Shown: piece by piece, positions 1-40,520 of the stretch
Layout of the letters: each line of letters begins with the position of its first letter
Position numbering within the stretch: the stretch's first letter is position 1
NCBI GenBank assembly: GCA_026394375.1
Contig: JAPKYJ010000014.1
Span: 1-40,520, forward strand
DNA: 40,520 nt
Source: Methanomassiliicoccales archaeon
Lineage (GTDB): Archaea; Thermoplasmatota; Thermoplasmata; Methanomassiliicoccales; UBA472
Direction of reading: 5' to 3'
Notes under the pieces: model-generated
The model's input: only the letters and a program-made list of their open reading frames with translations
Databases searched by the model: none
Told to the model about the DNA's origin: nothing
Position numbers and translations under genes: made by a program

Positions 1-114
1 CAACGGCTTCGCCTTGGTCACACGAAGGTTGTTCTCCTTCTCATCTGCATACTTCTTCTTCAGCTCGGCGACGATCTCGTCGGGGACACCGAAGGTCATT
101 TCCACTTCTACCAA
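1..114 (-). CDS. Partial unknown protein (N-terminal 38 codons)
   Basis: Only the start of this gene is in the window; it runs off the left edge. The reading frame begins with TTG at 114 and is open for 38 codons (MVEVEMTFGVPDEIVAEL..., then a Lys/Glu-rich helical stretch). TTG is chosen because a strong Shine-Dalgarno sequence (GGAGGA, plus-strand 121-126) sits about six bases upstream; an ATG at 99 is the alternative. A TATA-like element (TTTAAA, 178-183) lies further upstream. I do not recognise the family from this fragment. Confidence 0.6.
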   Translation of the reverse strand, partial: MVEVEMTFGVPDEIVAELKKKYADEKENNLRVTKAKPL

Positions 115-177
115 ATTCTTTCCTCCTAATAGGGCGTTCCAAGGCCCAACTTCGTACCTCATATCCGATTAACGGGG

Positions 178-183
178 TTTAAA
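178..183 (-). promoter_or_regulatory. TATA box for the left-edge gene
   Basis: TTTAAA on the minus strand, about 65 bases upstream of the TTG start at 114. This leaves a leader of roughly 35-40 bases that carries the GGAGGA ribosome site. The rest of 115-394 holds no gene I can support apart from the tRNA-like piece at 341-393. Confidence 0.4.
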
Positions 184-340
184 GATAACGGAGGGGAGTA
201 GGATGGAGCATCCAACAGAGCCAGAGCGAAAATGTGAAGATCACGAGCTTGCAGAACGGACGTTCATGGTCGTCAAGGGATCCACAAACCAAGTGCGTCC
301 GAGAACGATCCCTTCTGGATAAGACATCAAGGGTCGGGGA

Positions 341-393
341 TGAGCGGGCTCAGCCGGATTCGAACCAGCGATTCCGCCGCTCCAGCCGTCAAC
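341..393 (-). other. tRNA 3'-end-like fragment
   Basis: On the minus strand there is a complete T-arm: stem GCTGG, loop TTCGAAT, stem CCGGC (plus 353-369). It is followed by a seven-base segment TGAGCCC and G in the place of an acceptor 3' strand and discriminator. No matching 5' acceptor (GGGCTCA), D-arm or anticodon arm is found on the 5' side, where metG and its promoter lie. It could be a remnant of an old integration event or a chance T-arm look-alike. A working tRNA is unlikely. Confidence 0.4.
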
Positions 394-394
394 G

Positions 395-401
395 CTTAAA
401 T
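395..401 (+). promoter_or_regulatory. TATA box of metG
   Basis: CTTAAAT centred about 33 bases upstream of the ATG at 431, the spacing expected for a nearly leaderless archaeal transcript. It favours the ATG at 431 over the one at 419. Confidence 0.5.
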
Positions 402-430
402 CCCCCCTTCTCTATTCGATGCCGATAGTA

Positions 431-2644
431 ATGGCAAGGATTCTGATTTGCGTGGCGTGGCCCTACTCGAACGGGCCAATCCACTTGGGTCACGTGGCAG
501 GTTCATTGCTCGCCCCTGACATCTTCGCCCGCTACCACCGCCTCAGAGGGGATGAGGTGCTCATGGTCTCCGGTTCCGATCAACACGGCACCCCGGTGAC
601 CGTGAAGGCAGAGAAAGAAGGCGTCAGCGCAGAGGAGATAGCGGAGCGCTACCATCGCATCAACTCCAAGGCCATCCAGGACCTGCTGATCCAGTTTGAC
701 CTTTTCACGAAGACGCACAACCCGAACCACTTCCAGGTGGTGCATGACTTCTTCCTCACCCTTCTCGAGCACGGCTTTCTCTACAAGAAAGGAACGATGC
801 AGTACTACTGCCTCAAGTGCAACAAGTTCCTGCCTGACCGCTATGTGGAAGGCACCTGCAAGCGCTGCGGCAATGAACGGGCCAGGGGCGACCAGTGCGA
901 GAAGTGCGGGGCGACCTTTGAGGTCGGTGAGCTGGAGGGCGTGAGGTGTACTCGCTGTGGCTCCTCTCCTGAGCTGCGGGAGACGGAGCACTTCTTCTTC
1001 AAGCTGAGCGCGTTCCAAGAGCCACTGCTTCGTTTCGTGCAGGATAAGGACCACTGGAGGCCGAGCGTAAGGCTTTTCACCAGGAACTGGCTCGAGAGCG
1101 GTCTCAAGGACCGGGCCATCACCAGGGACATGTCCTGGGGAGTGCCAGTGCATCTAGAGGGCTGGGAAGGCAAGGTCATCTACGTCTGGTTCGAAGCGGT
1201 CATCGGCTATCTCGCCGCCTCGAAGGAATGGGCCAGACTAAATGGCCAGCCAGACCGCTGGAGGGATTTCTGGACGGACCCGGAAACGAGGAGCTACTAC
1301 TTCCTGGGCAAGGACAACATCCCTTTCCATACGATCATCTGGCCATCCATGCTCATGGGCTACGGCGGACTCAATCTTCCCTATGACGTTCCGGCGAACG
1401 AGTTCCTCACTTTCAAGGGCGAGGCATTCTCCAAGAGCAGAGGGGTGGGGGTGGACGTTCCTTCCCTCGTCGAAAGGTTCGATCCGGACCTAATACGCTA
1501 CTACCTGGCCTCGAACATGCCTGAGAACCGGGACACCGACTTCTCCCTGGACGACTTCGAGGCCAAGGTCAACAATGAGCTGGTTGCCACGCTGGGCAAC
1601 TACTACCACCGGGTGCTGAGCTTCACTCACAAGAACTTCGGAAAGGTGCCGGAGCTGCAGGGTCTGGAGGAGGAGAAGCGCCAGGTGGCCGAGGCGATCG
1701 GAAGTTGCGTGGCCGAGGTGGAGCGTTCGCTCGACTCCTGCCAATTCAAGTTGGGTTTGAAAGCGGTCATGGACCTGGCGCAGTTCGGCAATCAATTCTT
1801 CGATCGCATGGCGCCCTGGGCCCTAATCAAGAACGACAAGGCGAAGTGCGGGGCGGCACTGCATCTCAATCTGGAGATAGTAAAGGCGCTGGCGATAATG
1901 AGCCATCCCTACCTGCCTCGTTCCTCGGAGAGGCTGTGGTCGCAACTGGGGATGAAGGAGGGTCTGTATTCTCGGGGTTGGTCCTGGGTCGACATGCCGC
2001 TAGAGGCGGGGGCCGCACTTCCTGAGCCCAAACCGCTCTTCAGCAAGATGGTCATCGAGACCAAGGGCAATGAGTTCAGAGCCTTCGAGACATTGAACCT
2101 CAAGGTGGGCAAGGTACTGGATGTCAAACCCCATCCTGACGCGGAGAAGCTCCTGGTGCTGGATGTTGATGTGGGCAAGAGGATCCAGCTCGTGGCCGGT
2201 CTGCGTGCCCACTATCCAGGCGAGGAGCTCAAGGGCAAGAGCATCGTGGTCGTCACCAACTTGCAGCCCGCCAAGCTCAGAGGCGTGGAATCCATGGGAA
2301 TGCTCTTGGCGGCGGAGGCTGGGGGAAAAGTCAAGGTGCTAATTCCAGCTGGAGAGGCCGCTCCCGGAGACCCAGTGAGCAGCGGATTGCCGCAGAGTGA
2401 AAAGGAGATGACCTTCTCGGACTTCCAGAAGCTGACAATAAGGGTGGGGGCATTGGAGGGAGGAAAGGTCGACCTTGGCAAGAAAGTGGACGTCCGCATC
2501 CCGACGGGAGTGGGAGCATCAGCCAAGGTGGCAGTTTTCCTTCCTACACCCGAGGCCAGTGTAGCTCTCCTCCTCTTCACCGAGAAAGGGGTGGCGATCA
2601 CCGTGGATGGAGGAGAGATAGAAAACGGGGCTCAGGTCAGATGA
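431..2644 (+). CDS. metG: Methionyl-tRNA synthetase with C-terminal tRNA-binding domain
   Basis: Class I aminoacyl-tRNA synthetase that charges tRNA-Met in the cytoplasm. The protein of 737 residues begins MARILICVAWPY and shows the HIGH-type motif HLGH at residues 18-21. A zinc-knuckle insert with four Cys pairs (CLKC, CKRC, CEKC, CTRC) lies at about 125-185, and the KMSKS-type motif FSKS at about 334. The last ~110-200 residues contain an EMAP-II-like OB-fold tRNA-binding domain (from FETLNLKVGKVLDV; conserved NLQPAKLRGVESMGM). That domain is followed by extra sequence, making the enzyme long for the family but normal for archaeal dimer-type enzymes. The start at 431 matches family N-termini and the TATA spacing; 419 would add four residues. 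The stop overlaps the start of the PHP gene by the ATGA arrangement, so the two are probably cotranscribed. Confidence 0.95.
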   Translation: MARILICVAWPYSNGPIHLGHVAGSLLAPDIFARYHRLRGDEVLMVSGSDQHGTPVTVKAEKEGVSAEEIAERYHRINSKAIQDLLIQFDLFTKTHNPNHFQVVHDFFLTLLEHGFLYKKGTMQYYCLKCNKFLPDRYVEGTCKRCGNERARGDQCEKCGATFEVGELEGVRCTRCGSSPELRETEHFFFKLSAFQEPLLRFVQDKDHWRPSVRLFTRNWLESGLKDRAITRDMSWGVPVHLEGWEGKVIYVWFEAVIGYLAASKEWARLNGQPDRWRDFWTDPETRSYYFLGKDNIPFHTIIWPSMLMGYGGLNLPYDVPANEFLTFKGEAFSKSRGVGVDVPSLVERFDPDLIRYYLASNMPENRDTDFSLDDFEAKVNNELVATLGNYYHRVLSFTHKNFGKVPELQGLEEEKRQVAEAIGSCVAEVERSLDSCQFKLGLKAVMDLAQFGNQFFDRMAPWALIKNDKAKCGAALHLNLEIVKALAIMSHPYLPRSSERLWSQLGMKEGLYSRGWSWVDMPLEAGAALPEPKPLFSKMVIETKGNEFRAFETLNLKVGKVLDVKPHPDAEKLLVLDVDVGKRIQLVAGLRAHYPGEELKGKSIVVVTNLQPAKLRGVESMGMLLAAEAGGKVKVLIPAGEAAPGDPVSSGLPQSEKEMTFSDFQKLTIRVGALEGGKVDLGKKVDVRIPTGVGASAKVAVFLPTPEASVALLLFTEKGVAITVDGGEIENGAQVR

Positions 2645-3303
2645 AGGCCGACCTGCACGTCCACTCTCATCACTCTGGCGACAGCCGGCAGACGCTGGAG
2701 GAGATATTCGCGGTTTGCCGTGAGCAGTGCCTGGGAGCGGTGGCGGTGGTGGACCACAACTCCCTTCGGGGAGCGAGAGACGCCATGGCCTCCGCCCCCA
2801 AAGACATCATCGTCGTTCCAGGCATGGAGATCACCTCAGCAGAAGGTCACATCCTCGCCTACAACATCTCGGAGGAGGTGCCCAGGGACCTTTCCGCGGG
2901 GGAGACCGTCGACCTCGTCCGAATACAGGGAGGGATCGCCGTGGCCGCCCATCCTTACCGCTTATGGTCTGGGTTGGGAGAGAGGGCGATGAGGCAGACC
3001 CGGTTCGATGCAGTGGAGGCGTTCAACGGTCGGAATACGGCCCGCGGGAATCGTCGCGCATCTAGATTGGCGGAAGAGCTGGGCTTACCGACGACGGCCG
3101 GGTCCGACGCTCACCGGCCCGGTCTGGTCGGCAGCGCTTATCTGGTGTTCGCGGACGATTGCGGAGACGCGGACTCCCTCGTAAGAGCGATCCTCTCGAA
3201 GAAGGTCAAGGTCGGAGGTCGTGGTCGGGGAGCCGGCCAGACCCTGGCCTATGGGACAAGATCCATCGGGATGTGGGCGAGACGCGGCTTTCGTCGTCTG
3301 TAG
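2641..3303 (+). CDS. PHP-domain metal-dependent phosphoesterase
   Basis: Protein of 220 residues with the PHP fold. The N-terminal metal motif is DLHVHSHHSGD at residues 4-14, a further motif HNS is near 38, and GSDAH near 155 supplies late metal ligands. Members hydrolyse phosphoester bonds in small molecules or nucleic acids; the substrate here cannot be read from sequence. The ATG overlaps the metG stop, which indicates translational coupling. It ends nine bases from the convergent roadblock gene. The C-terminus beyond about residue 195 is basic and glycine-rich, and I see no domain in it. Confidence 0.85.
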   Translation: MKADLHVHSHHSGDSRQTLEEIFAVCREQCLGAVAVVDHNSLRGARDAMASAPKDIIVVPGMEITSAEGHILAYNISEEVPRDLSAGETVDLVRIQGGIAVAAHPYRLWSGLGERAMRQTRFDAVEAFNGRNTARGNRRASRLAEELGLPTTAGSDAHRPGLVGSAYLVFADDCGDADSLVRAILSKKVKVGGRGRGAGQTLAYGTRSIGMWARRGFRRL

Positions 3304-3312
3304 GCTAGCGAT

Positions 3313-3672
3313 CTAGAAATTGAGGTCCGCCTTTGAGATGATCTGAGCCGCTGACTTCGATATCTTGTTGCCTTCGTCCTTTCCATCCGTGGTTATGCAG
3401 AGAATGTACCGATTGCTGGCGCCCATCAATATGAGGTCCCGGTCGGTGAGCTTGATGATGACGTGCTTGAGGTCGTCCTTCAGTTCAGCCGCGGTCGTTT
3501 CTGCGGCCCCTACCATTATTCCAGACATGGCCGCGTAGGTCTCCAGATGCACGCCTTTGGGTCCGTCCCCCAGAACGTACATGCCTCCACGGGAGACCAG
3601 GGAGACCTCTTGCACGTGTTCCAGGTGCTTTATCTCTTCCAGAACCACCCTAACCTGCGAGATCTCTCCCAT
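3313..3672 (-). CDS. Roadblock/LC7 domain protein
   Basis: Protein of 119 residues with the roadblock/longin-like pattern: an N-terminal amphipathic helix (VRVVLEEIKHLEHV), a strand with the GGMYVLGD turn, a central helix rich in small residues (AAMSGIMVGAAETTAAEL), then the strand pair HVIIKLTDRDLILMGASNRYILCI. In archaea such small roadblock proteins are thought to regulate small GTPases or to act as dimeric scaffolds; no GTPase gene is adjacent. The ATG has a G-rich ribosome site (GGATGGGGG) upstream, and a TATA-like T-rich element lies at plus 3724-3732. Confidence 0.8.
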   Translation of the reverse strand: MGEISQVRVVLEEIKHLEHVQEVSLVSRGGMYVLGDGPKGVHLETYAAMSGIMVGAAETTAAELKDDLKHVIIKLTDRDLILMGASNRYILCITTDGKDEGNKISKSAAQIISKADLNF

Positions 3673-3833
3673 GTGCTAGCCCCCATCCTTCGGATTTGCC
3701 AGTTTGATAATAATTGCCTCCTGATAAAAAACTTTGGACCCGATTGTCCGTCCCCGCTCGACCCAGAACCACGGCGAATGACCCCTAGTATCGGAGCGCT
3801 GAACATTCATTTGCCAGGTCGGGGAAGAAAGGG

Positions 3834-3840
3834 TTTTAAT
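3834..3840 (+). promoter_or_regulatory. TATA box of the helical protein gene
   Basis: TTTTAAT about 32 bases before the ATG at 3872, consistent with a leaderless transcript. Confidence 0.45.
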
Positions 3841-3871
3841 TCGGGTCGGTTCATACAGAAGCGGGGACGGG

Positions 3872-5008
3872 ATGGAAGAAAAGGGCTCCATTGGTGCCGC
3901 CTTCGCGCGGAGGAGACAAGCTGCACGCATAGAGGCATCGTTGGTACGAGCTCTCTACATACCAATGGAACGGGGAAGGATGGAGAAGCGGATCCTCCAT
4001 CTCGCCGCGGATGACCCCTTGGGCATGGTCACCATTCTGTTGAAGAACTACCATCATGGGAGCAAGCGCGTCTCCAGTGCGGCCCGCAAGCTGCTGGACC
4101 AGATAGTCCAGGACCGATCGGGGATGAAGGCCGTTCTGGATAGTCTCACCCATCCCAATCGGGAGGTGCGCCTTGCGGCGGTGGACCTCTTGAAGGAGAA
4201 GAGAGGGGTCCATGCCATCACTTACGCTTCCTTCTACGAAAGCACCTCTCTCCTCATTGCCATGGCGCGCAACAGGGATATGCCAGTGAGCGACATCGAG
4301 GCCCTGGCCGAGATGTCCAAGGAATCATTTCTGGACGGAGAGACACTTGAGGCTCTGCAAGACATCGCCTCTTCCCTGGATTTCATCAAGCACCGATATA
4401 GAGCAGCCAACATGCTAAAGGGATACTTGACCGAGATGCTACGCTTGGCTCCAGACCTCACCCGTATGGGGGTGTACGATGAGAAGATCGATGAACCTCT
4501 CAAGAAGGCCATCACCGCCAGCAAGTCCAAGGAGGTGGACGAGACCTCGGAGATAATCACGGAGAGGAAGCTGGAGACGTCGATCCGCATCACTTTGGAC
4601 CGGGTGGGAAAGACCATCAAGGATAGCGTGGAGGCGAGACCCAACATGGATCCTTCACAACTGCAGGGTTCCGATGTATGGGTGCTGACGCGCATCCAAG
4701 AGATAGTCGAATCCGTGACCTCCCTCGTCCTCGCGGGTAGGAAACGAGAGGCCCTGGGGCAGATCAACGTCTTTCTCAAGAGCGATCTCGCCGAGTTCAT
4801 GGAAGGAGCTAGGCAACGCATAGCCGCCAAGGACCCTTCGGCACTTCTGACCGCCTACACTCTGGCGCTGGTGAGCTTGCGCCTCGCTTCCGGGCTCATG
4901 CCTCAAACCGCCGAGGACATCTACCAGCGGTACTTCCGAGTCTATGAGTCTGAGCCGAGCATCCACATCGTCGCTTGGCCCGAGGTCGTTCTCAAGGTCA
5001 TTAGGTGA
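3872..5008 (+). CDS. All-helical (HEAT-like) protein of unknown function
   Basis: Protein of 378 residues that I cannot assign to a named family. It is almost entirely helical with repeating amphipathic units. Around residues 40-120 there are HEAT-like pairs (VSSAARKLLDQIVQDRSGMK, then NREVRLAAVDLLKEKRG). A charged middle portion (EPLKKAITASKSKEVDETSE) is followed by further helices to the end. No signal peptide, membrane segment or catalytic motif is visible. The gene stands in front of ftsZ in the same orientation, 110 bases away, but ftsZ has its own strong TATA box, so joint function is only a possibility. The start fits the TATA element at 3834. Confidence 0.7.
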   Translation: MEEKGSIGAAFARRRQAARIEASLVRALYIPMERGRMEKRILHLAADDPLGMVTILLKNYHHGSKRVSSAARKLLDQIVQDRSGMKAVLDSLTHPNREVRLAAVDLLKEKRGVHAITYASFYESTSLLIAMARNRDMPVSDIEALAEMSKESFLDGETLEALQDIASSLDFIKHRYRAANMLKGYLTEMLRLAPDLTRMGVYDEKIDEPLKKAITASKSKEVDETSEIITERKLETSIRITLDRVGKTIKDSVEARPNMDPSQLQGSDVWVLTRIQEIVESVTSLVLAGRKREALGQINVFLKSDLAEFMEGARQRIAAKDPSALLTAYTLALVSLRLASGLMPQTAEDIYQRYFRVYESEPSIHIVAWPEVVLKVIR

Positions 5009-5073
5009 GGCGAAGGACAGGAAAACCAAGTCTCAAGCCAGATGACCTTCGGAATAATACTGGGTCCGCGCAA

Positions 5074-5082
5074 TATTTATAT
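5074..5082 (+). promoter_or_regulatory. TATA box of ftsZ
   Basis: TATTTATAT, one of the best TATA matches in the window, about 40 bases before the ftsZ ATG. This leaves a short leader that contains a G-rich site (AGAGGGATG). Confidence 0.6.
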
Positions 5083-5118
5083 CCAGGATTGGCGTTTCAG
5101 TAGCAGAGGGATGCACTC

Positions 5119-6321
5119 ATGCCAAGTTCATTGGTAAAGAATGCTCTAGCGAGCCTTAAGGAGACTCAGGAAAAAGCACAAGCGCAGCCGCAGGCCCCAG
5201 CGGGCAACTCGATCGTCGATGAGGAGCTGAAGCGGATCGCGGCGCAGCTCGACGTCTGCATCAAGATCGTCGGCTGCGGGGGCGGTGGTTCGAACACCAT
5301 CAATCGATGCGTTGACGCCGGAGTAAGCGGAGCGCAACTTTGTGCCTTGAACACCGATGCTAAGCACCTGCTGACCATCCGAGCCCCCAAGAAGATACTC
5401 ATCGGCAAGACCGCCACACGCGGCCTCGGCGCGGGAGCGATTCCTGAGGTGGGGGAGCAGGCGGCCCGGGAGAACGACATGGAGATCCGTGAGTTCTTGA
5501 ACGGCGCCAACATCGTCTTCATCACCGCTGGAATGGGAGGCGGAACCGGCACTGGCTCAGCGCACTATGTGGCCAGGATCGCCAAGGAGCAGATTCGCGC
5601 GCTCACCATCGGCGTCGTCACCCTTCCGTTCAAGGCTGAGGGCACGGTGCGAATGGAGAACGCCATGTCAGGCCTGGACAAGCTCAGACGGATCACTGAC
5701 ACAACCATCGTCATCCCGAACGACAAGCTTCTGGAGCTGGTGCCCAAACTGCCTGTGGACGCTGCTTTCAAGGTGGCGGACGAAGTGCTCATGCAGACGA
5801 TCAAAGGGCTGACTGAGATCATCACCAAACCTGGCCTGGTCAACCTTGACTATGCGGACATCATGACCGTCATGAACGAGGGCGGAGTGGCGTTCGTGGG
5901 CATCGGCGAGGCGAACTCGGATGATGACGATCGCGTGAAGACCGCTGTCAACGAAGCCTTGCACAGCCCCCTGCTGGGAGAGATCAACCTGAAGCAGGCC
6001 GCAGGAGCGCTCATCCGGGTCGTTGGTGGTCCGGACATGACCGTTGGCGAGGCGCAGAAGGCGGCGGAGATCGTCACCAACAGCGTCGCGGACCGGGCGA
6101 GGATAATCTGGGGATGCTCGATCGACCCCGAGGTCGAGGGTACGATAAAGATCCTGCTCATCCTCACCGGAGCGCAGTCCAAGTACATGCTTGGCAGGGA
6201 CTCAGGCACCGGAAAGCTGGGAGGCGAATTCGATCAGCCTCGACCGAGGGTGGGGGCGGGCCCCGCTCCTTCCGGAGGAAGGAGAGCTTCGGACGACGGC
6301 GGCATCGACTTCGTGCGTTGA
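5119..6321 (+). CDS. ftsZ: Cell division GTPase FtsZ
   Basis: Tubulin-like GTPase that polymerises into the division ring. In the 400 residues, the nucleotide-binding glycine motif GCGGGGSNT is at 52-60 and the tubulin signature GGGTGTGSA is at about 140-148. The catalytic T7-loop region follows in [15 protein letters not shown]. An N-terminal extension of about 45 residues, rich in Gln and Ala, precedes the fold. The C-terminus is a disordered Pro/Gly/Arg stretch ending in a short acidic-hydrophobic peptide (DDGGIDFVR) that resembles the protein-binding tail of archaeal FtsZ. The gene is tail-to-tail with the ferredoxin-fusion gene at 6395. Confidence 0.97.
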
Positions 6322-6394
6322 GCCAGAATCAGGAGCCGGGCAGAGGGGGCACACGAGGACGCGTCCCGTCGCCGCGGCGGTAGCACCGTCGCGG

Positions 6395-8320
6395 TCACAT
6401 CTCAAACGCGGAATCGCCGAAACTCAAGGCGGGACATGGCTCAATGCATCTGCCACAGTGGATGCATCGTTCCTTAGACACTCTGAGCCTTCCCTGCTCA
6501 AGCGTGAGTGCACCCTCATCGCACCTGGCGATACAGACTCCGCAACCGACGCATTCCTCGGCCTTGACCACTGCCCGGCGCACCTTTTCAATACTTTCTT
6601 CTATTTGAGCCTGGTCCTTTCCTTTCGCCACCAGGGCACCCTCGGCGAAGATGCGGACGTTGAGCGCCAGGCACCAACCTTCCTCTCGGTCGAGCTCCAC
6701 TTCTCCCAGTTGGTTCAGGACCTCCGCCACTCTTTCCAGATCGAGCCCTTGGCTGAAGGCCCCCTCCACGCTGAATCCCACGACGCAGGGGGAGAAACCC
6801 TCCTGTATCTTGAGCTGGATGCCTCTTCCCTTGCTCCTATCCGTGGATCTGGGGCGCAGGTCCGTAACGGAAACGCCCATCCCTTCCAGCTCCTTCTTTA
6901 TGGAGTCTGGCAGCCGGCGCCAGCGCCAGAGAGCGTAGCGTGACCAGGCTTGTGGCAGACCACCCTCCTTCTCGTAGCGCTGCAATTCGTCCCGCCAGCG
7001 CGCGTATCCAGGGAACTCGCTCTCGACCACCTCCAGCTCCGCCAGATCCGAGGCGGGGCATAAGTAGCAGCCGATGCGGTCAAGTCCTCGGGCGTACCAG
7101 GGGTTGTATTCCTCGCCTTTGGAGAAGATGTAGAGCCAAACGTGCAGCGCCGTCCAATCTTGGATGGGGGATGCGCCTATCTGACCTGGCGTCCAGGGGT
7201 TCTTCCAGACCCTTGGCTTCTCGGAGCGTTGCTCTGATTCATACCTACGCTGGCCTATGAATGAGAGCACCCCGTTTGGATAGTGCTTCATTATCGCCCT
7301 GACCGTCGGTCCAAGCTTGTTGGTCTTGCAGCACCAGCGGAAATCACGGCCCGGCGGGCCGAAGTAGTCCAGGTTGCCGTAGAAGGCGCCCTCTGGAGCT
7401 TGTTCCACAATCAACTGCAATCCATGTTTCTCCGCTATGGAGCGGACGTGCTCTTCCGTTTCCGGGAACTCCAATCCGGTGTCGATGAAGAACACTGGCA
7501 ACCTGAGGTTGGCATCAAGGGTGAGCAGGAGGGTGGCCAAGGAATCCTTGCCTCCAGAGAATGAGACCATGGCCGGCAGGTGGTTCCTCTCCAAGGTCCG
7601 CTTGATGAAAGTCACCCCTTCCTCCACCCGGCGTTTCAGCACTCTCTCGTTCGCGCGGATCACATCGTCCAGGCTGCGAGCGGGCAGCGGCCGCGGGGCG
7701 CTACCGGGCTCCGCATACCAGCGGCACTTAACCGCCATACCCCTCTGCCCTTCGTTCATCTGGTCCGCGTTCATACGGGCCGTGCCCGTGCATACCGCCC
7801 TACCCAATGGGTCGACGACGATGACCTCGTCACCCACTCGGACTTCGGGATGCGCCTTGCTCACCCCTGGCGCCATGAGGTTGAGCCCCTTCAAGAGGAA
7901 TTCGATCGCCCCCTGGTCCGTGATCACGAACCCCCTCGACAGCTTGTCCTGGATGCGCTTGGCCGCGGTGGTTCGGGCCAGAAAGACGAAGCCCTTTCCG
8001 ATATCGTAACGCAGAGTTCCCACTACCTCGCCGTCCAGAATGAGCTCGTCCATGCGGTCCAGGGCAGGGATCTTGTTTAGCAGTGCTACCTCACCCGGGG
8101 GGATCAAAGCGTCTCCCGTGCCAGGGCCGAACTGCCTGTCCACCAGTTTCCGCAAGGAATCAAGATCGTGAGCGAAGGCCGGTCTGACATCGCCGGGAGG
8201 GGTCATCCGAACCTCCTCGGTCTGGGAGTCGCAGATGCCACATCGTCCATCCTCCAGTACGGGCAAATGACAGTGCTGGCACCAGTGCAGTTGCAGCTTG
8301 CCCAGCCTCACTAGGGTCAT
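6395..8320 (-). CDS. PUA domain / PAPS-reductase-like ATPase / 2x[4Fe-4S] ferredoxin fusion
   Basis: Protein of 641 residues with four parts. The N-terminal zinc ribbon (CQHCH...CGIC) is at about 14-32. A PUA-like RNA-binding domain occupies about 90-200, including VRVGDEVIVVDPLGRAVCTG. An adenine nucleotide alpha-hydrolase domain related to PAPS reductase has the PP-loop SGGKDS at about 253 and the later motif WCCKTNKLGP at about 327. The C-terminal ferredoxin carries CVGCGVCIARC and CIHCGRCIEPC at about 585-625. The domain set points to RNA or sulfur chemistry (for example tRNA thiolation or sulfur transfer) rather than plain sulfate reduction; the exact reaction is unknown. ATG 8320 sits about 25-30 bases downstream of a minus-strand TATA element at plus 8344-8351. 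Confidence 0.88.
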   Translation of the reverse strand: MTLVRLGKLQLHWCQHCHLPVLEDGRCGICDSQTEEVRMTPPGDVRPAFAHDLDSLRKLVDRQFGPGTGDALIPPGEVALLNKIPALDRMDELILDGEVVGTLRYDIGKGFVFLARTTAAKRIQDKLSRGFVITDQGAIEFLLKGLNLMAPGVSKAHPEVRVGDEVIVVDPLGRAVCTGTARMNADQMNEGQRGMAVKCRWYAEPGSAPRPLPARSLDDVIRANERVLKRRVEEGVTFIKRTLERNHLPAMVSFSGGKDSLATLLLTLDANLRLPVFFIDTGLEFPETEEHVRSIAEKHGLQLIVEQAPEGAFYGNLDYFGPPGRDFRWCCKTNKLGPTVRAIMKHYPNGVLSFIGQRRYESEQRSEKPRVWKNPWTPGQIGASPIQDWTALHVWLYIFSKGEEYNPWYARGLDRIGCYLCPASDLAELEVVESEFPGYARWRDELQRYEKEGGLPQAWSRYALWRWRRLPDSIKKELEGMGVSVTDLRPRSTDRSKGRGIQLKIQEGFSPCVVGFSVEGAFSQGLDLERVAEVLNQLGEVELDREEGWCLALNVRIFAEGALVAKGKDQAQIEESIEKVRRAVVKAEECVGCGVCIARCDEGALTLEQGRLRVSKERCIHCGRCIEPCPALSFGDSAFEM

Positions 8321-8343
8321 AAGACCGCGAGTCGGCGCTCAGG

Positions 8344-8351
8344 TATTAAAA
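8344..8351 (-). promoter_or_regulatory. TATA box of the PUA/PAPS-reductase-like gene
   Basis: TTTTAATA on the minus strand, 24-31 bases before the ATG at 8320, fitting a leaderless transcript. Confidence 0.5.
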
Positions 8352-8403
8352 GATGCCTCGGGCGAGCTTCGGGGGTCGGGAGCAACCTGGCGGTTCGAAC
8401 CCT

Positions 8404-8412
8404 ACAAATATA
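8404..8412 (+). promoter_or_regulatory. TATA box of the aminotransferase gene
   Basis: ACAAATATAT-type element about 35-40 bases before the ATG at 8445. It also covers the possible ATG at 8412, which therefore probably lies upstream of the transcript start. Confidence 0.5.
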
Positions 8413-8444
8413 TGGATGCGCTTAACGCCTTGAGATTGAGTGTC

Positions 8445-9635
8445 ATGCGGGCCACGCAACGCGCGCTGAACATCGACTACGCCATCCGCGAGGTCACCAT
8501 TCCAGCGAGAGAGCTAGAGAAAAAAGGCGTGAAAATCATCAAGCTCAATATCGGGGATCCGAACAAGTGGGATTTTGAGACCCCACCGCATGTCCGGGCA
8601 GCACTCTGCCGAGCGGTCGAGGAATGCGACAACGGCTACACTCAGGAGGAAGGCGTTCTCGAGCTTCGTCAGGCTCTTCTGGAGAAGGAGCGGAAGAAGA
8701 ACAATGTGGACGCGGACGTGGATGACATCTTCATCACCAACGGGGTGAGCGAGAGCATTCTGAACATCGTCGCCGCTTCGGTCAATCCAGGCGATGAGGT
8801 ACTGGTCCCTGGTCCATCCTATCCTTCCTACACCGAGTACATCAAGTACTTCGGGGGCGTGCCGGTCGCCTACAAGACGGACGAAGCCAATGGTTGGCAG
8901 CCAGACCTGGACGACATCAGGAAGAAGATAACCGCCAAGACCAAGGCCATGGTCATCATCAACCCTAACAATCCCACCGGGGCGCTCTACTCGAGGAAAG
9001 TGCTCAAGGGGATCACCGACCTGGTCGGAGAGCATGAGATGTTCATCATGTCGGACGAGATCTACGACCAGATGACGTTCGAGGGCGAGCACTGCTCCCC
9101 GTCCGTGGTCGCGCCAGACATACCGATGGTGCTGTTCAACGGCTTCTCCAAGGTCGACCTTCTGCCGGGTTGGAGGCTGGGCTACAGCTGCTTCCGCGAC
9201 CCCAGAGGGGAGTTGGACGAGATCAAGGAAGGTTTCGTCAAACAGCTGCGTCTGCGCCTCTGTGCCAATCATCCTTGCCAGTTGGCGGTCATCGAGGCTC
9301 TGAAGGGGCCACAGGATTACATGGAGGTCACGCGCTGCAAGCTCCGAGAAAGGGGAGCGTTCGCGCACAAGCGCCTGAATGAGATAGAGGGCATCAGCAG
9401 CACCAAGCCCAAAGGAGCGTTCTACATCTTCCCTAAGGTAGAATTGAAGAAGTGGAGGACGGACAAGGAGTTCGTGCTAGACGTGCTGCATGAGACGCAC
9501 GTGCTCTTCGTCCATGGCTCCGGCTTCGATCCGACCTATGGTGCCGGGCACTTCCGGTCAGTGTTCCTTCCGCCGGTGGCGGTCCTGACCGAGGCTTTCG
9601 ACCGCCTGGACGCTTTCATGCGCAAGAATGCATGA
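8445..9635 (+). CDS. Class I/II PLP aminotransferase (alanine aminotransferase-like)
   Basis: PLP-dependent fold-type I aminotransferase of about 396 residues. Family landmarks are the N-terminal YAIREVTIPARELEKKG followed by LNIGDPNKWDF, and the NPNNPTGALYS motif whose Asn contacts the cofactor. SDEIYDQM follows, then the PLP lysine in NGFSKVDLLPGWRLGY. The closest remembered relatives are archaeal enzymes annotated as alanine or broad-specificity aspartate aminotransferases. The frame is open back to 8298, but the TATA at 8404 and the family N-terminus favour ATG 8445. Its stop overlaps the DUF3795 gene start (ATGA). Confidence 0.9.
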   Translation: MRATQRALNIDYAIREVTIPARELEKKGVKIIKLNIGDPNKWDFETPPHVRAALCRAVEECDNGYTQEEGVLELRQALLEKERKKNNVDADVDDIFITNGVSESILNIVAASVNPGDEVLVPGPSYPSYTEYIKYFGGVPVAYKTDEANGWQPDLDDIRKKITAKTKAMVIINPNNPTGALYSRKVLKGITDLVGEHEMFIMSDEIYDQMTFEGEHCSPSVVAPDIPMVLFNGFSKVDLLPGWRLGYSCFRDPRGELDEIKEGFVKQLRLRLCANHPCQLAVIEALKGPQDYMEVTRCKLRERGAFAHKRLNEIEGISSTKPKGAFYIFPKVELKKWRTDKEFVLDVLHETHVLFVHGSGFDPTYGAGHFRSVFLPPVAVLTEAFDRLDAFMRKNA

Positions 9636-10123
9636 ACCTCGAACGGTCTTGGAAAATGAAACGAGCAGGCCTAAGCGACGAGGAGAGGCGCACCGCCTAT
9701 TGCGGGCTGCGCTGTGGGGACTGCATTCCTTCGCGGGACGGGCTCTATTCCGCGCTGATAGAAGCAAGAAAGCAACTGGCGGATGTGGATTTCCATGCCT
9801 ATTGCAGAATTCGGTCCAGAAGGGACCCTCGGCTCGAGAAGTATCAAGACTTCGAGGATACCCTTGATGCGATTATATCCACGCGTTGCATACTTCCGTG
9901 TCGGGAGGGAGGAGGAAAGACCGATTGCCGCGTGCGCGATTGTGCACGGGAAAAGGGGTTGGAGGGTTGCTGGGAGTGTTCTTCTGCTGAGTTATGTCCG
10001 AAGCTGGAGCCGCTCCGGCAGCACCATCTGATCGACGAGAACCCGCGCCTCATCCACGAATTGGGGATAGAGGGCTGGACCGAGGGCCGGCGGAAGCACT
10101 ACCGCCACATCAACATGAAGTGA
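9632..10123 (+). CDS. DUF3795-like cysteine-rich protein
   Basis: Protein of 163 residues with the DUF3795 pattern: YCGLRCGDC at about residue 23, then Cys residues in YCRIR and RCILPCREGGGKTDCRVRDC. The closing motif GCWECSSAELCPKL is typical of these presumed metal- or cluster-binding proteins of anaerobes. Function is unknown. ATG 9632 overlaps the aminotransferase stop, suggesting coupling; an internal ATG at 9656 is an alternative start. It ends two bases from the convergent ribH. Confidence 0.8.
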   Translation: MNLERSWKMKRAGLSDEERRTAYCGLRCGDCIPSRDGLYSALIEARKQLADVDFHAYCRIRSRRDPRLEKYQDFEDTLDAIISTRCILPCREGGGKTDCRVRDCAREKGLEGCWECSSAELCPKLEPLRQHHLIDENPRLIHELGIEGWTEGRRKHYRHINMK

Positions 10124-10125
10124 GC

Positions 10126-10536
10126 TCAGTCCAACCGGCGAAGCATCTTGACGCAGCTCTCTAATGCATCGCGGCCCTTCTCAATGCGGTCCTGCGCCTG
10201 CAGCCTGGTCTCGCCCGGTCCGCTGATGCCCAGGGCCACAGGCTTACCATACTCCACCGCCAGATCGGTGATCTTCCTGGCTGCGTTCTGCATCACGATC
10301 TGATCGTGATCGGTCTCGCCCTCGATGACCGCGCCCAACGTCACGACGCCATCGATGCCTTTGTCCTGGATCAACTTCTTAACTCCCAAGGGGATGTCGA
10401 AAACCCCGGGTACGGTCAGCACCTTGGCGATGTTGACGTCCAGGAACTGCGCATGCGCTTTCGCTCTCTCAAGCATCATTGATGTGATGTCGAAATTGAA
10501 CTCCGACACCACTATGCCGATGTTGTATCGCTTCAT
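10126..10536 (-). CDS. ribH: 6,7-dimethyl-8-ribityllumazine synthase
   Basis: Penultimate step of riboflavin synthesis: condenses the dihydroxybutanone phosphate made by RibB with the ribityl-amino-pyrimidine to give lumazine. The protein has 136 residues, the usual length. Signature elements are VSEFNFDIT near the N-terminus, the PGVFDIPLGVKKL helix, and GAVIEGETDHDQIV with the conserved catalytic His. Last gene of the minus-strand operon ribB-ribL-ribC-ribH; it starts six bases after the ribC stop. Confidence 0.95.
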   Translation of the reverse strand: MKRYNIGIVVSEFNFDITSMMLERAKAHAQFLDVNIAKVLTVPGVFDIPLGVKKLIQDKGIDGVVTLGAVIEGETDHDQIVMQNAARKITDLAVEYGKPVALGISGPGETRLQAQDRIEKGRDALESCVKMLRRLD

Positions 10537-10542
10537 CTCTCC

Positions 10543-11455
<913 letters not shown>

Positions 11456-11459
<4 letters not shown>

Positions 11460-12163
11460 TTTCCTCGACCTGACCCATTCCAGGCATCGATGATATCCTG
11501 ACCCTCCAAGAAACAGAGGTCGTATCTCCGGGCATAGTCTTTAGCCTTCTCCTTGCCCAAGGCGTTGCCGTCCTCTCCCATCATCTCGCAGATGGTGGCC
11601 GAAGGCGTCAATCCGGAGAGCGCCAGGAGCGCTGTGGATAGCTCGGTGTGCCCCTTTCTCTTGACGAGCAATTGCTGGCTCGCATTCAACAGATGAACGT
11701 GCCCAGGAGAACGGAAATCGCGGCCGAAGTCCTCCCTGGCCTGGTTCGAGGATTCCTGCAGCGCGGCCTTAGCCAACTTGGCGAACTCCGACGTCGTCAA
11801 GGCGCGGTCGTTGTCAGTAATGCCGGTGAACGTCCGTCGGTGATTGATCGTGATCGAGAACGCGGACTTAGTGTCGTAGGGAATGTCATTGGGAGCCAGT
11901 CTCGAGAGCACCGGATAGCTCTGATACGAGTTCGCCAGGACATCCACTAGGAATGGGAGTTGCAGTTTCTGCGCCACCTCATAGCTGGCCGTTGTGCAGA
12001 TGAGTCCGCCCGCGTCCTGGCGCATGGTCTTGATGGCTGTGGGCGACGCGAACTGCGATGCGATCACCATGTCCGTCTCTCGCTCCCGGTTGTCAAAATC
12101 GTAGACGAGGGCGAATCTCCCTTCTTTCAGACAATGCAGGGTTTGATCGAGAACGTCGGACAT
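11456..12163 (-). CDS. ribB: 3,4-dihydroxy-2-butanone-4-phosphate synthase
   Basis: Makes the four-carbon unit of riboflavin from ribulose 5-phosphate. The protein is 235 residues from the chosen ATG (MSDVLDQTLHCLKEG). Motifs are VYDFDNRERETDMVIASQF (metal/substrate site), the TGITDNDRALT loop, and FRSPGHVHLLNA with RKGHTELSTALL. The frame is open to an ATG at 12217, but the TATA element at 12192-12200 lies about 30 bases before 12163, so the shorter form is preferred. First gene of the flavin operon, divergent from the isomerase gene at 12306. Confidence 0.93.
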
Positions 12164-12191
12164 GGAGCGTCCGCGCTGAATCCGGAGTGGC

Positions 12192-12200
12192 GATATTATT
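12192..12200 (-). promoter_or_regulatory. TATA box of the riboflavin operon
   Basis: AATAATATC on the minus strand, about 30-37 bases before ribB ATG 12163. The inverted repeat at 12211-12228 lies directly upstream of it. Confidence 0.55.
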
Positions 12201-12210
12201 CCTTTTGTAA

Positions 12211-12228
12211 CTACCATTCCGATGGTAG
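12211..12228. promoter_or_regulatory. Perfect 7-bp inverted repeat upstream of the rib operon promoter
   Basis: CTACCAT, four bases, ATGGTAG. It begins 11 bases upstream of the ribB TATA box in the divergent ribB/isomerase intergenic region. The position suits a regulator that acts on the rib promoter. In many archaea the riboflavin kinase-regulator RbkR controls such operons, but I cannot confirm that this is its site. Confidence 0.45.
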
Positions 12229-12274
12229 AACAGTTCCTCCACCTCTGTGCAAGGATGCCAGTCGCCCTACGCTA

Positions 12275-12283
12275 GGTTATATG
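12275..12283 (+). promoter_or_regulatory. TATA box of the sugar-phosphate isomerase gene
   Basis: GGTTATATG about 27 bases before the ATG at 12306; leaderless spacing. Confidence 0.5.
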
Positions 12284-12305
12284 TCTCGATGCAGATGAGC
12301 AGGCT

Positions 12306-13352
12306 ATGTCCGGTCCCCTAGATGAGAAGGACAGGATCGCCACTTACGACAAGTCAGGAGCACTGGAACAGATACTGGGCTTGCCCATCCAGATAGAGGA
12401 GATGCTGCAGCGGGAAGCGGGGTTCGAAGGAAGAGCAGAGAAGGTCTGTGTCATTGGGATGGGAGGATCGGCCATCGGCGCAGATATGCTCCTGGACTAC
12501 TGCGCCGAGGTCTCGGAGGTCCCGATGGGCGTGGTTCGTGGTCTGGAGTTCCCGAGGTGGGTGGACGAGGACACCCTGGTCATCATGGTCAGTTACTCAG
12601 GCAACACCTGGGAGGTCTTGGAGCTGTTCGATGATGTGTTGAAACGTGGTTCTTCGGTCTATGGCATAACCTCTGGGGGAAAGCTCCTGGAACTTTGCGA
12701 GAAGCACGGTGTGCCGCATATGAAGGTGCCATGCGGAAAGCAACCTCGGGCCGCCGTTGGCTATCTGTTGGGCGCTACTGGAGTCGTCCTCGACGAGGCG
12801 GGTGTGGCTCCAGTCCGCAAGGACCTTGCTCGGAGCGTGCCGGCCATGGCTGATCTGATGCAGAACCTTTCGCCGGGCGTGCCAACGGACCTCAATATGG
12901 CCAAGAAGCTGGCGATGAAGCTCAAAGGAAAGGTGCCGGTGATCTATGCTCCCAGGACCATTCGTTCCGTGGCCTTGCGCTGGATGACGCAGATCAACGA
13001 GAACGCCAAGATGCTGGCCTTCAGCGGCGAATACCCGGAGATGAACCACAATCAGATCGTGGGTTGGGTGGAAGGGGAGAGATGCAAGGAGATGTTGCCG
13101 GTCTTTCTGCGAGCCAACGTACCGAACAAGAAGGTGAGCGAGCGGATGGGGATTTCCATCCAGCTGATAAGGGAGGCGAAGCTCGATTCGGTGGTGGTGG
13201 AGCTGAGCGGCCGCAGCCCTCTGGAAACATCGCTAATGGGGATAGCACTGGGGGATTTCGTTTCTTTCTACCTGGCCATGCTCAGGGGCGTGGACCCGAA
13301 CCCGGTCAATTCCATCAGTGAGCTGAAGAAGCGCACCTACCCGCCTGCCTAG
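12306..13352 (+). CDS. Bifunctional phosphoglucose/phosphomannose isomerase
   Basis: SIS-domain enzyme of 348 residues interconverting fructose 6-phosphate with glucose 6-phosphate and mannose 6-phosphate. The first SIS domain has VIGMGGSAIGADML at about 49-62 and the phosphate loop SYSGNTWE at about 96-103. The C-terminal conserved segments are RWMTQINENAKMLAF, with the catalytic Glu, and PEMNHNQIVGW, with the catalytic His. These are the hallmarks of archaeal PGI/PMI. It provides entry to glycolysis/gluconeogenesis and to sugar nucleotides. Divergent from ribB; glyA follows about 75 bases downstream with its own promoter. Confidence 0.93.
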   Translation: MSGPLDEKDRIATYDKSGALEQILGLPIQIEEMLQREAGFEGRAEKVCVIGMGGSAIGADMLLDYCAEVSEVPMGVVRGLEFPRWVDEDTLVIMVSYSGNTWEVLELFDDVLKRGSSVYGITSGGKLLELCEKHGVPHMKVPCGKQPRAAVGYLLGATGVVLDEAGVAPVRKDLARSVPAMADLMQNLSPGVPTDLNMAKKLAMKLKGKVPVIYAPRTIRSVALRWMTQINENAKMLAFSGEYPEMNHNQIVGWVEGERCKEMLPVFLRANVPNKKVSERMGISIQLIREAKLDSVVVELSGRSPLETSLMGIALGDFVSFYLAMLRGVDPNPVNSISELKKRTYPPA

Positions 13353-13388
13353 GCCTGACAAGCCCGAAGGGAAACAGCGTGTACCAAA

Positions 13389-13397
13389 CTATTTTAG
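13389..13397 (+). promoter_or_regulatory. TATA box of glyA
   Basis: CTATTTTAG about 31-39 bases before ATG 13428. A second AT-rich candidate (CTTTTATC, 13404-13411) is too close to the start to be the TATA box of a leaderless transcript. Confidence 0.4.
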
Positions 13398-13427
13398 AGA
13401 CCTCTTTTATCAAGTTCTCGTGAACCC

Positions 13428-14705
13428 ATGAAAGAGGATGCCCAGTGGATCCGGGAGCAAGTCAAGGCTCACAGCAAGTGGTTCGAGGAATCGATACCCA
13501 CGATCGCCTCCGAGAACCTCATGTCACCGCTCGCCAAGGAGATGATGATCTCAGATTTCCATGACCGCTACGCCGAAGGAATGCCCGGCAAGAGGTACTA
13601 TCAGGGCAACATCTACGTGGACAAGGTGGAGAACAAGTGCATGGAGATCGGGAGCCGCCTGTTCAAGGTTCCATTTGTAGACACCCGCCCCACCTCCGGG
13701 ACCGTAGCGAACATGGCGGTGCTGTTCGCGTTGTGCGAGCCAGGGGATATCATTACGACCTCGGCGCTCGCCAATGGCGCTCACATATCCACGGCGCAGT
13801 TCGGTGCGGTCGGCCTGCGGGGCGTCAAGACCGTCAACTACCCTTGGGACATGGAAAGGATGACGGTGGATGTGGATGGGACCCGCAAGCTTCTGTTGGA
13901 AACGAAGCCCAGGCTAGTGCAGTTCGGCCTTTCCCTCTTCCTCTTTCCGGTGCCGCTCAGGGAACTCCAGGACACATTCCAGGAGATCAGCTGCACCGTC
14001 TGGTACGATGCTGCGCACGTGCTGGGCCTGATCGCCGGTGGACAGTTCCAGGACCCGCTGCACGAAGGCGTTCACGTGCTCTCTTCTTCCACTCACAAGA
14101 CCTTCCCCGGTCCGAACCACGGCCTCCTGCTGGGCAACAATCTGACGGAGGATCTGGAGAAGCGCCTGCGCCGGGCGGTGTTCCCGGGCGTCACCTCGTC
14201 TCATCATCTGCATGCCATGGCCGCCTTGGCCATTACGATGGCGGAGATGGAGGAGTTCGGCCGAGCCTATGCAACGCAGATAGTCAAGAACTCCCAAGCC
14301 CTCGGCCAGGCGATGCACGAGCTGGGGATGGAAGTGCTGTGCGCCAACATGGGGTTCACCCGATCACACACCATAGCCGTCAACGTCTCCAAGCACGGCG
14401 GCGGGGACCAAGTGGCGAAGGACCTGGAGGCAGCCAACATCATCACCAACAAGAATATGCTGCCCGGTGATGAAAGCTCCATCCGACCCTCGGGCATCCG
14501 CATCGGCACGCAGGAGATGACCCGTCTGGGTATGAGGGAAAGCGAGATGAAGGAAGTGGCGAAGCTCATCCATCGCGTGGCGCTGAAGAAAGAAGCACCC
14601 GCTGCGGTGAAAGAGGACGTGATGGAGCGGAAGAAGCACTTCGACAAGGTGCAGTTCTGCTTCCACGCCGGAACTCCTGCGTACAAGTATCACGAGCTAA
14701 TCTAA
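13428..14705 (+). CDS. glyA: Serine (glycine) hydroxymethyltransferase, archaeal type
   Basis: PLP enzyme interconverting serine and glycine with a tetrahydropterin one-carbon carrier. It has 425 residues with PTIASENLMSP near the N-terminus, YAEGMPGKRYYQG, and the PLP lysine K224 in SSSTHKTFPGPNHG. Instead of bacterial PHSG and LAHGGHLTHG it has PTSGTVANMAV and LANGAHIS. The protein therefore belongs with the Thermococcus/methanogen branch of SHMT, which uses tetrahydromethanopterin-type carriers. The C-terminal IRPSGIRIGTQEMTRLGM is also typical. It is convergent with the thiolase-type ATPase gene, separated by five bases. Confidence 0.93.
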   Translation: MKEDAQWIREQVKAHSKWFEESIPTIASENLMSPLAKEMMISDFHDRYAEGMPGKRYYQGNIYVDKVENKCMEIGSRLFKVPFVDTRPTSGTVANMAVLFALCEPGDIITTSALANGAHISTAQFGAVGLRGVKTVNYPWDMERMTVDVDGTRKLLLETKPRLVQFGLSLFLFPVPLRELQDTFQEISCTVWYDAAHVLGLIAGGQFQDPLHEGVHVLSSSTHKTFPGPNHGLLLGNNLTEDLEKRLRRAVFPGVTSSHHLHAMAALAITMAEMEEFGRAYATQIVKNSQALGQAMHELGMEVLCANMGFTRSHTIAVNVSKHGGGDQVAKDLEAANIITNKNMLPGDESSIRPSGIRIGTQEMTRLGMRESEMKEVAKLIHRVALKKEAPAAVKEDVMERKKHFDKVQFCFHAGTPAYKYHELI

Positions 14706-14710
14706 ACCCT

Positions 14711-15667
14711 TCATTCCATCCTTCTCACTTCTTCCAGCAGCTCGCAGCTCATGCAGCGTTCGCCGGAGGTCGGTTCGCCGCACTGGCACTGGCGCAGGGA
14801 GGCTGGCGGATAGGTCTGTTGGAGAAGCGGACGGATGGCATCGTAGCTGTTGAGGATCGAATGCCTCGTGCCAGGGTGCTTGGATTCCAGTTCGTCGATG
14901 ATCCTGCGGTACTCGTTGCGCAGGGCGGCATCCGCGTATGGGCACTCGTCCGCGGAGAATGGCAGCTCCCTGAAGATGGCGTAGAGATATGATTCCTTCT
15001 CCGGTATCGATCTCAACGGCTGGATGCGCGGGATGAGCCCTGGTTGCAGCCTTCCGTGGGGGCCGAGCCGGGCCAACTTCTCCACATCCCCCCGGGTGAA
15101 GTTCATGAGTATGGATTGGGCGGTGTCATCGAGATTGAGGCCGGTCGCCAGAACGTCCGCGCTCAGATCACGGGCCAGCTTGTTCATGCATTTCCGGCGC
15201 AACACGCCGCAGTAGGTGCATGCTGTCCTCCCCCTCGTTCGTTGGGAGATGTGGTCCATGGTCTTTCCCACCTCGTTCTGCAGACGGATGATATGGTGCT
15301 CGACCCCAAGCAGTCGGCAGAGCTCCCGTGCCTTCTCCATGGTCTTAGGTCGGTAGCAGGCGATGCCCTCGTCCACGGTGATGGCAAGAATCTGCAGATC
15401 CTTCTTGTTACTCAATGCATCCACCAATATCGCCAGGGCTACCGAGCTGTCCTTGCCGCCTGAGAGTGCCACACCCAGCCTGCTCATGCTATCTAGGTCG
15501 ACCTGCTTCCGAACTTCCTTTCGGACCCTTTTCTCCACGAACTCCAGGAAGTGCTCCTCGCACAGATGCGCTCCGTTGTAGCGGATGAAGGTGATCGGTT
15601 CCCGGTCGCACTTGAGGCAGGTTGGCACAGGAATCCACAGAGGTTGCATAGCAGAAAAACGTTTCAT
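14711..15667 (-). CDS. tRNA 2-thiolation enzyme (TtuA/Ncs6-type PP-loop ATPase)
   Basis: Adenylates a tRNA uridine before sulfur insertion. The 318-residue form (MKRFSAMQPLWIP) has an N-terminal zinc knuckle CLKC...HLCEEH and the PP-loop LSGGKDSS at about 80. The catalytic/cluster Cys motif ACTYCGVLRRKC is near 150 and the helix DVLATGLNLDDTAQS follows. A C-terminal zinc knuckle (CQCGEPTSGERCMSC) closes the protein. The domain order fits the TtuA (T54) and NcsA (U34) branch; I cannot tell which. The start was chosen about 30-38 bases downstream of the shared TATA element at 15697; ATG 15649 is an alternative. Confidence 0.85.
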   Translation of the reverse strand: MKRFSAMQPLWIPVPTCLKCDREPITFIRYNGAHLCEEHFLEFVEKRVRKEVRKQVDLDSMSRLGVALSGGKDSSVALAILVDALSNKKDLQILAITVDEGIACYRPKTMEKARELCRLLGVEHHIIRLQNEVGKTMDHISQRTRGRTACTYCGVLRRKCMNKLARDLSADVLATGLNLDDTAQSILMNFTRGDVEKLARLGPHGRLQPGLIPRIQPLRSIPEKESYLYAIFRELPFSADECPYADAALRNEYRRIIDELESKHPGTRHSILNSYDAIRPLLQQTYPPASLRQCQCGEPTSGERCMSCELLEEVRRME

Positions 15668-15696
15668 CAAGTCACGTTCGGGCACCACTGCGATAG

Positions 15697-15706
15697 TATT
15701 TTTTAG
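15697..15706. promoter_or_regulatory. Shared divergent TATA element (thiolation gene / rfcS)
   Basis: TATTTTTTAG on the plus strand reads as an A-rich TATA on the minus strand (CTAAAAAATA). It lies 22-31 bases before rfcS ATG 15728 and 30-39 bases before minus-strand ATG 15667. One element appears to serve both genes. Confidence 0.45.
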
Positions 15707-15727
15707 GCCAAGGGAGCTTAAGCGGCG

Positions 15728-16705
15728 ATGAGGGAGATGCGGGAGATTTGGATCGAGAAGTATCGGCCGAAGGCGCTCAAGGAGGTTGTCGGCCAAAAGG
15801 AGATCGTGGAGCGCCTGCAGTCGTACGCCCGGGCCAAGAACCTGCCGCATCTGATGCTGGCCGGACCGGCTGGGACCGGCAAAACAACTTGTGCCCTCGC
15901 AATGACCAGAGAGCTCTTCGGTGAGAACTGGCGCTCCAACTTCGTGGAACTGAACGCTTCCGACGAAAGAGGGATCGACGTGGTTCGCGGCTAGATCAAG
16001 GAGTTCGCCCGGACCTCGCCCATCGGAGGTGCGGATTTCAAGATCATCTTTCTAGATGAGGCGGACGCCCTGACCCATGATGCGCAAGCCGCCCTTCGAA
16101 GAACCATGGAGCGCTACAGCAAGACCTGCCGCTTCATCCTCTCCTGCAACTACTCCTCGAAGATCATCGAACCTATACAATCCAGATGCGCGGTGTTTCG
16201 TTTCCGGCCGCTGAAGGAGGAGGACATGAAGAAGCATCTCCTGCTCATCGCCAAGAACGAGAAGCTAGACATGGCGGACGATGCGGCCGATGCCCTGGTT
16301 CACGTAGCCGGGGGCGACATGCGCCGGCTGGTTAACTCTCTCCAGGTGGCCGCCGCCCTAGGTGGCAGGATCACAGTGGACGTGGTCTACCAGACCACCG
16401 GCATGGCCAAGCCCGAAGAGGTCAAGAAGCTGCTGGAGACCGCCCTCTCTGGTGCCTTCATGGAAGCGCGAAACCAGCTGGACGAGCTCATGATCTCCTA
16501 CGGCCTATCGGGCGAGGATATCATCAAGCAGATCCACAAGTCCATCTTCGAGCTCAACCTGCCAGACCTGGAGAAGGTCAAGCTCATCGACCGGGCAGGG
16601 GAGATCGAGTTCCGCATCGTGGAGGGAAGCAACGAGCGAATCCAGTTGGAGACGCTCCTTGCCTACCTGGTGCTGGCGGGTTCAACAGCCAGCAGACGAT
16701 CCTAG
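15728..16705 (+). CDS. rfcS: Replication factor C small subunit, interrupted by an in-frame TAG
   Basis: AAA+ clamp-loader subunit that loads PCNA at primer-template junctions. The whole reading frame is 325 residues counting the interrupted position, normal for archaeal RFC-S. It shows EKYRPKAL, Walker [10 protein letters not shown] at about 46-54, [13 protein letters not shown], Walker B IIFLDEAD at about 108, the arginine-finger SRC motif, and the C-terminal collar domain. Codon 89 (15992-15994) is TAG, between VVRG and IKEFART. The family usually has a lysine or similar residue there, and AAG to TAG is a single-base change. The frame and all motifs continue perfectly after it. Possible explanations are a nonsense mutation, an assembly error, suppression, or pyrrolysine. 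No second rfcS copy is in the window. Confidence 0.9.
15992..15994 (+). other. In-frame amber codon inside rfcS
   Basis: TAG is directly followed in the same frame by ATC AAG GAG TTC, the conserved IKEF of RFC small subunits. The next ATG in frame is 111 bases further at 16106, after Walker B, so re-initiation there could not give a functional ATPase. Confidence 0.9.
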
Positions 16706-16783
16706 GTCGGCGCGAAATCGATGTGGTCGGAGGCATTGGACGAGCCGATGGTCTCTGGGGTGGGGTCGTGTTGGTAGCCAACG

Positions 16784-16792
16784 TTTTTATAT
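16784..16792 (+). promoter_or_regulatory. TATA box of the eL40 gene
   Basis: TTTTTATAT about 33-41 bases before ATG 16825, followed by a purine-rich leader with GAGAGGGA as ribosome site. Confidence 0.5.
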
Positions 16793-16824
16793 TCCCTCCT
16801 TATTTCCAAGCCGAGAGGGATACG

Positions 16825-16974
16825 ATGGCAAGGTTCAAAGAGGCCGATGCGAGGCTCCTCAACAAGATGATCTGCATGAACTGCTACGCGAGGAACGCCC
16901 CCAAAGCCACCCGCTGCCGCAAGTGCGGCTACACCAATCTTCGCGCCAAGGCGAAAGAGAGCAGAAAGACGTAA
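16825..16974 (+). CDS. rpl40e: Large-subunit ribosomal protein eL40
   Basis: Zinc-ribbon ribosomal protein of 49 residues, the standard archaeal length. [20 protein letters not shown] is followed by [10 protein letters not shown], which gives the C-x2-C...C-x2-C zinc site. It is very basic, as expected for rRNA contact. The start was chosen on the family N-terminus and a GAGAGGGA ribosome site six bases upstream. It stands alone with its own TATA box. The ~150 bases after it hold only an imperfect direct repeat (GGCTTCTGCGA at 16980 and 17046) and the next promoter. Confidence 0.95.
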
Positions 16975-17116
16975 GCTAGGGCTTCTGCGACCAAGCCAGC
17001 CTGCGTGTTTGTTCAGCCGACGATTCCCTCCAGCCTCAATCGTTTGGCTTCTGCGATTACCGGGGATAGCTTTTTAGCACCGCTATCAGATTCACGGGCA
17101 ATTCCGATTAGCGAGC

Positions 17117-17121
17117 GGAGG
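17117..17121 (+). promoter_or_regulatory. Shine-Dalgarno GGAGG before the receiver-DUF835 gene
   Basis: GGAGG lies seven bases before an ATC codon at 17129 and 16 bases before the first standard start, GTG 17138. The spacing fits ATC better than GTG. Confidence 0.5.
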
Positions 17122-17128
17122 CCTAGCC

Positions 17129-18103
17129 ATCAAGACCGTGCTGATAGTCGATGATAACCCAGATGTGCTCGACATCGTCTCCGAGCTCGTGTCTTCGCAC
17201 AGCTATCGGGCCATCACCGCTTCCGGGGGCCGCGAGGCCATCGAGAAGGCCAAGAGCGAGAGCCCCGATCTCATCCTTCTGGATATCAACATGCCTGACA
17301 TTGACGGCTGGAGCGTCCTTCGCACTCTGAAGCAAGAGGGCCTGACCAACAAGATCAAGGTCATGATGCTCACCGCCTACACCGACATCGGCACTGACAT
17401 CTTTGGATTGCAGGACGTGGTGGCGGGATATGTTCGCAAGCCCTTCAAGAACTCAGAACTGGAACAGAAGATGAAGGAGATATTGGAGGCCACCGAAGGC
17501 CTCACCCTCGAGCCCACGCCGGTGGAGAAGAAGGAGGGGTTATTCAGCAGGCTCTTCAAGGCCAAGTCGGACACGCCCGCGGGCATGGAGAAGGCCAAGA
17601 AGACTGCCATTAGATACGAGCTGAGAAAAGGCTTCGGCTACGTGGTCAAGGAGCTCAAGCCGGAGAAATCGTTCGAGATGTTCGCGGACCAGGTGACGCA
17701 CAATATCCAGGGGCTTTGCATCACCCGCGAACACCCCCAGACCATACGAAAGAGCTGGGGGTTGGAGAAGACACCGATTATCTGGCTGAGCAACCAACTG
17801 GGAAAGGTTTATGTGAATCCGACCAACATCGGCATCCTCAGCGACACCATCATTCGTTTCATCGAGAAGAGCGGCGACAGCGTGGTCATGATCGACGGCA
17901 TCGAGTTCCTCATCGTCAACAACGACTTTGAGAAGGTGCTGCGTATGGTGCATCACGTGGCCGAGGCGACGATGGAGTACAAGTCCAGACTGATAATCTC
18001 CGTCGACCCGCGCACCCTGGACGTGAGAGAGATGGCGCTCCTGGAGCGCAACATGGAGGTCATCGAGGCCATGCCTCCATCAACGGCGAAACCTATTAGG
18101 TAG
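17129..18103 (+). CDS. Response regulator receiver domain fused to DUF835
   Basis: Signal-transduction protein of 321 residues from GTG 17138, or 324 if translation begins at ATC 17129. The receiver domain occupies about residues 1-120: acidic pair LIVDDN, phospho-acceptor Asp in LILLDINMPDIDG (D49 in GTG numbering), then MLTAYTD and the conserved Lys in VRKPFKN. A charged linker (EPTPVEKKEGLFSRLFK) joins it to a C-terminal DUF835 domain (GLCITREHPQTIR, SGDSVVMIDGIEFLI, SRLIISVDPRTLD). DUF835 is of unknown function and common in Thermoplasmata. No histidine kinase is adjacent. A family N-terminus of the form MKTVLIVDDN matches the ATC start exactly except for the start base. Confidence 0.85.
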   Translation: MKTVLIVDDNPDVLDIVSELVSSHSYRAITASGGREAIEKAKSESPDLILLDINMPDIDGWSVLRTLKQEGLTNKIKVMMLTAYTDIGTDIFGLQDVVAGYVRKPFKNSELEQKMKEILEATEGLTLEPTPVEKKEGLFSRLFKAKSDTPAGMEKAKKTAIRYELRKGFGYVVKELKPEKSFEMFADQVTHNIQGLCITREHPQTIRKSWGLEKTPIIWLSNQLGKVYVNPTNIGILSDTIIRFIEKSGDSVVMIDGIEFLIVNNDFEKVLRMVHHVAEATMEYKSRLIISVDPRTLDVREMALLERNMEVIEAMPPSTAKPIR

Positions 18104-18149
18104 GTAATCCTTTTTCCGGCCGTGGTATTGTAGTTGAGGGGTTGAGCTC

Positions 18150-19433
18150 ATGGCAGACTCGAAGATAGTTCGGATCAAAGCGCGAGAGGTATTGGACAGC
18201 CGGGGCAGCCCGACCGTGGAGGCGGAGGTCATCACTTCGTCATTCGTCGCCCGAGCCATCGCCCCGTCCGGTGCCTCGACCGGCTCTCACGAAGTGCTCG
18301 AGCTTCGTGACGGCGGAGAGCGCTTCGGTGGAAAGGGCGTGCTGCGGGCGGTGGAGAACGTCAACCGGGTCATCTCCCCCAAGCTCAAGGGCATGGATTG
18401 CACCGAGCAGAAAGAGATCGATATTGCGCTCATCAAACTGGACGGCACCTCGAACAAGTCGAAGCTCGGAGGCAACGCCACCACGGCCGTCTCCCTCGCC
18501 GTTGCGCACGCTGGGGCAAAGGCCAAAGGGGTGGAGCTGCACGAGCATCTGAGTCATGGGAGCAGGATTTTGCCGGTCCCGATGATGAACATCATCAACG
18601 GTGGAAAACACGCTGGAACGGGCCTGGGTATCCAAGAGTTCATGGTGGTGCCGGCTGGCGCCTCGAAGTTCTCCGAGGCGCTGCGTATGGGCGCCGAGGT
18701 CTACCAAAACCTGCGTTCCATATTGAAGGAGGCCTATGGTCCCTCGGCCATCAACGTTGGCGATGAGGGTGGCTTCGCGCCTCCTTTCGACAATACGCGA
18801 CAGGCAATGGACACGATAATGAAGGCCATCCAGAAAGCGGGCTACGAACCGGGCAAAGATGTCTTTCTAGCCCTGGATTGCGCCGCCAGCGAGTTCTGCA
18901 ATCAGGGCGTCTACTGCCTGGACAACAGGCGCATGGGCCCGCAGGAACTGCTGGACCTCTACTCTGTGCTCAAGCGCGATTACCCGCTCGTCAGCATCGA
19001 GGACCCAGTGCATGAGGAGGCATTCGACCTCATGGCGCTCATGACCCTGAGGATGGGCAAGAGGATCCAGCTGGTGGGGGATGATATCTTCGTCACCAAT
19101 GTGGAGAGGATCAAGAGGGCCATCCAGACGAAGGCGGGCAACGCCACTCTGATCAAGGTGAACCAGATCGGGACGGTGACGGAGGCAATGGAGGCCGCCG
19201 AGCTCTCCTTCAAGGCGAACTACGGAGTGGTGGTCAGCCACCGCTCCGGTGAGACGGAGGACACTTCCATCGCCGACATCGCGGTAGCGCTAGGTTGCGG
19301 GCAGATCAAGACCGGTGCTCCAGCGCGAGCAGAAAGGACGTCCAAGTACAACCGTCTGTTGCGATTGGAGGAGGAGCTGGGGGAGAAGGCCAAGTTCCCA
19401 GGAGCGGCCATTTACCAAAGAAAGTCGGACTAG
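18150..19433 (+). CDS. eno: Enolase (phosphopyruvate hydratase)
   Basis: Glycolytic and gluconeogenic enzyme converting 2-phosphoglycerate to phosphoenolpyruvate with Mg2+. The 427 residues have the expected family length. Landmarks are AREVLDSRGSPTVEAEV, the mobile loop GASTGSHEVLELRD, MNIINGGKHA, and VGDEGGFAP. The metal ligands are Asp in FLALDCAASEF, Glu in SIEDPVHEE and Asp in LVGDDIFVTN. The catalytic Lys is in LIKVNQIGT, and SHRSGETED completes the set. The G-rich site GAGGGGTTGAG precedes the ATG. It lies 46 bases after the DUF835 gene in the same direction; cotranscription is possible. Confidence 0.96.
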   Translation: MADSKIVRIKAREVLDSRGSPTVEAEVITSSFVARAIAPSGASTGSHEVLELRDGGERFGGKGVLRAVENVNRVISPKLKGMDCTEQKEIDIALIKLDGTSNKSKLGGNATTAVSLAVAHAGAKAKGVELHEHLSHGSRILPVPMMNIINGGKHAGTGLGIQEFMVVPAGASKFSEALRMGAEVYQNLRSILKEAYGPSAINVGDEGGFAPPFDNTRQAMDTIMKAIQKAGYEPGKDVFLALDCAASEFCNQGVYCLDNRRMGPQELLDLYSVLKRDYPLVSIEDPVHEEAFDLMALMTLRMGKRIQLVGDDIFVTNVERIKRAIQTKAGNATLIKVNQIGTVTEAMEAAELSFKANYGVVVSHRSGETEDTSIADIAVALGCGQIKTGAPARAERTSKYNRLLRLEEELGEKAKFPGAAIYQRKSD

Positions 19434-19466
19434 AGGGGCCAGCTCTTTCCTGAGCCCATGGCAAGG

Positions 19467-19476
19467 CATTTTAATC
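19467..19476 (+). promoter_or_regulatory. TATA box of the nicotinate phosphoribosyltransferase gene
   Basis: CATTTTAATC about 46-55 bases before TTG 19522, leaving a leader of roughly 20 bases with an AAGGGGAC ribosome site. Confidence 0.45.
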
Positions 19477-19521
19477 TGGCCCTCGATACGCAGGAACAAC
19501 TATGATGAAGGGGACGATTGT

Positions 19522-20706
19522 TTGAAACGGTTCTTCTCCGCCACGGACGATGACATCTGGAAGGGCAGGACCACCGACGTCTATTTCACCCATACCATGG
19601 AGGTCCTCCGGGCCAGAGGAAAGACCAAAGAGCAGGCGCTGGCGGAGTTCACCGTCAGCGGACTGCCGAGGGGCTGGCCCTGGGGCGTGTTCTGCGGAGT
19701 GGAGGAAACAGTACGGCTGCTCGAAGGGAAGAACCTAGACCTGTGGGGATTGCCAGAGGGAACGGTCTTTCGGCCGCGGGGAGAGAGCGGCGTACGCATC
19801 CCGGTCATGACCATCAGTGGTGCCTACTCCGACTACTGCGTCTACGAAACGCCTGCCCTGGGCTTCCTCTGCCATTCTTCAGGGGTCGCGACCATGTCGG
19901 CGAGGGTACGCAAGGCCGCGGGGGACAAGCAGGTGATCGCCTTCGGCATCAGGCGCATGCATCCCTCCATATCTCCCATGCTCGACCGCTCCTCGTTCAT
20001 CGGCGGATGCGATGCCGTCTCCTCGCTCAAAGGGGCGGAGACGATAGGCAAGAAGCCTTCGGGTACCATGCCCCACTCGCTCGTCATCATGTTCGGGGAC
20101 CAGGAGGAGGCGTTCAAGGCTTTCGATGAGGCAGTGGACCGATCGGTGCCAAGGGTTGTCCTCGTGGACACCTATTCCGACGAGAAGGCGGAGGCCATCA
20201 TGGCCTGCGAGAGCATCAAAGAACTGGAAGGGGTGAGATTGGACACCCCAGCCTCCAGAAAGGGTTCGATGCCTGAACTGATCCGCGAAGTGAAATGGGA
20301 GCTGTCCATCCGTGGCTTTGACCACGTCAAGATTTTCGTATCCGGGGGTCTGGACGACAAGACGATCCCGGAACTCGTGGCAGCGGGAGCAGATGGTTTC
20401 GGGGTGGGTACGAGCATCTCCAACGCCCCGACCATCGATTTCGCCTTGGACATAGTGGAGAAGGGAGGCAAGCCGGTGGCAAAGCGGGGCAAGTACGGCG
20501 GACGCAAGTATCCGTTCCGCTGCCCGAGGTGCCTGTCCTTTGAGGTTTCGCTCTCACTCAAACGACCGCCGAAATGCCGTTGCGGTGGGAAGATGGAGCT
20601 GGCTGAGGTGCAGCTGATCCGCAAGGGCAAGCGCCTCTATCCAGAGCGCAGTGCCATCGAGATCAGGGAGAGCGTGTTGGAACAGCTCGCCCGAGCGGAG
20701 ATGTGA
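19522..20706 (+). CDS. Nicotinate phosphoribosyltransferase-like enzyme
   Basis: Makes nicotinate mononucleotide from nicotinate and PRPP in NAD salvage; the archaeal branch resembles quinolinate phosphoribosyltransferase in fold. The protein has 394 residues from TTG (KRFFSATDDDIWKGRTTDVYF). Internal landmarks are GISGAYSDYCVYETP-type residues (TISGAYSDYCVYETP), FGIRRMHPSISPMLDR, and the phosphate-site segment FVSGGLDD...GADGFGVGTSIS. A C-terminal zinc knuckle (CPRCLS...CRCGG) is present. TTG is chosen because the family begins at this residue and no in-frame ATG is nearby; AAGGGGAC lies upstream. OsmC follows after nine bases, probably in the same transcript. Confidence 0.85.
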   Translation: MKRFFSATDDDIWKGRTTDVYFTHTMEVLRARGKTKEQALAEFTVSGLPRGWPWGVFCGVEETVRLLEGKNLDLWGLPEGTVFRPRGESGVRIPVMTISGAYSDYCVYETPALGFLCHSSGVATMSARVRKAAGDKQVIAFGIRRMHPSISPMLDRSSFIGGCDAVSSLKGAETIGKKPSGTMPHSLVIMFGDQEEAFKAFDEAVDRSVPRVVLVDTYSDEKAEAIMACESIKELEGVRLDTPASRKGSMPELIREVKWELSIRGFDHVKIFVSGGLDDKTIPELVAAGADGFGVGTSISNAPTIDFALDIVEKGGKPVAKRGKYGGRKYPFRCPRCLSFEVSLSLKRPPKCRCGGKMELAEVQLIRKGKRLYPERSAIEIRESVLEQLARAEM

Positions 20707-20715
20707 GGCGAAGGA

Positions 20716-21165
20716 ATGGCCGGGATCGAAGAGCAGGAGTTCTGGACCAGCATCGTATTGCTCGATGGCTACCAGTTCCAGGTTTCCTTCCCGGACGAGG
20801 CAATGCCTAGGCTGCTCATGGATGAACCCGAACCGGTGGGGAAGGGCGAGCATCCGAACGCCGGACTTCTGCTGGCAGCGGCGGTGGGCAACTGCATGGC
20901 AGCGTCGCTTACTTACTGTCTGAGGAAGGCAAGGGCCGAGGTCAAAGGAATGAGGGCGGAAGTGCTCACCAAGCTGGAGAGGAATCAGCGCGGACGCCTG
21001 CGGATCACCGCCATGAAGGTGGTCCTTCACCCCGAGCTAGAGGATGAGGGCATGCTTGTGCGATGCAAGGACATCTTCGAGGATTTCTGCATCGTCAGCC
21101 AGAGCGTCCAGCAGGGGATACCTGTGGAAGTGGAGTTCGCAACGCCAGGTCGAAATGGTCCATGA
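20716..21165 (+). CDS. OsmC/Ohr-family protein
   Basis: Protein of 149 residues with the OsmC fold. The helix around GNCMAASLTYCLRKA carries one redox Cys, and DFCIVSQSVQQGIPVEV carries the second, as in peroxide-reducing family members. It probably detoxifies organic hydroperoxides or polysulfides. A GAGG ribosome site within the preceding stop region supports the ATG. The last 71 bases overlap the convergent nucleotidyltransferase gene. Confidence 0.85.
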   Translation: MAGIEEQEFWTSIVLLDGYQFQVSFPDEAMPRLLMDEPEPVGKGEHPNAGLLLAAAVGNCMAASLTYCLRKARAEVKGMRAEVLTKLERNQRGRLRITAMKVVLHPELEDEGMLVRCKDIFEDFCIVSQSVQQGIPVEVEFATPGRNGP

Positions 21166-21592
21166 GCTTGATCCTCCAGTCCCCGTCCTGTCGGGTCCAG
21201 ATTCTCAACCATATATCCATAGGATAGGCCAGGTCTCGTTGGTATTCCTCCAACGAAGGGCAGATGCTCAGATCCATGCTCTTCTCCGCGTTGGCTTTCA
21301 GGCGCCGCCTCAACTTCCCCGGTGCGCGGCTCATCTCCCAGAGACGCCAATGCTTGTCTCCTTTCCTGCCGATCGATTCATACAGGTTAAGGGTCGCGTC
21401 GGAATCGTATATCAGCAGTACGTCGATGTCCGTTGGTCGTTGCTCGTCTCGAAGGAAGCTGCCAAAGAGGTAGACCTCCTTGATGACCATCGGCAGTCCT
21501 CCCTCGTCCACAACGGTCATGACCCGCTCCAGTTTGCGATAGAGCACGACCCTTCTCGGCCCGAGGAACAAGAGGTCCGCGGAAGCAGACAT
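21095..21592 (-). CDS. Nucleotidyltransferase-domain protein
   Basis: Protein of 165 residues with the minimal Pol-beta-type nucleotidyltransferase signature: GSFLRDEQRPTDIDVLL at about 44-60, the G-S motif with two Asp of the catalytic triad. Such stand-alone proteins may be toxin-antitoxin partners (MNT-like) or act on RNA or small molecules; no HEPN partner is adjacent. The start lies about 25-32 bases downstream of TATA at 21616-21624. The C-terminus overlaps the OsmC gene by 71 bases on the opposite strand. Confidence 0.75.
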   Translation of the reverse strand: MSASADLLFLGPRRVVLYRKLERVMTVVDEGGLPMVIKEVYLFGSFLRDEQRPTDIDVLLIYDSDATLNLYESIGRKGDKHWRLWEMSRAPGKLRRRLKANAEKSMDLSICPSLEEYQRDLAYPMDIWLRIWTRQDGDWRIKLMDHFDLALRTPLPQVSPAGRSG

Positions 21593-21615
21593 CTCATAAT
21601 AATCTAGGCCGACCG

Positions 21616-21624
21616 ATTAAATAG
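21616..21624 (-). promoter_or_regulatory. TATA box of the nucleotidyltransferase gene
   Basis: CTATTTAAT on the minus strand, 24-32 bases before ATG 21592. Confidence 0.5.
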
Positions 21625-21655
21625 AGTTTGCGCTAGATGGAGCGTCCTAGCGATA

Positions 21656-21886
21656 TCAGACCACTTCGCCGATTACAGGAAAACGGTTCAGAACGTCCTC
21701 TTCGTGCGGCGCATCCGCTATGTCCTTGCTTAGATCATAGCCAGCAGTGTGCATGCCCTGGTGCTCTCCGCTCTCCCACAAGGAGCTGTTGGTCAGGTCG
21801 TACACCTTCCCTTTGTGTGCGATGTAGATGGGCATCCCGTTCTGACCATTGTACTTGGTAAGCTCATCCTTGGTGAACGCGTTCAT
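21656..21886 (-). CDS. Cytochrome b5-like heme/steroid-binding domain protein
   Basis: Protein of 76 residues consisting of a single minimal cytochrome b5-like domain: FTKDELTKYNGQNG, then MPIYIAHKGKVYDLTNSSLW, then GEHQGMHTAGYDLS, where His residues would hold heme. The end is AHEEDVLNRFPVIGEV-like (PHEEDVLNRFPVIGEV). Small proteins of this type occur in methanogens and other anaerobes; whether they bind heme is uncertain. ATG 21886 was chosen over a longer frame to 22027 because TATA (21911-21919) lies about 30 bases upstream. Confidence 0.82.
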   Translation of the reverse strand: MNAFTKDELTKYNGQNGMPIYIAHKGKVYDLTNSSLWESGEHQGMHTAGYDLSKDIADAPHEEDVLNRFPVIGEVV

Positions 21887-21910
21887 GCCCCGAGATTGGA
21901 ACTCTGGGAA

Positions 21911-21919
21911 TAATAAATC
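21911..21919 (-). promoter_or_regulatory. TATA box of the cytochrome b5-like gene
   Basis: GATTTATTA on the minus strand, 25-33 bases before ATG 21886. Confidence 0.5.
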
Positions 21920-22047
21920 ATCCCCACATTTGCTCAACCATTTGATCGCACCCTGCTGGATGAATCCGCTCGCTCTCGAACCCCATGATGAGCTTGAAGA
22001 ACGGACGGGTCCGTCCATGCCCCTCAATGCATGATTCTGCGGTGCGA

Positions 22048-22065
22048 GTCCGACCCTCGTCGGAC
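22048..22065. repeat. Perfect 7-bp stem-loop GTCCGAC/GTCGGAC
   Basis: GTCCGAC, CCTC, GTCGGAC, in the 356-base stretch between the cytochrome b5-like gene and the zinc-ribbon gene. It could be part of a small RNA or a terminator-like structure. No T-tract follows on either strand. Confidence 0.45.
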
Positions 22066-22139
22066 GCTATCTGTCAGACAGTCTGGATGCCATGAAATCG
22101 ACAGCGATATGTTTAAGTGCGCAGTGCCTGTTATTGTTT

Positions 22140-22231
22140 TTCGCTCGGAGAATTGCGTAAGCGAATCCACATTGAACCGACCCTGAGCGGCGGTCGTTGA
22201 TTGGAAACTGGCTTTGCATTTTTTCCGGTTT
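22140..22231 (+). promoter_or_regulatory. Structured leader upstream of the zinc-ribbon gene
   Basis: Three successive inverted repeats precede ATG 22243: TTCGCT/AGCGAA (22140-22165), CGACC/GGTCG (about 22178-22196), and AAACTGG/CCGGTTT (22205-22231, one G-U pair). A TATA-like element (GTTTAAGT, about 22111-22118) would place the transcript start close to the first one. The leader is about 100 bases, unusually long beside the leaderless genes around it. Confidence 0.4.
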
Positions 22232-22242
22232 GGGGGAGAGGT

Positions 22243-22602
22243 ATGGAAGCTAACAGACAACTAGCGAACGCTTCAGCTTTCTGCAATGAGCCTAGGCTCA
22301 CTAGCAGTGCCATCAGTCAGACCTCTCATGACGGTCTTGTCACCTCGATTTCGGGTCAAACAAGCCTCAATGGTTACGCCTGGGTGGGAGCGATGTTTGG
22401 GGAAACGCCGAGGAGGAAGGTTCTCTGTTCTTGTGGTGTGATCGCGGATTTCGATTCCGTCATGGTCTCGACCAAGAAGGGGCTGGGCAAAATGGTGGAG
22501 TGTCGCACCTGCCGCAACCGTCGCGTCGCCCGCGAGATGGACGAGCTCACCATTGAGTTCATGGGTGAAGGCTCCTGTGAAGGTGGCTCTGAGCATCTTT
22601 GA
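22243..22602 (+). CDS. Zinc-ribbon protein of unknown function
   Basis: Protein of 119 residues that I do not recognise. The N-terminal half is Ser/Ala/Thr-rich without a clear fold. The C-terminal half has a four-Cys site (CSCG, then 22 residues, then CRTC) followed by a charged helix (RNRRVAREMDELTIEF). The protein ends GEGSCEGGSEHL. It is likely a zinc-binding regulator or adaptor. The ATG is supported by the strong ribosome site GGGGGAGAGG five to six bases upstream; a TTG at 22201 would add 14 residues. Confidence 0.65.
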   Translation: MEANRQLANASAFCNEPRLTSSAISQTSHDGLVTSISGQTSLNGYAWVGAMFGETPRRKVLCSCGVIADFDSVMVSTKKGLGKMVECRTCRNRRVAREMDELTIEFMGEGSCEGGSEHL

Positions 22603-22675
22603 GGCTCATCTGCCAGCGTCAGTGGGTTGATGCCATTGGTCCGAGAACGTTTGTCTTTTCTGTTCATTCGCGGAC

Positions 22676-22689
22676 CTATATTTAAATAG
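22676..22689 (+). promoter_or_regulatory. TATA box of the CobW-type gene
   Basis: CTATATTTAAATAG, a strong, near-palindromic TATA element. It lies about 44-57 bases before ATG 22733, leaving a leader of about 25 bases. Confidence 0.6.
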
Positions 22690-22732
22690 GGTAGCTATAA
22701 TCCGTTTGCAGACGCGATACAAAGGTGCGCAA

Positions 22733-23326
22733 ATGGACATCCTCCTTGTCTCCGGATTCCTAGGCTCGGGAAAGACGACCATGATCCTTTCCACCATCGA
22801 CGAGATCATCAAGCGGAAGCACAAGAAAGTCGTGGTCATCGTCAACGACTTCGGTCAGATCGGTATCGATGGAAAGGTCATGGAGAAATACGGCCTGAAG
22901 GTCAGGGAGATGCCCAGCGGTTGCATTTGCTGCACCCTAGGCTCTGACCTTTTGTTCACTCTCCAGGACGTCGCCAATGCCTTCCATCCTGACCTGGTGG
23001 TCATAGAGCCAACTGGGGTGGCCGACCCAGAGGCCATTCACGATACGCTGAAGCTCTACAGGGGTCCGATAGGGACCACCCGCATCGTCATCATCGTGGA
23101 CGCCGTTCGCTACCCGGTGATCATGAAGGCCCTTGCTCGTCCTCTGCAGAATCAACTGAAGGCGGCCAACGTCATCATCATCAACAAGGCCGATGGGGTC
23201 GGCGACGAAGCCATCAAGAGCATAGAGCGAAGCATCCGAGACCAGGGGCTGAGCACCAAAGTGATACCGGCCTCCGCCACTACTGGAATGAATCTAGACC
23301 AGGTCGTGGAAGCGATGGTGGGCTAG
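22733..23326 (+). CDS. CobW/P47K-family GTPase, short form lacking the C-terminal domain
   Basis: Metallochaperone-type GTPase of 197 residues. The P-loop GFLGSGKTT is at about 7-15, the metal-binding motif GCICCT at about 63-68, Walker B VVIEPTGVADPE follows, and the guanine motif NKAD is at about 150. Family members deliver metals such as zinc, cobalt or nickel to target proteins. Full-length COG0523 proteins carry a further CobW C-terminal domain and often a His-rich stretch between the two. Both are missing here, and the next gene, starting on the base after this stop, ends in a His-rich tail. Start 22733 was chosen over 22706 from the leader and family N-terminus. Confidence 0.88.
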   Translation: MDILLVSGFLGSGKTTMILSTIDEIIKRKHKKVVVIVNDFGQIGIDGKVMEKYGLKVREMPSGCICCTLGSDLLFTLQDVANAFHPDLVVIEPTGVADPEAIHDTLKLYRGPIGTTRIVIIVDAVRYPVIMKALARPLQNQLKAANVIIINKADGVGDEAIKSIERSIRDQGLSTKVIPASATTGMNLDQVVEAMVG

Positions 23327-23770
23327 ATGATATCCGAGGATTTCACCGCCTACGCAGGCAAAATCCACGCGAGCTTCGATCGGGCGCAGAAAGCGGACGA
23401 CCTGAAGAGGATGGTCTCCACGACCATTTCCCAGATAGCGAAAGGCTGCGTGGAAGCTGGCACCAGGCTCATCGGGCACATCAAGTGCATCGCCGAGGTG
23501 GAGAGTGGGAAATACATCGCCTGCAGCGTCGTTTCGCATGATGCCGAAGCGGCGTGCCGCGGAGAACTGGCGGATGGTTCATACCGTCTGGACCTGGTCG
23601 TCAATGTGCTTATCTATGGTTTGGACAAGGAAAAGGTTGAGGGCATCGTCAACGCCACCGCGCGCAGGGTCTTCGAGGGATACGGAGCTAGGTTAGAGAT
23701 CGAGAACCTAGAATTCAAGGACTCGTCGCACCAATGCGAGGACGAGCACGACCACGAACATGATCACTGA
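23327..23770 (+). CDS. Unknown protein with a His/Asp/Glu-rich metal-binding tail
   Basis: Protein of 147 residues from an unrecognised family. The body is mixed alpha/beta with three Cys (GCVEAG, HIKCIAEV, ACSVV) and a later strand pair (RLDLVVNVLIYGLD). The tail is HQCEDEHDHEHDH, a clear metal-binding sequence. The ATG begins directly after the CobW stop, so the pair is translationally coupled. The His-rich segment resembles the metal loop usually found inside CobW proteins, so it may be the metal donor or acceptor for the GTPase. Confidence 0.75.
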   Translation: MISEDFTAYAGKIHASFDRAQKADDLKRMVSTTISQIAKGCVEAGTRLIGHIKCIAEVESGKYIACSVVSHDAEAACRGELADGSYRLDLVVNVLIYGLDKEKVEGIVNATARRVFEGYGARLEIENLEFKDSSHQCEDEHDHEHDH

Positions 23771-23781
23771 TGTGCACGCCC

Positions 23782-26175
23782 TCAGACTTTCACGCCCTTC
23801 TTCTTCGACCTGGTCTGCTTCTTGTCAGTTCCTTTGATCTTCTTCTTGGTCTTGGCGACCTTGGTCTTCCCCTTGGCGGCTACTTTAGGCTTTTTCTCTT
23901 CTTGCTTGGCCTTGGTCGCCTTTTTCTCCCTTTTGGGGCACTCCATGTTGACGCAGAAGCGCCAAGGACGCCCACGGTGGGAGGTCATCATCATCGGCGC
24001 GCCGCAGGCTTCGCATTTCTCCCCAGTGAACTTGATCTGGCCAAACTGAGGCAAGGGGTAGGTGCGAGTGCATTTGGGATAGGCCGAGCATCCGAGGAAC
24101 CGTTTGCCCGCCCGAGAGTATAGCAATCTTAGGTTCGAGCCGCATTGGGGGCAAACACCCATCGCAGTGGATTGCTTGTTGCTCTCGCAATCCATGTTCA
24201 AACATTGATTGATCGGAGGGGTGCCCCGGCGGATCACCTTCACGGTCGGCGTCTTGCAGACCTCGCACAACTGTCCCGTGGGCTCTACCTTCGCTCCCTT
24301 CGGCTTGGGGTAGGCCTGCTTGCAGTCTGGATAGTTGGAACAGGCGATGAACTCACCCTTGCGGGAGCGCTTGACCCTCAGTTCGCCGCCGCAGGCTGGG
24401 CAGACGCCGATGTAGCTCTGTTCCAACAATGCTCCTCTGATCTCGTCACCGATCTGCTGCCGATGCTTGTCCATGACATCGAGGACGTCCGAGAGCATGT
24501 CCTGGGATTCCTTCACCACCTCGGCAAGGAAGGCCTTTCCGGAAGCGATCTCTTCCATGTCTTGCTCCAGGTGGGCCGTCATCTTGCTATCCGTGATGGT
24601 CCTGGCATGTTTCTCTAGAGCATTGGCCACGGCGATGCCGCTCAATGTAGGCACCAGGTCGTTTCCGATGGCATACTTGCGGTCGTAGAGCTTCTGCACT
24701 ATCTCGTGGCGCGTGGACTTGGTCCCTAGGCCGAGCTTCTCCATCTCTTGGATCAAGGTGCCCTGAGTGTAGCGCCTGGGAGGCTGCGTTTCCAACCTCG
24801 ATCCATCCACTCCAAGAACCTCGACCTTGTCCCCCGTCTGCATGAGAGGCAGCTCGATCTCAGTCACGCGGGCGTAGGGGTAGAAGCTCCTCCAACCGGG
24901 ACTGAGCACCTTGTACCCCTTGGCCTGGAAAGGTTGCTCGATGACCATGATGGTGGCAAGGCGGTGCTCCGCCCTGCAGCTCGGAGCGACCGTGGCCAAG
25001 AAGCGACGCACGATCAGCTCATACAGACGCCACTTCTCTCCCTTCAGGTCCTTCTTGGTGGCACCTTCCGTTGGGTATATTGGCGGGTGGTCGGTCGTCT
25101 CCACCTTGCCTTTCGATGGACGGATGCTCTCTTGGGCCAGGACCTCCTCTGCCTCCGCCTTGAAATCCGACTCTCTGAGCTTCTCCAGGACCGTCAGAAG
25201 GTTGAGCGACCTCGGATAGACAGTGTTGTCCGTCCTGGGATATGAGATGTAGCCGGCAATGTAGAGGTCCTCGGCTATCTTCATGGCCAAGCTGGCGGAC
25301 ATTCCCATCCGGACCGCCTCCGCCAACATGGTGGTGGTGTTGAAAGGGGCCGGAGGGTATTCGTCCCGCACCGTGCTCTCGAATTCCTTGACCTCGCCCT
25401 CCTTGGCCACGGAGCAATCACTGAGAACCCTGCTAGCCGCCTCTTCGCTCCAGAATGGGTTGGACTGGTGGCTGGCGGTGAACTCCGAGCCCTTTCTCAT
25501 CTTGGAGGTCACGTTCCAGTAGGGCTTGGGCACGAAACTGACGATCTCGTTGTGCCGGTCCACGATGAGCGAAAGGGTGGGGCTCTGCACCCGCCCCACG
25601 GACAGGAAGTTGCTGCCCACCTGACCGGAGGTGATGGATATGAACCTGGTCAGGGCGGCGCCCCAAGCCAGGTCGATGATCTGCCGACATTCCGCCGCCT
25701 CGGCCAGCCTCTCATCCGGTTCGGTGAGGTTGGCGAAGGCCGCATCGATCTCCCCCCTGGTGAGGGCACTGAATCTGGAACGCTTAATCTTGGAGAGGTC
25801 GACATCCAAGAACTCGACCGTCTCCAATCCGATGAGTTCCCCCTCTCGGTCGAAGTCGGTGGCGATGATGACCTGATCGCACTCCTTTGAAAGGGTCTGG
25901 AGCGCGCTCACGATGTTGCGTGCCGTGACCCTTTTCTCTGGAGTGGCGTAGACAAGCTCCTTGGGCGGGATCCTCTCCCAGTTGTTCATTTCGTGAGGGT
26001 AGTCGAGCTCCAGGACGTGACCTCGGAGGCCGACCACGGAATATTGGTCGTCCCCCAAGGAGAAATCGAAGACCTGCACTCCGTTCAACCGAGTGGACCT
26101 CGTCGCACCTCGAGAAAGGATGTAAGCGATGCGCGCTGCCGCGTTACCCTTTTCGGAGATGACCAGCTTTCTCAT
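23782..26175 (-). CDS. topA: DNA topoisomerase I (type IA)
   Basis: Relaxes negatively supercoiled DNA by single-strand passage. The protein of 797 residues has an N-terminal TOPRIM domain (VISEKGNAAARIAYIL; later IIATDFDREGELIG with the acidic triad). The active-site Tyr312 is in GYISYPRTDNTVYP. Four C-terminal zinc-finger repeats follow (CPACGG...CSNYPDC; CEVCK...C; CPQCGS...CSAYPKC; CEACG...C), and the Lys-rich tail is typical of archaeal DNA-binding termini. The start lies about 25-35 bases after TATA at plus 26201-26208. It is convergent with the His-tailed protein gene. Confidence 0.95.
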   Translation of the reverse strand: MRKLVISEKGNAAARIAYILSRGATRSTRLNGVQVFDFSLGDDQYSVVGLRGHVLELDYPHEMNNWERIPPKELVYATPEKRVTARNIVSALQTLSKECDQVIIATDFDREGELIGLETVEFLDVDLSKIKRSRFSALTRGEIDAAFANLTEPDERLAEAAECRQIIDLAWGAALTRFISITSGQVGSNFLSVGRVQSPTLSLIVDRHNEIVSFVPKPYWNVTSKMRKGSEFTASHQSNPFWSEEAASRVLSDCSVAKEGEVKEFESTVRDEYPPAPFNTTTMLAEAVRMGMSASLAMKIAEDLYIAGYISYPRTDNTVYPRSLNLLTVLEKLRESDFKAEAEEVLAQESIRPSKGKVETTDHPPIYPTEGATKKDLKGEKWRLYELIVRRFLATVAPSCRAEHRLATIMVIEQPFQAKGYKVLSPGWRSFYPYARVTEIELPLMQTGDKVEVLGVDGSRLETQPPRRYTQGTLIQEMEKLGLGTKSTRHEIVQKLYDRKYAIGNDLVPTLSGIAVANALEKHARTITDSKMTAHLEQDMEEIASGKAFLAEVVKESQDMLSDVLDVMDKHRQQIGDEIRGALLEQSYIGVCPACGGELRVKRSRKGEFIACSNYPDCKQAYPKPKGAKVEPTGQLCEVCKTPTVKVIRRGTPPINQCLNMDCESNKQSTAMGVCPQCGSNLRLLYSRAGKRFLGCSAYPKCTRTYPLPQFGQIKFTGEKCEACGAPMMMTSHRGRPWRFCVNMECPKREKKATKAKQEEKKPKVAAKGKTKVAKTKKKIKGTDKKQTRSKKKGVKV

Positions 26176-26200
26176 TGCTCATCGTCCAAGAAGAACGAAC

Positions 26201-26208
26201 TATAAATA
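26201..26208 (-). promoter_or_regulatory. TATA box of topA
   Basis: ATTTATA on the minus strand, 26-33 bases before ATG 26175. Confidence 0.55.
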
Positions 26209-26260
26209 ATTAGGCTCTGGGTCGGTCTGGCTCCCCGTTCCATCGGTCAAAGCCAGGATG

Positions 26261-26698
26261 CTAGTGCTCCTGCCCTTCCGCTTCTTCGAGAACCCCTTCT
26301 GCCATGATCACGGGATTCCCATGTAGCACCCCTTTGACGGCGCCTAGCTCGTCCGCGAGGGCCTGCAAGTGCCCCACAGTTCCCTTGACCACCAGCACCT
26401 CCAGGCAGCGGTCCAGGTCCAGGTGCACATGGATGGAAGAGGAGATGACCTGATGGTGCTGATGCTGGATGTCCATCAATCTCTCGCGCACCCCTCCCCT
26501 GTGATGCTCGTAGACCAAGGTAATCGTCCCCACTCCAGGACATTCTGGGTCCTTGATCTTCTCCTTTGTCAGGGCTTCTCGGATGAGGTCCCGAATGGCC
26601 TCGGATCGCGCCTCATAACCCATATTCTCGATAAGGGCGTCGAAGCTCTTCAGGAGTTCCGGTTCCAGAGAGACTCCGATGCGGGTGACGTTGTCCAT
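26261..26698 (-). CDS. nikR: Nickel-responsive regulator NikR
   Basis: Ribbon-helix-helix repressor of nickel uptake. The protein of 145 residues begins with the DNA-binding unit RIGVSLEPELLKSFDALIE and SEAIRDLIREAL. The C-terminal ACT-like metal domain has the high-affinity nickel set in HQHHQVISSSIHVHLDLDRCLEV (His, His and Cys of the square-planar site). It ends with ALADELGAVKGVLHGNPV. It lies 38 bases after the acyl-CoA synthetase gene on the same strand. Its targets are probably nickel transport or hydrogenase genes; hypA-hypD is in the same window but 5 kb away. Confidence 0.92.
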   Translation of the reverse strand: MDNVTRIGVSLEPELLKSFDALIENMGYEARSEAIRDLIREALTKEKIKDPECPGVGTITLVYEHHRGGVRERLMDIQHQHHQVISSSIHVHLDLDRCLEVLVVKGTVGHLQALADELGAVKGVLHGNPVIMAEGVLEEAEGQEH

Positions 26699-26736
26699 CT
26701 GAAACTATCTGAAGCGTTACGCGGAGAAAAACATTC

Positions 26737-28140
26737 TCATCCGGTCTCTTGCCAAGCTCCCACCCGCTGGAGGAACGTCCCTCGGTCGAAAAGGCAGCGC
26801 AGCCCGAACCCGGCCCGCCGGATAGTACTATAGGTAGGTATGCCCTCGCCATCCAATCGTCTCATGAACGGTAGGGGAAAGCTGCCACCCACGCAGCAGA
26901 CGGTCATGGGTTTCTTCCCTTGTCTGGCCCACTTGACGATGATATCCGCCAGAGCGAAGGTCATCCCCGGAGGCTCGAACTGCAGGAACAGAAGAATGCC
27001 GTCCACGCCTACATCCTCGTTCACGATCTCCAGGACGTGGTCGAACATCAGGTCCGTCACAGCCCCGGTCAGGTCGACGGGGTTTTCCACGGAAGCGAAG
27101 TAGGGGCTGATGCGCCGAATGCGTTCCCTGGTCTCCTCGCTCAGCTCCGCCATGTGCATGCCGAAACCGATGCTCTCCGAAGCGACGTAGTCGGTGGCGA
27201 TCACCCCGAAGCCTCCCGCGCTCCCCACGACGGCCACCCGGTCTCCGCCCATGGGCTTCAGATACGCCAAGGCCTTGGATGCATCCAGCATCTCCACCTC
27301 GTCCTTCGCTCTGATCACTCCGCACTGCCTGAGCACCCCACCGATCAAAGCGTCCGAGCCGGATGCCAATGCCCCGGTGTGCGAGAGCGCGGCCCTCGCG
27401 CCCCGCGGCGTGGTGCCCACCTTCGCTGCCACGATAGGTTTCTTGATGGCGACAGAGCGGGCCAGCTTTATGAACTCCCTTCCATCTTCGAAGGACTCGA
27501 GATACAAGGCGATGCATTTCGTCCCTTCATCATTGCCAAGATGACGAAGGAGGTCGTTCTCCATCAGGTCAGCTTTATTGCCCAAGCCTACGCAGGCCCG
27601 GATGCTGACCCCTTCCAGCTCCGCCCTCTCGTACACGCCGATGAGCACCGAACCGCTCTGGGACACCAGGGAGATGACACCCGGTCTGGGACGAGGGCTC
27701 CGTTCCTTAGGAATGAAGAAAGTGTCCACGCTTCCGGGCACCAACACCCCCACCGTGTTAGGACCAAGGATGCGGGTGGTCGTTCCTCTCACCTCCTCGC
27801 TCATCTGCCGTTGAATTTCCTTGCCGCTCTCCCCGATCTCCGAAAACCCTCCGGCAACGGGGATGATGAAATCGACGCCCACCGAGATGCATTCCCTGAT
27901 GGCGGTGATCACGTACTTGGCTGAGATTGCCAGCACAACGATGTTCACGTGCTCCGGAACGTCCCTGATGTTGGGGAAGCATCTCAGCCCGAGTACCTCC
28001 CTCTCACCTGGATTCACCGGGAATACCTTCACCCCGCTTTCCATCAGGTTCTTGGTGATGATGTTGCCTACCTTGCCTGCCGCGTCCGAAGCACCCACGA
28101 CCGCGACGGTCTGGGGGTGGAGAAGGGCGTTGAGGTCCAT
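26737..28140 (-). CDS. ADP-forming acetate/acyl-CoA synthetase, alpha-type subunit
   Basis: Conserves energy by turning acyl-CoA plus ADP and phosphate into acid, CoA and ATP. The protein of 467 residues has an N-terminal CoA-binding Rossmann unit (VAVVGASDAAGKVGN), succinyl-CoA ligase-like domains (ILGPNTVGVLVPG, VSQSGSVLIG), and the phosphorylated His in ALSHTGALAS. A third domain (VGSAGGFGVIATD, NPVDLTGAVTD) completes the alpha subunit; the ATP-grasp beta domain is absent and must be encoded elsewhere. ATG 28140 was chosen from family length and TATA TTATAA at 28169-28174; the frame stays open to 28539 by chance. Confidence 0.9.
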   Translation of the reverse strand: MDLNALLHPQTVAVVGASDAAGKVGNIITKNLMESGVKVFPVNPGEREVLGLRCFPNIRDVPEHVNIVVLAISAKYVITAIRECISVGVDFIIPVAGGFSEIGESGKEIQRQMSEEVRGTTTRILGPNTVGVLVPGSVDTFFIPKERSPRPRPGVISLVSQSGSVLIGVYERAELEGVSIRACVGLGNKADLMENDLLRHLGNDEGTKCIALYLESFEDGREFIKLARSVAIKKPIVAAKVGTTPRGARAALSHTGALASGSDALIGGVLRQCGVIRAKDEVEMLDASKALAYLKPMGGDRVAVVGSAGGFGVIATDYVASESIGFGMHMAELSEETRERIRRISPYFASVENPVDLTGAVTDLMFDHVLEIVNEDVGVDGILLFLQFEPPGMTFALADIIVKWARQGKKPMTVCCVGGSFPLPFMRRLDGEGIPTYSTIRRAGFGLRCLFDRGTFLQRVGAWQETG

Positions 28141-28168
28141 GGACGTCGCATCGATTGTCCTGGCGGAC

Positions 28169-28174
28169 TTATAA
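28169..28174. promoter_or_regulatory. Palindromic TATA element shared by divergent genes
   Basis: TTATAA reads the same on both strands. It is 29-34 bases before the minus-strand start 28140 and about 50 bases before the plus-strand start 28223. Confidence 0.5.
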
Positions 28175-28222
28175 CACTTCAGGGACACGTGGTTGCTCGG
28201 CGCACGCTCTCCTCCTGAGGAC

Positions 28223-29062
28223 ATGGTTATGTACGCTCCGAAGCATACTTCGCACATGGGTCGGGCGGACGAACTGCTGACGGCGCTGCGCGAGGCGACC
28301 GCGGAGCTCTGCGTGGACCGACAGATGGGCGTGCTTTTCTCCGGAGGCATCGACAGCACGCTCGTGGCCGCGCTGGCCGCCGAAAGGGTCCCGGTCCGGT
28401 TGTACACTATCGGACTCCCGGGCGCACACGACCTCCAGGTGGCGGAAGAGACCGCCTCCAGGCTGGGACTGGAATGGCGATCGTTGGTGCTCCAGGACCG
28501 AGAGGTGATCGATTCTCTTTTACCCCTCTCCCGCATCATCGGAAAGATAAGTCCCTTGCCTTTGTCCTTCGAAATGCCCCTTTACCTGGTGTGCCAAAGA
28601 GGAGAGGACAAAGCGTACCTCAGCGGCCAAGGAGCCGATGAGCTGTTCGGCGGCTATATGCGATACCTGTCCTTGCCCGAAGATATGCTCAGGATCAGCA
28701 TGCGGAGGGACCTAGAGGAATTGCTGGGCAATGGAGCATCGATGGAGAGATCGATAGCGCAGCGCTTCGGCCGTTCAATCGGTCATCCGTATCTCAGCCG
28801 GAAGGTGGTGGCGATAGCGAGCAACCTTCCTCTCACGGACTGCGTGCGCCAAGGTGCACGCAAGGCCATATTGCGGGACGTGGCGGCGCTGTTGGGCTTG
28901 GATTTCCTCGTGGATAGGGAGAAGAAAGCTGCGCAGTACGGGAGCGGAGTGATGAAGGTCATGAAGGCCGAGGCCCGACGACGGGGTGTATTGCTCGGAG
29001 ACCTCGTGGCGGACATCAGCGCGCGTGGAGAAAGAGTTAAGGGTGAAGGCATTCTTCCCTAG
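28223..29062 (+). CDS. Asparagine-synthase-like PP-loop ATPase (no amidotransferase domain)
   Basis: Protein of 279 residues with the PP-loop FSGGIDSTLVAAL at about 36-48, then YTIGLPGAHDLQVAEETA and SGQGADELFGGYMRY, the asparagine-synthase C-domain signature. It lacks the N-terminal glutamine-hydrolysing domain. It probably adenylates a substrate carboxylate or carbonyl, but which one is unknown. ATG 28223 has GAGGA immediately upstream; ATGs at 28229 and 28256 are alternatives. folC starts five bases after its stop, and nth overlaps folC, so the three genes form an operon. Confidence 0.8.
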   Translation: MVMYAPKHTSHMGRADELLTALREATAELCVDRQMGVLFSGGIDSTLVAALAAERVPVRLYTIGLPGAHDLQVAEETASRLGLEWRSLVLQDREVIDSLLPLSRIIGKISPLPLSFEMPLYLVCQRGEDKAYLSGQGADELFGGYMRYLSLPEDMLRISMRRDLEELLGNGASMERSIAQRFGRSIGHPYLSRKVVAIASNLPLTDCVRQGARKAILRDVAALLGLDFLVDREKKAAQYGSGVMKVMKAEARRRGVLLGDLVADISARGERVKGEGILP

Positions 29063-29067
29063 ACTGG

Positions 29068-30360
29068 ATGGACTACCAGGACGCGCTCGGGTGGCTCTTT
29101 GGGCTGGAGACAATGGGCATCAAGCTCGGACTGCAGAATATCACCGAGCTCCTGCATCGAATGGGAGATCCGCAGGAGCAGTTCCGCAGCGTGCACGTCG
29201 CCGGCTCCAATGGCAAGGGTTCGGTCAGCGCCATGACCGAGTCGATTCTTCGTCATCAAGGCTTTCGAGCAGGTCTGTACACCTCACCACACCTGGTCGA
29301 TTTCAGGGAACGCATCCAGATCAATGGTATGGTCATTCCGGAGACGACGCTCTGCCGCCTGGTGGAGGAGGCACGGGGGCACGTGGAGGACATGAGCCTG
29401 GTCTCCAAGGAAAGCCACCCCACTTTCTTCGAGGTGACCACCGCGCTAGCTTTCTCGCACTTCGCGGAGAATGGAGTGGAGGTGGCGGCAGTGGAGGTGG
29501 GCATGGGAGGAAGGCTGGATGCGACCAACGTCATATCTCCGGATTGCACGATCATCACTCGCATAAGCCTGGAGCACACTAAGTATCTGGGCACTAGTCT
29601 AGCCCAGATCGCTGGGGAGAAAGCGGGCATCATCAAGACTGCAGTCCCGGTCATAACTGCGGAATCATCGGAATCAGAGGCTTTTCCGGTCATCGTGGAG
29701 GTGGCCAAAGAGAAAGGATGTCCGGTACGCGTCGTCGGGCGGGACATCCAATGGCGATTGATCGACTCCTCTCTGCAAGGCACGCTCATAAGGATCGATG
29801 ATCTAGGCGAGGTCAGACTGCCATTGCTTGGATCGTTCCAGGGCGTTAACGCTGCCATGGCCTACGGCGCGGCAAGGGAGTTGAACCGGCGAGGGTTGGA
29901 GATCGAGGATGATGCTATAGTGAGGGGTCTATCGAACGTCCGCTGGCCGGGGAGATTGGAGATCGTGGGCACAATGCCATACGTCATTTTCGACGTCTCA
30001 CACACACCGGAGGGCGCAAGGGTGGTTGCCGAGGACATCGACAGACTATTCGGCCAGAAGGTGGTGTTGGTCCTGGGCGTGCTGGATGATAAGGACCTAG
30101 AAGGCATCGCCAGACATTTCGGTCGGATTTCAAAGTCCGCCATCGCCACCGCCCCTGCGACCCGGAGGGCATATCCGGCGGAGAGAGTGGCGGAATCCCT
30201 GCGTGGTCATGTTCCCAAGGTCGTCGTGGAGCGGTCAGTGGTGGAGGCATTGAGGAAAGGGTTGGCCAAGGCCTCTGTGGATGATGTATTGCTAGTGACT
30301 GGATCGTTGTATACCGTCGGTGAGGCCAAGGCCTGGTGGGATTTGCGTGAAGCCCGTTAG
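29068..30360 (+). CDS. folC: Folylpolyglutamate/dihydrofolate synthase-type Mur ligase
   Basis: ATP-dependent amide ligase of 430 residues adding glutamate to a pterin cofactor or joining dihydropteroate and glutamate. Motifs are the ATP loop HVAGSNGKGSVSA at about 43-55, TSPHLVDFRERIQING, EVGMGGRLDATNV, SLEHTKYLG with the metal-bound His, and the carbamylated-Lys region GEKAGIIK. The C-terminal domain has FDVSHTPEGA, where DxxHNP-type residues are normal. In an archaeon with methanopterin the acceptor could be a different pterin. It is in an operon with the asparagine-synthase-like gene and nth. Confidence 0.9.
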   Translation: MDYQDALGWLFGLETMGIKLGLQNITELLHRMGDPQEQFRSVHVAGSNGKGSVSAMTESILRHQGFRAGLYTSPHLVDFRERIQINGMVIPETTLCRLVEEARGHVEDMSLVSKESHPTFFEVTTALAFSHFAENGVEVAAVEVGMGGRLDATNVISPDCTIITRISLEHTKYLGTSLAQIAGEKAGIIKTAVPVITAESSESEAFPVIVEVAKEKGCPVRVVGRDIQWRLIDSSLQGTLIRIDDLGEVRLPLLGSFQGVNAAMAYGAARELNRRGLEIEDDAIVRGLSNVRWPGRLEIVGTMPYVIFDVSHTPEGARVVAEDIDRLFGQKVVLVLGVLDDKDLEGIARHFGRISKSAIATAPATRRAYPAERVAESLRGHVPKVVVERSVVEALRKGLAKASVDDVLLVTGSLYTVGEAKAWWDLREAR

Positions 30361-31042
30361 GGAGATCATGGAGGGAGTGAGAGAGGTATGCCCCGATGGC
30401 GTGTTCCCAGGTAGGGACGGCGATCAGGTCGCCGACTGGGAGGTGGACCCATTTCACGTGCTCATCTCCACCGTGCTTTCTCAGAGGACGAAGGACCAGA
30501 ACACCTTCCACGCCTCCGCTCGGCTGTTCGCAGAATATGATACGTCAGCGACTCTGGCCGCGGCTCCCCTCCGGCATCTGCAGGACCTCATTCGCCCCGC
30601 TGGCTTTCCCCAGGTCAAGGCCAGGGCGATCAAGGAGATCGCTCGCATCATTGTGGAGGAGAAAGGAGGCGAGGTCCCTAGCGACCTGGAAGAGCTGGTA
30701 TCCTTGCCCATGGTGGGGCGCAAGACCGCGAACTGCGTGCGCTCCTACGCCTTTCACATCCCCGCCATATGCGTGGACACCCATGTGCACAGGATCAGCA
30801 ACCGCATCGGACTCGTGAGAACCAAGGACCCAGAGAGCACGGAAATGGAGCTCATGAATGTCGTTCCCAAGGAGCTATGGATAGACGTCAATTCGCTCCT
30901 GGTGCGCTTCGGACAGAAGATATGCCTGCCACGAAATCCTAGATGCGGCCTCTGTCCCCTGACGAGCTGGTGCGACTACTACGCTCAACTGCAGAAGGGA
31001 AGACCCATGATAAGGTCAGGGCGCAAGAGGCCCAGGAAATGA
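30347..31042 (+). CDS. nth: Endonuclease III (DNA glycosylase/AP lyase)
   Basis: Base-excision repair enzyme removing oxidised pyrimidines. Landmarks are HVLISTVLSQRTKDQNT, the helix-hairpin-helix SLPMVGRKTANCV with the catalytic Lys nearby, and VDTHVHRISNRIGL with the catalytic Asp. The C-terminal [4Fe-4S] site is C-x6-C-x2-C-x5-C in CLPRNPRCGLCPLTSWC. GTG 30347 (231 residues) overlaps the folC end by 14 bases. ATG 30368, with GGGAG upstream, is the other plausible start. Confidence 0.93.
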   Translation: MKPVREIMEGVREVCPDGVFPGRDGDQVADWEVDPFHVLISTVLSQRTKDQNTFHASARLFAEYDTSATLAAAPLRHLQDLIRPAGFPQVKARAIKEIARIIVEEKGGEVPSDLEELVSLPMVGRKTANCVRSYAFHIPAICVDTHVHRISNRIGLVRTKDPESTEMELMNVVPKELWIDVNSLLVRFGQKICLPRNPRCGLCPLTSWCDYYAQLQKGRPMIRSGRKRPRK

Positions 31043-31333
31043 TCAGGTGCGCATGGACTCGTCAATCTTCTTGCGCATCTCCCGTTCCATCTGCAGCTCC
31101 GCCTCCCACTGCTCCAGCGTATCAAAGGTCTCCTTGAGCTGCTTCAGGCAATCAAGGCAGAAGTAGCGTCCGCCGATGTTCTTCATCGGCTTTCTCTTAT
31201 AGCCCACCATGCCACAAATCCAGCAGGAGTGCATCTCCTTGGTCATGTGCTCGACGTAGGCCTCCATCTTTCGGCCCTCGACGATGGACTCGAGGGTAGC
31301 GGCCTTCTTCGTCCGGCGCTCCCCTGCTGGCAT
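31043..31333 (-). CDS. Small zinc-binding protein of unknown function
   Basis: Protein of 96 residues. A four-Cys zinc site (CWIC at about 36-39 and CLDC at about 58-61) is flanked by basic residues, and a charged C-terminal coiled coil (LEQWEAELQMEREMRKKIDE) follows. I do not recognise a named family. The chosen ATG is about 30 bases after TATA at 31355-31365; a GTG at 31354 would add seven residues. It ends directly at the convergent nth stop. Confidence 0.7.
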   Translation of the reverse strand: MPAGERRTKKAATLESIVEGRKMEAYVEHMTKEMHSCWICGMVGYKRKPMKNIGGRYFCLDCLKQLKETFDTLEQWEAELQMEREMRKKIDESMRT

Positions 31334-31354
31334 GAGCGATTCAATCCTCCTCAC

Positions 31355-31365
31355 GATTTAAGTAG
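31355..31365 (-). promoter_or_regulatory. TATA box of the small zinc protein gene
   Basis: CTACTTAAATC on the minus strand, 22-32 bases before ATG 31333. Confidence 0.45.
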
Positions 31366-31433
31366 ATTGCCGTTCTCGTGATTGCTGGCTCGCGGAACCC
31401 GGTCACTGAAGAGGCGATGCAAGCCGGCAAGCG

Positions 31434-31443
31434 CATAAATATC
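31434..31443 (+). promoter_or_regulatory. TATA box of the hypA-hypD operon
   Basis: CATAAATATC, 20-29 bases before ATG 31463. Close to leaderless spacing. Confidence 0.55.
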
Positions 31444-31462
31444 CGGTCCCGAATCAGCAAGC

Positions 31463-31837
31463 ATGCACGAGGTCTCGGTCATGGCCAGCATCATCGAGAG
31501 GGTGCTCGCCGAACTCTCCAAGCACCAGGTGGAGAAAGTGGAGGAAGTGGACCTCGTCATCGGCGAGCTCACTTTCCTGGGCGAGGAGCAGCTTCGCTTC
31601 GCCTTCGAAGTGCTCACCCGGGACAACATTCTCGCGGGGTCGCAGCTCAACATCTCTCACGAGAAAGTGGAGGTGAGCTGCACGGCCTGCGGCTATCAAG
31701 GTGGCGTGCAATACGTTGATGAGCTCGCAGACCACATGGTCATCCCCAACCTGGTGTGCCCGAAGTGCGAAGCTCAGATAGAGGTCACCAAGGGCAGGAG
31801 CTGCGGCGTGACCTCGGTGAAGGTGGTGGAGAAGTAG
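31463..31837 (+). CDS. hypA: Hydrogenase nickel-insertion protein HypA
   Basis: Nickel metallochaperone for NiFe hydrogenase maturation. The protein has 124 residues. N-terminal MHEVSVMASII carries the nickel-binding His2. The zinc-structural motif is CTACG...CPKCE (Cys pairs at about 74-77 and 97-100), with family strands VEEVDLVIGELTFLG. The stop abuts the hypD ATG. Nickel supply would be set by NikR, encoded at 26261. Confidence 0.95.
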   Translation: MHEVSVMASIIERVLAELSKHQVEKVEEVDLVIGELTFLGEEQLRFAFEVLTRDNILAGSQLNISHEKVEVSCTACGYQGGVQYVDELADHMVIPNLVCPKCEAQIEVTKGRSCGVTSVKVVEK

Positions 31838-32911
31838 ATGTTCCGTTTCCGTGACCAGGACACAGCCAAGAAGGTCGTCGATTCCATCGCTGATTTTGGC
31901 ATCAAGGCCCGCTTCATGCACGTCTGCGGCACTCATCAAGACACTCTGGTCCGCTTCGGTTTGCAGGAGATGCTGGAGCAAGCGGGGGTGAAGATAGGAC
32001 AGGGCCCGGGATGTCCGGTCTGCGTCACCACGACCAAAGAGATCGTGGAAGGCATCACCCTGGCCAAGAGCGGCATCACGGTGGCGGTGTTCGGTGACAT
32101 GATGACCGTGCCCACGCCCATCGGCTCGTTGGCGGATGCCAAGGCCGAAGGCGCGGATGTGCGCGTGGTATACTCGGTCGAAGATGCGATCAAGCTGACG
32201 ACCACGGCCAAGAACGTGGTCTTCATGGCCATTGGGTTTGAGACCACCAGCCCGACCACTGCCTCGATCATGTTGACCAAGTTGCCCTCTAACTTCTCCG
32301 TGCTCAGCTGCCATCGCATCTTGCCCCCGGCCTTGGACGCTCTCTTCAAGCTGGGCGAGGTGCGCATCGAAGGCCTCATCCAGCCGGGGCACGTGGCCAC
32401 GATCATCGGCACGCATCCGTTCGAACGCTTTTCCCAGGAGCGCAAGATACCTCAGGTGGTGGCCGGTTTCGAGCCGCTGGATCTATTGATGGCCGTGTTC
32501 ATGCTGGTCAAGCAGATCGCCGAAGGTCGGCACGAGGTGGAGAACGAGTACACCCGCGTGGTGAGGCCGGAAGGCAATCCCAAGGCCATGGCGATGCTGG
32601 AGCGCGTGTTCGAACCGGTGGACAGGGCCTGGAGGGGCTTCCCCGAGATCCCCGGAAGCGCTCTGGAACCTCGATCCGAATTCAGCGATCACAACGCCCG
32701 GGTCCTCCATTCCGAATCCATCCGCAACGCCCCGGAGGTAAAGGAGGAGATGGGAAGTTGTCGCTGCGGGGAGGTATTGCGAGGCATCATCGAATCGAAC
32801 GAATGCCCGGTCTTCGGCCGCGGTTGCTCCCCACGGAGACCGATGGGTCCTTGCATGGTCAGCCGTGAGGGCAGCTGCAACATCGCCTTCCGCTATGGCC
32901 GAAAGACATAG
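31838..32911 (+). CDS. hypD: Hydrogenase maturation factor HypD
   Basis: Scaffold iron-sulfur protein that, with HypC, builds the Fe(CN)2CO unit of NiFe hydrogenases. The protein has 357 residues, the normal length. Conserved Cys motifs are HVCGTHQDT and GPGCPVCVT. The C-terminal [4Fe-4S]/redox set is CRCGEVLRG, CPVFGRGCSPRRPMGPCMV and EGSCNIAF. FMAIGFETTSPTTA is the family core. It starts on the base after the hypA stop. HypC, E, F and B are not in this window. Confidence 0.96.
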   Translation: MFRFRDQDTAKKVVDSIADFGIKARFMHVCGTHQDTLVRFGLQEMLEQAGVKIGQGPGCPVCVTTTKEIVEGITLAKSGITVAVFGDMMTVPTPIGSLADAKAEGADVRVVYSVEDAIKLTTTAKNVVFMAIGFETTSPTTASIMLTKLPSNFSVLSCHRILPPALDALFKLGEVRIEGLIQPGHVATIIGTHPFERFSQERKIPQVVAGFEPLDLLMAVFMLVKQIAEGRHEVENEYTRVVRPEGNPKAMAMLERVFEPVDRAWRGFPEIPGSALEPRSEFSDHNARVLHSESIRNAPEVKEEMGSCRCGEVLRGIIESNECPVFGRGCSPRRPMGPCMVSREGSCNIAFRYGRKT

Positions 32912-32939
32912 GTTCGTCGAGTCATAGTCCTCGGCCCGC

Positions 32940-33521
32940 TCACCTTCCTCGGGTTAGGATGAGAACCGAGGTCGTCCCTCCCCAAAGCATTATTGAAATG
33001 ACTGCCACGGGCTCCGCCATCGGGACTGTCATCGTCCCCACCAGCACGATGATCGAGACCACCGGTGCAGCAATGGTCAAAAACAGACCGACCTTCCCTA
33101 TGACCTTCGACCGTCGCACTGGCCAGATGAGGGCCAGAAGGGCGATCATGAACAGGGAGAAGAAAGCCCAGCTGAATAAGGTGTGGACGCTTCCCGCCGT
33201 GACGGGGAAGAGGCCTATGCCGATGAGCGCAGCCGACGCTACCAACATCAGAGCGCAACCGATGCGCGACATCCAGTCTTTCCTCAGGGCGGTATAGAGC
33301 GCCGGAGTGAAGGCGACCATCATCGTCCCTGCCAGGACGATTCCGATGTTGAACAGGCACTTCCCCGGCCGGTCCCCGCCGAGATCGCTCAGGGTCTCCA
33401 CGCCGAAGATCCAGTGGCCGTCCGCGACCACAGCGGAGGTCCAGAGGATTGCGAAGCCCACCGCTCCAAGCAGGCCGGCTAGCGCGCTTGGCAGGATCCA
33501 CCACGGTTTGGACTCAGGCAT
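32940..33521 (-). CDS. DUF998-family membrane protein
   Basis: Integral membrane protein of 193 residues with six predicted hydrophobic segments (from WWILPSALAGLLGAVGF to the last one near VAVISIMLWGG). The loop after the first segment has VETLSDLGGD and the second begins with NIGIVLAG, both typical of DUF998. Function is unknown. ATG 33521 is about 30 bases downstream of a GATATT-type TATA (33544-33552); a GTG at 33530 adds three residues. Confidence 0.8.
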   Translation of the reverse strand: MPESKPWWILPSALAGLLGAVGFAILWTSAVVADGHWIFGVETLSDLGGDRPGKCLFNIGIVLAGTMMVAFTPALYTALRKDWMSRIGCALMLVASAALIGIGLFPVTAGSVHTLFSWAFFSLFMIALLALIWPVRRSKVIGKVGLFLTIAAPVVSIIVLVGTMTVPMAEPVAVISIMLWGGTTSVLILTRGR

Positions 33522-33589
33522 ATGGTCCACATCCGCATCGCAGGAATATCAATCTCGGCCTTGCTATCTAGAACAAAGGCGAAGTATTC

Positions 33590-33648
33590 ATCTCCCCTAC
33601 CACATACAGGTTCGAGCGCGACGCCCTGCGCCGCACTAGAGGGGAGAT
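33590..33648 (+). promoter_or_regulatory. Leader hairpin covering the ribosome site of the CorA-like gene
   Basis: ATCTCCCCT (33590-33598) is perfectly complementary to AGGGGAGAT (33640-33648), which contains the ribosome site just before ATG 33652. The 41-base loop holds further short complementary pieces (CAGG with CCTG; GCGC with GCGC). Formed in RNA, the stem would hide the ribosome site. This looks like translational control, but no known riboswitch class is recognisable. Confidence 0.5.
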
Positions 33649-33651
33649 AGC

Positions 33652-34833
33652 ATGGAGACCGGTTCGAAACCCGGATCTGCGAGTGCGGTTCAGAATGATG
33701 CAACCAGCGCAACCGCACCCGGTCCAGCGCCCGAGACCAAGGGGCAGAAAAAACCCAGTGGGGTGTGCGTCGCCCTGGTCCATGGTGGGAAACCGATCAA
33801 GCTGCAGGGGGACAGCCCCGCGGAATTCATTCCCACGATACAGGCCTCAGCTCTCGCCTGGATCAATTTTCCACTCCGAGACCTGGAGAAAGAGGGAACG
33901 GAAATCGCGGCCAAGTTGGGATTCAGCGACAACTTCGTCACCACCCTCCTGAAAGGAAGCTACTCAAATTACGAGGACAGGGAAGCAGAGCTAGGCATAC
34001 TCGTCCCCGCGGTTCGCATCACCGGGCTGGAGGTGCAAAGGTTCAGCCTCATCGTGCTCATCCGCAAGAACCTCATCCTCACCATGCACAATGAGGAAGT
34101 GACGCGGTTCGTACAGTTCTCCCGCTACGCGGACGTGTTCCTGCGGAAGCTGCCCGAAAGCATGCCCGGGGAGGATAAGCTCACCAACATGCTCGTCCGC
34201 ATACTGGATGAGAACAACAATCGCAATTTCGAGCAGCTGCGAGAGATAGAAGAGCAATCGGACTGGCTAAGCAAACAACTGGCAGATCCCAAGTCGCTCA
34301 GGGAACCCCTAGGCCGGAAGATCTATGAGATGAAGCACACCCTCATCGCTTACTTGAGCAACCTCTGGGCCACAGTGGACGTGCTCAACTCCCTACGGTT
34401 CGGAGATGCGGACGTGATCACCGACAACACCAAGGTGCTTTCCAAGATCACCTTGCTCATCGATGACGTCAACCGCCAGATCTCTCTTTCTGAGCATACC
34501 TCGGAAGTGCTCGCCTCTGGTCTGGAGGTGCTGCAATCCCTCTACAACAATCAGCTGCAGACGTTGAACAACCGCATGACCTTGGCGGTGACATGGCTCA
34601 CCATCCTAGGCACAGCGGTGCTAGTGCCGAACACATTGGCGACTTTCGTTAGCTCCCTCGCCGGCATGGATGAGAAGATGCAGCTGTGGTACTCGCTCGT
34701 GTTGGTACTCGCCACGGTGAACTCCACCTTACTGGCCTGGTGGTGGGTGAAGAACCGCATCATACTCCCTCGTTCTGGAGCGGATACTGCCGTCCTGGCG
34801 AAGGAAGCAGACATCCGGGTCAGAAAGAAGTGA
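33652..34833 (+). CDS. CorA-like divalent cation transporter lacking the GMN motif
   Basis: Membrane protein of 393 residues with the CorA layout: a large cytoplasmic alpha/beta and helical domain (to about residue 300), then two membrane segments at the C-terminus (TLAVTWLTILGTAVLVPNTL near 305-325 and YSLVLVLATVNSTLLAWWWV near 345-365). The usual GMN selectivity motif between the two helices is absent; the equivalent place has VPNTLATFV. It may carry another ion or act as a divergent CorA. The first ~45 residues are low-complexity. The ATG follows GGGGAG by five bases, inside the leader hairpin. Confidence 0.8.
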   Translation: METGSKPGSASAVQNDATSATAPGPAPETKGQKKPSGVCVALVHGGKPIKLQGDSPAEFIPTIQASALAWINFPLRDLEKEGTEIAAKLGFSDNFVTTLLKGSYSNYEDREAELGILVPAVRITGLEVQRFSLIVLIRKNLILTMHNEEVTRFVQFSRYADVFLRKLPESMPGEDKLTNMLVRILDENNNRNFEQLREIEEQSDWLSKQLADPKSLREPLGRKIYEMKHTLIAYLSNLWATVDVLNSLRFGDADVITDNTKVLSKITLLIDDVNRQISLSEHTSEVLASGLEVLQSLYNNQLQTLNNRMTLAVTWLTILGTAVLVPNTLATFVSSLAGMDEKMQLWYSLVLVLATVNSTLLAWWWVKNRIILPRSGADTAVLAKEADIRVRKK

Positions 34834-35102
34834 GCGCCAGGCGACCAATCCATCTGGAATGCGCCATATTCGGTAAATTCATCCAGGCTCAGTTGGAATA
34901 GCTTTTGCGTTCTGGGTCGTATGGCCCTGATGGAGGAATCGATTTGGCATCGCAGAGATTGCTGGAACGGCTGAACAAAGCCATCGCTTGGGAGATGCAG
35001 GTCAGTGTGCAGTGTATGTGGCAGCATGTGCGTCCTACGCTTCGATGGGCGAACTGGATCAATGCTCACCCCCTTTCGGTTCGAATTATCCACTAGGGCA
35101 AA

Positions 35103-35110
35103 TCATATAG
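35103..35110 (+). promoter_or_regulatory. TATA box of the DEAD-box helicase gene
   Basis: TCATATAG about 40-47 bases before ATG 35150. The rest of 34834-35149 (316 bases) holds no convincing gene; a 63-codon frame there looks like chance. Confidence 0.4.
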
Positions 35111-35149
35111 CCAAGCTCCATTATCGGTGGTTATTCAGCGTGGATCAAT

Positions 35150-36556
35150 ATGCCTCAGAGTTTCGAATCCTTGAAGATAGATGAGCGCATCATGCGCGCC
35201 ATCCGGAAAGCGGGTTGGCAAGAACCCACCCCAGTGCAAGAGGTGACCATACCACTCTTGTTGCAGGGAAAGGACGTCATGGCGCAGGCGCAGACCGGTA
35301 CGGGCAAGACCGCGGCTTTCGGCATCCCCATTCTCCAGTGTCTGAGAAAGGGAAAGAAGCCCAAGGCGCTAGTCCTGGCGCCCACGCGAGAACTAGCGGT
35401 CCAGGTCTCTGAGGAGCTGGGTCGGCTGGGCGAGTTCATGGGTTACCGCATTTTGGCCGTTTACGGCGGCACTTCCATCGAGAACCAGTTCGCAGAGCTG
35501 CAGAAAGGAGTGGAAGTGATCGTTGGCACGCCAGGTCGTGTGATCGACCATATGAAGCGAGGAACATTGGACCTGCGCGACCTCAACTTCCTCGTCCTGG
35601 ATGAGGCCGACCGTATGTTGGACATGGGGTTCATCGACGATATCCGCTGGATCCTATCCAAGTTGCCGAAGAACCGCATGACCATGCTCTTCTCCGCCAC
35701 CATACCGAGCGATGTGAGGGAGTTGGCCGCGCACTATATGCGCAATCCGGAGACGCTGATCATCAGCGAGGATGAGCTCGTTCTCCCTTCCACCGAGCAG
35801 GTGTATTTCAACGTCGGGCGGCGGAACAAGATATGGGCGCTGTGCCGGGTCCTGGACCGAGAGAAACCCAAGGCCATAATCTTCTGCTCCACCAAGCGCA
35901 TGGTGGACATTCTCACTCGCGCCCTCGTCTCCTACGGTTATCCGGCGGTGGCGCTCCATGGGGATCTCACGCAGGCGAGGAGGGAGAAGGTGCTCCAGGA
36001 CTTCCGCGAGAGCAAGGTTAACTTCCTGGTGGCAACGGACGTGGCCGCCCGGGGACTGGACATCGAGGGAGTCACCCACGTGATCAACTACGACGTGCCG
36101 GAGAATCCCGAGGTCTACGTGCACCGCATCGGAAGAACGGGAAGGGCGGGTAAGGAAGGCAAAGCGATCACCTTCGTTACCGCGGAGGAGCAGCACCTGC
36201 TCAGCAGCATCACCGACTTCTCGGGCGCGGGGGTGAAGAAAGAAGATGTTCCCGAAGTCGCCGGCAGGGAGACGGTGAGGAAGGTCTGGGACTTCGACGA
36301 GATGGCCGACATCTTCGGCATGGTCAAGTTCCGCATCAACTTCGGCCGCAAAGACAAAGCGACCAGCGCTGACCTCTCCGATCTCATCACCCGACTGGCC
36401 AGGATAAGCGACATGGCCGTGGGACACATCGATCTGGGCGAGTCCGAAAGCATAGTGGAAGTTCACCGGGATGTGGCCCTGAGGACCATGAGCGCCATGC
36501 GTGGGGCTCAGTCCAAGGGGAAGAAGATCACCTTCGAGCCGTTGCAGAAGAGGTAG
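35150..36556 (+). CDS. DEAD-box RNA helicase
   Basis: ATP-dependent RNA helicase of 468 residues. The Q-motif region is GWQEPTPVQ, motif I AQTGTGKT is at 47-54, and motif Ia is PTRELA. Then come TPGR, motif II DEAD at about 151, motif III SAT, and the second RecA domain with CSTKRMVD, ATDVAARGLD and HRIGRTGR at about 325. A C-terminal extension of about 90 residues resembles the RNA-binding domain of DbpA/CsdA-type helicases (FGMVKFRINFGRKDKATSADL). It probably acts in ribosome assembly or RNA unwinding. Convergent with the small basic protein gene. Confidence 0.94.
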   Translation: MPQSFESLKIDERIMRAIRKAGWQEPTPVQEVTIPLLLQGKDVMAQAQTGTGKTAAFGIPILQCLRKGKKPKALVLAPTRELAVQVSEELGRLGEFMGYRILAVYGGTSIENQFAELQKGVEVIVGTPGRVIDHMKRGTLDLRDLNFLVLDEADRMLDMGFIDDIRWILSKLPKNRMTMLFSATIPSDVRELAAHYMRNPETLIISEDELVLPSTEQVYFNVGRRNKIWALCRVLDREKPKAIIFCSTKRMVDILTRALVSYGYPAVALHGDLTQARREKVLQDFRESKVNFLVATDVAARGLDIEGVTHVINYDVPENPEVYVHRIGRTGRAGKEGKAITFVTAEEQHLLSSITDFSGAGVKKEDVPEVAGRETVRKVWDFDEMADIFGMVKFRINFGRKDKATSADLSDLITRLARISDMAVGHIDLGESESIVEVHRDVALRTMSAMRGAQSKGKKITFEPLQKR

Positions 36557-36561
36557 GCTCT

Positions 36562-36876
36562 CTAGCGGTAGAGCGTGTATTTGTCAAGGAGCTGGCAGAG
36601 ATAATCCGAGACATCCTTTCCGTATCCTCCCCGGGTTTCCACCTCGCGCACGTAATCCTTGGCCTCATTGATAGAGACCCGGGAGGCTTTGGCGATCATA
36701 TTGGCGATGACCGAGGACGCCAATGCCTCGTCCACCTTCGATTCGGCCAGGACCTCGCGGACATCGTACTTGAAAACACCTTCCCGCCTAAGATTCAACA
36801 TCGCGGTCCTGGTCCGCGTGGTTGGTTTCCTTTCGGTCTCAAATCTTCGTCCAGTGCGTCGACGGTACCTACTCAA
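36562..36876 (-). CDS. Small basic protein of unknown function
   Basis: Protein of 104 residues starting at TTG 36876. The N-terminus is very basic (SRYRRRTGRRFETERKPTTRTRT), then come helices (FKYDVREVLAESKVDEALASSVIANMIAKAS; SINEAKDYVREVETRG) and the end DYLCQLLDKYTLYR. It could bind nucleic acid, but no named family is recognised. The TTG is supported by a strong TATA at 36912-36924; ATG 36801 is the first standard alternative. Two inverted repeats lie between the TATA and the start. Confidence 0.7.
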   Translation of the reverse strand: MSRYRRRTGRRFETERKPTTRTRTAMLNLRREGVFKYDVREVLAESKVDEALASSVIANMIAKASRVSINEAKDYVREVETRGGYGKDVSDYLCQLLDKYTLYR

Positions 36877-36883
36877 GAGGATC

Positions 36884-36907
36884 GAATACTCCCGGGGTAT
36901 TCACCCC
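36884..36907. promoter_or_regulatory. Overlapping inverted repeats at the transcript start
   Basis: GAATAC-N7-GTATTC (36884-36902) and GGGGT-ATTC-ACCCC (36894-36907) share bases between the TATA and the start of the small basic protein gene. The position suits an operator; as RNA the second would form a tight hairpin. Confidence 0.4.
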
Positions 36908-36911
36908 GAAT

Positions 36912-36924
36912 GATATATTTAAAC
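36912..36924 (-). promoter_or_regulatory. TATA box of the small basic protein gene
   Basis: GTTTAAATATATC on the minus strand, about 36-48 bases before TTG 36876. Confidence 0.55.
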
Positions 36925-36992
36925 ATTTTGGGTGAAATCATCTCTCCAGGCGCATTCCTGGGTCTGAAAGCATCCTTTCTGCAATTGGACTA

Positions 36993-37021
36993 TGAATGAT
37001 TGGGTCATCTTGTATCATTCA
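36993..37021. repeat. 8-bp inverted repeat TGAATGAT/ATCATTCA
   Basis: Perfect 8-bp arms with a 13-base spacer, 19 bases beyond the 3' end of the ferredoxin gene. It may be its terminator hairpin or a protein site. Confidence 0.4.
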
Positions 37022-37039
37022 CGCGCTCGGAATGGGCGC

Positions 37040-37915
37040 TCACTCGGCCGTCACATCCACCAATGGCTCGATGCGCTCGATGGCCCGCTCCATGAAGCCT
37101 CGGTCGGTGATCCTCAGGGAGATGGCGCCCTTTGGACATATCTCCACGCACCGGGCGCATCCACGGCAGGTTGCCTGGTCGATGACCGCCTTCTTGTCCA
37201 CGATCTTCATCGCGCCCAAGTAGCAGGGATGCTTCTCCACGCAGGTGCCGCAACCCACGCACTTTGAGGCATCCACTATCACCTCCACTCCGGGCATCTT
37301 GGTCACGGTGCCAGCGATGCTCGAGTTCACGTTCGGAAGCATTTTCCATAAGCAGCAACAGGGACAGCAGGAGCATATGGATAGAAGGTTCTCCTTCTTC
37401 GTGCCTAGCCAGACGGAGTCGATCTTATCCCGGCCGATAAGGTGCACCAGGCCCGCCTCGCGGCACTTGCGCAAGTGCTCAAGCGCCTCTTCCATGGATA
37501 CCAGCCGTCCCATCTTAAGATCGATCTTGGTCACATCCTTTCCCAGGAAGATACAACCAAGGTTCGCGGGATAGTGCTCGCAGTGGTTGGAGCTGCGGCA
37601 CATGCAGCAGTTCATGAGGAAGCGGTATCTCGATTTGCGGATGAAATGCTCGATGACCTGCGAGGGCACCATGATGTTGGATGGCTCAGCTTGGACGTTC
37701 AGGTCGATGGTCCTGCGCTTCGCCTGCGTAGCTATCGCCACCTCGTCCTTGGGCAGGATGATTATGTCATCGCCACCGAAGAAGGCGATCTCCATGGTCT
37801 TGCCGATCAAGGGGACCTTCGTCATCTTGGCCAGGAAGAAGCGTTTCTTGAAACCGCTGCGAATGAGCCTGGTGTAGAGAGGGGTCATTCGGCCCATGCT
37901 CCAGAAGATGCCCAT
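37040..37915 (-). CDS. Cys-rich 2x[4Fe-4S] ferredoxin-domain protein
   Basis: Protein of 291 residues. The C-terminal ferredoxin domain has two cluster motifs, CVGCGTCVEKHPC and CRGCARCVEICPKG (about 218-265). In front of it are two other Cys groups: CCMCRSSNHCEHYP at about 102-115 and SICSCCPCCCLWK at about 180-192, more than the ferredoxin needs. The N-terminus (about 1-30) is basic and hydrophobic without a clear membrane helix. It may bind extra clusters or metals. It lies 38 bases after the ACT-domain gene on the same strand, so the two are probably cotranscribed. The physiological partner is unknown. Confidence 0.85.
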   Translation of the reverse strand: MGIFWSMGRMTPLYTRLIRSGFKKRFFLAKMTKVPLIGKTMEIAFFGGDDIIILPKDEVAIATQAKRRTIDLNVQAEPSNIMVPSQVIEHFIRKSRYRFLMNCCMCRSSNHCEHYPANLGCIFLGKDVTKIDLKMGRLVSMEEALEHLRKCREAGLVHLIGRDKIDSVWLGTKKENLLSICSCCPCCCLWKMLPNVNSSIAGTVTKMPGVEVIVDASKCVGCGTCVEKHPCYLGAMKIVDKKAVIDQATCRGCARCVEICPKGAISLRITDRGFMERAIERIEPLVDVTAE

Positions 37916-37953
37916 GCGGCGGTTAATGCCTTTCTATGAAGGTTGCTTGTTGC

Positions 37954-38352
37954 TCAGGTCCGGCTGCTAGCATCCAGATGTTCCATACCTATTCCCTCGA
38001 GGGCCTCTACCGCGCGAGAAAGGTCCTCCCTGGGGATGAGGATATGGTCGGTCTCGAACGAGGAGATGACGAACACCGGCACATCCACCTGGGCAAGAGC
38101 ATCCGTGACCAGTGCCAGGAAGCCTATCAGATCTTGGGGCAGCTTGACCTCGAACGTTAGCAGACGGTAGCGCCCCTTCCTCTTCTTGCCGATGACAGTG
38201 TAGCGACCTCGATGGTGGACGATCGCGAACGCATCTTGTATATCGAGAGTCTCAACATCCAAGGCCAGATCGTAGTCATCCGCGCTCACACTGAAGCCCA
38301 CCCGGTTCGTTCGAAGGAATTCCTGAGCCCGCACGATACGAGAACGCTCCAA
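37954..38352 (-). CDS. ACT-domain protein
   Basis: Protein of 132 residues of the type with tandem ACT-like halves. The N-terminal FLRTNRVGFSVSADDYDLALDVE is followed by FAIVHHRGRYTVIGKK, then LTFEVKLPQDLIGFLALVTDALAQVDVPVFVI with SSFETDHILIP. Such proteins bind amino acids or act as regulatory subunits. The start is TTG 38352, because no ATG is available before the conserved part. The gene precedes the ferredoxin gene. Confidence 0.75.
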   Translation of the reverse strand: MERSRIVRAQEFLRTNRVGFSVSADDYDLALDVETLDIQDAFAIVHHRGRYTVIGKKRKGRYRLLTFEVKLPQDLIGFLALVTDALAQVDVPVFVISSFETDHILIPREDLSRAVEALEGIGMEHLDASSRT

Positions 38353-38457
38353 GCGATGATTAGCCTTCTTATCGCTCGCTCGCGGGACTCTGAGTTGCCA
38401 GTTTGTGAGGAGAATACTAATACACTGAAGAATTACTCCAATGGCCTGGGGCAGAGA

Positions 38458-39051
38458 ATGAACGTCGGGCTCTTCGTCATGATATATGTGATCTGCGCGG
38501 CACTGTCCTTCCTGATCCGGCTAGCCTTCATGATGAGGATCGAAGAAAGGGGGGCCAGGAGGGGTTCTAGACTGGACCAGTTCCTGGTCGCTATGGTCGT
38601 TACGAGCATGGTGTTGCCATTGATCTTCATTCTGACCCCGATCTTGAACATCGCCAATTACTCGCTGCCCGACCCCGTTGCTTGGATCGGCGTTCTACTG
38701 ACCGCAGGGTCGCTCCTATTGTTGTGGAAATCCCATGCTGATCTGGGTACCAACTTCGCCCTTTCACCGAGCGTGAAGGGCAAGCAATCGCTTATCAAAC
38801 GAGGCATCTACCGCCGCGTCCGGCATCCGATGTACGCTTCGCTTTGGCTTTGGGCCTTCTCCATGCCACTTCTGCTCCAGAATTACATTGTGGGGTTCAT
38901 CTTCCTGATCTTCTTCAGTGCTTTCTACTTCGAGCGCGTGCCGCTGGAGGAGAAGATAATGAAGGAGAAGTTCGGGAAGGAATACCACGATTATATGTTG
39001 GAGACAGGGAGGGTCATTCCCAAGTTGAGGCTGTCTCGCCGGACGAATTAA
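38458..39051 (+). CDS. Isoprenylcysteine carboxyl methyltransferase-type membrane protein
   Basis: Integral membrane methyltransferase of 197 residues. Four to five hydrophobic segments (from VGLFVMIYVICAALSFLI to IVGFIFLIFFSAFY) are followed by the ICMT/PEMT signature: GIYRRVRHPMYASLWLW with the SAM-binding RHPMY, then FERVPLEEKIMKEKFGKEYHDYM. The substrate is unknown; a lipid or a small-molecule thiol is possible. ATG 38458 is preceded by GGGGCAGAGA. It is divergent from the ACT gene, though a gap of about 105 bases separates them. Confidence 0.85.
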   Translation: MNVGLFVMIYVICAALSFLIRLAFMMRIEERGARRGSRLDQFLVAMVVTSMVLPLIFILTPILNIANYSLPDPVAWIGVLLTAGSLLLLWKSHADLGTNFALSPSVKGKQSLIKRGIYRRVRHPMYASLWLWAFSMPLLLQNYIVGFIFLIFFSAFYFERVPLEEKIMKEKFGKEYHDYMLETGRVIPKLRLSRRTN

Positions 39052-39271
39052 CACTCGAGTCTAGGATTACGAAGATGGGGGGAAGGATTGCCATTGTGCG
39101 GCATGGTCAATGCTCGGCAGTTGGCACTTCTGCCCTGTATTGACGTAGAGAGTGCGGAAGAAGTCCACCAAGCTCTGTTCCATCATGAACCTCCATTTGG
39201 CATTCTCTCTCACCCTCAGTGGAAATCATTGACTACCGAGATTGACATCTAGCCCAGGTGGGGTGAAAAGG

Positions 39272-39547
39272 GTGGACCTCGTTCTTGAACTGCTGATCGT
39301 TTACTTCATTGTAAACGTGATATCATTCATCCTTTTCGCGGCTGATAAAAGGAAGGCGAAGATGAATCGGAGAAGGATATCTGAGAGAAGGCTGCTGTCG
39401 ATGGCAGCTATAGGTCCCTTCGGAGCCTACGCTGCGATGAAGGCCTTCAGGCACAAGACGAGGAAAACCAAGTTCATTCTAGTGCCATTGATGATGGTAG
39501 TGCATATCGCGATAGTCTCTTTTCTGATCTACAAGTTCATGATCTGA
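39272..39547 (+). CDS. DUF1294-family small membrane protein
   Basis: Protein of 91 residues from GTG 39272. The first membrane segment (LELLIVYFIVNVISFILFAA) is followed by the family motif DKRKAKMNRRRISERRLLSMAAIGPFGAY. A second segment near the end (FILVPLMMVVHIAIVSFLIY) completes the DUF1294 layout. Function is unknown. GTG 39263 is an alternative; AGGTGGGG upstream serves as ribosome site. The ~220 bases before it hold no other gene I can support. Confidence 0.75.
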   Translation: MDLVLELLIVYFIVNVISFILFAADKRKAKMNRRRISERRLLSMAAIGPFGAYAAMKAFRHKTRKTKFILVPLMMVVHIAIVSFLIYKFMI

Positions 39548-39747
39548 GAATGCACACCCCCCAAAAGCCGATGGCGTCTGGGATGAGAGACAAGCGACGC
39601 TAGAGATCGAGTTCCTCGTGGCGGCCGCAGAACCGACTTGGAAAGGAGGGACTCTGAAACCCTGTGCTCTTGTCAAATCGACCGACTCCTACAGGACCTT
39701 GTTCCTGACAGATGTCAACATTCCGTGGCTCCCCAGTCCCTGAAAAA

Positions 39748-39776
39748 CTCATTTCACTTTTCCTTCTATCTTTCAA
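39748..39776 (+). terminator. Pyrimidine-rich tract, possible transcription terminator
   Basis: A stretch of T/C-rich sequence (CATTTCACTTTTCCTTC and on) lies about 200 bases after the DUF1294 gene. Archaeal termination often occurs at T-tracts without a hairpin. The rest of 39548-39819 shows no gene. Confidence 0.3.
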
Positions 39777-39819
39777 TCAGGGAAAGCGATCCCGGCTTGC
39801 TCAATATTCGAGTGCACGA

Positions 39820-39890
39820 TGGTGCGGGCGTCGGGATTTGAACCGATGCCGAGCCAGACACTCGTTTTCCGAATTCGATTGAGTCGGATT
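39820..39890 (-). other. Degenerate class II tRNA 3' portion (anticodon arm to CCA), possible att site
   Basis: On the minus strand: an anticodon-type stem TCCGA/TCGGA with an oversized loop containing CTCAA, a long variable arm CGAG/CTCG, a T-arm with loop TTCAAAT but an irregular stem (ATCGG against CCCGA), acceptor 3' strand CGCCCGC, A, and encoded CCA. No 5' acceptor (GCGGGCG) or D-arm exists on the 5' side; an AT-rich gene lies there instead. The long variable arm says Leu or Ser type, and CTCAA would suit Leu(CAA). This is what the distal end of an element integrated into a tRNA gene looks like. Confidence 0.6.
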
Positions 39891-40520
39891 GCACAAACCC
39901 TTTTCTTTACTTACTACCTACTAATAGCAGCTACCATCAAGAAATAGATTAGATTGGCTATGATTAAAGCCAAGAAAAGTTTTATTCTGCTTCTAAGAAA
40001 AATTGAATCCGGATAGCTTTCTCGATATCTAGGTACAATAATCTTGAATATTACTACTGGACCTAATATTAACAGACACACCATTCCCACTCCCGTCATG
40101 GTACTATTTCTGGGAATCCATCCTATGCCCCAAAAATACGTAAGACCGTATGAAAAAACGAGTTCCGACACATAAAACCAAGCTATTATTTTAGCAATTG
40201 GCTGGTATTGCGTAGATGTGAATTTGCCTATCAACCAAATCATAAGTGTTAAAAGCAGAGGGACAACCACAGCCCTTGCTGCTTGCATTGATGAAGGAAC
40301 ATCAGAAGGATAAACAAGCCAGAATATATCTGGAAACTGGCTCATTATCCCAACGACTATGCCAATTATTATTACTAACGGCCTTGTTGCAAAAGTCAAC
40401 TGACGGATTCTGAAGCATAATTATCGTTTGTTATCTATATTGTTACCAAAATTAATATGTGTGGGCCAACCTATTGCCAGCTGTCAAAGAAGGTAATAGA
40501 TTGGTTGCCACGATACTCGA
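39891..40520. mobile_element. AT-rich edge of a probable integrated element (continues beyond the window)
   Basis: Base composition changes sharply to AT-rich at the tRNA portion and stays so to the window end, unlike the GC-rich DNA before it. It contains one AT-rich membrane-protein gene. With the tRNA fragment oriented so that its missing 5' half faces this DNA, the intact tRNA and an integrase would be expected further to the right. Nothing past 40430 is recognisable. Confidence 0.5.
39914..40399 (-). CDS. AT-rich five-helix membrane protein, unknown
   Basis: Protein of 161 residues starting at TTG 40399. Five hydrophobic segments can be seen (LVIIIGIVVGIMSQF; VVVPLLLTLMIWLIG; IIAWFYVSELVFSYGL; MVCLLILGPVVIFKIIV; LFLALIIANLIYFLMV) and no motif I recognise. 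Codon use is AT-rich, quite unlike the rest of the window, which supports recent transfer. TTG is supported by a TATA-like GATAATTATGC at 40415-40425. The stop is TAG, 23 bases from the tRNA portion. Confidence 0.7.
   Translation of the reverse strand: MTFATRPLVIIIGIVVGIMSQFPDIFWLVYPSDVPSSMQAARAVVVPLLLTLMIWLIGKFTSTQYQPIAKIIAWFYVSELVFSYGLTYFWGIGWIPRNSTMTGVGMVCLLILGPVVIFKIIVPRYRESYPDSIFLRSRIKLFLALIIANLIYFLMVAAISR

Follow-up and report, generated by a model that had tools for sequence, protein, structure and literature searches.

Candidate distal attachment site of tandem integrative elements in tRNA-Gly(GCC) of a Methanomassiliicoccales archaeon, with inverted arms shared by elements at other tRNA genes

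The window analyzed here is a complete contig (C14) of 40,520 bp from a Methanomassiliicoccales MAG with 31 contigs, a total size of 1.73 Mb, and 99.8% completeness. The GC content is 0.58 over positions 1 to 39821, 0.50 over 39001 to 39821, and 0.38 over 39905 to 40520, with the fall located at a tRNA-like fragment whose element side lies to the right (Table 1). A preliminary description of the window had placed the tRNA-bounded edge of integrated DNA here, and this holds, with a tRNA 3' end lacking its 5' half at 39820 to 39845 on the minus strand and the GC content falling at that place. From the orientation of the fragment, the same description predicted an integrase and the intact tRNA beyond the right end of the window. 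Since C14 ends at 40520, this prediction was tested on other contigs of the MAG (C3, C9, C10, C16, and C19) and on related genomes in an order-wide comparison (G005, G006, G007, G009, G017, G025, G034, and G040), and both the tRNA and the integrase were found on C3. The 0.6 kb of element DNA inside the window contains no integrase; its 161-amino-acid ORF had no match in a Pfam search and is absent from every other genome of the order. The final stretch of the contig is a multi-copy repeat, not unique element DNA, and probably caused the assembly break at the right end of C14. C9 was considered as an extension of C14 and rejected, as the match is a common repeat end. The element had been called AT rich, a label that suits the final 0.6 kb of the window and the similar left end of C3 but not the element adjoining the tRNA, which is GC rich.

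Table 1. Features assigned in the window from sequence, with the basis of each assignment
Feature	Position	Strand	Basis or remark
Chromosomal flank	1..39821	.	Genes at 30.3-37.9 kb lie near tRNA-Gly(GCC) in G006, G007, G017, and G025
First chromosomal-flank bases	39812..39821	-	Resemble sequence past tRNA 3' ends in relatives
Putative attachment core, 23-bp copy of the tRNA-Gly(GCC) 3' end, T-loop to acceptor strand	39822..39844	-	Identical to C3:30724-30746, with mismatches on both sides
Proximal box of the putative attachment (P) arm, ..ATCGAATTC..AAAA..TGTCTGGCTC	39850..39890	-	Arm model R1 and weight matrix minus the window fragment
Distal box of the putative arm, GAAAAGGGTTTG	39894..39905	-	Similar spacing in other fragments; inverted beside tRNA-Arg(CCT) and tRNA-Gly(CCC)
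Unique AT-rich element DNA	39906..40378	.	GC 0.38
ORF of 161 aa, hydrophobic	39914..40399	-	First codons overlap the repeat at 40380
IS-end-like repeat, in which the contig stops	40380..40520	.	100% to C9:1-141 (-), 77% to C10:370-521 and C3:3539-3660

The minus strand of the core reads GGTTCAAATCCCGACGCCCGCAC, and elsewhere in the genome it is matched exactly only by the 3' end of an intact tRNA-Gly(GCC) gene at C3:30725-30798 (minus strand). The two copies have the same orientation and form a direct repeat across two unjoined contigs, and the fragment and the tRNA are oriented like opposite ends of a single insertion. The fragment had been taken for a class II tRNA of the Leu/Ser type running from the anticodon arm, with an attachment site reaching from the anticodon loop to the 3' end; instead, the exact match is to tRNA-Gly(GCC), only 23 bp are tRNA, and the shared segment extends from the T-loop to the 3' end. 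In keeping with the earlier view that no complete tRNA fold lies at this place, ARAGORN, run with and without introns, found zero tRNAs in the whole window, and Rfam found zero tRNAs in 39000 to 40520. In the first bases of the chromosomal flank, the tRNA gene probably has its original trailer, an assignment that stays tentative on the resemblance given in Table 1. Elsewhere in the window, another stretch resembling a tRNA 3' end, again lacking the 5' half, lies at 345 to 403 on the minus strand, just upstream of the ORF at 419 to 2644, and its GGTTCGAATCCGGCTGAGCCC is identical to the 3' end of tRNA-Val; an arm of the family described below was looked for alongside it and not found. In the tRNA set of the MAG, genes for Leu(TAG), Ser(GGA), Glu(CTC), and Arg(CCG) were not found, introns are present in several tRNAs, and the T arm of Lys(TTT) at C16:27987 contains additional DNA.

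The stretch at 39845 to 39905, formerly assigned to an anticodon arm and a class II arm with irregularities in the anticodon loop and T-stem attributed to decay, is by its sequence a conserved attachment arm and not tRNA. A BLAST search with the window fragment yielded similar sequences in G034, G040, and G005. A pattern search of the 147 genomes of the order found 7 loci in 6 genomes (the window and 6 loci in 5 others), and a reversed control pattern found zero loci in the same 147 genomes. The loci in G007 and G009 were new and share upstream sequence as well, beyond what the pattern required. The aligned loci have a constant GAAAAGGGTTTG, about 20 nt, and then ATTGAAATCA.AAAA..AATGTCTGGCTC, followed by the tRNA-Gly-like end. 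This end follows the host, as the G009 fragment and the presumably intact tRNA-Gly site both have an unusual GTCCGAATCC. The named relatives with the arm feature are Methanomassiliicoccales or Methanomassiliicoccaceae MAGs. Pattern matches in IMG/VR, Lachnospiraceae, Kordiimonadaceae, Desulfovibrionales, and Atopococcus came without the arm and were taken as chance. Another pair of sequences related to each other, at about 980 to 1130 of G034:C17 and about 990 to 1160 of G040:C19, has a GGAAAAGGTTTG box, degenerate tRNA-like ends, and CTGACACTTCTGAC.

The arm model was built from the sequences of 17 arms, and its training members match by construction. With a weight matrix made without the window fragment, the arm scores 26.2, compared with 8.9 for the next site in the window and at most 10.5 in shuffled windows; the resemblance exceeds chance. 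A wider scan detected arms in 26 of the 147 genomes at an E value of ≤0.001. An intact tRNA (Val, Gly, Ala, Glu, Leu, or Lys) stands no more than about 20 nt from 12 of the 21 inspected arms that the model did not include, and tRNA acceptor fragments come after several of the remaining arms. On C3, the reverse complement of the arm motif is found directly past the 3' end of the intact tRNA-Gly(GCC), so that the proximal box of the window is inverted relative to the arm beside the intact gene. In the downstream regions of the 41 tRNAs of the genome, this inverted partner scores 38.5, second to that at tRNA-Arg(CCT) with 39.0, and the maximum in 2,050 shuffles was 33.5. Because the tRNA-Arg(CCT) arm matches the arm of the fragment equally well, arm similarity alone cannot name the partner.

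The distal box is archaeal-promoter-like, yet it is more likely a component of the arm. Its likeness to a promoter, together with the conservation of the adjoining stretch across several genomes, initially favored a small RNA gene or a split-tRNA 3' half, in which GAAAAGGGTTTG would be the promoter and the conserved stretch, T-arm, and acceptor end a transcript to which the missing 5' half is joined in trans. The pairing of the T-stem in G009, which is kept despite one base differing from the tRNA, also fits a functional RNA. The T-stem is mispaired, however, in the window fragment, G034, and G040, the genome has an intact tRNA-Gly(GCC), and this reading was dropped after the conserved stretch was found inverted beside intact tRNAs and inside the ends of integrase genes, which leaves a small RNA or split tRNA very unlikely. 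A coding origin of the conserved stretch was likewise rejected for the arm of the window, as no long open frame enters it; for some integrase-side arms, the coding explanation holds.

The integrase on C3 is a PF00589 protein (C3:30076-30606) whose gene reads toward the 3' end of tRNA-Gly(GCC) as one open frame with the C terminus at the tRNA. The gene is unsplit, so the SSV-type integrase proposed before does not apply. Other arms of the genome adjoin related PF00589 integrases. At several loci, the integrase gene terminates inside the arm, giving a C-terminal tail such as NPLIDKKFEVTGYA, and the arm at the opposite edge is non-coding. Conservation of the arm in its coding and non-coding forms alike points to selection at the DNA level. 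Casposons and other transposons with terminal inverted repeats would likewise place inverted repeats at the ends of the element, with the tRNA 3' end as the target, and tandem casposon insertions in archaea have been described (PMC6563490). An origin of this kind is nevertheless extremely unlikely, given that the proteins adjoining the arms are PF00589 integrases with genes often ending in the arm, that no Cas1-like protein occurs among the island proteins tested, and that the duplicated core is a specific tRNA end.

The same design is seen at tRNA-Gly(CCC), which occurs twice in the MAG, once occupied (C19) and once with an empty-type flank (C16). On C19, an element of about 5 kb (region 44700 to 49760) has its attL at the tRNA (49687 to 49758; arm at 49638) and its attR near 44758 next to an integrase, with an 18-bp core, CCCGGCAGCCGCACTCTC, common to both. 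At C16:1-150, tRNA-Gly(CCC) is directly followed by sequence like the attR flank of C19, forming a near-clean pair with it. Both forms of this design are thus present in one assembly.

Between tRNA-Gly(GCC) and the left end of C3, a second attachment core, GTGCGGGCGTCGG, is located at C3:20328-20340 (13 bp), with an arm at 20357 to 20393 and an adjoining integrase remnant at C3:19826-20326, which indicates that the island is a tandem array. Core size varies along the array, being 23 bp on C14 and 13 bp at C3:20328. Element 1 spans about C3:20341-30723 (10.4 kb) and encodes ParB, a DUF5906/D5-type primase-helicase, and the integrase. A further arm at C3:8733 adjoins a tRNA-Pro-type core with a second arm; this core between two arms, at C3:8690-8770, resembles an unused attP within the island. 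A DDE transposase fragment lies at C3:1037-1324.

In related genomes, LeuRS and the genes from C3:30861 onward lie 5' of tRNA-Gly(GCC), and the C14 genes lie on the opposite side (G006, G007, and G017) or close by (G025). The G007 island at tRNA-Gly(GCC) contains three arm-plus-core copies in the orientation of the tRNA, the last near a helicase gene at 209041, and beyond the island the homologs of the C14 genes 37040, 35150, and 31838 follow in that order. The adjacency in relatives of genes from C14 to those past the tRNA on C3 indicates that C14 and C3 flank one island. These sequence comparisons support one island lying between C3 and C14, with 39822 to 39905 as its distal attachment site, and the two contigs would be physically joined via unassembled DNA. 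An end overlap between C14 and C3 was looked for and not found, and no assembled sequence links C14:40520 to C3:1. Both flanks are found near tRNA-Gly(GCC) in G006, G007, G017, and G025, yet no clean empty junction occurs among the four. The fragment could alternatively be the worn scar of a departed or decayed element unrelated to the present elements on C3, the two sites sharing just their tRNA target. The unjoined contigs, the unequal core lengths of the sites, the equal similarity of the arms of several elements, and the gathering of multiple elements at tRNA-Gly(GCC) in G007 are all compatible with such a scar. It is an unlikely reading all the same, as the 23-bp core retains full identity to the tRNA, the C14 and C3 flanks are neighbors in relatives, and no other genome of the order has the AT-rich DNA that lies to the right of the fragment, which is the expectation for an insertion.

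The site is very probably attR, the distal attachment site of tandem integrative elements in tRNA-Gly(GCC). The sequence features behind this assignment are the duplicated core, the inverted arms, the adjacent integrase, the second core within the island, and the syntenic flanks. An element-encoded tyrosine integrase would recombine the attP of a circular element with an attB formed by the 3' end of the tRNA gene. The attP would consist of a short tRNA core faced on each side by an inverted arm of about 40 to 60 bp; one of the arms often enters the 3' end of the integrase gene, and the other is non-coding, such as 39845 to 39905. As attP would carry a copy of the tRNA 3' end, the tRNA would stay whole at C3:30725-30798 and its displaced tail would be left at 39822 to 39844. 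By what is generally known of tyrosine recombinases, such recombination is expected, the arms are predicted integrase binding sites, and the elements may be mobile now or may have been so formerly. A broader proposal is that attP is modular in the Methanomassiliicoccales relatives, with one tyrosine-integrase family, constant inverted arms (one often encoding the enzyme C-terminal tail NPLI(E/D)KK...TGYA), and an exchangeable tRNA core. Elements would then switch between many tRNA genes by a change of core alone, and the site in the window would represent a single worn distal arm of this system; we regard the case for this proposal as evenly balanced.

The integrase at a tRNA, the intact tRNA at one edge, the duplicated 3' end at the other, and the tandem insertion at one target are shared with tRNA-integrated archaeal tyrosine-recombinase elements, including thaumarchaeal ones (PMC8371274 and PMC6563490, respectively); unlike in those elements, a constant inverted arm flanks the core here and is common to elements at many tRNA genes. 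SSV1-type (suicidal) elements likewise use the 3' part of a tRNA as the attachment site, but the att of SSV1 extends as far as the anticodon loop and is located within the integrase gene, a gene that integration splits (PMC8371274), whereas the core here starts from the T-loop and the gene is whole at the tRNA edge. A lambda-type attP is likewise larger than the small core that it has in common with attB and carries recognition sequence beyond that core (PMC8371274). It differs from the present design, in which near-symmetric inverted-repeat arms, with a predicted binding role, lie beside the core, one often overlapping the 3' coding end of the integrase gene. In archaea, att sites are known to range from 8 to more than 100 bp and to require nucleotides beyond the shared core (PMC8371274), and tandem integration has also been described (PMC6563490); the element type is therefore not new. 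In the available portions of the open-access literature, no description was found of constant inverted arms that recur among elements with many different tRNA targets, and such arms flanking a variable tRNA core are the sole variant aspect.

tRNA genes are frequent insertion sites of archaeal mobile DNA, and to our knowledge, target-specifying determinants are known for few integrases. The arms described here are alike while the core varies (Gly, Val, Leu, Ala, Glu, Lys, Met, and others), which makes the roles of core and arm separately testable. The arm motif locates element borders that are missed by tRNA finders and Rfam, and a degenerate "tRNA 3' half" in these archaea need not be a split or decaying tRNA but can be an attachment scar.
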